Shown: positions 1-64,000 of the stretch, in pieces
Numbering within the stretch: the first letter of the stretch is position 1
Layout of the letters: each line of letters begins with the position of its first letter
Assembly (NCBI RefSeq): GCF_910592395.1
Contig: NC_088308.1
Coordinates: forward strand, 17,189,501 to 17,253,500
Length of the DNA stretch: 64,000 nucleotides
Source: Lineus longissimus
Lineage: Eukaryota; Nemertea; Pilidiophora; Heteronemertea; Lineidae
Direction of reading: 5' to 3'
Program-made: the position numbers and the translations under genes
The notes under the pieces: generated by a model
What the model saw: only the letters and a program-made list of their open reading frames with translations
The model's database searches: none
Told to the model about the DNA's origin: nothing

Positions 1-84
1 GTATATGACATGTCAACCACTGCAGTACAAGCCTGTGCAGGAGTATGCGGAATCATAACTGAGCCTGTTTTGTACTCCTACTCA

Positions 85-309
85 AGTGTTCTCCACAGGG
101 TTTTCTCAAGGTAGGGCGATACCCTTGATTTTCATGACGTTTTACCAGTGTGCAACACAAGGTAGGGTGGCCAGCAGTTTGAGGTAGGGTGGCCCTATAG
201 GAACCCTCTACAAAGTTCTAGAGCAAGGTAGGGTGGCTCTTCTTAGGTAGGGTGGTAAGCTGCCAAGGTAGGGTGGGCCACCCTGACAAATAGCCTTGTG
301 GAGAACACT
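85..309. mobile_element. Inverted-repeat element with internal AGGTAGGGTGG minisatellite
   Basis: The ends AGTGTTCTCCACAGGG (85-100) and its near-perfect inverse (294-309) bound about 225 bp. Inside, the motif AGGTAGGGTGG or a close variant recurs about six times. No ORF is present. It looks like a non-autonomous DNA-transposon derivative in a TECPR1 intron. No target-site duplication is obvious. Confidence 0.55.
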
Positions 310-434
310 GTTTAATACTCACTCCTAGTCGAATGAACCATCGACGTATATTGGCTGAGACAATCGGATTTACGCCATAAAGCTTCTTTGAAGTCTTTTT
401 TCTTTTATCGTTGTAAGTTTTAAGACTAACTCAC

Positions 435-1188
435 CCCCTTGTCTGTAATCTCCCCATTCAGATTCTCATCAATCACCCAGTCATCTTCCCAATCCCAAGC
501 CGTAGACGGCAACTGGAACTCATACTTGGTAGTGTGTTGGCGGCCATCCTCAGTACTGTAGTGCCATCTATCAGTTGGCAGGAGACGCTTACCGGAAAAA
601 CCACTGATAGGATTCCATCGTTCGTTTTCATACGTCACTTCTTGATACCTGGAACACACCATGTAAAAGGTGAGTACTGACAAAAACGTTTGTGAAAGAT
701 TGTAACACAAACGATTGATGGAATGCTTCTGTACATTTTCGGATGCATCATAGAACCATTGTATCCCAAACACTAGCTCACAATAGTTAACTTAATCTAC
801 ATTTATAATTCTGCGTGAACATAAAGTACATGAAGTAAGAGGTTATTTTACTTTCATGTAGCGTATCTAGATACTCATCGAAAGTCTTGTTTTTGATTAC
901 ATTTCTCACAAAGAAATGACAAATTAAAATCTCACCTAATAGGGACATCTGAAGAATGTATAAATATATATGGCTGATGATCACTTCCAATGGCCCAGGC
1001 GCAGTCTCCAACAGCTGAGATCTTCTTGAAGCCTCTCACATGGTGCCACTTTCTCTGGGTCTCCTCCCACTGAGAGGAGGTGACAGACACGCGGTAGACC
1101 TTGCCTTGGTTGCCAATAGCCCAGAGATATGAAACTGGCATTGGGAGCTAGACATTGATGTTGGGCCTTCACAGCCACGAGGCAGGAG
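435..1188 (-). CDS. TECPR1: TECPR1-like tectonin beta-propeller protein, first two coding exons (partial)
   Basis: Two minus-strand exons. Exon 1 spans 936-1188 with a consensus acceptor before 1188, so about 47 nt of 5'UTR precede the ATG at 1141-1139. It encodes 68 residues plus a split Arg: a tectonin-type blade beginning MPVSYLWAIGNQGKVYRVS and ending SSDVPIR. Exon 2 spans 435-648 (214 nt, enters phase 2, leaves phase 0) and carries the start of a dysferlin domain (ENERWNPISGF, later AWDWEDDWVIDENLNGE). Blade plus DysF in this order matches the N-terminus of TECPR1. That protein is known to link autophagosomes to lysosomes and to bind ATG5-ATG12; its DysF region recognises sphingomyelin on damaged lysosomes. 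The rest of the gene lies left of position 1. Splice sites are AG before 1188, GTGAG after 936, AG before 648 and GTGAGT after 435. The head-to-head neighbour is IVD. Family assignment is strong; orthology is inferred. Confidence 0.9.
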
Positions 1189-2214
1189 CTGAAACGAAAT
1201 TGTCACATGAATAAAAGCAGGTTGTTTACAGGGTTAGCCCTCATTCCAGGTCCACTTCCAACCTGCTCACACGGGTAGGCCTACTCTAACTGCCTTTTTC
1301 CCCAGAACAGTATACCACTATAACATATAAGTGATTCCATATAAGCATACAATCTGTGTCTTCCTGCATTCCATATTCCCCTTGGCCTTGCATTTTGCAA
1401 CAAAGTAATGGCATGATGGTGTCGAGGACCAACTATTAACTAAAGATTGATGCACTTGATTGGGAACAACGTTTACGAAGACGTCGCGTCACGTCACGTT
1501 ACAGTAATGTAAAAATGCGTGGTGACGTGATGACGGCCAACACTACGTTATGTAAACGTTGGGCTAAACTTTAGAATCCCCGATCAGAAATGACGTAGTT
1601 TGATCGCATTCAACTATAAATCCATTGAACAGTGGTGCTTGGTTAGTCAACCGATGACTTTTTTTTGGGGTGTGATCGGGGATTGTAAACTCGTTCCAAA
1701 CGTTGATCCCAATCAAGAAGTGTATGGATGTATATGCCTAGGCCGCTAGGGCCTACCAACAATCTCATTTTTCTGAAAACTAAAAACTCACTTGTGTTGT
1801 GGGCCTACTTATTCACAACAAATGTGACATAAACCCTTGGTTCAAATCTAAAATATATGCATTTCAGCAATAGACTAACGTAGAATGAACACATACATAT
1901 GGCCAGAGTAGTTACTGTAATTTAATATACACGGAAATTGGCCTTTTCAGAGTGATAAAAAGTGAAAAACATGACAAATGGGAAGTGTTGCAAAAATCAA
2001 GATTTCTTCGCAACACTTTTTGTACAGACCAATTTAGTGAAAAATATATTTCGAATTGTTATAACTCAATGTTTTTTTTAACAAAAATACATAAAATCAG
2101 TAAACAAAAATAATTCATTACATTCTTAAATAGGAAGAGGCGTATATGCGTTTATCTTCGCCTTAGCAAATAGTGTAAATTTTGCCATTCTGGTCTGTAG
2201 ACTAAAAATACAAG
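1189..2214. promoter_or_regulatory. Divergent intergenic/5' region between TECPR1 and IVD
   Basis: About 1 kb separates the first seen TECPR1 exon (minus) from the IVD start codon (plus). It should contain the upstream regions of both genes, possibly with a non-coding TECPR1 5' exon. TGACGT/TCACGT-type motifs cluster at about 1487-1535, inside the inverted-repeat element at 1455-1717. Downstream to 2214 the DNA is AT-rich with no clear TATA box or initiator. Promoter function is inferred from gene arrangement only. Confidence 0.4.
1455..1717. mobile_element. 263-bp palindromic MITE-like element in the TECPR1/IVD intergenic region
   Basis: Left end CTTGATTGGGAACAACGTTT is mirrored at the right end, where the inverse reads CTTGATTGGGATCAACGTTT. 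A second inner inverted pair (AATCCCCGATCA near 1574 and TGATCGGGGATT near 1674) and a third (GTCACGTCAC against GTGACGTGATGAC near 1490-1535) would let it fold into a long hairpin. No ORF is present. The family is unknown and no target-site duplication is clear. Confidence 0.6.
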
Positions 2215-5200
2215 ATGTCAATTTTCGTCCGAAGTGTTCGAGTTTTTGCTCGAAATAACCCTGCAAAGCTCTTCCGAAAAGGGACAAACCATCAGTTCCA
2301 ATGTAGCATAAGATCAGCTAGCTTCTTCCCTATTGACGATAGCTTATTTGGTTTGACAGATGAACAGAAACAGGTCATTATCACGCCATATTTCATGGTC
2401 TTATTTTGCTTGTGTAAATGATATACAGTGTAGACCATAAAAAAGGAATCGAATTTCTTTTTTATCAACAGGTTAGGGTTCTTGAGTCTCGCACAACTAG
2501 AAGGGGTAAGGCCAAATTATATTCTGCAGCTGTGTGTGTGTTGTTGCTGCCTACGGCCAAAGTGATACAGGAAAATCGTAAATTGTGTATTATTATTAGC
2601 CTAGTGGATTTCTATTTAACTGGACCACAAGTAATTACGAACGGCGTACCCCTTTAAGTTTAAATAGTTTAATGTTATGAAGCAAGAGCAAGCTGTGAGC
2701 AAAGTAGGCCACAGGGTCATTCTTGTCATTGGAGTTTAGTACCACTCTGTGATCAGTGGTAGCAAAAGGGTTAAAGAATTTACCTTTGGTCTTTTTCCTT
2801 TCATTTATTCTTTGTTGTTTCAGCTGAGGGAGTCCGTATTCAACTTTGTACAGAAAGAACTGGCTCCAAAAGCTGCAGAAATTGACAAGTTGGACAAATT
2901 CGAAGATATGAAGGTGGGTGCAGGTGTTGTGATTCTGGTTAATCATCATAGTAATTACGAAATGTAGCAAGATATAACGAAGACTAATTTTTGTGAATTC
3001 TTGGTAATTGTATGTTATTCAGGTCCTTGAATGATAGCATATTATTAAAATTAAGAAGATTTTATCGAAAGACTAATATACATTCTCGTTTCATATTATA
3101 GTTATGAAAATGTTGCACTGTAAGTGTGAGATTATTTTGTGTACGGTAGCAGTTTTAATATTTTTAATCAGTTGGGGTGTAATTTTGAGTAGCAAAATAC
3201 TCATCTTAGGCCTGGCATGTCTTGGGGACGTTGGCTTTATTAGGTGTAAAAATCGTGTCGGCAACTGATCATTAAATAATTTCATCTTGCAGGATTTCTG
3301 GTTAAAATGTGGAGAAATGGGACTTCTAGGCCTTACTGCGCCAGGTATGTAACTTTCGAACTCACTAACTCCCAAGCAACATTATATTTTGGACATTCAT
3401 TTTGGTCTTCGAGGAGTATTTAAGATGAATTTCTCAACACAAGAATGAAGGATAACACAAAATACTGAGAACAGGTCTTTGAGTGGACGATATTTGTCTG
3501 TAATTGCCAGGAATAGCCTGTTCTTCCCAGCTGCATTTTAGATAAATTTGGTCTTCTTGTCAGGAAACTAATACAAAACACCTCAACAAAAAAGAGTATG
3601 ATCAACACCTTTGGGAGGAACTTACTTCTGATGAGGTGCGAATTTGATTGGGCATAAAATATAAAAAATGTGAAATTCATGCCATCGACAGTTTAGATTT
3701 GAATCGATTTAGCCTTTTTATCATTTTCTTGTATTTGCAGCGGTCTATGGTGGAACAGAGGGTTCATATTTAGATCACTGCATCGTGCAGGAGGAGATGT
3801 CCAGGGCGTCTGCTGCCATTTCTCTTAGCTACGGTGCCCACTCCAATCTCTGTGTCAACCAAATCGTGAGGAATGGAAGTGCAGCTCAAAAGGAAAAATA
3901 TCTCCCAAAGGTATTAAAGGGTGTTTCTCCTCAGGCTGGGCTGGCGATAACCCAAGACCTGGGATCAATTATGCAAGAGAATGGGTTGAGACCAGGGGGT
4001 CACTCAACCATCCCTGCAAGTCAGAATGGTGTGAAAACTATCTTTGATTCTAACTTTTACCAGTGTGTTGTGTTGCATCCAACATTCTGAACACTGTTGC
4101 ATGAGTTATACAGTAGAACCTCTCTATTAAGGACACCCATGGGACTGACAAGAGCGTCCTTAATAGAGAGGTGTCCTGATTAGAGAGGTCAAATTGAATG
4201 GAAACAAACCAATTTGGGACCAAAACAAGTGTCCTTAATAGAGAGGTTGTCCTTAATAGAAAGGTGTTTGCTAAGGGAGGTTCCACTGTACATAATTGTT
4301 GCATCAGCACACAAAAGAAAACATCACGTCAGAACGAAGTTAACTGTAAGAGCTGAATCAGTGTGCATTCCATCATTTTACCATTTCATAGTTTGCACAC
4401 GCCTTGAAATCACATCAATATTGTGAAGATATCAATATTTTTCTGTTGCAGTTGATAAGTGGGGAACACATAGGTGCCTTGGCCATGAGTGAACCGGGAA
4501 GTGGCTCTGATGTTGTGAGCATGAAACTCAGGGCAGATAAACAAGGTTAGTTGTACACCTTATTAGCATATGGGTGAACGCCTGTCTTCTCAGACGTCAG
4601 AGCATTCGTTGTCGTTGTTGGCAGTGTCCATCGTCCATCAACGATGGTGGGGCCTAGAGACAGAATAAACCATTTGTTGATGTTAGACACAGTGTCAGAG
4701 GTCAGTGGGGAAGTCCCCTAGGTTTCAGAACTCCAAGTGGTTGATTCTTTGTCTAAAATGCCGTGGAGCTTGAAAAAATGGCTGGAAAGCCACAAACAGG
4801 GCCTGGTTATCCGCCATTTTGTTTCAGCTGACTCCAAAATAGGGATTTATCTTGGGGTTAGGAGGTCAGTTAAAGTTAGTGTTAACTTAATGCTACTTTT
4901 AAATAATTTTCTTTCTTGCAACCCAAATTAACTTTTTGGAGTTAAGTTAAAGCCAAGATAAACTAACAGTGATTTTTAACTATTTTTTACTTTTGTGCAA
5001 CCGGCCCCTGATCTGTTGGTGTAACCAGAATTGTAGTCCTAACGATCCACAAAAATGATCCTGTATTTTATAATAGGTGACTTTTATGTCTTGAACGGTA
5101 CCAAGTTCTGGATCACAAATGGACCGAATGCTGATGTTGTTGTCGTTTATGCTAAAACAGATCGCACTACAAATAAACCGCAACATGGAATTAGTGCATT

Positions 5201-8200
5201 CATTGTTGAAAAGGTAAGGCGAGTTAATACGAAGTTTCTACTTTAACCCTTTAAAAGGGGAAAGTAGGCCTGTGCTAGTGGGGCGAGTTTGTGGTTTTTT
5301 GTTGACGAATGCGCTCTTGAGATTGATGTATCAAAGAGGGAAATGAGGGAGTTGAAAAGTGTTTGGAAAAATCACCACACATCCCATTATGCAATCGGCC
5401 CAAATTACTCTCATTGCACGAGTGCACATCTGGATAAAGCCCTTTTACCCCTTGCGTCATGTTCATTGGTGTCCTTTAATATGTATGTTGTTATGTTCGA
5501 ATCCTCACACTATTAAAGTTTTGCCATCACCATGAAGATGCAAGTTACTCGTTGATTTTCCCGATGATTCCTTTTGAAATTCCTGAAAATTTGAAAACGT
5601 TGTAATATTTTCTCCCCCTTTTCAGGACATGCCTGGGTTCAGCGTTGGCCTTAAACTGGATAAACTAGGAATGAGAGGCTCTCAAACAGGGGAATTGATA
5701 TTTGAGGATTGTAAAGTCCCAGGTGAGAGAAAAAATTACAGTAGCATCTATCAAAACAGTTGTTCCTAATTGGCGTGATTACCAACTGATATAAATGAAA
5801 TATAGTAATTTTTGCTATATGAGGTATTTGATACACATAGCATGACTGAATCATATCTAGTAGAACCTCCCTTAGCGGAACACCTCTCTATTGAGGGCAA
5901 CCTCTCTATCAAGGACACTAGTTCTGGTCCCAAATTGGTTTGTTTCCATTCAATTCGACCTCCCTAATTAGGACACCTCTCTATTAAGGACAGCACTTGT
6001 CAGTCTCGAGGGTGTCCTTAAAAGAGAGGTTCTACTGTAAATCCTTATTTTGTTTTTTATGAGTTTTTAATTGAATTTGCATTTATTTTTCAGCCGAAAA
6101 TATGCTGGGTGAAATGAATAAAGGTGTCTATGTGTTGATGAGTGGTCTTGATATTGAGAGGCTAGTCTTGGCTGCAGGACCCGTTGGGTGAGTAATGACA
6201 TGGTTGGTGCATGTAAGGTGTACAGTCCTACCAGAAAGTAAATGTCCATAGGATTTTTATAATATCACAGAGAGCTGGGCCAAAGTACAACAGATATATG
6301 ACCAACTAAATATACCATACTCTGCTGAAAACCGCATTCAAATATCTTATTTATCTCTGTGATATTTTGTAAAAACGGTAAAAATTTACTTTCTGGTAGG
6401 ACTGTACATGTTGAAGAGCAGTCTTGATATTGAGAGGCTAGTTTTGGCTACTTGACCTGTTGGGCATCAGAGTTACATTTGTTGTGGTTGAAGAGACATG
6501 CAACCAACGAATGTTTGAAGGAATATCCTTTATGGAATTGTAGTTGGTGTGTTTGGGCACCATCAGTGAAGTTAAAGCAAACTGGAACCGCCAAGCCAGT
6601 TCGTATGACCTCGTTTTCATTTCCCGCATATCGGGTGATCAGAACGAGGCATGAATGAAACATGGCGCCTAGCTGTCAATCATTCAGTGACGTCACTACT
6701 ATGGAATTTACTACGAAAATTCATGAATGAAAGATCGCATGACTCACATGATTCTCAATAATAACAAATTGAACTGCGCATGCTCGGGCACTGGGGGCGG
6801 AGCTACAAATCTGAACTCGACTTTCTCGGGCGGTGAAAGTCGAAAAGTTGAATAAATCGCTCGGCGGTTCCAGTTCGCTTTAAGCAACATCGAGAGCAGC
6901 TTGTCTTGATCAAGAGGTATAACTATGCATGCCATGTCATCTTGGTATGTGCAGGCCAAGATACAGTAGAACCTCTCTATTAAGGACACCCTTGGGACGG
7001 ACAAGTGCTGTCCTATAGAGAGGTGTCCTTGATAGAGAGGTCAAATTGAATGGAAACGTCCAATTCGGGACCAAAACTAGTGTCCTTTATAGAGAGGTTG
7101 TCCTTAATACAGAGGTGTCTGCTAAGGGAGGTTCCACTGTACTTGTATTCTATTGAGCAACCTTACGGTCGTGGGCGTTAGATGGTGTTCTGCGTTATGG
7201 CTGACTGTGCTCTTTAGTTATTTTGGTACAGGTTGATGTACATACCCGATAATGGAATTATCACTTCTATAAGAATTATCATAACAGCCAATGGGAGATT
7301 TGGAATAGAATGTCAGATATTAAACTTGATCACTTTCCTTTCAGGATTATGCAGGCATGTTGTGATATTGCATTTGATTATGCTCACCAGAGAAAACAAT
7401 TTGATACAAGGATAGGAGAATTCCAGGTATGCTAGTTGTTTGATGTTTTATGTGTGGGAGCCTGGTGCTCTAACTACTATGCCACTTATCTCCCAGTGCC
7501 AAGTTGAGGTGAGCGGGTAGGTGATGTGATGTGCTTATGTCAAAGCACTTTTAGAAGAGGCACCTTGGAAAAACATGCTATAAACTTTACTTTGTGGAGA
7601 GGCACCTTGGAAAAACACACTATAAACATTACTTTCAGGAGAGGCACCTTGGAAAAAACACTATAAACATTACTTTGAGGAGAGGCACCTTGGAAAAAAC
7701 ACTATAAACATTACTTAGAGGAGAGGCACCTTGGAAAAAACACTATAAACATTACTTTGAGGAGAGGCACCTTGGAAAAAAACACTGTACACGTAAACAT
7801 TACTTTGAGGAGAGGCACCTTGGAAAAACACTATAAACATTACTTTGAGGAGAGGCACCTTGGAAAAAACACTATAAACATTACTTAGAGGAGAGGCACC
7901 TTGGAAAAAACACTATAAACATTACTTTGAGGAGAGGCACCTTGGAAAAAACACTATAAACATTACTTTGAGGAGAGGCACCTTGGAAAAAACACTATAG
8001 ACATTACTTAGAGGAGAGGCACCTTGGAAAAAACACTATAAACATTACTTTGAGGAGAGGCACCTTGGAAAAAAACACTATACACGTAAACATTACTTTG
8101 AGGAGAGGCACCTCGGAAAAAACACTATAAACATTACTTTGAGGAGAGGCACCTTGGAAAAACACACTATAAACATTACTTTGAGGAGAGGCACCTCGGA

Positions 8201-9548
8201 AAAACACACTATAAACATTACTTTGTGGAGATGCACCTTGGAAAAACACACTATAAACATTACTTTGAGGAGAGGCACCTTGGAAAAACACACTATAAAC
8301 ATTACTTTGAGGAGAGGCACCTTGGAAAAACACACTATAAACATTACTTTGTGGAGAGGCACCTTGGAAAAACACACTATAAACATTACTTTGTGGAGAG
8401 GCACCTTGGAAAAACACACTATAAACATTACTTTGTGGAGAGGCACCTTGGAAAAACACACTATAAACATTACTTTGTGGAGAGGCACCTTGGAAAAACA
8501 CACTATAAACATTACTTTGAGGAGAGGCACCTTGGAAAAACACACTATAAACATTACTTAGAGGAGAGGCACCTTGGAAAAACACGCTATAAACATTTAA
8601 AACTTTACAACTTAACTTGAAAATACAAAATAATGTAGTTAGGCAAATGTGGTTTACACGTTCTAAACAGACTTGATGACAATAAGAAGAAAACAAATCC
8701 TGTGCTAGAAAATCTGTATTTATGTCGGCTATCAATCTTTTTCAGCTAATTCAAGGCAAGATGGCCGACATGTATACCTCACTGAATGCTTGCCGAGCCT
8801 ACCTGTATAATGTAGCCAGAGCATTGGATAGTGGGCAGAGACAAGCAAAGGTGAGAAAGCTGGCTCACAGAAAAGTTTAATGGCTTATTCATTGACACCA
8901 AAAGTAACCTAACGATCCCCGTAACATGATCGATCAGTCAGAAAATGCTGTTGTTTGAAAAAGAGGGGGGAACAGACATTGGAAATTGGGTAGTTTTGTG
9001 GGGGCAATGCTTAAGAATTGAAACTTCACTTGTTGAAATATTTTTTACTTGGTTATATTTTTTCTGCAGGATTGTGCTGGTGTGATATTATACTGTGCCG
9101 AGGCAGCTACAAAGAGTGCATTGGATTGCATTCAACTTTTAGGTAAGTTGAGTAAAGATGTCTGTTTGACACCATTTGCAGTATATTAGATGCAGTATTC
9201 ATCTGGCCTGTCAACACCCGTACATCATAATGAGCACGAAGCTTAAGGACACTAGTACATGTACAAAGATTCACCTTGTTTTCCCCTATTTCCGACCACC
9301 CATAACCGAAGATTGATAAGAATCGCCACACTGGCTGCGACTCTTGACGAACAATCTGTCACCAGACTTTTGTATTTATGTTTGTTTACAAAGGCGTTTC
9401 AACTTTACTTACAGGTGGGAATGGTTACATCAATGACTACCCGGCAGGGCGTTTATTAAGAGATGCAAAACTCTATGAAATAGGTGCTGGAACAAGTGAA
9501 GTTCGCCGCCTCATCATAGGCCGCGCTATCAACGCTCATTATTCTTAA
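2215..9548 (+). CDS. IVD: Isovaleryl-CoA dehydrogenase, mitochondrial (complete, 12 exons)
   Basis: Coding exons: 2215-2373, 2824-2913, 3293-3344, 3741-3910, 4452-4545, 5077-5213, 5626-5722, 6094-6187, 7345-7426, 8746-8850, 9070-9142, 9415-9548. They sum to 1287 nt, i.e. 428 residues, about the usual family length, and all phases join. The protein is a mitochondrial matrix FAD flavoenzyme of leucine breakdown that oxidises isovaleryl-CoA to 3-methylcrotonyl-CoA and passes electrons to ETF. Residues 1-35 are Arg-rich without acids, as in a mitochondrial targeting peptide. Acyl-CoA dehydrogenase signatures are present: [12 protein letters not shown] (166-177), KFWITNG, and the C-terminal [10 protein letters not shown]...[10 protein letters not shown]. 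The catalytic base expected for IVD is Glu288 in [10 protein letters not shown], while the medium-chain-type position is the Gly of IGAG, which points to IVD rather than other family members. The exon 1 donor (CAG then GTCATT) is weak; the other junctions are ordinary GT-AG. Confidence 0.97.
2581..2658 (-). repeat. Dispersed repeat copy in IVD intron 1 (partner at 29.14 kb)
   Basis: About 78 bp match the reverse complement of 29139-29203 at high identity, including TGGATTTCTATTTA and CGTACCCCTTTA. Only these two copies were seen. Confidence 0.6.
4111..4288 (+). mobile_element. Tigger/pogo-like MITE, copy 1 (IVD intron 4)
   Basis: 178-bp element with ends CAGTAGAACCTCTCTATTAA and the inverse of CTAAGGGAGGTTCCACTG, flanked by TA on both sides (4109-4110, 4289-4290). 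The interior has repeated inverted blocks of CTCTATTAAGGACAC type. CAGT ends plus TA duplication fit the Tc1/mariner-pogo superfamily. It encodes nothing; ORFs through it are by-products of the palindrome. Confidence 0.8.
5859..6037 (-). mobile_element. Tigger/pogo-like MITE, copy 2 (IVD intron 7)
   Basis: Same family as 4111-4288 but reversed: the left end reads TAGAACCTCCCTTAGCGGA and the right end AGAGAGGTTCTACTG followed by TA. The left terminus is slightly degraded. Confidence 0.75.
6223..6404. mobile_element. 182-bp TA-flanked hairpin MITE (IVD intron 8)
   Basis: Terminal inverted repeats CAGTCCTACCAGAAAGTAAA (left) and its inverse at the right end, flanked by TA on both sides (6221-6222, 6405-6406). 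A further inverted pair lies inside (TATCACAGAGA against TCTCTGTGATA). Different family from the Tigger-like copies but the same target preference. No ORF. Confidence 0.8.
6410..6464 (+). pseudogene. Decayed partial copy of IVD exon 8
   Basis: About 55 bp immediately right of the 6223-6404 MITE repeat the 3' half of IVD exon 8 (6134-6187) at roughly 85% identity. The copy would read [11 protein letters not shown] then TGA stop, where the real exon reads [15 protein letters not shown]. It ends TTGGGCATC instead of the donor TTGGGTGAGT, so it has both a stop and no donor. Non-functional intronic remnant. Confidence 0.75.
6964..7139 (+). mobile_element. Tigger/pogo-like MITE, copy 3 (IVD intron 8)
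   Basis: Same family and orientation as copy 1, with CAGTAGAACC at the left, GGTTCCACTG at the right and TA duplications at 6962-6963 and 7140-7141. Confidence 0.8.
7553..8598. repeat. About 42-bp minisatellite, roughly 25 copies, in IVD intron 9
   Basis: Tandem units contain GAGGCACCTTGGAAAAA, then CACTATAAACATTACTTTG. Unit length is 41-42 bp, with two 50-bp variants carrying an extra ACACGTA-type insert (about 7786 and 8080). The right half (8150-8560) is the most uniform, with exact 42-bp periodicity. Because 42 is a multiple of 3, long repetitive ORFs appear on both strands; they are artefacts. Confidence 0.95.
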
Positions 9549-10310
9549 TGAAAGGTACATCGGACAATTGAAATCTTGTGCGGTTTAAAGCTGGAATTGA
9601 CAAATTACAAAATGCCCAGATTAGACAGGATGTGCACATGTTTGGCCAATGTTTGACCAATGTTACACACTCAACCCCTTTAGAACTACGCGTAGGTGAT
9701 AAGTCCCTTTGTAACCAGGTCACGACATGTCACGATTTGGGGTGTAACAAATAAGGTATGCCGAACAGGGCCTATGTATTTGTCTATTACCACTTTTATA
9801 GTATTACAGATTTGATGGTTGCATATCGATTGATACTGGGTGTGTGTGTGAAATGTAAATTTTTAACTTGAGTTTTCCTGCTGTAAATACTGTACAGAAA
9901 GTTTTTGAAACCACCCCAATCGTATTGAAAAGTTTCATTTTACAAGACCACATTGCATTTTATGGTCCTTTGTGACAGCTTAGAAATCATGCCTTGATAC
10001 TTTAAATCCTATTGAATAGTATGATGACAGCTTATAATGTTACCAACAGTGTGCACCTATAAAGTCTGAGATCAAATGCTACATGTCATTGGACTCTCGA
10101 AGAAATATTTTGCACTTATTTCAAAAACTGAAGTCATATTTCAGAATTTTGATACGTGCTGGTAGGTGTTCAGAATACGTAACACTACAGGATGTCATCC
10201 TACTAAAGAATGTTAGGCAACAGTCATTAGGTTTGCAGACGCTCATACTGTCGTGGTCGGAAGTAACTTCTTTGTATAGCTTACGCAAATAAATTTTTCT
10301 GTCTTTCGAA
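9549..10310 (+). other. IVD 3'UTR and downstream
   Basis: No further coding sequence follows the TAA at 9546-9548. An AATAAA at 10288-10293 is a reasonable polyadenylation signal, giving a 3'UTR of roughly 760 nt. The assignment rests on position and the hexamer only. Confidence 0.45.
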
Positions 10311-10498
10311 ATGAGACATTGCCCTCAGCTGTGAACTTGATATCTGTGATCGTTTTGTGAAACTATGAATCCTCCATCTCGTAAAGCGATTAAGATATCA
10401 GGCAGGCAGTGTAACAGAAGTTTAACCCTTTGCAGACAGCTATCATTTTGTAATTAAGACAATCTAGAATTGTGGCCAGACTACATTGAATCATGACA

Positions 10499-10676
10499 CA
10501 GTTGAACCTCTCTATTAAGGACACCCCTTGGACTGACAAATGCTTGCCTTAATCAAGAGGTGTAATGATCCAAGAGATCAAATTCAGTGAAAGCAACCAA
10601 TTTGGGCCTAGGTGCAGTTTCCTTAATAGAGAGGGTGTCTTTAATAGAGAGGTGTCGGCTATGGGAGGTTCAACTG
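10499..10676 (+). mobile_element. Tigger/pogo-like MITE, copy 4
   Basis: 178-bp copy downstream of IVD with more divergent ends (CAGTTGAACC and GGTTCAACTG). TA follows the right end. Confidence 0.75.
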
Positions 10677-10679
10677 TAG

Positions 10680-11809
10680 TTCCACTCGAGAGGGCTTTGG
10701 CACTCTCAACAGGGAGTAAGTGGTTAGTATGGAAGATATTTATTCACATTAACCAGGTGATTGGTGTTGGTAGTTCTACGAGTGTATTCAGAATAAACAT
10801 GACTTGAATGTAAAAAGAAGCTTTCTTCTTTATGTTTTCGAAATTCTGACTTGGTGATAAATCACAAGTTAAAACTTGAGTTAACCCAAAAATGATTTTG
10901 CATCACGCATTGTAAAGTGTCTGAGTCGGGCATAATTGGTCAAGAAAATTTGAGGTCCAAGTTGGTTTACCTACATAAAATGACTAAAGCCAAGTAAGCT
11001 CATGTGCTCTCTACTCAATATTTTTATCCAAGCCATTTTGGTCCATTCACCATCGGTCATCCTGAAAACCACCAGTCTTTAATGCTTGCCAAACACATAA
11101 GATGATCAAATTAACACAAGTTGCACTACTATTTGCATCGGACAAGAAATCAAAGCAACCGTGTAAAAATAAAGAAAATCTTAGTCGATATGGACGTCCT
11201 CATGTAACTGGTCAAGATATCTTGGGTTAAAATTGGGTTTATAATTTCTGTCAGGTTAATCTGTATCAGATCTTGTGTTGTTGAATACTCTTTCGAAGTG
11301 TCTTGGGGTCTTCTTGCTCATAGAGTTCGATTTACTACACGAATCTTGGGTTAAAACTGGGTATACTTTTTCCTCTGCACCGTATCAGTTCTCACCTTGC
11401 CAACTCCCCCTCAGCGCTTCAAGTCTTTGATCTAGAACACCAGGAATCAGACTCTTAACCTAGTAAGCGACTATTGGAAAAATGTCTCCGGTAGAATACA
11501 AGAGCACTAGGAAAGGGAGTGGTGCTAAAAATAAATCACTGGTCATTCGTAACACTGAACAGGCTAATATCAAGATAGATATCATCATGAATAAACCTAT
11601 ACTTGATATTGGTAGAATCCTGTTGTTCAATCAGTGTACCCATCTCACGTCATTTACGAATGGGATATTTTTACGATCCACTTCCTCTTATTCCTCTAAT
11701 TTAACACCTGAAGCCCACTAATGCTTTCTAAGCCAGTTTTATTGCCCAGTAGAACAGGCCATTGCGGCCTACATTGTCATCTATTAAATGAAAAAACATC
11801 GGAGACAGC
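10680..11809. other. Intergenic DNA, nothing recognised
   Basis: AT-rich sequence between IVD and the repeat block. ORFs are short and show no family resemblance. Confidence 0.6.
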
Positions 11810-14460
11810 AATAAGGTTGTGAAGGATTCTTCCTCCTACTACACCCATTGGGTGATATGAATAAAGACTAGCAAATGCTTTTACTTCAATTTTGTACAGA
11901 AAGGCCTAGTGTAAATGTACGTGGAGTTTAAAAAAAAAGCATTTGCTTGTTTTTATTCATATCACCCATTGTGAGGGGTGAAATTCTGACCACTTTTCCT
12001 CCTGCTACATCGACCACATGTGCAGGTGTGTGAGAGACTTGGCAAACAGTTTTGCATTACGACTGCCGACTCTTTCTGTTACACAAGCTGCGTCATGAAA
12101 AAGACTTGGACTTTTCCTCCTGCTACACCTGCAACTTGTTGTGAAAGACAAGCAAATACCAATGGTTGTGAAAGATTAGGGTTTATACCACCAGCCACAT
12201 GTTATAAGAGATAGGGGACTTGACCTCCTGCTACACAAGCCACAGGTTATGAGAGATAGGGGACTTGACCTCCTGCTACACAAGCCACAGGTTATGAGAG
12301 ATAGGGGACTTGACCTCCTGCTACACAAGCTACAGGTTATGAGAGATAGGGGACTTGACCTCCTGCTACACAAGCCACAGGTTATGAGAGATTGGGGACT
12401 TGACCTCCTGCTACACAAGCCACAGGTTATGAGAGACAGGGAACTTGACCTCCTGCTACACAAGCCACATGTTATGAGAGACAGGGAACTTCACCTCCTG
12501 CTACACAAGCCACATGTTATGAGAGACAGGGAACTTGACCTCCTGCTACACAAGCCACATGTTATGAGAGACAGGGAACTTGACCTCCTGCTACACAAGC
12601 CACATGTTATGAGAGACAGGGAACTTGACCTCCTGCTACACAAGCCACATGTTATGAGAGACAGGGAACTTGACCTCCTGCTACACAAGCCACATGTTAT
12701 GAGAGACAGGGAACTTGACCTCCTGCTACACAAGCCACATGTTATGAGAGACAGGGAACTTGACCTCCTGCTACACAAGCCACATGTTATGAGAGACAGG
12801 GAACTTGACCTCCTGCTACACAAGCCACATGTTATGAGAGACAGGGAACTTGACCTCCTGCTACACAAGCCACATGTTATGAGAGACAGGGAACTTGACC
12901 TCCTGCTACACAAGCCACATGTTATGAGAGACAGGGAACTTGACCTCCTGCTACACAAGCCACAGGTTATGAGAGACAGGGGACTTGACCTCCTGCTACA
13001 CAAGCCACAGGTTATGAGAGATAGGGGACTTGACCTCCTGCTACACAAGCCACAGGTTATGAGAGATAGGGGACTTGACCTCCTGCTACACAAGCCACAG
13101 GTTATGAGAGATAGGGAACTTGACCTCCTGCTACACAAGCCACATGTTATGAGAGATAGGGGACTTGACCTCCTTCTACACTAGCCACAGGTTATGAGAG
13201 ATAGGGGACTTGACCTCCTGCTACACAAGCCACAGGTTATGAGAGATAGGGGACTTGACCTCCTGCTACACAAGCCACAGGTTATGAGAGATAGGGGACT
13301 TGACCTCCTGCTACACAAGCCACAGGTTATGAGAGATAGGGGACTTGACCTCCTGCTACACAAGCCACAGGTTATGAGAGATTGGGGACTTGACCTCCTG
13401 CTACACAAGCCACAGGTTATGAGAGATAGGGGACTTGACCTCCTGCTACACAAGCCACAGGTTATGAGAGATAGGGGACTTGACCTCCTGCTACACAAGC
13501 CACAGGTTATGAGAGATTGGGGACTTGACCTCCTGCTACACAAGCCACAGGTTATGAGAGATAGGGGACTTGACCTCCTGCTACACAAGCCACAGGTTAT
13601 GAGAGATTGGGGACTTGACCTCCTGCTACACAAGCCACAGGTTATGAGAGATAGGGGACTTGACCTCCTGCTACACAAGCCACAGGTTATGAGAGATTGG
13701 GGACTTGACCTCCTGCTACACAAGCCACAGGTTATGAGAGATAGGGGACTTGACCTCCTGCTACACAAGCCACAGGTTATGAGAGATAGGGGACTTGACC
13801 TCCTGCTACACAAGCCACAGGTTATGAGAGATAGGGGACTTGACCTCCTGCTACACAAGCCACAGGTTATGAGAGATAGGGGACTTTACCTCCTGCTACA
13901 CTAGCCACAGGTTATGAGAGACAGGGAACTTTACCTCCTGCTACACTAGCCACAGGTTATGAGAGACGGGAACTTTACCTCCTGCTACACTAGCCACAGG
14001 TTATGAGAGACAGGGAACTTTACCTCCTGCTACACTAGCCACAGGTTATGAGAGACAGGGAACTTTACCTCCTGCTACACTAGCCACAGGTTATGAGAGA
14101 CCAGGAACCATAACTATGGTGTCTTCAACCACAGGTTTTGACAGACAGGGGACCAATTAACTTGTGAAAGACAGGGGAGACACTCTTGCTAGACCAGTCT
14201 GCAGGCTGTGCAAGAGAGGGGACTACTAACGCAGTACCTCCTGCTGCTACACCAACAGGTGTGAACGACACAGGACCAAGCTGTGAAACACAAGCTCTAT
14301 TCCTTGATCCTGCCACTTCAGCCGTGAAAGACAAGGGACTATACCATCAGTTGGGAAAGATCGGGGTTTATACAACCAGCTTCACCAGCCACAGGTTGTG
14401 ACCAATATGGACTATATCTCCTGTTACACTAGCCACAAGTTGAGAAACCAGAGACTATAA
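11810..14460. repeat. 45-bp tandem array and its degenerate flanks
   Basis: From about 12196 to 14100 there are about 42 units of exactly 45 bp, each with TTATGAGAGA, GGACTTGACC or GAACTTGACC, and CTCCTGCTACACAAGCCACA. Two subfamilies occur as blocks: the GACAGGGAAC type (about 12435-12950) and the GATAGGGGAC type elsewhere. GATTGGGGAC variants start at 13381, 13516, 13606 and 13696, so part of the array alternates with a 90-bp period. The edges (11810-12195, 14100-14460) are diverged members. The unit length is a multiple of 3, so several frames stay open; the Leu-rich ORFs are artefacts. Confidence 0.95.
11850..11967. mobile_element. 118-bp hairpin MITE, copy 1
   Basis: Starts GGGTGATATGAATAAAGAC and ends with the inverse (…TTTATTCATATCACCC), with about 33-bp terminal inverted repeats. 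The 3-bp flank ATT occurs on both sides, as expected of a 3-bp target duplication (PIF/Harbinger-like by size, an inference). It interrupts degenerate 45-bp-family sequence. Confidence 0.8.
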
Positions 14461-17400
14461 CTCTAGCACCTTCAATTACACCTGTCAACACGGTGAGATG
14501 AGAGAGTTACACCCATCCCTAACATGTCCTGCTGGCTCCCCGACGTTTCTCAACACGGTGGAAGAGATAAAACAGTCATACCCAGCCTTATTATGTACTG
14601 CTAGCTGCCCCACTATCCAGTCAAGAAGATCAGAGATATGAGATATGAGTCACATCCAGCCTGATTACGTCCTCCTAACTGCCGGGCCATGCTATCAACG
14701 CGGTGAGAAAGATGATACAGTCACACGCAGCCCGGTTGCGTACTGGTGACTGCCCCGTTGTCCAATTAACACGGTGAGAGACATGATTCAGTCCTACACA
14801 GCGCAATTATGTCCTGCTGGATCCCCATCGTCCTGTCAACTTGCTGAGAGAGATGAGACAGTCACAAACAGCCCGGTTACCTCCGGACACCTGCCCCGTC
14901 TTCTTGTTAACACGGTGAGAGTCATGGGACAGTCACACCGAGCCCAATTATGTCCTGCTGGCTGCCCGGCCGTCCAGTTAACTCGGTGAGAGAGATAACA
15001 GTCACACAGAGACCGGATATGTCCTGATGACTGCCAAGACGTCCATTAACACTTTGAAAAATTTGACAGTCACGCCCAGCCCAATAATATCCTCCTGGCT
15101 GCCCCGCCGTCCAATTAACATGGTGAGAGACATGAGACAGTCACACCAAGCCCAATTATGTCATGCTGACTGCCCCGCCGTACTGTCAACTTGATGAGAG
15201 AGATGAGACAGTCACAAACAGCCCGGTTACGTCCTGACAACTGCCACGCCGCCCTGTTAACACGGTCAGAGACATGGGACAGTCAAATCAAGCCCAAGTA
15301 TGTCCTGCTGGCTGCCCCGCCGTCCAGTTAACATGGTGAGAGACATGAGACAGTCACAACCAGCCCAATTATGTCCTACTGGCTGCCCCGCCGTCCTATC
15401 AACTTGGTAAGAGAGATGAGACAGTCACACCCAGCCTGATTATGTCCTGCTGACTGCCCCGCCGTCCGTTAACACGGCGAGTAATGAGACAGTCACACCC
15501 AGCCCAATTATGTCCTACTGGCTGCCCCGCCGTCCAGTAAACATGGTGAGAGACATTAGACAGTCACAACCAGCCCAATTATGTCCTACTGGCTGCCCGG
15601 CCGTCCAGTTAACATGGTGAGAGACATGAGACAGTCACAACCAGCGCAATTATGTCCTACTGACTGCCCCGCCGTCCTATCAACTTGGTAAGAGAGATGA
15701 GACAGTCACACCCAGCCTGATTATGTCCTGCTGACTGCCCCGCCGTCCGTTAACACGGCGATTAAATGAGACAGTCACACCCAGCCCAAGTATGTCCTGT
15801 TGGATGCCCCGCCGTCCAGTAAACATGATGAGAGACATGAGACAGTCAAATCGATCCCAAGTATGTCCTGCTGGATGCCCCGCCGTCCAGTAAACATGGT
15901 GAGAGACATTAGACAGACACACCCAGCCCAAGTATGTCCTGCTGGATGCCCTGCCGCCCTGTTAACACGGTCAGAGTTATGAGACAGTCACACCCAGCCC
16001 AAGTATGTCCTACTGGCTGCCCCGCCGTCCAGTTAACACGGTGAGAGACATTAGACAGTCACACCCAGCCCAAGTATGTCCTGCTGGCTGCCCCGCCGTC
16101 CAGTTAACATGGTGAGAGACATTAGACAGTCACACCCAGCCCAAGTATGTCCTGCTGGATGCCCCGCCGTCCAGTAAACATGGTGAGAGACATTAGACAG
16201 TCACACCCAGCCCAAGTATGTCCTGCTGGATGCCCCGCCGTCCAGTAAACATGGTGAGAGACATTAGACAGTCACACCCAGCCCAAGTATGACCTGCTGG
16301 ATGCCCCGCCGTCCAGTAAACATGGTGAGAGACATTAGACAGTCACACCCAGCCCAAGTATGTCCTGCTGGCTGCCCCGCCGTCCAGTTAACATGGTGAG
16401 AGACATTAGACAGTCACACCCAGCCCAAGTATGTCCTGCTGGCTGCCCCGCCGTCCAGTAAACATGGTGAGAGACGTGAGACAGTCACATCAATCCCAAG
16501 TATGTCCTGCTTGATGCCCCGCCGTCCAGTTAAGAAGGTGAGAGACATTAGACAGTCACACCCAGCCCGATTATGTCCTGCTGGCTGCCCCGCCGTCCAG
16601 TTAACATGGTGAGAGACATTAGACAGTCACACCCAGCCCGATTATGTCCTACTGGCTGCCCCGCCGTCCAGTTAACATGGTGAGAGAGATGAGACAGTCA
16701 CAACCAGCCCGATTATGTCCTACTGGCTGCCCCGAAGTCCTATCAACTTGGTGAGAGAGATGAGACAGTCACACCCAGCCCGATTATGTCCTACTGGCTG
16801 CCCCGAAGTCCTATCAACATGGTGAGAGAGATGAGACAGTCACACCCAGCCCGATTATGTCCTACTGGCTGCCCCGCCGTCCAGTTAACATGGTGAGAGA
16901 GATGAGACAGTCACAACCAGCCCGATTATGTCCTACTGGCTGCCCCGAAGTCCTATCAACTTGGTGAGAGAGATGAGACAGTCACACCCAGCCCGATTAT
17001 GTCCTACTGGCTGCCCCGAAGTCCTATCAACTTGGTGAGAGAGATGAGACAGTCACACCCAGCCCGATTATGTCCTACTGGCTGCCCCGCCGTCCTATCA
17101 AACTGGTGACAGAGATGAGACCGTCACACACAACGCGGTTATATAATGATGACTGCCACGCCGTCCCTGAACACGGTGAAAAATCAGACAGTCACACCCA
17201 TGTCAGCGCGATTACGTCCTAATGACTGCCCTCGCCTTCCAGTAAACACGGTAAGAGACATGAGACAGTAACGCCCAGCACAATTATGTCCTGCTAGCTG
17301 TCCCGCCGTAATGTCAACTTGGTGAGAGTGATGAGCCTGTCACATTCAGCCAAGTTATGTCCTACTGCCTGCCCTGCAGTCCTGTCACCAAGGTGAGAAA

Positions 17401-20400
17401 TAAAGGACAGTCACACCCAGGTCAATTATGTCCTGCTGACAGCATCGCCGTCCGTCGACACGACGATTAAATGAGAGAGTCACATCCATACCAGCCCGAT
17501 TACGTCCTGTTTACGGCCCCGACATCCAGTTAACACTGTGAGAGACATGACACAGTCACATCCAAACCAATTATGTCCTGCTGGCTGCGCCGCCGTCCTG
17601 TTAACTTGTCGAGAGAGATGAGACAGTCACACGCAGCCCAGTTACGTCCTGATGACTGCCCCGCCGTGCAGTTAACACGTTGAGAGACATGATACAGTCC
17701 TACCCAGCGCAATTATGTCCTGCTGGGTGCCCCATCGTCCTGTCAACTTGGTGAGAGAGATGAGACAGTCAAAAACAGCCCGGTTACCTCCTGACAACTG
17801 CCACGCCGTCCTGTTAACACGGTGAGATTCATGGGACAGTCACACCCAGCCCAATTATGTCCTACTGGCTGCCCCGCGGTCGTGTCAACTTGGCAAGACA
17901 GTACAGTCTCACCCAGCCCGGTTGCGTCCTGGTGACTGCCCCGTTGTCCAATTAACACGGTGAGAGACATGAGATAGTCTCACCCAGCCCAATTATGTCC
18001 TGCTGGCTGCCCCGCCGTCCTGTCAACTTAATGAGAGAGACAAGACAGTCATTTGCAGCCCGGTTACGTCCTGGTGACTGCCCCGTTGTCCAATTAACGC
18101 GTTGAGAGACATGATACAGTCCTACACAGCGCAATTATGTCCTGCTGGATGCCCCATCGTCCTGTCAACTTGCTGAGAGAGATGAGACAGTCACAAACAG
18201 CCCGGTTACCTCCTGACAACTGCCCCGTCGTCCGTTAACACGGTGAGAGTCATGGGACAGTCACACCCAGCCCAATTATGTCCTGCTGGCTGCCCGGTCG
18301 TCCAGTTAACTCGGTGAGAAAGAGAACAGTCACACAGAGCCCGGATATGTCCTGATGACTGCCAATACGTCCATTAACACTTTGAAAAATTTGACAGTCA
18401 CACCCAGCCCAATAATATCCTCCTGGCTGCTCCGCCGTCCAATTAACATGGTGAGAGACATGAGACAGTCACACCAAGCCCAATTATGTCATGCTGACTG
18501 CCCCGCCGTACTGTCAAATTGATGACAGAGATGAGACAGTCACAAACAGCCCGGTTACGTCGTGACAACTGCCACGCCGCTCTGTTAACACGGTCAGACA
18601 CATGGGACAGTCACATCAAGCCCAAGTATGTCCTACTGGCTGCCCCGCCGTCCAGTTAACATGGTGAGAGAGATGAGATAGTCACAGGCAGCCCGGATGT
18701 GTCCTGACAACTGCCACGCCGCACTGCTAACACAGTCAGAGACATGGGACAGTCACATCAAACCCAAGTATATCCTGCTGGATGCCCCGCCGTCCAGTTA
18801 AAACGGTGAGAGTCATGAGACAGTCACACCCAGACCAAGTATGTACTGCTGGATGCCCCGCCGTTCAGTAAACATGGTGAAAGACATGAGACAGTCAGAC
18901 CCAGCCCAATTACCTCCTACTGGCTGCCCCGCCGTCCCGTCAACCTGATTAGAGAGATGAGACAGTCACATCCAGCCTGATTATATCCTGCTGACTGCCC
19001 CGCCGTCCGTGAACACGGCGATTAAATGAGATAGTCTCACCCATACCAGCCAAATTACGTCCTGCTGACGGCCCCTACATTCAGTTAACACGCTGAGAGA
19101 AATGAGACAGTCACACCCAGCCCAATTATGTAATGCTGGCTGCCCGGCGGTCCTGTCAACTTGGCGAGAGAGATGACAGTCACACGCAGCCCGGTTGCGT
19201 CCTGGTGACTGCCCCGTCGTCCTGTTCACACGGTGAGAGTCATGGGACAGTCACACCCAGCCCAATTATGTCCTACTGGCTGCCCCGCGGTCCTGTCAAC
19301 TTGGTGAGAGAGATGAGACAGTCACACCGAGCCCGGATATGTCTTGATGACTGCCAAGATGTCCATTAACACGTTCAAAATTTTGACAGTCACACCCAGC
19401 CCAATAATTTCCTGCTGGCTGCCCCGCCGTCCAATTATCACAGCGAGAGACATGAGACAGTCACACCAAGCCCAATTATGTCATGCTGACTGCCCCGCCG
19501 TACTTTCAACTTGATGAGAGAGATGAGACAGTCACAAACAGCCCGGTTACGTCCTGACAACTGCCACGCCGCCCTATTAAAACGTTCAGAGACATGGGAC
19601 AGTCACATCAAGCCCAAGTATGTCCTGCTGGCTGCCCCGCGGTCCTGTAAACTTGGTGAGAGAGATGAGACAGTCACACCGAGCCCGGATATGTCTTGAT
19701 GACTGCCAAGACGTCCATTAACACGTTCAAAATTTTGACAGTCACACCCAGCCCAATAATTTCCTGCTGGCTGCCCCGCCGTCCAGTTAACATGGTGAGA
19801 GACATGAGACAATAACAACCAGCCCAAGTATGTCCTGTTGGATGCCCCGCCGTCCAGTTAACATGGTGAGAGAGATGAGACAGTCACACCCAGCCCGATT
19901 ATGTCCTGCTGGCTGCCCCGCCGTCCAGTTAACATGGTGAGAGACATGAGACAATAACAACCAGCCCAAGTATGTCCTGTTGGATGCCCCGCCGTCCAGT
20001 TAACATAGTGAGAGACATGAGACAGTCACACCCAGCCCAATTATGTCCTACTGGCTGCCCCGCCGTCCTGTCAACTTCGTGAGAGAGATGAGACAGTCAC
20101 ACCCAGCCTGATTATGTCCTGCTGACTTCCCCACCATCCGTTAACACGGCGATTAAATGAGACAGTCACACCCTTACAAGTCCAATTAAGTCCTGCTGAC
20201 TGCCCCGCCGTCCCGTTAACACTCTGAGAGATATGGGACAGTCACACCCAGCCGAAATATGTCCTACTGGCTACCCCGCCGTCCAGTTAACACGGAGAGA
20301 GAGATGAGATAGTCACAGGCAGCCCGGTTGTGTCCTGACAACTGCCCCGCAGTGCAGTTAACACGATGAGAGACATGAGACAGTCACACCCAGCCCATTG

Positions 20401-23400
20401 ATGTCCTGCTGGCTGCCTCGCTGTCTAATTAACATGGTGAGAGACATGAGACAGTCACACCCAGCCCACTTATATCCTGATGTCAGCACCGCCGTCCTGT
20501 CAACTTGGTGAGAGAGATGAGACAGTCATAAACAGCCCGGTTACGTCCTGACAACTGCCACGCCGCCCTGTTAACACGGTCAGAGACATTGGACAGTGAA
20601 ATCAATCCCAAGTATGTCCTGCTGGATGCCCCGCCGTCCAGTTAACATGGTGAGAGACATGAGACAGTCACACCCAGCCCAAGTATGTCCTGCTGGATGC
20701 CCCGCCGTCCAGTTAACATGGTGAGAGACATGAGACAGTCACAACCAGCCCAAGTATGTCCTGCTGGATGCCCCGCCGTCCAGTTAACATGGTGAGAGAC
20801 ATGAGACAGTCACACCCAGCCCAAGTATGTCCTGCTGGATGCCACGCCGTCCAGTTAACATGGTGAGAGACATGAGACAGTCACACCCAGCCCAATTATG
20901 TCATGCTTGCTGCCCCGCCGTCCTGTCAAATTGCTGAGAGGATGAGACAGTCACAAACAGCCCGGTTACGTCCTGATAACTGCCACGCCGACCTGTTAAC
21001 ACGGTCAGAGACATGAGACAGTCACATCAAACCCAAGTATGTCCTGCTGGATGCACCGCCGTCCAGTTAACATGGTGAGAGACATGAGATAGTCACAACC
21101 AGCCCAATTATGTCCTACTGGCTGCCCCGCCGTCCTGTCAACTTGGTGAGAGAGATGAGACAGTCACACACAGCCCAGTTACGTATTGAATACTGCTTCG
21201 ACGTCCAGTTAACACGGTGAGAGGGATGGAACCGTCAAACCCAGCCCAATAATGACCGGCTGGCTGCCCTGCCGTCCTTTGAACTTGGTGAGAGAGATAA
21301 GACAGTCATTCGCAGCCCGGTTACGTCCAGATTACTGCCTCGCCGTCCAGTTAACACGGTGAAAGACATGAGCCTGTCGCACACTGCCCAGTTATGTCGT
21401 GCTGCGTGCCCCGTATTCCTGTCACCAAGGTGGGAAATATAGGTCGTCCTAATGACTGTCCCGCCGTCCAATTTACATGGTGAGAGACATGAGACAGTCA
21501 CACCCAGCCCAATTATGTCATGCTGACTGCCCCGCCGTCCTGTCAACTTGGTGAGAGAGATGAGACTGTCACAAACAGCCCGGTTACGTCCTGACAACTG
21601 CCATGCCGTCCTGTTAACACGGTGAAAGACATGAGCCTGTCGCACACTGCCCAGTTATGTCCTGCTGCGTGCCCCGTATTCCTGTCACCAAGGTGGGAAA
21701 TATAGGTCGTCCTAATGACTGTCCCGCCGTCCAATTTACATGGTGAGAGACATGAGACAGTCACACCCAGCCCAATTATGTCCTACTGGCTGCCCCGCGG
21801 TCCTGTCAACTTGGTAAGAGAGATGAGACAGTCACACCGAGCCTGATTATGTCCTGCTGACTGCCCCGCCGTCCGTTAACCCGGCGATTTAATGAGACAG
21901 TCACACCCTTACCAGTCCAATTACGTCCTGCTGACTGCCACGCCGTCCCCTTAACACGGTGAGAGACAAGGGACAGTCACACCCAGCCCAATTATGTCCT
22001 ACTGGCTGCCCCGCGGTCCTGTCAACTTGGCGAGAGAGATGATACAGTCACACGCAGTCCGGTTTCGTCCTGGTGACTGCCCCGTTGTCCAATTAACACC
22101 GTGAGAGATATGAGACAGTCACACCCAGCCTGATTATGTCCTGCTGACTGCCCCGCCGTCGGTTAACACGGCAATTAAATGAGACAGTCTCACCCATACC
22201 AGCCCAATTACGTCCTGCTGACGTCCCCGACATCCAGTTAACACGGTGAGTGACATGAGACAGTCATACCCAGCCCAATTATGTCCTGCTGGCTGTCCCG
22301 CCGTCCTGTCAACTTGGTGGAAGAGATGAGACAGTCACACGCAGCCCGGTTGCGTCCTGATGACTGCTCCGCCGTCTAGTGAACACGGTGAAAGACATGA
22401 GATAGTCACACCCAGCCCAATTACGTCCTACTGGCTGCCCCGCCGTCCTCTCAACTTGGTGAGAGAGATGAGCCTATCACACACAGCCCAGTAATATCCT
22501 ACTGCCTGCCCCGCAGTCCTGTCACCAAGGTGAGAAATATAGGACAGTCACACTTAGCCCGATTGTGTCCTGCTGACTGCCCCGCCGTCCGTCGACACGG
22601 CGATTAAATGAGTCAGTCACACCCATACCAGCCCGATAAAGTCCTGCTGACTGCCCCGACATCCAGTTATTACGGTGAGAGACATGAGACAGTCACACCA
22701 AGCCCACTTATATCCTGATGTCAACCCCGCCATCCTGTCAACTTGGTGAGAGAGATGAGACAGTCACACACAGCCCGGTTACGGCTTGATGACTCCCCCG
22801 ACGTACGGTGAACACGGTGTGAGAGATGTGACCATCACACCCAGCCCAATTATGTCCTACTGGCTGCCCTGCCGTCCTGTAAACTTGGTTAGAGAGATGA
22901 GCCTATCACACACAGCTCGGTTATGTCCTAATGACTGCCCTGCCCTCCGTCATCACGGTAAAAAATTAGACATTCACACCCATACCAGCCCGATTACGTC
23001 CTAATGACTGTCCCATGGTCCAGTTAACACGGTGAGAGATATGAGACAGTCACACCCAGCCCAATTTTGTCCTACTGGCTGCCCGCCGTCCTGTCAACTT
23101 GATGAGATAGATAAGACAGTCACTCGCAGCCCGGTTGCATCCAGATGACTGCCCTACCGTCCAGTTAACACGGTGAAAAACATGAGACAGTCACACCCAG
23201 TCCAATTATGTCCCACTGGCTGCCCTGCCGTCCTGTGAACTTGGTGAGAGAGATGAGACAGTCACACACAGCCCAATTATGTCCTGATGGCTGCCCCGCC
23301 GTCCTGTGAACTTGGTGAGAGAGATGTGACAGTCACAGCCAGCCCGGTTATGTCTGGCTGCCCCGCTGTCCTGTTAACACGGTGGGAGGGATGAGACAGT

Positions 23401-26350
23401 CAAACCCAGCCCGATTATGTCCTGTTTTCTGCCCCGCAGTCCTGTCACCAAGGTGGGAAATATAGGTCGTCCTAATGACTGTCCCGCCGTCCAATTTACA
23501 TGGTGAGAGACATGAGACAGTCACACCCAGCCCAATTATGTCCTACTGGCTGCCCCGCGGTCCTGTCAACTTGGTAAGAGAGATGAGACAGTCACACCGA
23601 GCCTGATTATGTCCTGCTGACTGCCCCGCCGTCCGTTAACCCGGCGATTTAATGAGACAGTCACACCCTTACCAGTCCAATTACGTCCTGCTGACTGCCA
23701 CGCCGTCCCCTTAACACGGTGAGAGACAAGGGACAGTCACACCCAGCCCAATTATGTCCTACTGGCTGCCCCGCGGTCCTGTCAACTTGGTAAGAGAGAT
23801 GATACAGTCACACGCAGCCCGGTTTCGTCCTGGTGACTGCCCCGTTGTCCAATTAACACCGTGAGAGACATGAGACAGTCACACCCAGCCTGATTATGTC
23901 CTGCTGACTGCCCCGCCGTCGGTTAACACGGCAATTAAATGAGACAGTCTCACCCATACCAGCCCAATTACGTCCTGCTGACGTCCCCGACATCCAGTTA
24001 ACACGGTGAGTGACATGAGACAGTCACACCCAGCCCAATTATGTCCTGCTGACTGCCCCGCCGTCCGTCGACACGGCGATTAAATGAGTCAGTCACACCC
24101 ATACCAGCCCGATAAAGTCCTGCTGACTGCCCCGACATCCAGTTATTACGGTGAGAGACATGAGACAGTCACACCCAGCCCACTTATATCCTGATGTCAA
24201 CCCCGCCATCCTGTCAACTTGGTGAGAGAGATGAGACAGTCACACGCAGCCTGGTTACGGCTTGATGACTCCCCCGACGTACAGTGAACACGGTGAGAGA
24301 GATGTGACCATCACACCCAGCCCAATTATGTCCTACTGGCTGCCCTGCCGTCCTGTAAACTTGGTGAGAGAGATGAGCCTATCACACACAGCTTGGTTAT
24401 GTCCTAATGACTGCCCCGCCCTCCGTCATCACGGTGAAAAATTAGACATTTACACCCATACCAGCCCGATTACGTCCTAATGACTGTCCCATGGTCCAGT
24501 TAACACGGTGAGAGATATGAGACAGTCACACCCAGCCCAATTTTGTCCTACTGGCTGCCCGCCGTCCTGTCAACTTGATGAGATAAATAAGACAGTCACT
24601 CGCAGCTCGGTTGCGTCCAGATGACTGCCCTACCGTCCAGTTAACACGGTGAAAAACATGAGACAGTAACACCCAGCCCAATTATGTCCTACTGGCTGCC
24701 CTGCCGTCCTGTCAACTTGGTGAGAGAGATGAGACAGTCACACACAGCCCAATTATGTCCTGATGGCTGCCCCGCCGTACTGTGAACTTGGTGAGAGAGA
24801 TGTGACAGTCACACCCAGCCTGGTTATGTCTGGCTGCCCCGCTGTCCTGTTAACACGGTGGGAGAGATGAGACAGTCAAACCCAGCCCGATTATGTCCTG
24901 TTTTCTGCCCAGCAGTCCTGTCACCAAGGTGAGAAATATAGGGCAGTCACACCAAGCCCAATTATGGCAATAGTGAGAGAGATGAGACAGTTTACACCCA
25001 GCCGAATTATGGGCGATATGAATAAAGACAAGTAAATGCTTTTACTACAATTTTGTACAGAAAGGCCTAGTGTAAATGTACATGGAGTTTTAGATAAAAG
25101 CATTTGCTGGTCTTTATTCATATCACCCTATGTCTTGCTACCTGCCCCGCCGTTCGGTCAATACGATGTGTGAGTTGTGACAGTCCCATTCAGTCCGATT
25201 ACGTTCTGTTGCCTGTCCTTTCAGCATGGTGGGAGATGAGACAGTAAAACCCTGCCCAATTATGTCCTCCTGACTGTCCCCGCTGTCCGGTCAATAGTGA
25301 GAGAGATGAGACAGTCACACCCAGCCTGATTATATCCTGTTTCTTGCCCTGCCGTCCAGTCAATAGAGAAAAGGGACAATTACACACAGAGCTCAATTAT
25401 GTCCTGCTGATTGCCTCGCCATCCGGTCAATAGTGAGATTGATGAGACAGTCACACCTAGCCCGATTATGTCCTGTTTTCTCCCCTGCCGTCCAGTCAAC
25501 TGAGAAATGAGACAATTACACCCAGCCCAATTTTGTCCTGCTGCCTGCCCCGCCGTCCGGTCAATAGTGAGAAATATAAGACGGTTGCACCCAGCCCGAG
25601 TATGTCCTCTTGTCTGTCCCGTCAGCATGGTGGGAGACATGAGACAGTCACACTCAGCCTGATTATGTCTTGCTGCCTGCCCCGCTGAATGGTCAATATT
25701 GAGAAAGATAAAGACATTTGCACCAAGCCTGAGTATGTCCTCTTGCCTGTCCCGTCAGCATGGTGGGAGACATGAGACAGTCACACCCAGCCTGATTATG
25801 TCCTGCTGACTGCCCCGCTGAATGGTCAACAGTGAGAAAGATAAGACAGTTGCACCCAGCTCGAGTATGTCCTCTTGCCTTTCCCGTGGTGGGAGACATC
25901 AGACAGTCACACCCAGCCTGATTATGTCTTGCTGACTGCCCCGCTGAATGGTCAATAGTGAGAAAGATAAGACAGTTGCACCCAGCTCGAGTATGTCCTC
26001 TTGCCTTTCCCGTGGTGGGAGACATGAGACAGTCACACCCAGCCTGATTATGTCCTGCTGACTGCCCCGCTGAATGGTCAATAGTGAGAAAGATAAGACA
26101 GTTGCACCCAGCTCGAGTATGTCCTCTTGCCTTTCCCGTGGTGGGAGACATCAGACAGTCACACCCAGCCTGATTATGTCTTGCTACCTGCCCCGCCGTT
26201 TAGTCAACACAATGTGAGAGTTGTGACAGTCACACCCAGCCTGATTATGTCCTGTTGCCTGTCCCATCAGTGTGGTAAGGGAGATGAGATAGTCACACCC
26301 AGCCCAATGATGCCTTGCTTCCTGCCCCGCCTTCCTGTCCCGCCATGTAG
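14460..26350. repeat. 71-bp-unit satellite block with higher-order duplications
   Basis: About 160 units. A typical unit reads GTGAGAGACATGAGACAGTC, ACACCCAGCCCAA, TATGTCCTGCTGGCTGCCCC, GCCGTCCAGTTAACATG; 71 bp was measured directly at 20641-20712. Subtypes differ in the middle and end (for example CTGTCAACTTG, GTTAACACG, or CGATTAAATGAGACAG). Large segments are duplicated at constant offsets (3328, 992, 1760 and 1476 bp). From about 25140 the units are diverged and include a 126-bp dimeric repeat (25740-26160). No gene and no plausible long ORF lie inside. Confidence 0.95.
25011..25128. mobile_element. 118-bp hairpin MITE, copy 2, inserted in the satellite
   Basis: Same length and orientation as 11850-11967, with about 90% identity. 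It splits a 71-bp satellite unit between AATTAT and TATGTC, with TAT present on both sides, so both the empty site and a 3-bp target duplication can be read directly. Confidence 0.85.
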
Positions 26351-26880
26351 GACCAAGTTGTGAAAGACAAGGGCCATTCCTATTGGTACACCAGCTGCTT
26401 GTTGTGAAAGACAAGGGACTAGGCCACCGGTTGTGAAAGACTGTGGTTTATACCACCAGCTCCACCGACCCTCAGGCTGTGCAGGCTGCCCCATGTTGTT
26501 CACAACTGGTAGTGGGGTAGCAGGAGGTAAGTTCTTTAGTAGTCCCTGCTCTTGGCCAGCCTGCAGACTGGTGTAGCAATTGTTTACCTGTCTCTCAAAG
26601 CTTAGTTGGTCCCCCATCTCTCATAACCTGTGGTTAAAGACGGTCGAGCTATATTCCCTTGTCTCTCATTACTTGTGGCTAATGTAGCAGGTGGTGTAGT
26701 CCCTATCTCTCACAACCTGTGGCTGGTGGTATAAACCCCACTCTTTCACAACCTGTGATATAGTCCGTTGTGTTTCACAGAAAGTGGCTGATGTGGGGGA
26801 GGAACAGTCCTTGTCTTTCGCAACTTGGTTGTCTGTCGTTCACAGCCGGAGGCTGGCACAGCTGGCAGTTGAAACCGGAT
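26350..26880. repeat. Right flank of the repeat block: inverted copies of the left flank
   Basis: From 26350 to about 26475 the sequence resembles 14270-14400 in the same direction (GTGAAAGACAAGGGACTA, CCACCAGCTCCACC). From about 26480 it reverses: the complement of 26490-26580 matches 14187-14270 (shared CAGTCTGCAGGCTG and GGGACTACTAA). Degenerate inverted 45-bp units (CTCTCATAACCTGTGG and relatives) continue to about 26870. Confidence 0.7.
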
Positions 26881-28030
26881 AAACAAGAAGACATCCATAT
26901 ACATTCTTGCATAATCAATTTATTATACTGCAATAATACAATATATTATATCATATATGTTATATATAATGTCCTTTATTTACATAAATATACACAAATA
27001 AATTAATTTCAGTTCTTACGCTTAACATCAACAGAAGATACATGAATCTCAGCCCAGCAATACAAGAACACCAATGTCAATTGACAAAGTGATTTGAAGA
27101 ACTTAAAATCAGAGAAGAGCTTGGAAGACAAGGGGTCCACCTTTCCCAATCACGAGACAGTATGTGCAAATTTAAGATTAGCATAAAAAATTCCATGCAC
27201 CTTGTAGATGTCTTTGAAACTTGAGCATTTTGAAATTTTAAAAAACTCTGTTTCAAACATATTTCAACTTAAAGTGTATGGACCTTCAGTAAGTATTATT
27301 TGCAGTTTTAACACCAACCAGAAACTGCAGCACATCCAAGGCCCCCCCCCATTTTTTGGAGAAAAAAACCTTTCAAATTGACCATGACATTTTAGAATTT
27401 GGGAAAGAATATTTGAAATTGACTGTTAATATCACTGTATACCACCCGGCACACCCAATTTTGCCCCTGATCATGGCATGCAAGTGTTCAAATCGAATAT
27501 TTCAGAAACTTACTTCTTTTCAGCTGGTATAAATAGGAAATTAAAATAGCGATTCTAATAACAGCTGGATTTTTTGTAGCTGCATTTAACAGCTGTATTT
27601 TCTAGTTATTAATTTACATATCTTGATGCATAAGTGTGTACATTGCTATGAGAGCCAAAGTCTATAGTATATATGATGAGTTGCAGATAGACAAGAGAAG
27701 TAAGTCATTTGATGTGGGTATAGCATGTATAAAATTTACACCACCCATGACAAATGGTTTTTCGCCTCTGTCACTTTGTTTTACAAGCATAATTTAGCAA
27801 TTTGATGGGATCTCAAGAGCAAAGATTGCTTTTTGGCTCAATGTTGCATGTAATCAATTTGGCTTTTTTTTAGACGTGCATTGAAAAAAGAACTCCAAAC
27901 TTCTTCCTAATTGCCTAAAACCTACGGGAAGACTAGGGAGCTGTGGGCCGAAAGTCATAACACAGCACAATGGAACAACAACAAACTAACAATTATTTTC
28001 CTCAAATATTTCATACAAAACTAAGGGACA

Positions 28031-28390
28031 AGAATCAAAATCAAACAAATTTTCACGGTTATGAATCAAAATTCAACAGATCTTCACAGATGTGAATCAA
28101 AATCCAACCAATGGTCATGGATATGAATCAAAATCCAACACATTTTTATGGATATGGATCAAAATTCAACAGATCTTCACAGATATGAATCAAAATCCAA
28201 CAAATGGTCATGGATATGGATCCAACAATTTTTTATGGATATGGATCAAAATTCAACAGATCTTCACAGATATGGATCAAAATCCAACACATTTTTATGG
28301 ATATGGATCAAAATTCAACAGATTTTCACGGATATGAATCAAAATCCAAGAAATGGTCATGGATATGGATCAAAATCCAATAAATTTTCA
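28031..28390. repeat. 31-bp minisatellite, about 11 units
   Basis: Units of GATATGGATCAAAATCCAAC followed by a variable 11-bp tail (ACATTTTTATG, AAATGGTCATG or AGATCTTCACA). Three tail types alternate. The Asn/Gln-rich ORFs here are artefacts of the repeat. Confidence 0.9.
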
Positions 28391-29138
28391 CTTTACGCCA
28401 ATATTTTAGTCACTGTATATAGCTCTGTTAACTTCCTTTATAAGCTTACCAATTGCACAATATGAGGGATGTCATTTTCTCTATATACAAATTGATATTT
28501 ACATTCTTTGCAGATCTTTCTTACATTAGATCTGGGACAAATATGAAATTGACAAATGTGGTTATGGGGACACCTGCGTGCCAATTTCAATAGATGGCAA
28601 CTACTACAAAGCTACCGCAGAGCAAAGTTAGAATGTCAAATTCAGTCACCAAATAGGATAACATCCGTTGATATCAAACAGCATGACCTGCACAACAAAG
28701 GATCAAGTTCTTTGAAAATACAGATTCAGGGCATAGTGCTTGATTACTAGTAGCTACATTAGGACCTGATTCAGCATTTTCAGAAAATTTGACACTGGGG
28801 TGATGTCTTTAGACAGAAATGCAGTCAATTTCAGTTTGAAAAGTACGTATCTACGCAAACACAAGAAATTGGACACAGAACTCAAAAACATACACAGAAG
28901 AAAACGTACATAACAATTAAAATTACAGAAGCAGACTATACTTTGGCATATTAAGGATAAAGGACACTGTATATAGCCTAACCAAATCCAGCATGGCTTT
29001 ATTAGGGCGCATCAAGAATATCAAAATGTTCCAATATCATGATATTCTGATACGTTCAATATCAATATTATGTCGATATTCAGCTGGTATTTCTCTGCTT
29101 GATATTGACTAATAGATATATGTATTGGTAATTTGGAG

Positions 29139-29203
29139 TTAAAGGGGTACGTCATTCGTAATTGTGGTCCAGCTAAATAGAAATCCACTAATACACAATG
29201 CCG
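29139..29203 (+). repeat. Dispersed repeat, inverted partner of 2581-2658
   Basis: Reads AAAGGGGTACGTCATTCGTA then CTAAATAGAAATCCACTAAT; it is the reverse complement of the copy in IVD intron 1. Confidence 0.6.
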
Positions 29204-29747
29204 TAGTCCAGTTATTGTGAATACAAATTTGTTTATAGTTGGTATTCATAGTACGTGTATTTGTATATCAGTCTACACAACGGCAATGTTGAAATTTATA
29301 TTTAGTACGTATTTCTGCAATTGGACATTTTTAAATTCAATTACAAATTCACAATTTTTAATCAATGGCGTAGGCCTTTAATGTTGTCAAAACATATTAG
29401 AATATCATTATAACATTATCACGTTATAAATCATTATAACGTTATCACATTATAAATCATAATAACATTATTAAAAAATTGTGATTTCCTTGGCGCGCAA
29501 TACTTTATGGGGGGGGGGGGGTCTGTGTACACTGGGAGCATTATAAACAACCATGACTACTAGTAGACTTGGGATTATAAAACAGACATGAGATTTCATC
29601 CTATAGTGTTTGATGGTCTCCTCGATATTTTCATATAACTATATATCTCAATTCATAATTAACAAGTTTAACAACTTTGAGAAGACTTTTTCGATTTTAT
29701 GTACATATGTTTGGTGATATACATAGTTTGATCATGCATCATGTACC

Positions 29748-29953
29748 TTAAAGGAAGACTATACTTAGGTGTGAGAAGCTCAAATTTGGGTGACTATTAT
29801 GCACAGCTAAAGGCCCAGGTTGTGTTTGATTCTGCTATTATTATATTCCTCATAATTTGAACAGTCTGATGTAGAGAGATGGGGGAGACCCCTATCATCA
29901 ACTTCATTCAACTTAATCTGACCTACCTGTTCCTACCTATAGTCTCCCTTTAA
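29748..29953. mobile_element. TTAA-flanked MITE, copy 1 (diverged)
   Basis: TTAA at both ends (29748-29751, 29950-29953), with terminal AGGAAGACTATA and inverse of TATAGTCTCCCT. Internal match to the copies at 30960 and 36942 (GGTGACTATTA, GAGACCCCTAT). TTAA targets suggest a piggyBac-like mobiliser, an inference. Confidence 0.75.
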
Positions 29954-30187
29954 GTGTGTCTTATTGTGATACAGGCAATGGATTTATTTCTGTACCTTTG
30001 TAAATATACATCATATAGCTGATGGAATATAGCATAGTTTCAGCTGATTTTACACTCAAGAACTTGAACCTTAATATGCATGGATAATTACATTTGACTC
30101 GAATGGAAGCTGATATAATATGTGTACATTTTCGATTGACTTCATATACACTTATTAAGTAAATAAACATTAACCCTTCAATCACTA

Positions 30188-30589
30188 TAGCTGCGCTTAC
30201 ACCACGAAATATTGGTGGACCAATTGCACTTACACCACCACATTGCCGCGACAAATTGGTTCGGCAATCCATTGCCGATACAAATTGCCGAGCGAATTTG
30301 TCCCACCAAGCTTGATGGTCCAAATTCGCCCGGCTTGCTAAAAGCTCGGCTTTGTCGTGGTGTACGCGCAAATGGTTCGGCAATTAGCTAGTTGGATGGT
30401 TCGGCTCCAGGCGGCGCTTTCGAAATGGCGCTTTCTGCGCATGCAATTTATTGTTTGCGCGCCATCTGTAGCCGGATTTTATAACTAGCTGCAGCGCTGG
30501 TGTAAGCGCTTGGTGGATTTTCGATGGTGCGGCATTGGTTCCCGAACCAAGATTAGTGGTCCATTTTCAGGTGGTGTAAGTGCGGCTTA
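30188..30589. mobile_element. About 402-bp palindromic MITE
   Basis: Left end TAGCTGCGCTTACACCAC and inverted right end TAAGCCGCACTTACACCAC. The interior repeats motifs such as TTGGTTCGGCAAT, TTGCCG and TGGTCC in both directions, giving an extended palindrome. No ORF. Flanking TA or TATA is a possible target duplication. Confidence 0.7.
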
Positions 30590-30959
30590 TAACAAGGATG
30601 TTGCACACAGCCCAAGAATAGTGTGTTAATATGATGTTTTTCAATTGCTCTGACATTTTTTCAAGAGGTTTTATAGCAGAAACTAATGTCACAAAATGGC
30701 CCAACGCACAGATAAATGAGTCCTGATTCCAAGTTAAAAGGGATCATTTCCTTTGATCTTTTATTGCTCATTACTATTATCAAGCATTGATAAAGAATAA
30801 AACAATTTTTGGGGGGGGGGGGGGGTTCTGAAGTTCCAATTTTGTTGAAACCAATGATAGGAACAAACCCTTTTGCATGTGTCAATAGTTCACACAATTA
30901 GCTCTCATCTTAAAACATATGAGATGCCCACATGACACATGCAGTAGTTGTCTTTTACC

Positions 30960-31185
30960 TTAAAGGGGGACTATAGGCAGGAGCAGAGGGGCTAATTTGG
31001 CCATCTTCAGGTGACTATTAAATATACACAGTAAGGGCCCTGGGTCATGTCAGATTCAGCACTAAATATAATCCTCGTACAAGCATGAATCATTTCGATG
31101 TACTGTGAGATGTGAGAGACCCCTATTGGCGACTTTGTGTAACTTTATCTTGCCTGCCTAGCTGCTGCCTATATTGTCCCTTTAA
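30960..31185. mobile_element. TTAA-flanked MITE, copy 2
   Basis: TTAA at 30960-30963 and 31182-31185; ends AGGGGGACTATAGGCAG and inverse of CTGCCTATATTGTCCCT. About 90% identical, in inverted orientation, to 36942-37163. Confidence 0.85.
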
Positions 31186-31398
31186 AGATTTTTTCGCAAT
31201 GGGTTAATGAAGAAATGCGTATGAAATCAACCAAATGTAATAGTATCTGATTAAAAACATATGAGCAATGAAACCAATACACACATTCAACTGTAGTAAT
31301 TGCCATTAAGTTAGTTGAAATAGTACAATCCGACCACATCACATCTTGGTTGAAGTTAATTGCATCAGAAATGAACAAGGCTAGTCCATATACAAGTA

Positions 31399-31576
31399 CA
31401 GTAGAACCTCTTTATTAAGGACATCCGCGGGATTGACAATTGCTAACCTCATTTGTGAGGTATCCGGATTAGAGAGGTCAAATTGAATGGAAACAACCAC
31501 TTTGGGACCACAACTAGTGTCCTTATTAGAGAGGTTGTCCATATTAGAGAGGTGTCCGCTAAGGGAGGTTCCACTG
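31399..31576 (+). mobile_element. Tigger/pogo-like MITE, copy 5
   Basis: 178-bp family member: CAGTAGAACCTCTTTATTAA at the left, GGTTCCACTG at the right, TA before the left end. The right-hand duplication is lost (TT). Confidence 0.78.
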
Positions 31577-32730
31577 TTCTTCTGTGATACTTTAAGTCAA
31601 ACATCACATGTCTCAGTATCAAAATACTGAAAACTTGTACATCAGAAGTTCTGATTATTTTGTTGTTTTATATATACTGGCAGGTTCCAAACTGCAAATT
31701 CTAGTCCTATTTATTTCTGATACCGATAATAATCATGTACATCTTGAACCATGATGTTCATCAGCATGTAAGACCCATAGGAAACCATTTTGACGTCTGT
31801 GAAAATATAACTCCGACTGTCTTTTAGGATCACCATAAGTCTTACAAAGCCGCAGTTCGTAATAACATATCATACAAGAAACACTATATACATTCACTTA
31901 AAAAATTCTATTCAAATAATATTTGTTTTTGAGGCTTAATATTTAAAAATAATATTTTGAGTTGAATATATGACGGATTGCCCAACTGAACACCTGAGAG
32001 GTATTATCGACAAATTCTAACAAACACTTTTCACTCCAGGGTATTTCCGGAACTACAACCAAAGGCCACCACACAAAATGTTTCACTCAGGTCCTGCATG
32101 GTTTGTTAGAACAAGTGAAATTACAGAAATAAGGCATCTCAACCAACTTCCAGCACCATGCACAGCATTGAGACCTTTCAATTGGGTTCCAGTCACACCA
32201 CGGCAACAGCGCCTTTCAACCAGGTTCGAATGGAACCACAGCAACAGGACTTTTCAACCAATTCCAGTGGAACCACGGCAACAAGACCTACCAACCTGGT
32301 TCCAGTGGAGCCACGGAAACATGACCTAGGTTCCAGTGGAAACACAGTTGTAGCAAGACCTTTCAACTGGATTCCAATGGAACCGCAGCAAGACCTCTCA
32401 ACATGCCCTTCCAATCACGAGGTACTATAGCTATAAAACTCATTGGGTAGTTGCCCTTGCCAGTGAGGTTCCTGGTAGAGAAAGGGGCATGCAATGGGCT
32501 AATACAAGGCTTCGTCGCATGATGTAGGGCAGTAGTCTCATATCCCCACAAAACATGCCAACATTTTCTTGATCGAAAACCCCCAAAATGTTTGTTACAC
32601 AATTGTTGATGACTTTCTTCTCAATATCATAGAAAATCTTAAGTATTTTAGAAATGTTGAAGAAACACCCTCAGGAGAACTCCGACTGAAAAGGTTTGAT
32701 ATCTTCTGGAGCCGTAAGGCACAAACAACA

Positions 32731-32808
32731 CATTATGTGACCACATTATGTAACCACATTAAGTGACCACATTATGTAACCACATTATGTGACCACATTA
32801 TGTGACCA
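32731..32808. repeat. 13-bp tandem repeat, six copies
   Basis: CATTATGTGACCA repeated with G/A (TGTGA/TGTAA) and one T/A change; the period is exactly 13 bp. Confidence 0.85.
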
Positions 32809-35575
32809 CATGACTGAGTTTTCCAACATCTGCCTCAAAACATGCTCATAAAATGACATCGTAAATATCACAAATCGAACCATGTCCAAAATAACAAACT
32901 GCTGAAAATTATCCAACGCCCTTTTTGCAAATACTAACAATGAGGCATTGAGCAATCATAACAACAAGGAATTCATTCACGGCCACTTGTATCACATCAA
33001 TGAAATCATCCGTGGAAATGCAAAAATACAATAGAGCCAGCCAAATGTATATTTACACTACTTTCAGCATGCAGAATGTGCTACGAGTAGGGAGACATAT
33101 TAAACTCCTTCCGTAACAACGTCCGATGAATAACATAGTACAGCCTTCTGTTCGTACAGTCTTTCTCATTTTTCACCAAAAAGACTGAAAGACAGGCTGA
33201 AAAAAGATCTGAATTTTTGCAAAATTTCATTTTTTTGAATTTTTGTTCTTCTTTGATCAGTAAATGACAGGCACTATATGTACAAGAAGTGTCGAATATG
33301 AAATGTACACAGTACTACCGTTTATTCTATTTCGTCAACCAAAATGTTTTTACTTTTATTTTTTCTACTTTAGCAAGTGTGTTTGACCCCTCGGAAACAA
33401 GTACAACATTAACACTCCTTGAAAATAAAGGAGAGAAAGTGCAGTATATTTAAATTCTGTAACAATAAATCTAACAACACCATGACTACGTCAAGTGTAC
33501 GATTAATATCACAGAATTTTTTTGGATTTGGAAGGATTAACATTACTTTTTCTTTGCCGTCCAGAACGAGCTAAAAATCAAGACAGAGGGATTGATAAAA
33601 AAATTTGTCTCAGATCAGAGATTTTTTTACCTCAGATATATAGTGTGGTAGAGAGGTTTAGAGAAATCTTTGATATCTCTCTCATCTCACTACTTGTTGT
33701 GCCTAGGCCTACTGCCCCCCAGGACCGAGAAGTCAAACATGGCCCCTTGATCCATGTCAATTACATTTTCATTCATCAAATATCAAGGACAAAACAAGAG
33801 GTGCTGCTGGTGATGATTTAATAATGCTTCGGCTTAAGCTGCACCTGACACAACAACAAGGAATATAATCATCGAAGGACAGCTTTATAGAAAAGATAAC
33901 AAAATATGCTTGTACAGGCTAATTGTACACGAAATAAGCTGTGTTCTAAAAGCAAATCATGGTAATTATATTTGCGATAAAGAAAGTGATTCAGTAACTA
34001 ACTTACTGGAAGCAGCAGTACCTTCCATGGGCCTTAAAGCATGCACAATGGCTAACAGAAGATTTGTTTACAATTGAAAAGTATACAATTTTAAACTAAG
34101 TACACCAAAAGTTACAATCAGACTGCATGGTCACTGGGATGAAACCCAGAATGAAATGAAATGTCAAAAGAATTTGAAATTATCGAAGTTGTCCAAGTTC
34201 GATAAAAATTCTGAACCCAAATGGCCATTTTTACCCGACACAGGTGTTGGTGTGTATCTGTACTGTCCATAGTTCAGAATTTCCTTACTTGCTATTTCGA
34301 CAAAGCAATACATTTGGAGGTGTACGTGTACTTTTCGCTGGCGATATTTCATTTGAATCTTGAACTTCTTTTTGATGATCTCACCTGGGATTCATCAGCA
34401 ACCAATTTATCATGAAGTCAAAAGCACATTCACCGCTGACAGAAATATCTTGTCAGGAGCTGTATTTTCTCTTCCCTTAAACACACCTCCAGTTTCAAGA
34501 AGGATATTGAAAACGAAACTAGAAAATAAAGTACAAAATGATTCAGTAGCCTGTTGGATGGGCGACTAAGAAGACGAAAGGATTTGGTACATGAGTCAAA
34601 AAGAGAAAATTTCACGGTTTACTGTTTCAGAAAACAACGCTTTTACGAAAGAAAAGTACACACTGAGGGTATTCAACAAGAAATATGAACAGCACCCATT
34701 ACCCAACCAGCATCATTGATGTGATGATCACGGCAATCTTTATAGTTTTAGCTCAGACATGTCAAACCAAACTGATATTTCTCCTAAGAAAAACCCCAGA
34801 TTCAATACTACTGTGGATGGGCTTCAAACGGCCCCAAATGAATTGTATGGCATCACTACTAATGAATAAGAGCAAGCTAAATTATTTTTCTTTATCACAA
34901 TATTGTCTTATTATTAGTAGTGAGCCATAAGCCTAATTTACAACCTCCATATAAGGGTCAGTCGGATATAGCAAATACAATGAAATATACTGGTCATTTT
35001 CAAATCAGATACAACAGTAACTTATAACTGTTGATATATTATATCTTAAACATGTTAAAAGGTAGAAGAGCATATATTCATCAATTACTCAGAAACCTAC
35101 ACAAACACAAAACATGCAAAAAAAACTATTTAGTCCAAAAAAGTTGTGTTTGACAATCATCAGAAAATGACCACTATATCATAACTATTTTTAACCTTTA
35201 CTGTCTCGATATTTCTGTACATAGTATTTATCTTTATAGAATTTTAAACCAAAGCGTTTTGTTCAAAAACAATAAGTCCAAAGCATTACATATCTGATGC
35301 CATTATAATAGTACCATTATATGAACACCAGTTTAGCTGTGTCATTTGTTATTTACATTTATTTACAAATAATAAATAACAGGCAGACGTCACAATAGGA
35401 TTATAAATAGACATTTTAGTGTACACAATATTTTTTACAATATTACAGAACTGCAGTTGCTGTATTAATAGACACCAACAAAACGTACACCTATCTTTAT
35501 TTCCACCTGTTCAACTATGCGTAATTATATCAGAAACGTCTATCTTATATACAAAATGGCAGTGTTACAAAAATA

Positions 35576-36448
35576 TCACAGACGGGTTGCATCATGGTCA
35601 TCTTGTGTGCGTAAGAGTCTTTGACGTTGCTCTTTGTCATACGAAAGTTTACAATGCGGTTTTTGCCGATGCGGGTACCTATTATCCATTCTGTCACTAT
35701 TGACATCATAATATGGACTAAATGCACATGAATTTACTGTCAAGCCACTTGGGCTATTGCCATACCTATCGCAGTTTTTATTGCCAGCACTGTTATGAGA
35801 ATTGCTCCATCTATTTGGCAGGGTGTCAGCACGCTTTCTGTCGAGTAATTCTTCGCACTCTGGCTTTGCACCACCAGAACTCGAAGTATCCTCTGAATCA
35901 CTACCTGAATCGCTGCTCAGACCAGCAGATTTCCTTTGAGAGATTTTGCGATTGTTGTCAGCTTTAGTCTTAGTGCCACCAGAATTTCGCTTGGTTGATT
36001 GGAGATCACGAGGGCCGGTGTATGAATCGCGACTTTCCTGGCTTAAGTACGGAGGGACAACGCCTAGCTTGCCCTCTAACTCGTCACTATCGAGATTTTC
36101 ATAATCGCTTTGATTCAGATCATTGTCTACACAAGAGTCGGGTTTGGAGTTTGACTCCCTTCTACGGGTCGGCGGAGGCCAAGATTGCATTGCGGATTCA
36201 GTTTGAGAACTCTGAGAAGGTGTACTGCCTTTAGAGCCTCCATCAGATGACTCACCAGACACCACCTTCCCGGGGTTGTCGTGATGTTCCACCCGAACAC
36301 ACTGAGGAGTTGAGGATACCCCGGGGAGCCTTGGGCGCATCCCACCTGTTCCATTTTGAATGGAGTCGGCGGTGTCTAATCCGGTATCCTTACCATTCGG
36401 CATGGTTGGAAACGACTCCTTGATGTTGTAAGCGTCTGTTTGGGTGGT
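35576..36448 (-). CDS. Neuregulin-like gene: last exon, intracellular domain, PDZ-type C-terminus
   Basis: Enters in phase 0 after a consensus acceptor (TTCCTTGCAG) and encodes 290 residues. Hydrophilic and Ser-rich throughout, with an acidic serine cluster SSDSGSDSEDTSSS that looks like a casein-kinase-2 substrate. No enzymatic fold is visible; it looks intrinsically disordered, as neuregulin tails are. It ends DDHDATRL, a class I PDZ-ligand pattern (Thr at -2, Leu at 0). A 77-bp piece of this exon is duplicated in the intron upstream (36766-36842). Confidence 0.93.
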   Translation of the reverse strand, partial: TTQTDAYNIKESFPTMPNGKDTGLDTADSIQNGTGGMRPRLPGVSSTPQCVRVEHHDNPGKVVSGESSDGGSKGSTPSQSSQTESAMQSWPPPTRRRESNSKPDSCVDNDLNQSDYENLDSDELEGKLGVVPPYLSQESRDSYTGPRDLQSTKRNSGGTKTKADNNRKISQRKSAGLSSDSGSDSEDTSSSGGAKPECEELLDRKRADTLPNRWSNSHNSAGNKNCDRYGNSPSGLTVNSCAFSPYYDVNSDRMDNRYPHRQKPHCKLSYDKEQRQRLLRTQDDHDATRL

Positions 36449-39400
36449 CTGCAAGGAAATAATCAAATTAATTATCGATTTCAGGCTGCAAGAACAATGA
36501 TGAGGCTGCCCAGAGAGAATGGAATCACCCTACTGGATTTGAACTTTTCAGCCCTACGACCGTGTATACACGGATATCGAATCATTTTCCAGATCCTGCT
36601 GCCGCATATACACGGAAACACCGATACCAGTTTGTAGTTCATCATTGACACGATCCCAAATGCGATTGGGGAGCCATCTACAGTTTGCAAATCGAAGTAA
36701 TAGACTTCTGGACTTCAAGTAAAAATTCACCGATGATAGTTGGTTCATTTTTTTAGTCTACTTGGGAGGGTATCAGCACGCTTTCTGTCGAGTAATTCTT
36801 TGCACTCTGGCTTTGCACCAGAAATCGAACTATCCTCTGAATGTCAAAATCGGCTCGGGCTGAAAGGGTTAATCACAGCTCATAAACAACACTAAATTAA
36901 GGGAAGACCAAAAACCTACGCTTGCAATACTTCAGCAATCATTAAAGGGACAATATAGGCAGCAGCTAGGCAGGTAAGATAAAGTTACACAAAGTCACCA
37001 ATAGGGGTCTCTCACATCTCACAGTACGTCGAAATGATTCATGCTTGTACGAGGAATACATTTAGTGCTGAATCTGTCATGACCCAGGGCCCTTACTGTG
37101 TATATTAGTCACCTGAAGATGGCCAAATTAGCCTCTCTGCTCCTGCCTATAGTCCCCCTTTAACATTAATAGCTTACACTGTTACTCCGCATCATGGTCG
37201 GTTTTGAGGATCCTGATTTTTTTCCATGGTTTGGTTTTGGAAAGTTCCCGGCCCCATCAGACTCTAAACTTTCCGTAATCCTTCTCTTCAACTCCTGCCT
37301 TTCGTGGAGTGCCTTCCTCCTCTTCCTGAAATCAGAAAAGGATGGAGTAGTGAGTATATGGCAATATGGTGGAATCATATTCTCAGCACCAAGTAAACAT
37401 CCTTTCATTGCATCAGCAACAATACGGAGGGACATTGTTTATTTCACAGCATGACCTTTTTATATCAGGTGTAAACAATACATGTACATGTGAACAGTGT
37501 TATTCGAACAGGTGACATCATCCAGGAAGATCACAACGAAAATGACAATTTACACATGAAATCTTAAAGGAATTTGTTGCAAAACATATCCGGCATTTTC
37601 AAAGGCTACGCCCCCGGCTGACACCATTGTTTGTCAATCGCTATGCTCTCAGCAGAAGCACCTGAGAATGAATCTGGTAAAAGAGTCAGCGAAAAGGGTT
37701 AATCGTCCACAGATCATTTTACAAGAAGTGTGACAACTTCCATGGCATCTAAAGATAGCAACAGCTTTGTCACAAGCCTGGGGGAGGGGTATCCATGGAC
37801 ACCACTTCAATGCATCACTAGGCCCTCAGTAATCTGATGCTGATGTCAGCGCTTCCATGTGAATAGGCAACAGAACGGCGATGGCTTTGCTACCGTCTTT
37901 AAATCTATAACTGAATGACGTCTGCGCAGGCCTAATAAATGTCCATTCTGAATGGCAGTTTCTAAAGCTACATGTAAGAAAGTTTCTTTAGTAAACATGA
38001 GGATGGGCCCCATTTAACTTCAACAAGGCAACGGTACAAATGTATGGTACAATAGTCTTTGCAAGAATTTTTAAGTCCATTACTATTATGACGTCCATGT
38101 CCCAAATGTCTAAATGGCACTTTTTCAAAGCTTTAGACAGGAGACCTTCATCAAACTAAGCCAGCTCTCATCGGAAATGAAAAAGGGCCGAAGGTATAGG
38201 TACCAAATCACCTGAGGCATTGTTACAAACTTCTCTTCATCACCATCTTTAGATCTACATGTATAACTGTGATGACGTCCATGAAGGCCTGCAATCCATC
38301 CGGAATGGCAGTTTGAATTTTTAGACTCGTAAGAGAGGGGGTAAGAGGGGGGGGGGGTGGGGGGGGGGGTTAATGAGAGCAGGTAAATGACTCACCTGGC
38401 CTTACAATAGGCCCCAATGAAAATCCCGATCAACACCAACAGGCCAATCACGATACCTAGGATGGTGATGACACGGTCCTGGTGTTGGTGTTCAGCCACT
38501 GAAATCACAAACAGCAAATATCAGTCAAATTCGAGGCAAGAGACATGAAAAGAGTAACGTCTTTATATTGCGTGGTTACAGTAAGCAGGAAGTAAGCTCA
38601 TGTATGTTAGAAATAGAGTTTCCAGACATCCATTGACAGGTTTCACATTTGGCACAGTTCACTACAACAGGTTAGCCATAGCCATTTAAAGTCACTATTT
38701 TCACAAAGTTTCCACCATATTCACTATAAGATATTATCGTCACCACTTTAATGCATGCAAATAGTTATGATTACTATATGATTCACGTGGGAATACTTGA
38801 AGGAAAAGACATATAATGGAATGAAAATAGGCTACACTTTTTCAATTCCTTCAATATTCCCAAACACTGGCCATTACAAACAGTCCCTTCACTCTGATGC
38901 ATAAATTGGGGAGTCATTTGCATTATTTAATGCAGTTGCCTACAAAAGGATGCTTAGTATAGTTAGCCTGACATTCACTCCTTGTCTACCACAGGTAGAG
39001 ATTCTAATAGTGCATCACTTTATGCATTATGGTATTATGCAATAGTAAGCTACTGGGTTCAGAGTCACATGTTACCACCTGTCAGCAATTCCCTGTCTTA
39101 ACTTTAACCAGACTGTCACATGGCTACCACTTTATGTTTCAGAGTGGAGGGATTGATCACCTTTGATTGAGAGCAATAAACAGTCATACAATTCACCATA
39201 TTAATCCTTGGAATATTGAATTTAAACATTTGATACAAACTTAAACCATCCCATCTTAAGATCTGGATTCATTCTTTTATGTCCAATCGACAAACACTTT
39301 GTGACATGGATTTATTTGGCAATTCAAGGTATTCCTTCAGATGATATAAGGTGAATTATTATGCTGATGAGGCACATAAAAACACCAGGACACAAGAACA

Positions 39401-42400
39401 GTACAACACTAACAAGCATGGAAAAAGGGTTTCATAATATGATCTATAAAAATATTCAAGCATATGAACTTCAGACGTCACTGATTATTGGACAGGATCT
39501 GAGGTCATTGGCATAAACAACAAGCATATGTCATATCAGCAACAGATCTGGTCAGAAATTTGGGAAGGGGGGGGGGCGGTGGCCCACCCAGAGAGCACGA
39601 CATCATGAGACCTGCTTGAATCAAACGTATCAGATTAGTCAACTGGAAGAACATAACATTGTGAATGGCCCTGAAGTTTTGCAATGAATACCACGAGTTA
39701 ACTTATCGAACCATACAAGAGTTTGAGGGAAGTCGATCATCCAAATAACAAACCGTTTTACCCAAGACATGAGACACACGTGACACACATGTACTTTAGT
39801 TCAACAAGCCGGTGTCATCTATGTTCTTATTCCTTGATATTAAATTACCAATAAGAGTTTGGCTTTCAGCTAATCCACAGCATATCGTCAGGGAGCTCAG
39901 CTGATGAGACGTTGACAGTAAGAAACACAAGCCTCCCTTTTATCTCATGGAGGCATGGATCAACTCCTGACATAAAAAAACTACATTAGATCATCTTTTA
40001 AAGCACGAATCTGCTGTGACACCTTCTCAGTGCAGAAACGTTGGGAGTTTTCTATTTGATATCTTCTTTTGGGTGATTCTTGAAACCCATTTCAAGAACT
40101 GGTCTAAAACAGTCAAGGAAACGTAAGGGGCTGGGTGCAATCCTCCCAAGGATTAACTCTCATTGTTTCCCGGTCACTTGCGACTTCGGTTCCAGGTTCA
40201 CATTGCTCAAGGTCAGTATATAAAGCCAGGAACCTGGTCTGCATTATCAAAGAACCTAGCTGTAGTGATCAGCTGTTTTTTTGGGTTCATATGCTTCAAG
40301 GTCTTTATGAAGTCTTTGATCCCACCTGATTGTAGTCAAAGTACTTTGATTTTGTCAACAATTCCGAGACATCAAGAACATGTTTTGATACAATTTTTGA
40401 AACAATGCTATATATACATGCAGTATATCAATGATGTTTGCCCTTGGAGACAGGATTAATGCAACTTAAGTTAGAATAAGTAGCCTTGTCTGTTTTTCTA
40501 AAGGTCTGACTCGGCTGCTTACATTTCTCTTTGATAAACAGCATGAACCTTGGTGCAGAATATAATAACGATAGATCTTCTGAAGAGAAGGGAGAAGAGA
40601 ATACATATCGAGAGTCTTTTTGCGTTCTTGGGAATGCTTTAGATGGAGGATATACATAGTCATGATTCCTTTCATAGTTCGTCAAAGAATAATACTTCTA
40701 CATGTATGAGGCCTATGGGCTGAAGCAGCAGAGGTGACAATGGATTGGGAAGAAGAAAGGAGGAATGATACGACTTGTCTAATTTGCACCAGCATACCAA
40801 AACATATACTCCACAAATATTTCCCATTGACTTTACAACTGAGATACATATACAAGCAACCACAGACAGAATCCAAGAGTTACCCATACTGGATCCAACA
40901 AGAAGTCAAGAGAATTTACAAGTAAACAATGAAGAAAAAATATCGAAACAACAACCAATGTGGACAACAATTAGTGTTACAACAGATCATGCAGTTCTTC
41001 ACAGACACTCATGTTTTGTATTCATTTTGAACTTGGTTGAATTCGTCATGTTCTCTAAGTAGATAAGGTCTATTTTATTCAACCAAGAAAACACACAATT
41101 TATTGGTGTATGGTACTGAAGTTCCACAGCAAAAGCACCAATTTTTCTCTGAAGGAAAAAAGGACCCTAGAAAAGAATGGTATGTGACATGAATAAAAAA
41201 TCCTCAGTCTGGCCTCAAAGAAAAGAGAGTGTAGTGTCACACAAATGCATGAAAATCAAGGACAACATTGAAATAGAAAAGGCACCCCTTGAAAGGGGTG
41301 AAATATTTGAGGCCTTCCACTTTTCTTTACTTGTTGACACATTCATCAACCTGCTCAGAAAAGTTATATAAACACATGAAAACACATGAAAACCTTTAGA
41401 AAAAGGTAACATGAAAACCTTGAGAAAAAGGTGACATGAAAACCTTTAGAAAAAGGTAACATGAAAACCTTTAGAAAAAGGTGACATGAAAACCTTGAGA
41501 AAAAGGTGACATGAAAACCTTGAGAAAAAGGTGACATGAAAACCTTTGGGAAAAAGGTGACATGAAAACCTTGAGAAGAAGGTGACATGAAAACCTTTAG
41601 AAAAAGGTAACATGAAAACCTTGAAAAAAAGGTGATATGAAAACCTTGAAAAAAAGGTGACATGAAAACCTTGAGAAAAAGGTGACATGAAAACCTTTAG
41701 AAAAAGGTGACATGAAAACCTCGAGAGTAAAGTATCTGTAACATAAACACCTTTAGGAAAAGGTAACACGAACACCTTTTGGAAAAGGTGTCAGCAGTGA
41801 GGACTGCCAAGAAACATGAAGGGAAAGGACAACAATTATCCAGAAAGCACATGGATGACAACAACTAGAGGCAGCACCTGGGAGAACACTTAGATGTGGT
41901 GTAAGACAATGAAGCAGCTACTCATTACTCGGGATGACAAAGTTGAGAATAAAATCACAACATGGATGTAAAATGACAACCATGTACCTTGAGTGTCCAA
42001 CCACACCTAGGCCTCAGGTTTCTGCCCAAACATGGAAAAAGCAGGGCGACCTGCCTCCCTGACAAAACCCGCCCTGCTTCACTGCTTCTAACCTGAAAAA
42101 GGGGCACCATCTTTTTAGCGGGATTGTTGTTCGTCTAATTCTGGGCGAAAAGATGAGCACATCATATAATATGTGAAGATTCACGGTGTTGTGCAGACGT
42201 TTTCATTTCGAAGGGTGATGATATCATGACCTTGACATTTACAGATCTCCCTTTCAAGGGAATCGCCAACATGTGGCTAGTGGCTGGAATCATTGTAATG
42301 AACCACACGTATTCAGGGACAAGCCCACTCCTCATTCAAATTCACTTTTCTGCCCTTTTTGTTGGAAATGAAGTGGGATTTCCCTGCGATGATTTCTTCA

Positions 42401-45400
42401 CCGGTTTCAAAGCCTTTGTAGTAGGCTTTACTTTCATTTCCTTTGTTTGTTGGTGCTTTGATCAGTTTGCCGGAAACAGCTTCGTTGTTTCCTTGCAAGA
42501 ATGTGCCGATGGTGTGAAAGGTTTGACAAAACAGGACAGATCTACCATGAGTCAAAACAGTAAAGATCAAAGGTCAAGGTCAAGCAAAGATCAGACAAAC
42601 ACAACGCATCAGTATATCTTCACAAACACATCACAACAGAAGATGATTTTGTAAATCGAGTTCGCCCAATAGAATTTCACCCCATTCTTACCAACAGTGA
42701 TGATGATAAAACTATTGTAACCCTTACTCAGGAGGATACCATGAGAAACTCAGAAGCCATAATCAAGCATGAGATGTAAACCAGGAAACTTAAGACTGTC
42801 ATACGCCAGGGATTTTTGTTGCAATCACATGTCACATTGCTGCATGCAAACAAAAATCAGCAGTGATATGCATTATGTAACAAAAATCGCTGGTCACTGT
42901 AAGAGAAATATTTGGTCTGCGATGGGCTTTAGAGAAGGGCTCTCAGGTTATTTATCATCACATCTGACAAATGCTCGACTATGGTCAATGGTCTTTGATC
43001 GCAAGGGTTGATACTCCCCTGTGTGCACTAGTATCATGCGAGTTTAGTTTTCGTTCATACAAGAATCTTCTGTTGTTGATGTTTAACCACTACGAATATA
43101 GATATTAGTTACCACTTGACAGTTAAAGTCATATATATAAAGTCTTCCCATGCATTTTTACACATTGTAACTTTTGACAACCAGTCCCATTCTCTGTGAC
43201 TGACACTATAGTGATATTATATCACCTATGGTTCCCCTTACCCTCTGAGTACCGACCCTATTTTTCATCTTTGTCGTTTTCTTGGTATTTGTTTATCAAA
43301 TGAGTAAATGAAGAGCCAAATCATTTATTTAATCACAAATCACAGTACATGGGACTGATTACAAAACCTGAGAAATCTGTTTATTCCTCTAGAATAAGTT
43401 GGCCAGACTCCATCACAAGACAGGAAACCTTTTAAATCCAGTTGCCAATGATAACGTTGTCAGTCTTATATGTCTTGGTAATGATGTAGTTAGCCTCAGA
43501 GATAACCGTAGGACTAATGATGTTCCGACGCCTTGATTGATAGTCTGATCTGGAGCTACAATCAGGGAGGATTAAGGCTTAGACTGCCTGCAACAGCTAA
43601 ATGTTACTTCACTTATGCCTTGAATTTCTAAGGAAGACAAGATCCAAGTGAAATCCACTATTTCTTTCCATACATTTTTTTTCGAGACATGAAATCCAGA
43701 TTGCACAATATTGTTCAGTGGAACATTTGGGCATAAAATATACAAGCATTTGTCATCAAGAATTACCATAATAATAATATTATTGACTTAATGATATGAT
43801 TGAAACACAATGAAATGTTAACTTAAACATTATTGAGAAACATTTGTGTTGAAATATACACAATGTGTGAAGGTAAGAAAGAATCAAGAAAATAGGAAGA
43901 AATACATAAATTGGGTGTTTCTGTATTAACTGACATAGTGGTGGATTTTTAACTAATTCTGATCACAAATGACACAAGAACAAAAGGACATGAAAATAAT
44001 AACATTTGCATGGAAAGGTGAAAGTTGTTGAGAAAATAATTGCCTAAGATACAAACTGATATAAATAGCTCTCATGCATATAAATCACTGAAGGAAGATT
44101 TCTGCCTTCAGAAGGTTTGGAAAAGCACTAACTTTTTAGCTCAACTTTAATGACAGCCGATGAGTAGCCCTACTTAGCCATTTGATTTCTTGTTGATATA
44201 TTCAAACATAGTCGACCTACCAACCTCATCTGCAGGCTATGCTTGCATATTGAGCCTGACGGGCTTTAATAAGCCACAACAAACTTATGAAACATTTCCA
44301 ACTTATCAGTTATGATATTATCAACAGTCTGAAAGACATCCCCATGTGGGGTAGTCTGTCTGGACACAGTAGTTCTAGAAAATGTGTCAATAGTACAGAT
44401 AACATTGAACGTGTCTAGTGTCAATAAAAAAGAGCGTCCACCCTACCGGTGTCCACCCTTTATAATTACAGGCTGCCACGTCGCTGGCCCAGCGGACCTC
44501 GAGGGTTCATCGTCGACGCAAATGATCAAAGATGTGGATGAGGTGGGGGGATTTGTCATTACCACAGTCTATAGAGTCCGGTGATGAGTTCATCGATCTA
44601 ATAGCGAGTCGAGGAACCATGGAAGCATTGTTGAGAATGTCGGCGTGTCTAGTCGTGAACTCCAGGTCTAGAAGTTGCTTGGTGTAAGAGATGAAGCAAG
44701 TCGCTGCCATTGGCAAGGGTAGACAGGGGAATGAGCACTTGCGGTTTGAGCTGGTTAAGAATTGATCGCCATTTTGTCATTTATTTGGGACAAGCTTAGT
44801 CAGGATTAAAGACATAATCCAATGATCTTAGGATCCTACTGAAACAGATGATGGACTGGCTACATCCGATCACAATATTTGATGAAGTATAGAATGGAAA
44901 TGGTTGCGATACTTGGATAGGCCAAAAATTAGACTGGATTTCCGGAACTCATCGATAGTTTATCATAATCTAAAGGGTTCATATTGATGGTCAATATTGA
45001 GGGCGGGAAAAGGTCTCATGTTCATGACATCACATATTGAAACTTAGATCACTCAATTCTATCCATAGGTGACGAAATAGTTAAAAACCAAAATAGATAC
45101 CTACATTCTTGTTTGGACACATGCAAAGTGAGAACTTAAAACCACCCCATGCAAAATGTTAAGGAATCATTGCCTGACATGCTACAAGCGGGAAATGAGA
45201 CGGTATAAAGCATAATAACCATAAAACAGGATAAAACACACTGAGGCAGTGAAATAAACATTTAATCATGTCATCAACACATACATGTATTGTTTTTCTT
45301 GGTGACACCTTGGACTCTACAGCCATGCATTCTTGTGACTATACAAAAGTGCATTTATAATGCTCTTAAAATGATATTTCTTGCGGACTTGTTATGCCAA

Positions 45401-48400
45401 TGAGGATGAGAAAGTTTGTTATAACACTTGATTTTTATGTAAAACCAAATTGAGAAATAACAAGAATAAAGATAACAAGTTAATAGTTATCTTCGTCACC
45501 AACAAGCAAAACAGAACAGTTGTCGTGTTCATGATGTCATTGCCCCAATTATTCCAACGGGGTATTCTTTTCAATATCATTAATTTCAATATCAGTATCA
45601 TAATTGTCTCATATTCAGATTGTACTAAGCACCCAATTATCCCCTCATTAATTTCAGGAATCCAGGGTCTTCAAAACAAGAGATGTATCTTTGATGATGT
45701 TTTCTGGTGTAATTCTTCAAGGACTGAATATTAATGGTGGCTCCAAAAAGGGGCAAAAATCAGATTCGTGCTTCAAATGTGCCGACGGAAAGAATAGTGC
45801 AAAGCACATTTTAGGTGATCAAATCCTTATTCAATGATATATAGTTTGATAGGAGACTACACCAAACATTTGTGACAGATTTTCAGTATTGTAGATCCAT
45901 TAATATTTTCAGTCCTTGAGGATTTGGTGAAACAAAAGTGCAAGGGTGTATATGCAGTGCTAGTAAGCTTCACACCAGCCAAATAAACCAAATCCAACCA
46001 TGTTGCATGACATGCATAGAAGCGATATAGTTACATACTCTTGATCTCTCGTAAAAGGATAAATAGGTCTTTGGTCTCGCATCGCTCTCCTGTGAAGTCT
46101 GGTGGGCACCTGATCAACAACGACACAACAAAATGGTGATCATCTAATGACAATATGATACCTGTCCTCATAACGACACTTCCTGGGTTATTGGGGGTTA
46201 TGCTTTGGAAGCTGACGCAGAAAAAGCTTAAGTTATATCATTATTCGACATATTAACATTTAATGCGTGTATGTATATATACACCATGTCTACCATCAGA
46301 GAGACGCTGTCATCAGCCTGGTGTATGCTTGTATCTCCAAGAAGACGAGACTCGCTATTTGTTAACAGATGTAGAGTTGCTAGATTTAAGTGGTGGAGTT
46401 GCCAGTTCTCTTGATGAAAGCAGAGATATAGTGCCGTGTTGCTGTATTCGTGCGAAACCTTACCTTATTTTGCACTTTTGAACATGACAACTCCACTGTG
46501 CAAGAAAGGCCAACCCCGCTGAGATTGTCAACCCAACCATCAGTCAAATAGAAAATAACAGTCAATTTTAAAAAACAATCTTCAACTTGAATCCTTCATG
46601 GCACTACTCCAATACACAGTAGTTCACATTGCCTTGAGGTTTCATATTAAAGATAGTCTTTGACATGTATTTTCTAATCTTGAGAAGGTCACTTCAATCT
46701 CTTTGGGTCAAGAGGAAAGTTGCATGGTGGTCCAGTTTTGATGGTTTTACATTACTTGAGCAGAGATGGCTGATTTGCCCATGACACAACAAGCTTCCTC
46801 TTTAGATCTTACGCAAAACCAATGCACGATGTCATTTAGTCTTAGAACATTCAATGAGCATTTATTGATACATAATTTCGGGAATGATATTGGTGACTTT
46901 TATGACTTGCATGCAATCAGTATTAACCCATGAGTAATGAGAATGATATCATGATTAATTTCTTTATCAATGAGACATTTTCTGTTAATAGCCTTGAGAA
47001 TTGTTACTCTCAACAATACTGAAATGCAGTATAAGTAATAGAAAATAAAACAAACAATTGAACATATCAAAAACTAAAGACAATTTTGCATCCTGTTTCA
47101 TACGAATAAAGAATCTTTTTCTTCAAAACAGTGGTAAATCTAAAGATGATCAAACCAAGCTTTGAAAAAAGGAAACTTTCAAGAACAGAATATTTAAGTC
47201 AGGTTTGAATAGCATTCCATTTCACGCATGGCTATGGAAGGTTCTCCTTTCCTTGGAGTCAAGGTAAGGGAGAGCATTGACAAACTAAGATTTCAAAGAT
47301 GGTTTTTGATAATGGAATGGGATGATGGATTTGAGTCAAACATCTGAAGAATCACTTCAAACTGGGCATTAGTCATTGTCAAACCATGGTCGCATGCATG
47401 GCCGGGGCTTAGTACATGCATTGGGTAATGGTTAGAAACCAAAGAGGCTACTTTGTGCACAAGACCATCAAAGTTCTCTCCCACCAAGAATCGAGTTAAT
47501 TCAAAATGAGATATGGGTTCCAAAGAATGTGAAGGAGAAAGAGGAAGGATCCTTCTAATTCCTAACAGGATCACCTGAAGAGGAGGACAGTTCTCTAAGA
47601 CAGCACAGGCATTCTCCGGCATTTCCAAGATGAATAAAAGGTTATCTGATGGTAAACATGGTTAGAGCTGTACAAAAACCATGTGTATGTGAAAGCACTG
47701 ACTGTTATTAAGAAATACAGCAACTTGGCGCTGCTATTAACAAAGCTGTTTGGTTACATTTGAGTCGTTAAAGCATTGTGTTGACAAGATGTGTGACTGT
47801 CCAGCCACTGGGGTCAACCTCAAGGTTACACATTTCAAAATGGCTGAACACAAATTTGCATCTCAGTTCGAACTCGAAAAAGAATGAAGAAATGAATGCT
47901 GAAACTGATGCACCAATGCTCCAATGCAAATTGTGAGATGTTGTAATGTCCCATCTGCCTCTGTCTCACCTGAACCTAAAGAAGGAGTTCTGATATCAAC
48001 CAAAGTGCAAAGTTGTGTACAGCCGGGGACAGTGCGGATCTAGATATCAAGCAGTCAATTAATAAGGGGACATCTGTGTAACCTGGAGGTTTTGTACGAT
48101 AACGAAAGAAATGAGATTTGTTTTTGACACCCTAAGTCAGTGACATCTCCTATAACCACATGGTTTTTGGGTTTTTAGTATGGTAGCAGTTGGCATGAAA
48201 ATTTATACATACGAAGAACTGGCTTAGTCTTAGGGGTAGGTTGCTGCTTAGGGGTGATAAATCGCAAGTCGAAGTCCTGACATCGATCGCCAGAAAACTG
48301 CAATGGGCACCTGTAATACAAACATCTTGTCCGTTTAGTACATTAGCTTGGTTAAACAACTAGACAAGTTCACGTAGTATGTTCGGCAACTGCCCCTGCA

Positions 48401-51400
48401 TGCAACCCAGAAGAGTGCCCACCAAGCCAAGGAAGAGAACGTCATCATAGGACCATTTCTCCAGGAAATGGTAATATGGCGCTGTAAAACTAGGCTTTTT
48501 GACGGAGAGATGTCCTGTGGTTGAATGGAGATGGCACTCTTCTGGGTCGACTCCACTAAACCTTAGCATTCTTTGTTAGTAAATGCCTTTACTTGACAAG
48601 CAAGTGCTACTTCTATGCCTTATATCGCTGAAAGAGCCTACACCAAAATAAACCCAAACACGCAATCCAACATGCCTTAAACATAAAAAAGCAATCTCTA
48701 GAGACATTTGAAGTATCCCTAAACCCCCAAGACTATTTCAAACTGAAACATGCTTTCAGTACTTTGTTGCAATGCTTCTAAGAAAAGGGAATAAAAACGC
48801 GGAACACCCACTACAGCCAAGGCAGTTTTGAAAGTGTGTCCTACGTAAAAAAATGACTGTCCAACAAATGATAGAATAGCCACCGCTGAGTGACCTTTCA
48901 TACTAACTATGCCAGAAATAGTGCCTTTGTATTCTCTCGCAATTCCATCAGCATCATCTTGCCCAGTTTCTTGTCGAGTCTTTTGTATGTTAAAGGACCA
49001 ACATTCCCACACACTGATGTCAATATCATGGTATCCGACCTGCTTTAGCAATATCGGCTTCTCAGCTTACTTAGATACCAATATCATTTATCCTCCCCCA
49101 ACAAAAATTCAATGCAGAGTTTTATACCAATAACTAAACTTCATTTCTCTTCTTCTGCGCTGACCTTTTCGAGCGTTTTTTGCACTGCACTACAGTTGGG
49201 CACTAATTGGAGTTATTGGCCTCGTGGCTTCTGCCAAAAAAGAGGTGTCCATCATGGGATGTGCTACGTATGTTTCTCACAAAGAAGGGGTCGTTTCTAT
49301 CCGCGCAATCGGTACCAGGTAAAAAATAGATGAAAAAAAAGGAAATTGGTCATCCTATTTGATCAGAACTGACCAGAGATGGTTATTCATTTTAATCTAA
49401 ATGGGTACAGATGTTATTAGGCCCCAATAAAGCCTATTACCATTACCACCACTCCCATTGAAGCTCTACCTGGTTTAAGTTATAGGCCTACTGAGCACGG
49501 TTGCAGCTATGGAAAGCAGATTGAACATATTACCTTGCCGTGAACATGGTTAGCTGTTAAACCGTGGGTCAACCTTCAGAAACACTGGCGCATTAGCAAC
49601 TCCTTTGACCAAGGGGAAAAGCTCGGTTACTAGAATGTACACCTGTCTTCCAAAACTTAGGTTGTCACCAAGGTCACACTTTATTTTTCTATGTAATGCC
49701 CATGCACGGAGCTGATTTTAGGATAGCTGTTTGGAGAGTGGTTTCAACGATTGGCAACAGCCATTTACATCAACTCCGCCATGCCATGTGATATTTTCAA
49801 ATCGGCCAAGCGCTGAGTGTATGATGATGTGTGACATGAGTGACATCAGGAGTCGTGTGGGAATAAATCATGAAAATTGTCGTTTACTTTTAGCTTGGCA
49901 CGTGAAAACCTGGCCAATCAAGGATTGCGTAAGAGGGAAAGCAACCATGTTTCTGAATACTGACCCCAAATCTATCTACAGCAATATTGTGTTAGTAGTT
50001 GTAAGCAGCTGCAGTGCATGGAAGCAAACATCTAGACTGCCATCGCCCGCCAAGTTATACCCAGCCACCCTGAAATTTCAAATGCTAAGAAGAAATAAAT
50101 GTTAGTTCATGTGTAGACACTGAGTTAAAACAGACATGCAAAGAAAGACAAAAATGCCATGGATCAGAAAATTTATAATATTTCATACAACATAAACAGG
50201 ATATTATAAATTGTGAAATCTTCGAGTCTGCGTGATCCTTCTGGTATCTTCTGGTATAGTGACCAAAATGACCGGCAGTGAAAGGGTTAAATAGTAACTC
50301 ATTAGCACATCTTCTGATCTCACACGGGTGACTCTGTCTTCTCTTATGCCAGGGTTTTTTTTCACAGCCAGTTCTTGTCATTATAAATCACACAGTTAAT
50401 ACCGTTAATTACCATCGAGACAAATATATCAGGCTGGGAGACAGACAACAAAGAAACAAGATCATGAACTGGATGAACCCACCATTTTTCTAAAGAGGGT
50501 TTCTAATGTTTCAATACTAAAGGCAAATCCTCACTATACTGTTCCCGGGACTGAGACTAGCTCCGTGAAAGGTAATGGAATTTCAGATAAGGCAACTTTT
50601 TCATAAGATAAAAGGTTTCACATTTCAATAGTGCAAGTTTCAATTGCTATAAGCATGATGTAAAAGGAATTCACGTAAAGCACAAGGTTATTTACGGTCA
50701 AAAACATTTTTTACACTTGACAAGACCTATGCTGTTCGCATTCATTTAACCTCTTGTGGCACAGGGAAATAGGAATTGTATACATGTACATACAAATTAT
50801 GATGGGTGGTTTTCATGATGAATAATTCAATTTGCATCACAGTTCAAAATGTCTGATTCCTGTATTGACCGTCGTGCTTCTGTGGTCAGTTGAAATTGCC
50901 AAACCAACTTACATCGAAATTAATCCAACGCCTGTGGTTTCCCTATTTCGATCCTATTGTGGACAATGGCCTTATGCATATCAACAGAAATATTCATAAA
51001 CAAGATATGAAGGACAGGTCACTAACTCCCCAAGGGTTGATGCATTCAGTCTAATGAACAGTAACGGTATAGTTGTTCTCTGGGGATTTCAAATAAATCT
51101 ATTTATTGCAACAACATCTGATTGTGATGACGCAGAGCTTGCCAGAGATCCCCTTTCTTCCCCTTATAGATGTTTTGTTCGTCAAGACAGACCATCACAT
51201 AATTAGGTGCAATTTTTCTCATCTAATCTAATATCATCTCTCCGAGATTGATTTCTGGCTTTAGAGCCCACACTGCAGATGAGTGATTTTTATCACCATC
51301 GCAGCACACTGGGGTCATTTTATGGCTGTGTAAGGTCTGCAATAAAAATCACAGCTTGCTCAGTCATGGCCAGACCCCTCTGCATGAACAAGTTGACTAT

Positions 51401-54400
51401 CACTTCATCAAATTCTTTCATACAGGTTATGATAAATTTTAAGCACGAATTATTAATCTTTTCTCACTATTTGCATGAAGCATTAAAGTCACAAGAAATT
51501 ATCAAAAACTTTATGGGATCAAATTTGGTGAAAAAGTTGACAAATTTTGCCAATCACTTTAACACTAAGAAATTGGCAGGTCAAGGGAAATGTTCCTCCA
51601 AGGGTGGAGACCCTTACCAGCTAATTACACTCATCCATGCTCCTCATGAAATGGGACCTCAGTTCAGGCAAGAGGGGATACAGGATACTCTCTATTGTAA
51701 TGGAACAATGGCTGATAATGTGTTCTTCGGCACTGGAGTGATTACTGTCGCCCGCGATAAATGAATCCCGCCAGCACAGCAGACAGCTCAATTAAATCCT
51801 AGACGTCCCTGGTAAAGTCAACTGATACGATGGGATAATCTTGCAGGATTCATACTTTCAATTTGGAGTGGTGTGCTATTTCAGTTTAAAGGAATATTTC
51901 CTTGAATTACAATTTGATGAATTTTAATGAATATTCGGTGAACCATTAGTATCGTTGCTCTTTATACATTGCTGGAAACTGAAAAACTAAATCGTTCTTT
52001 TCAAGTTATCAGATGTTTACGGCAATTGTCTTTTCATCATATGCAGAAACTTTCTCAGTTGAACTGCAAAACAGCTTTTTATTTCGACCAGGTCAGCCAC
52101 AGTTTACAGACAAATTGCCACGTAAATATATACTATTCAATGGCATGATGTTCCTTTTCTCTCATCAATTATCCGTCTCATGCGCCACAAGCAGGAACTT
52201 TCTCAGTTGACCTGCAAAACAGTTTTTTAGTTCGACCGGGTCAGCCACAAGTTTACGAGACAAATTGCGACACAAATAAACACTATTTAGTTGCAAGATG
52301 TTTCCTTTTCTCTCATCAACTATCCATCTCATGCGCCATTTTAAAACGTATTACTATCGGAAGTGACAACTTACAATCATTTCCATTGTCTTCTGCAGAG
52401 CTCATTGATGCTGTGGTGCAGCAAAGTTATGAAATAAAGCTCTGATCGATAGGTCAACGCCAGAATAGCAGAAACTTTGACTTTTCCCGAGCAAAAAAAG
52501 GAATGGCAATGATGTCATCCTTCCTACTGCCCACTTCAAAAATATATGTTTCAATAGGACAGCTATACCCGTCTTAGTCTAGATCAAGAAGGGATAAGAT
52601 GAAGTTGGTCTTTCATTTCTGTCTGGATACAAAGAATCTGATAAGTTCTAAAGAATCTAGCCTGACTACTGAATGCCGTTTCCTACGTAATAGCCACAAA
52701 TGTGCCTTTGCAACAGAAGACTTGCCTTCTTTCTCACAAACTTGCCAAAGTATTATGTAGGTTCATTGCTAGGCCTACAAGAAATCCAATATCGGAGAGG
52801 TTTACGCAGATTGGGGGTGGATACTCATATGAACAGTATCAATGGAACGTCTAAGCCACACAGCTAATCAGACTAAAAGTACAAGAAGATCATATGATAA
52901 CGTAGTTTTTATCTTGCCACAACCAATGGTGTCTGTTCATCAAGGAGCTTTCTTACCTCCCCCCAAGATGCCCATTCTCCAATTCAATCCACACGCAGAA
53001 TCAGCCAACGGGATGACGTTACACTGCTTTTTTGATGTCATCACTCAAATCTTTTGACAGCTCTAGTATTCTTCATTCCTATAGTTTTTATAATTCAATT
53101 TAACATCTGGGGCAAGAACCCAATAGAATGATATGCAAACAGTAAAGGCGTCATTCCACTACAGCAGGAGTGAATGGGGGAAACCATATAGCTTTCACAG
53201 GCATGGTACTGGTGTTTCACAGGCGTAAGATAAATTTTGATGTAAGTTATTGGTTGGCATTGTTACTGACCATAACAGTCTGTGGAAGCAGTTTGCCGGC
53301 TCTACCAGGGATTCAGGCCTTAATCCCGTTCTTTCCATACCACATTTGGACAGCCTCAAGCAGGTAAATCGAACATTAGCAAACATCAAAATATGCAGCT
53401 GAACAGGTCTTAGCAGAATGTGTCTACTATGTGACGTCAGACGCCCATATGCTCAGACAGTCATTAGGCACATTTTTACAATTGAAACAATTTTCCCATC
53501 TGATTTCGATGGTATATGGTAGGTATTAATTAGATGGAATCTTAGTACCCAGACTTCAAGGATTCAGAAGGAAAAGGGGTCTTACCTGCAGAATTGAGCT
53601 TTGAATGCTGGTAAATATACACAGGTCCCACCATTCAAGCAGTAAGTTTGTTTTTCGCACGGATAATAATGCCCAGTTGGTGCTATTTGCGATGCTTCCA
53701 CTGCAAAGAGAAGAAAGAAATGTTAATACTCTAGTTTCACCAATCTAAGACCACTATGATAATTTCTATGAAATCAACACCGGCCAAGGTACAACATGAC
53801 GTCATGACCACACACTCTTGGTGTCACAACCCATTGTCTATTCAAATTGGTTGACCTTGAATATTTTGCCACCTATTTTTCTGATTTATTTTCACAATTT
53901 AACCCCAGATCAAGAACTAAACCAACATTTCAACTTGGGCAACACACAACCAAGTGTTATGTGATCAGTTGCAAGCAGATGTTTATTCCCTCTTCTAGTT
54001 GTAAAAGCATTAGCCAACCTTAACCTTCCCATTGGCTCAAAATAGAAGCGAAATGTACAATATTGACAACATACAAGATGCCTATTTTGCCTATACGCTG
54101 GAAAATGTTCCTATAGATACTAACAACAGAGAAAGATTAGACCCTCCAAGGTTACAAACTCAGTTTCATTCAGCTCACAACACTCTGATGTACAAAGAAC
54201 AAAGCTGACACCCGAGATATGGTGGCCATATTGGATCCTGCAGACTCATAATCCTTGGCTACTTGAGAAGGAAACTTTTTCCGGTATAACAATAAAGAAT
54301 ATCATGCAGAGATAGAATCTCGCTTTGAATTGGGTGAATCATTTTGAGGTAGGCCCTGTTCTGCTTATATTCATGGAACTTGTCAATTATCTAGGAGAGG

Positions 54401-57400
54401 ATCTAGCCTATTCGATGTGACTGTCACAAACATTTTCAGAACAGAAAACTCTTGTCTAAGTTGAAACATTTGGAGGAAGGGCCTGATCTACAGATATTTA
54501 GGAAGCTCCAACCAAGTTTTATAATCAATTAAAGTTCTAGGATAATCAAGGCCAGAAAGTTGGAAAAGAATTTTTCAGCCAAAGAAACTCTCGTCTTAAG
54601 TAGAATACACCCGTAGGCATTTATTGGTGACAGGGAGGATCAAGTCCTCAGAAGCGTTAAGTTTCCCTGAGGGAACTTAATATCGGTATTCCGATCACCG
54701 TTACAAAGGACTGATCTTCCTGTACCGATTGCTTCCGCAAGAAAAAGGCGAGGAACACCTACGCTCATCCCACTCCTCCTACTTCAACTATATGCAATTG
54801 TAGCCGCATTCAATGGAGCTCGGTTACTACTAAGACCAACCATAGTCAGAAAACGATTTCAATAAAATGATAGAACTGATGTGTCCTTTTTATGAGAAGT
54901 TTCAAACTATTTGTGCACACCCTGGAAGAGGAATGGAACAGACTGGTGCTATCTGATCGCCAGTGTTTCTTGGTGACAACTCAAATCTATACACACCGCC
55001 ATCATTTGGAGATTTCTTTCTCACACATATTGGTTTGATAAAACAAACTTCAATTTCAAAAGTTATAATTCGCATAACATGGTAGAGGGTGATATTTTAC
55101 AGATGGTCGCACCGCATGTTACACCAATGACACCAGAACAATTAGTCAAGGTCTGGTGGTAATCCTGTTTGCAGAACAAATGGCATCAATACATCAGATT
55201 AATTAGTAAATCAATATAAGGACTTATTAGCGATTATATGCCGCAAAGGTCAGAGTGGCGAGTGTCTTTGCTGCAATCGCCAGCTAAATGATGGGATCAG
55301 CTGTTCTCTCAGTCGATGATTGTCCCTAATACTGGGTGTTGAGTATAAGCATGACCATTAACTCCTTCTCAGCCAGATTCCCTTAACACCTTCTGCACTC
55401 AAATCATGATGCGGTTCTGTTTTCAAGTAGTAAAGCTTTCGCTAAAGAGACACTAAAGAGTAAGTTGATTATTTTAATGGAAAGATATATTCAAATCAAA
55501 CAATATCTGACTTGGCTTTGAACTCCAAGGATAAAGGAGATAAATGTCATTTTGTTATTCTTCAACCATTCAGACATACTGTAGGGTCAATCTAAACTGC
55601 TTCAGCCAGGAAACATGTAGGGTGTTTCTAATTCTTCAGCTGGGAAGTATAGGGTCAATCTACTTCTTCAACAAATTCAATATTCTTGTTTCCAATTATC
55701 CCAATTTTAGCGCAGACTGACTTCGAATGCGAAGGAATTTGATATTTTTTTCGCGCAATTTCACTGGCATATAGATCTCAGCACTCATGATGAGATGAAT
55801 TCGGTGCACAGGGGCAATTAAATCCAAAGATCATTGGAAAACTGCTTAATAAAGGCCAATAACGGGGACATTTTGAGTCCGACAAGGACCTAGGGAAAAA
55901 GGCTGATATTAATAACCGAATTTAACCCAGTTAAATCTGAACAGAGTCACAGCGTGGCCATTTTAACCATTCAGGGACTGACCTTAGTTCCAAAGGTTAG
56001 AAAATCTCCCCCTGGCCTAAATTGTAAGTAGTCCTATCAAAACCTGGTCACATCACCACACGATCTTTGAAGCGACCGTTTCCCTTGAGTGTCCTGCCAA
56101 CAAGTGATTTTGTCGGCCAGATCAACTCAAAAATAGGCTGAGGGACTCTCCTGTTCCCATTTCGAGGGATAAAGATGTTCTTACCATCAGTCACTGACTC
56201 TGGTGGCGCTACTGTCGTTCTGATGGGCTGCACCGTGGTAGTAGTTGATGTCGTCTCTTTTCCATTCAATATGGATTCAACTGTAACAGAAAGCAGACGT
56301 TAATGCCGTGAAAATAACTTGTATTTTACTAGAGTCATGATGGCCATAAGCCGTTGTTAAAAAAACCCAAAGAGGTTTTCATACTAAAACATGAATATAT
56401 AAATGAAATAAATAACATGACAAAGACAGTTATACTAAATTCTAAAGACTCTATAGTTTCACCTATCTAATACCGCCTCAAGAATCCATGTGCATATTTG
56501 AAGTCTGTCTGAACTCTTCAGAAACTGTCTTAGATAGGTGAAACCAGAGCATATCATTATGTGTGTCAGAAATATGCAGGCGCGTGATGTTAAATTTGTT
56601 ATGATTAAATTTGTTAATTAATAACAAAGTTATAAGTTATATACAAATAATTAAGAAAATTTGTCTGAAGAAAGCCTTATTTTTTCAAAACTTGGCAACA
56701 AATAGACGACAGTGAAGTGACAAATGTATAATATGGTGACAAAAGTATGTTCTGAAAACAGGGTGAAGAATATAAACGTGTACTGAACAAGTCATCAGTT
56801 TTAAGTTGGAATCACGCAGCGTTGCCTTTGAGACTGTGTCAAGGAGGTCTATAAAATCCCGTATCAATACAAAAACAAACACTTTCTTTTGTGGCATTGT
56901 GTCATCTAAAGTCGGAAAAACGTTCACTTTTCTATTGATATAAGATTTTAAAGACCTGCAGTGCCACAGACATTACCTTGAGGACCATGCAACAATTTCG
57001 ACAGGAAAGAAAAATTAAGAGGATAGCTGAATTTTACCAACAGACAAATTTCAAGTTGACAAGTTCTGCGCACATTAGGTGCAAATGATTGCGAACTTCT
57101 TGAACTTGAATATTGTCTATGGCATGCTGTGGGGTGTAGTGATTTAAGATTGCATTGAGGTGTCTATAGGTAAGAAAAAAGTTTTCGATATTGCCAACAC
57201 ATAAGAATACTCCTGGTAAGTCATATTTTGATCAAGAGTGCATATGACTTGAAGTTTTTGCCAATATGGAATTAAGGTTTTTCTTTGCTCTCACACAGAA
57301 TGATTAAGTAGGTTAGCTGTCTGATGCAATAAGATAAAAACATAAAATGACTTAAAGACAACTATATAAGTTGACAAGAGGAATCCAATGTCTCAAATGA

Positions 57401-60308
57401 AATGAATCATTGCCAAGATTTGCTCCTAAAAACGCTAGAAGGTTTTCGCCAGGATAGGACTTGCGGAGGGGAAAAAAATTGGGGCAGGGGCAATTATTCA
57501 ATATTGTATGTTTTTCAGATGGCTTGACACTTTCAACATGTTCAAGAGGATGAAATAAAGAAGAATCTGGGAGTTGGCTGGAGTTCACAAAAAAAGAATA
57601 AGCGAGGATATCGATGTACGATGGATAATAAAAGCAATGTTTAAAAAGCAATTGCGATAATCTAAAAGCTTGTATAAGGAAGCGACTACAAATTTAGATG
57701 AAAAATCCACTGGATTCACAACATCGATTTTACCTGTTGAAGATTTTGAGGTTGTAGCGGTTGAAAGTAAAGGTCTACTTGTGGAACTCCTGATTATAGA
57801 CGTAATACTGATTGGCTTGCGCGTGCTAGCAGTCGTTGGCAAGATATGAGTTGGCTCTTTTGTGGAATTGGATGTTATATTTGGCTTAACTGGTCCTATA
57901 GGAGGGGATGTCACTGGACTGACTGGAAGATGTAAAGGCCAACATGCTATAGAAATATGGAAGCATTAGTCGCACAATGATTAAAACATGAAATTAATAA
58001 AGACAGTAAATGAGTGATGTTAGTGAGTTCGATAGGAATCCGTAGTATCCTCTGTTACTCTTGCCACTGGATAGAAGAGTAAATGCCACACCGGAAGCTA
58101 TTGGACCCCAGGCCTTCCGTTTCTCAATCCAAAAGATTGCCATCAAAGCTGACAATAACTTACAAAGCAACAAGATAACTGCACACAAACTGCTGACTGT
58201 CTTAGCGAGGGTTAAAACATTGACTCTGCTAATGTATACTGTGGACTCTTGAACAGCTTACCAGCGCAGATGACACAATTTTCAAAGCTTTCAGTTCAAC
58301 AGATTTTACACAGTCACTGAAGTGAAAGACTAAATACTGAGTTCACTTCCTGAAACTCGCCCTACCAACCCACTCTGTAGCTTACATTACACCACCAATC
58401 TACAGACAATAACAATCATCATCATCCCCAGCATCTTCTTCAATCTAATACAGGACAAAACCATCCCATTCTCGACGAAGCCCTACTTTCCCCGCAGACA
58501 ACCCCGCGCTATGCATTCGACAGTAGTGACGCGGATATTGAAAATGGTCAATTGATTACATTATTTTTATCAGTATAGCCTATTAGTGTGAAATACCAAG
58601 GGTTAGCCCGGCTTGTGGATCCAGAACATCAGTGTCAACGCTAACAATAGCTCAGGGACTCATAAACTCAAGTCTTATGTTGTTACACTAAGGCGATGAG
58701 ATGACTGCAGCAGGCTCGAGGCCATGAAACGCTTTGCTCAGGATCAACACAGGAAAAGTCCGCAGGGTGGTTGTAGTAATTTACATCAACTAGCTCAGAA
58801 TGCTGTGATTTTTCATCAAATAGAACAATGCTTTAGACATTCTGTGGGGACACAATCCCTCTTTTTGACAGAGAAAACAACAACAACCTCGAGAATTGAT
58901 GACCGTTAAAGAAGACCCAGGTTGTCTTATCCCCATCCCAGTGCACTGGACTCTTCACTCAAATTGTGGTACCATCATTCCGGGCACTCTTTCAGGGGGT
59001 GGCAATCAAAAAACGTTAACAGAAATAAGAAGTCAGATTTGCTCATGGAATACACTCTCAATAGGACACAGTGATGTGGGCAAACTTTATTTAGGTAAAT
59101 TAACCCCGGACACAAAGCGACAACAATTTGACACACAACATCGACCACATTACCTGTGGTTGTTTTTTTTTTATATGGCCTACGTGTCTTTCCTGATGTA
59201 CCAAAAGGTGTAACTGTAAAGAAGCATGCAGTCAGGGTTAGAAAAGAAGAGACGGAGACAAACACAGAATGGGGTAATTGTAGCCCCGGTTTATTAGTAG
59301 CCCGTGCATTGTTTGATGCATGGGGATATCAATCAACACATAGGGTACAATGGGGTAATTGTAGCCCCAGTTTATTTGTAGCCCGTGCATTGTTTGATGC
59401 ATTGGGTTATCAATCAATATCATAGGCAGGGGCTACAGTTAAACCGGGGCTACAATTACCCCATTCTACCTTATATGGGCCGTTTACACACGCAGCCAAA
59501 AAGTGCCCATTTACAAAACCCGCCTAATGTGGTCTAATGGAGATGCAAATGAGAAAAGAAGCTCTCCAGGTGGTTTTGTAAGGAAAGTGCCTTTCAGTCC
59601 ACGTAAGACCTGATTGTGGGTTAGTTCGCATTTAGACAACCAAAATCGATCTGATCTTAACTGGCCTTTTTCAGTGTGTGTAAATGGCCCTTATACCCAG
59701 TGATGTAATGTGTTAGAATGAAACACACAGATCTCACGCACATGGGCTGTTTTGGAAATGAACGGTTTTGTTGCAAAACACGATAAATGCCAAATCACGG
59801 TTCAAAATCTAGATTTGGGCTCCACAAACTTCATGTGAGTGACTAAGCCATTTTAAAACCTTGGGGGTCAAGATGTAAAGCAGATTGTGCAGGGATTTAT
59901 AGCATTTTGCAACCAAACTCTCCTGGTACAAGAAGATCATTCAATAGTGACGATGGGACAAACGTACTCTCTTGAAAACAAACCATAAGGGAATACTACT
60001 ATAAACTTGTTTATTTTTGCAGATTTTGCAATTAACCATGATTGGCGAAATAAAAAACGCAAAGAACTTTACAACCAACTAAATAAAAGTCGTGAAAATT
60101 GGTATTTTTAGAAATTTTCGCAAATTGCAAAAATAAATAAGTTCCAAAATTTTGCCGTTTACAGTAGGTAGTGAATAGAAGAGAAGGCTACACTCGGTAT
60201 GCATGATTTTGAGCAAACCTGGTGTAGATTTCTTTTTCGAGTTTTTCTTCTTCTTTTTCTTCTTGTTCTTCTTGCGCTTCTTCAGTTTTGAACCCTTAGG
60301 CAAGGGTG
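35576..60308 (-). CDS. NRG: Neuregulin-like transmembrane EGF ligand (5' end not found)
   Basis: Supported exons in transcript order: 60219-60308, 57734-57946, 56185-56280, 53586-53700, then 48213-48310 or 46039-46109, 38396-38498, 37178-37325, 35576-36448 (TGA at 35578-35576). A candidate at 42313-42491 is extra. All phases join. Layout: Lys-rich and Thr/Ser/Pro-rich ectodomain, one EGF domain split across two exons, short stalk, transmembrane helix, dibasic stop-transfer, and an intracellular domain of about 340 residues. The EGF-to-membrane stretch with AEHQHQDRVITILG, the helix, AYCK, then KALHERQELKRR, resembles vertebrate neuregulins position by position. Family members are shed by metalloproteases and activate ErbB receptors. 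Signal peptide and any Ig domain were not found and may lie beyond 64000. An AATAAA on this strand at 35363-35358 may end the transcript. The vertebrate-style symbol is by family, not proven orthology. Confidence 0.88.
36766..36842 (-). pseudogene. Partial copy of the neuregulin-like last exon in its own upstream intron
   Basis: 77 bp match exon positions 35820-35899 at about 90% identity. The frame is still open and reads EDSSISGAKPECKELLDRKR against EDTSSSGGAKPECEELLDRK in the exon. An AG stands just before it and a possible GTAGAC donor just after, but those sites give phase 1 entry and exit, which does not fit between a phase 0 donor and phase 0 acceptor. Probably a non-functional segmental duplication. 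Confidence 0.75.
36942..37163. mobile_element. TTAA-flanked MITE, copy 3, beside a splice donor
   Basis: TTAA at 36942-36945 and 37160-37163; ends AGGGACAATATAGGCAGC and inverse of CTATAGTCCCCCT. It is the inverted counterpart of 30960-31185. Only 8 nt separate it from the donor hexamer (37177-37172) of the 37178-37325 exon. Confidence 0.85.
37178..37325 (-). CDS. Neuregulin-like gene: juxtamembrane cytoplasmic exon
   Basis: 148 nt, phase 2 in and phase 0 out (donor GTAAGC). Completes AYCKAR and continues KRRKALHERQELKRRITESL, then a Gly/Lys/Ser-rich stretch ending TMMRSNS. The basic run after the membrane followed by (K)ALHERQ corresponds to the conserved cytosolic juxtamembrane segment of neuregulins. 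Confidence 0.93.
38347..38369. repeat. Poly-G tract (11 G, T, 11 G) close to the transmembrane exon donor
   Basis: Lies 27-49 nt inside the intron after the transmembrane exon. On the transcribed (minus) strand it is a C-run; the plus strand could form a G-quadruplex. Could also be a site of assembly error. Confidence 0.8.
38396..38498 (-). CDS. Neuregulin-like gene: transmembrane exon
   Basis: 103 nt, phase 1 in and phase 2 out; acceptor TGATTTCAG, donor GTGAGT. Encodes AEHQHQDR, then the hydrophobic segment VITILGIVIGLLVLIGIFIG (20 residues), then AYCKAR. Phase 1 entry matches the phase 1 exit of both alternative EGF exons. Confidence 0.95.
41371..41790. repeat. 25-bp minisatellite, about 16 units, in a neuregulin-like intron
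   Basis: Units ACATGAAAACCTTTAGAAAA then AGGTG or AGGTA, 25-26 bp, more diverged at the right end. The Phe/His-rich minus-strand ORFs here come from the repeat. Confidence 0.92.
42313..42491 (-). CDS. Candidate alternative neuregulin-like exon (stalk cassette or secreted terminus)
   Basis: After a good acceptor (pyrimidine tract, TTCTTGCAAG) an open frame entered in phase 1 reads NNEAVSGKLIKAPTNKGNES, then AYYKGFETGEEIIAGKSHFI, and ends EEWACP and TGA at 42315-42313. Phase 1 entry is what either alternative EGF exon would supply. A donor GTGAAG at 42401-42396 would instead give a 90-nt cassette (42402-42491) leaving in phase 1, directly compatible with the transmembrane exon. Read to the stop it would give a soluble ligand. 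There is no clear family resemblance beyond its position, and it could be an intronic chance ORF. Confidence 0.4.
46039..46109 (-). CDS. Neuregulin-like gene: alternative EGF C-terminal exon B
   Basis: 71 nt, phase 2 in and phase 1 out; acceptor TTGATCAG, donor GTATGT. Encodes CPPDFTGERCETKD followed by LFILLREIK: the fifth and sixth EGF cysteines, the conserved F-T-G-x-R-C core and a short hydrophobic-then-basic stalk. Upstream partner is 53586-53700; downstream partner is the transmembrane exon. Confidence 0.92.
48213..48310 (-). CDS. Neuregulin-like gene: alternative EGF C-terminal exon A
   Basis: 98 nt, phase 2 in and phase 1 out; acceptor TGTATTACAG, donor GTATGT. Encodes CPLQFSGDRCQDFDLRF, then a Pro/Lys-rich stalk (TPKQQPTPKTKPVL). 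Same cysteine pattern as exon B but a different loop and a longer stalk. Including both A and B would shift the frame. Confidence 0.9.
52046..52338. repeat. 148-bp tandem duplication in an intron
   Basis: Two copies offset by 148 bp, both with AACTTTCTCAGTTGA, TCGACC.GGTCAGCCACA and CTTTTCTCTCATCAA blocks, about 85% identical. No coding content recognised. Confidence 0.8.
53586..53700 (-). CDS. Neuregulin-like gene: EGF N-terminal exon
   Basis: 115 nt, phase 1 in and phase 2 out; acceptor CTCTTTGCAG, donor GTAAGA. Encodes EASQIAPTGHYYPCEKQTYC, then LNGGTCVYLPAFKAQFC and a split Arg. It supplies EGF cysteines 1-4, with the C-x-N-G-G-x-C signature. The first loop holds only five residues between cysteines 1 and 2. 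The exon is constitutive in this model. Confidence 0.94.
56185..56280 (-). CDS. Neuregulin-like gene: Thr/Pro-rich stalk exon 2
   Basis: 96 nt, phase 1 in and 1 out; acceptor TTTCTGTTACAG, donor GTAAGA. Encodes ESILNGKETTSTTTTVQPIR then TTVAPPESVTD: a probable O-glycosylated spacer just before the EGF domain, comparable to the Ser/Thr-rich spacer of vertebrate neuregulins. Confidence 0.82.
57734..57946 (-). CDS. Neuregulin-like gene: Thr/Ser/Pro-rich stalk exon 1
   Basis: 213 nt, phase 1 in and 1 out; acceptor CCATATTTCTATAG, donor GTAAAA. Encodes CWPLHLPVSPVTSPPIGPVK, then a Ser/Thr/Pro-rich run ending SKSSTG. Mucin-like composition; contains an NxT/S sequon (NITS). A single cysteine near its start is unpaired within the exon. 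Confidence 0.72.
59268..59466. mobile_element. 199-bp inverted-repeat element with an internal 80-bp duplication
   Basis: GAATGGGGTAATTGTAGCCC at the left end is inverted at the right end (…GGGGCTACAATTACCCCATTC). The left arm is duplicated in tandem (offset 80 bp, second copy from 59349). No ORF; it lies in a neuregulin-like intron. Confidence 0.72.
60219..60308 (-). CDS. Neuregulin-like gene: candidate lysine-rich exon
   Basis: 90 nt, phase 1 in and 1 out; acceptor GTACACCTCCAG, donor GTTTGC. Encodes APLPKGSKLKKRKKNKKKKK then KKNSKKKSTP: 18 lysines among about 30 residues. The phase fits the next exon. Vertebrate type I NRG1 also has a Lys-rich N-terminal stretch, but similarity of such sequence proves little. 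It might bind heparan sulfate. Low complexity weakens the call. Confidence 0.5.
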
Positions 60309-60711
60309 CTGGAGGTGTACACAATTACGGATGAAACAGAAGCTAATCAATGTGATGGAATGGTCAAAATGACACATCAATCTATGTCTTACAATATCAA
60401 TATAAAGCCAGTTACCCAGAGGGAACCTCAACCACAAACCTGAAATATAAACTTTCTCCCAGATATCTCCAAAAGTTGTTAGTATGGATCAGTTGAAAAA
60501 TAATGTAACAAAAAAGTGCTTAGAAATATGACATGGATGTTATGATGTCTAGATCAGATGAGGTTCTGTCAATGACAGAAGATACACTGAGAGACGTCGC
60601 CAGCCCGAGGCAAATGATGCTGGATGATGAAACTTTTTGATGTCACTTTTTCGGCTTCAGAAAACATACCGAACTAAGCAAAATCTACAGTGAAAATGGT
60701 AAGAAACTAAC

Positions 60712-60831
60712 TTCTGTCAATACATGCTGGAGACTGAGAATATCCTCCCACGCTCTCACAGACACAGTGACAAGTATTATAGTGCTTATAGTCGGGTAGA
60801 AAAGTATCAAAGTTGTCAATAAAAGTTGTGA
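60712..60831 (-). CDS. Weak candidate Cys-containing exon upstream of the neuregulin-like exons
   Basis: An open stretch reads TTFIDNFDTFLPDYKHYNTC, then HCVCESVGGYSQSPACIDR. Sites at 60831 (acceptor GGGGAGAG) and after 60712 (donor GTTAGT) would give a 120-nt phase 1-1 exon like its neighbours. The acceptor has a poor pyrimidine tract. Four cysteines are present; no domain recognised. Confidence 0.28.
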
Positions 60832-63800
60832 CTCTCCCCTCCCAAATATTCACAGCAAACAGCCAAAAGCAATTAGGACATGCAGGGTGGAAAAAATCAC
60901 TTTTCCGTCGGTGAAGGGATTTGCCTATTCCAAGCTCCTACACATTCACCAAATGTCACAGCCACACAATTTAGGGTAAGGAACAACCACACATTCTATT
61001 CAGTATTCATCCTAAGATGTAAATCAACTACAGTAGAACCTCTCTATTAAGGACACCATCGGGGCTGACCAGTGCTGTCCTTCATAGAGAGGTGTCCTGG
61101 TTGAAAAGGTCAAATTGAATGGAAACAACCAATTTGGGACCAAAACTAGTGTCCCTAATAGAGAGGTTGTCCTTAATAGAGAGGTGTCCGCTAAGGGAGG
61201 TTCTACTGTATAGTTAACCAGACATTTCGGATTAGTAAAAACTGGGAAAACTTTTGATCCCCTCCCATGCGCAGAGACACATCTCAAATGGACGTAGGCT
61301 TTAGGAAGACAGCGCTACATTGTATATCAGACATTCTTTCAGTTCTAAATGGGAATGGACAGTTACATACAATCTTTACCAATCTTAGCCATTAATCAGA
61401 ATGGAGGCTCTGACCAAGTATGTTCGTTCGACCACTAGTTTAACAAATCCGTTAATGGTGAAATAATCTGAACGGTTAAAGCTAGCCAACCAACAATAAT
61501 CAATCAGAACTGTGACATGATATCCTAGCTACTTCTTCTTTTATTGCTCCCTGACATCCTCTAAGTGACCTAGTTGTCCAATTCCAACATTAAAGGGACA
61601 ATTTGGGCGTGGCATTTCCTAAAATGATGCCGTTTTTTGCCCTTTCGAATTTCCCCAAATCCCATTTCAATCACTGTTATTGTGGCCTGCACCAATGATG
61701 ACCACCGAAAAACCAGTGTGTTTTGCCGTATGCGATTATGATTGCAGTCACTTCGATAAAAATCTCTCTTTTGTGAGCCGCTTAACTGGTAAGCTTATAT
61801 AGATAACTGAATTATCCATATATATGGATAACTGAATTATCCATATATGGCACCAGAAGATACCATATGACAAACAGCTATAGACCTGGTGGCTAGCTCC
61901 ACACCCACACACCAAATCCTCAAGTGTACCATCACCATTCCATCTTCAGAATCTTAAGCATTCTAATCTGCATGCGGTGTCTAATGTCTTCTCATTAGGA
62001 AACATTCCTCATCCACGCCCACACAATGACATCTCAAGTACAGCCAAACCTTCAAGGAATTCCTATTGCTATCACTTAAACTACTTATTTGGTTAATTGG
62101 GATGGCGAAATGAACAGAAGATTTCCGACCATTTCCCACACGAAGGTCTGTTTTTGTGCACGCAGGAAGCTAATACAATGATAAATCAGCTGATTTTGCA
62201 GATTAAGCTAGAAGATCCAGTGATGATGAAGAAGAAGTACAAATTTGCAGCTACCTATCCAGTTCATCGTTGTCCTATCAGGAAACGATTTCAAGACACA
62301 TAGAAGACAAAATCAATGAAAATAGTCTTCGATGCATCGAAAACTTTCCATAAAACAAGACTTTTATATTATAAAGTTGGAGGCACTCAGGTCAAAAGTC
62401 CCCCACGCTCAAAACTGCAGTGACATGCATTGCCATGATTGCTTATTGCTGGTGGTCATTGCAGGTACCTCAGGTCAAGAATTGATGATCCGAAGACCTG
62501 TGATCCAAATCACAAACCCTGCGATAACCAGTTTTACAACAGAGAAATATTTTTGTCCCACAGAGCAGTGATTATAATCGCAGGAACATGTAGCAGCAAT
62601 TTAAATCTCTTGTTTGTGTATTGCTTGGACTAAGTACTGGAAAAGAGTCGAGAGTTCTTTTGATGGGCTCCATAATCAATACAGCCTTGTTATGTTGTAT
62701 TAAAGGTATCTGATTCCAGCAATGAAGCATGCCCAGAAAGAGATTAGCAACTGGCCGATACGCCTCGTCCCTATACTACTCTGAGGATGATGATCGGCCA
62801 AGGCAATGAACCAACTTGCCCGTGACTGAACCCCACCAGACCATACTGGAGATAATGACCCGGGTCAACATGGGCTTCTCCCTGCCAAGATCAATAGCCA
62901 ATGATTAAATACGCTGTTGGTTCACTATGAAATTGTCTTGCTGAATGATGCATAATATTGGTGAACAAGATTGAGTTAGGGTATGATGTTCATCTTCGTG
63001 CCGCAGGGGACGCCATTTGAAAACCAGGTTAGAAGACAAACCAAATGGCATGGAGTAGTACCAATATTTATAACTGAATATAGTATGGCATGGATGGGTT
63101 TGAGAATTTGACAGTTTGGGTGAATGTTTGCACCACTTTATGTGAAAATAGGTTGGGTGCATTAGAACTTCTGAAGTGTTGATAAAGCGTCGACATGGTC
63201 AAATGCATGATCAGGGGGTGCACAGTTTACCTTGACCGCTGCATCAGTTGGAATGACAACATATGACGACATGACAAAAATACAATGTAGGCCTAACTTA
63301 TTTTGTCAGTCAATGGTTGGTTTCCTCTAGTAATGAATGAGGCCAATGCGACCTGACAAGCAAGACAGCCTGGCTCATGACTTGATGCCACAAAGGATCA
63401 CACTCTTTATATCACTACAAATCTCAGCGGAAGACTGGAAAGACACATTCCCTATATAGGCCAAAAGTGACATGACTGATTCTGGGGATCGTGAGATCAG
63501 GCCAGTTGTTTTAACTGAGTGTTCTAGAAAACAGACACCACTATTTGATACAAATTCTGTTCCACAAGTCACCTACTGACGTGCTATTCATTGACTTTGA
63601 TGAAAAGAAAATCTTGAAGCAGTCTCCAGTTAGAGTGTTTTCGTCTTCTTGATGGATGGATAGACAGACCATCTGTGGCCGATCGGGATAAAAACAGAAG
63701 GGATTTTGGAAAGGACAACCGATAGCCTCGGGCAATATCGCAGTCCTTGAGCCAGAAAAATCCACAATACCCTCAACAAAGGGCTGAGTTAATCAACCTA

Positions 63801-64000
63801 GATTGTAGTAGGCAAAGGCTGGCTAACCATTTTGCAAGTTTACCAAGTACATTAATAGAAAGATAGCATGCCGAGTATCTTCCTTTTGTAGAAGGTAGGC
63901 CCCTATCCAAACACTGCATCTATGTTTCTATGCCTCTCTGACATGATGAGAAGCTGTGTGTATAAATACGGAGGTCATGAAATAAGACTTTTTCAACAAA
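60832..64000. other. Upstream region/5' introns of the neuregulin-like gene, nothing firm
   Basis: Apart from the MITE at 61031-61208, no exon with acceptable splice sites and protein resemblance was found. A signal-peptide exon was looked for on the minus strand and not seen. Confidence 0.5.
61031..61208 (+). mobile_element. Tigger/pogo-like MITE, copy 6
   Basis: 178-bp member with CAGTAGAACC and GGTTCTACTG ends and TA duplications at 61029-61030 and 61209-61210. Confidence 0.8.

Follow-up and report, generated by a model that had tools for sequence, protein, structure and literature searches.

Results

A neuregulin-type gene in the window

The DNA analysed here, referred to as the window, is a stretch of 64,000 nt from the nemertean Lineus longissimus (contig C1, positions 17189501-17253500; coordinates below are those of the window unless a contig is named). 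On its minus strand lies the 3' portion of a gene, which here encodes residues 254-803 of an annotated protein (P0002). A protein search with the isoform containing the exon called A below as query returned 'pro-neuregulin-1, membrane-bound isoform-like isoform X6 [Lineus longissimus]' (P0001), with 100% identity over the region searched, and isoform X2 of the same protein (P0002), with 90%. Both X6 and X2 are automatic NCBI models, examined as the representatives of clusters with one and five members (two of six sequences). Alternative models of this sort from NCBI's pipeline are as a rule based on RNA-seq.

In Pfam, P0001 scores 35.0 bits for NRG2_N (cut-off 27) and 60.8 bits for the Ig I-set domain, and an EGF domain is present; inspection of the exon that directly follows A or B reveals a hydrophobic stretch corresponding to a transmembrane segment. 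The combination of EGF, Ig I-set and transmembrane segment, by which PMC4914847 recognizes neuregulin-type ligands, is thus complete in the Lineus protein. The domain matches and the pro-neuregulin-1-like annotation uphold the earlier note, which had read an invertebrate neuregulin gene from the letters alone, and we take the predicted product to be an invertebrate neuregulin-type ligand of Lineus longissimus. Unlike vertebrate NRG1 and NRG2, however, the protein has no match to the neuregulin cytoplasmic domain family, which Pfam does not report at E up to 1 in P0001, in P0002 or in a related protein from Tubulanus polymorphus (P0003). For this reason the gene is filed as neuregulin-type and not as NRG1/NRG2 proper.

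A search of the 391 Mb genome with P0002 gave 13 matches, 12 of which lie on contig C1 between 17320481 and 17225079. The remaining match, on contig C15, is a weak one that spans 46 residues from the Ig region with 43% identity. A single neuregulin locus was therefore found in the genome, with 56 of 74 candidates scored. The matches outline a gene of ~95 kb whose first coding exon lies ~67 kb beyond the window and whose Ig exons are likewise upstream of it. On the plus strand of the window, an open frame at 3713-4087 matches the acyl-CoA dehydrogenase N-terminal domain at 68.2 bits and is probably one exon of a gene on that strand.

Exon map

Exons were read by frame and splice site, and comparison with P0002 gave S0 and the S1 acceptor at 57922. 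All of the following lie on the minus strand. The coding sequence enters the window through the spacer exons S0 (59154-59213, TPFGTSGKTRRPYKKKTTT, ends read by eye), S1 (57734-57922, Ser/Thr-rich, VSPVTSPPIG...KSST) and S2 (56185-56280, Ser/Thr-rich, VESILNGKETT...SVTD). S2 is common to X2 and X6, and S0 and S1 (59213-57734) are in X2 and not in X6, forming a second alternative region between the Ig and EGF parts. The first-half EGF exon (53586-53700) supplies Cys1-Cys4 and exits in phase 2 at a gtaaga donor. Two exons that each supply Cys5-Cys6 follow, namely exon A (48213-48310, CPLQFSGDRCQDFDLRFITPKQQPTPKTKPVL), which adds a Pro/Lys-rich stalk and is used in model X6, and exon B (46039-46109, CPPDFTGERCETKDLFILLREIK), which adds a short stalk and is used in model X2. 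Each of the two is thus used in one annotated isoform. Both isoforms share the juxtamembrane and transmembrane exon (38396-38498, AEHQHQDRVITILGIVIGLLVLIGIFIGAYCKA), the cytoplasmic exon C1 (37178-37325) and the last coding exon C2 (35576-36448), which includes the stop codon.

Two repeated segments were noted around the cytoplasmic exons. A partial copy of exon C2 (89 columns, 90% identical) lies at 36842-36757 on the minus strand, in the intron just upstream of C2; it corresponds to the genome match at 17226245 on contig C1, which contains one stop. Moreover, an inverted repeat pair (36937-37163 and 31190-30960; 231 columns, 94.8% identical) has one copy that starts ~15 nt downstream of exon C1.

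Exons A and B as alternatives

The exon model reproduces what the earlier note had proposed for A (48310-48213), B (46109-46039), the end of the first-half exon at 53586 and the start of the transmembrane exon at 38498. Both A and B open with the G that completes a split Arg codon (AG|G), carry Cys5 and Cys6, enter in phase 2 and leave in phase 1, as had been claimed. The A peptide begins CPLQFSGDRC... and the B peptide CPPDFTGERC..., and each exon ends one base into a codon before a gtatgt donor; the five other donors of the exon model read gtaaaa, gtaaga, gtaaga, gtgagt and gtaagc. The predicted difference in stalks is also present, such that A has 23 residues, rich in Pro and Lys, between Cys6 and the shared AE, and B has 14. 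U12-type splice sites were considered as a cause of exclusion and rejected, the introns being GT-AG with gtatgt donors.

With A alone (98 nt) or B alone (71 nt), the frame stays open through to the stop at 35576. Joining A to B results in a frameshifted tail of 37 residues with a stop within the transmembrane exon, and omitting both results in a stop at the start of that exon. Because both exons enter in phase 2 and leave in phase 1, a membrane-bound precursor can come solely from A alone or from B alone. The statement that including both exons breaks the frame therefore stands as a computed result, shared with NRG1, but it does not make double inclusion impossible: PMC11360300 describes a human NRG1 isoform with both exons, which has a frameshifted C-terminus and no transmembrane domain.

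Could such a pair occur by chance? Both strands were scanned for an acceptor with phase-2 entry and the pattern C-x(2-4)-[FYW]-x-G-x(1,2)-C, followed by a donor in phase 1. The scan yields exactly A and B on the minus strand, together with a single place on the plus strand (54078) that is without a donor. The chance expectation per 64-kb strand is 0.13 places, or 0.033 with a donor (first-order Markov model, 60 simulations). The A/B exon structure is thus confirmed as real at base resolution, and the annotated isoforms support A and B as alternatives in a layout that matches the NRG1 alpha/beta choice.

Soundness of the two EGF halves

Against a Pfam EGF cut-off of 21.5, the A form scores 21.7, a marginal pass, and the B form 26.4; among precomputed domains, an EGF entry exists for P0002 and none for P0001. 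In a PDB search, the A form matches mouse EGF at 1.5e-9, NRG1 (3u7u) at 1.6e-7 and heregulin alpha (1hre) at 1.6e-3, and the corresponding values for the B form are 3.6e-8, 1.1e-6 and 4.3e-6. Both exons keep the Gly and Arg before Cys6 and the Leu five residues after Cys6 that are seen in mouse EGF. These residues are important for EGFR binding. Given that both exons keep them, neither looks decayed. Codons of A and B differ at 9 of 17 first, 4 of 17 second and 11 of 17 third positions, a pattern in keeping with constraint that presumably acts at the protein level. The pyrimidine tract at the exon A acceptor appears weak by eye. AlphaFold models from a four-sequence alignment have a mean pLDDT of ~33-46 over the EGF region in both isoforms, which is too poor to use.

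The Stein and Staros criteria for ErbB/EGF-receptor ligands, as given in PMC1618406, include a six-cysteine EGF module, an EGF module near the transmembrane segment and a splice site between Cys4 and Cys5, the last of which is held to mark ErbB ligands. In Lineus, a six-cysteine module is formed with A (marginally) and with B, the exon with the hydrophobic segment directly follows either of them, and the exon junction falls inside the codon between Cys4 and Cys5.

Comparison with vertebrate NRG1 and NRG2

According to PMC9471952, the EGF domain of NRG1 is encoded in its 5' part by a core exon common to all forms, and in its 3' part by either of two alternative exons. The Lineus gene agrees with the earlier note in having this architecture, with two second-half EGF exons of matching phases that each rejoin one transmembrane exon. 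Up to AQFCR the two Lineus forms have the same sequence; they part at Cys5 and come together again at AEHQHQDR. The corresponding alpha and beta exons of human NRG1 enter in phase 2 and leave in phase 1, and the beta form also rejoins at AEELYQK. In the PDB entries (1hre, 7mn5, 3u7u), the human alpha and beta EGF modules share their sequence as far as SRYLCK and diverge at Cys5, after which the alpha chain runs on into AEELYQK. A comparison of the SRYLCK and AQFCR boundaries places the start of the switch at the same residue in both, right after Cys4-x.

The likeness has its limits, since Lineus, unlike the vertebrates that carry NRG1 and NRG2, is a protostome in which a single neuregulin locus was found. 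Lineus has a Cys3-Cys4 loop of 10 residues, as mouse EGF does, versus 13 in NRG1, and the fifth residue after Cys6 is Leu in both Lineus exons versus Met or Pro in NRG1.

Related proteins in other invertebrates

Protein searches returned neuregulin-like proteins from two nemertean species and one gastropod. In one of these searches (7993 candidates scored), 19 of 23 rows, among them neurofascin, Robo, neuronal cell adhesion molecule and some nameless proteins, were dropped as driven by the Ig domain. The search needs shared five-residue words, and for this reason the absence of other phyla is no evidence.

In the palaeonemertean Tubulanus polymorphus, isoform X2 of LOC141903692 (P0003) resembles the Lineus protein in domain order, in a B-type second half and stalk and in its juxtamembrane and transmembrane sequence, although its NRG2_N score of 25.5 lies below the cut-off of 27, unlike that of P0001. 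The Tubulanus exon is identical to B at 15 of 24 residues and to A at 9 of 24, and 0.98 of bootstraps place it nearer to B than to A. In the gastropod Gigantopelta aegis, isoform X2 of LOC121379914 (P0004) has precomputed NRG2_N and Ig domains, as in Lineus, and no precomputed EGF entry; an EGF-like stretch nevertheless precedes its hydrophobic segment. Its second half (CPRTFTGARCEQL) is near neither exon (6 of 17 residues identical to A, 8 of 17 to B). No A-type exon is present in P0003 or P0004, each the one representative of its cluster (three and two members), and since one sequence stands for each 90% cluster, an A-type isoform could be hidden in either species. From published descriptions, Drosophila Vein can be likened to the Lineus protein in combining Ig and EGF domains (PMC4914847) and in a splice site between Cys4 and Cys5 (PMC1618406).

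Over 17 residues from Cys5, exon A is closest to mouse EGF (10 of 17 identical), and shares 8 of 17 with each of B, Tubulanus and NRG1-beta. At the nucleotide level, similarity between the surroundings of A and B is limited to words of 9-10 nt at most (E 0.88 or worse), and accordingly there is no sign of recent segmental duplication.

Motifs and repeats around the alternative exons

Two minus-strand copies of TGCATG lie near the alternative exons, one at 46016, 23 nt beyond exon B, and the other at 48404, ~90 nt upstream of exon A. TGCATG is the motif of RBFOX proteins, whose sites at such places can promote or repress an exon. The four 300-nt flanks of A and B hold two TGCATG where the 25 kb around them would predict 0.94, which is no enrichment, and the window as a whole has many copies (32 on its minus and 24 on its plus strand). 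A role for RBFOX has been set aside and is mentioned as a lead only.

A perfect inverted repeat of 15 nt (48405/48533) lies upstream of exon A, with a fold z of -3.54 and one of 200 shuffles as good. Repeats of this kind, with loops of up to 500 nt, occur at ten places in the window, including this one, and at none in 20 simulations; three of the ten places have one arm in common. Our guess is that the 48405/48533 repeat is the relic of a mobile element, and possibly it acts in splicing. Elsewhere in the window, short foldback elements at 4117-4248, 10507-10634 and 61038-61185 share the arm CCTCTCTATTAAGGA, have loops of 21 to 118 nt and are MITE-like. Large tandem arrays with units of 42, 45, ~71 and 126 nt occupy 7547-8597, 12189-14100, 14498-24966 and 25234-26330, the third of which exceeds 10 kb. 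Rfam gives no match in the window at gathering thresholds.

Discussion

We hypothesize that splicing in the Lineus gene links an invariant first-half EGF exon to one of A and B, and this one in turn to an invariant transmembrane exon, and that the resulting modules differ in a way that sets the potency of the ligand, its shedding, or both; we give this reading a probability of roughly 80%. According to this model, the pre-mRNA would be spliced from the first-half EGF exon to either A or B and on to the transmembrane exon, and skipping or double inclusion would shift the frame and end translation at or within that exon. The EGF modules displayed by the two precursors would be unlike in their C-terminal sub-loop and in the stalk, which would be longer and Pro/Lys-rich with A and short with B, and cells could in this way select how potent the ligand is at the EGF receptor and/or how readily its ectodomain is shed. 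Of the two exons, B is probably the more conserved form, found in two nemerteans, and A the more divergent one. An mRNA with both exons would encode an EGF-A form that has no transmembrane segment, and since its stop precedes two further exon junctions, the A+B mRNA may be degraded.

What would such a switch tune? PMC9471952 states that ErbB4 is bound more tightly by NRG1-beta than by NRG1-alpha, and an effect of the Lineus exons on ErbB affinity would be an extrapolation from vertebrates. For Lineus ruber, a congener of L. longissimus, the tables of PMC4914847 list one EGFR and four EGF ligands, one of which is neuregulin-like. With a single EGFR in the congener, the vertebrate account built on ErbB3 and ErbB4 is not simply transferable to Lineus. 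With one receptor, the switch would offer no choice between ErbB3 and ErbB4, and its role is likely to be the tuning of potency or shedding at that receptor.

The choice may matter mainly through the stalk, by way of metalloprotease shedding or membrane presentation, and not through receptor binding. The largest difference between A and B does lie after Cys6, in the length and composition of the stalk, and neither EGF core has lost the residues seen in EGF. However, the Cys5-Cys6 loop differs as well, and the alpha/beta choice in NRG1 is accompanied by different affinity, so that we regard this restriction to the stalk as rather doubtful. A second alternative is that B is the working exon and A a young, little-used or functionally empty copy. 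The conservation of B in Tubulanus, the lack of any special closeness of A to Tubulanus or to B, the marginal Pfam score of A and the weak tract at its acceptor would fit this explanation. It is hard to reconcile with the retention in A of both cysteines and of the Gly, Arg and Leu, with second codon positions being the least changed, with the use of A in annotated model X6 and with scores by which A beats B against both mouse EGF and 3u7u; this alternative is consequently very improbable.

A further explanation concerns origin, for which the earlier note rightly asked whether the switch predates vertebrates or arose twice; it holds that A and B are homologous to alpha and beta, having been duplicated before the protostome-deuterostome split, with one copy lost or hidden in other lineages. 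The equal position and divergence point of the two switches speak for common descent, as does the better score of B than of A with heregulin alpha in PDB. In quartets over 17 residues, BLOSUM sums are highest when A is paired with beta and B with alpha (86), followed by A paired with B (78) and A with alpha (60), with bootstraps of 0.66, 0.34 and 0.00; identities in the same order are 15, 15 and 12 (bootstraps 0.58, 0.42 and 0.00). When Tubulanus replaces B, however, the preference vanishes in BLOSUM sums (78, 79 and 69; bootstraps 0.48, 0.46 and 0.06) and is reversed in identities (14, 15 and 14; bootstraps 0.34, 0.52 and 0.15). The motif GDRCQ is common to A and NRG1-beta, but mouse EGF has it too, which argues that it may be ancestral. 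Moreover, an A-type exon is missing from the Tubulanus and Gigantopelta representatives, although the 90% clustering could hide one. On this balance we consider homology of the two pairs unlikely. The related proposal that a half-EGF switch already existed in the bilaterian ancestor, where it had one EGF receptor to act on, and has persisted in both Lineus and vertebrates appears more unlikely still; if it were true, the switch would be older than the ErbB3 and ErbB4 receptors that it supposedly tunes. Instead, the somewhat likelier history is that an exon was duplicated in tandem independently of the event in vertebrates, and this preference is based on the lack of an A-type exon in the Tubulanus and Gigantopelta sequences.

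Among the matches listed in a search of open-licence PMC articles, none treats, by title or start of abstract, an invertebrate neuregulin with an exon choice of the alpha/beta type, and the main text of PMC4914847 has no occurrence of 'splic-' or 'isoform'. As far as this literature goes, the finding extends a familiar type of switch to a further phylum, Nemertea, and automatic annotation already contains it. In the papers cited here, the alpha/beta choice of neuregulins is a matter of vertebrates, animals with four ErbB receptors. The same layout in a protostome with one neuregulin locus, whose congener has one EGFR in the tables of PMC4914847, suggests that several receptors are unnecessary for it. 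Either the switch is ancestral, or the intron between Cys4 and Cys5 makes this exon easy to duplicate and the duplication happened twice.
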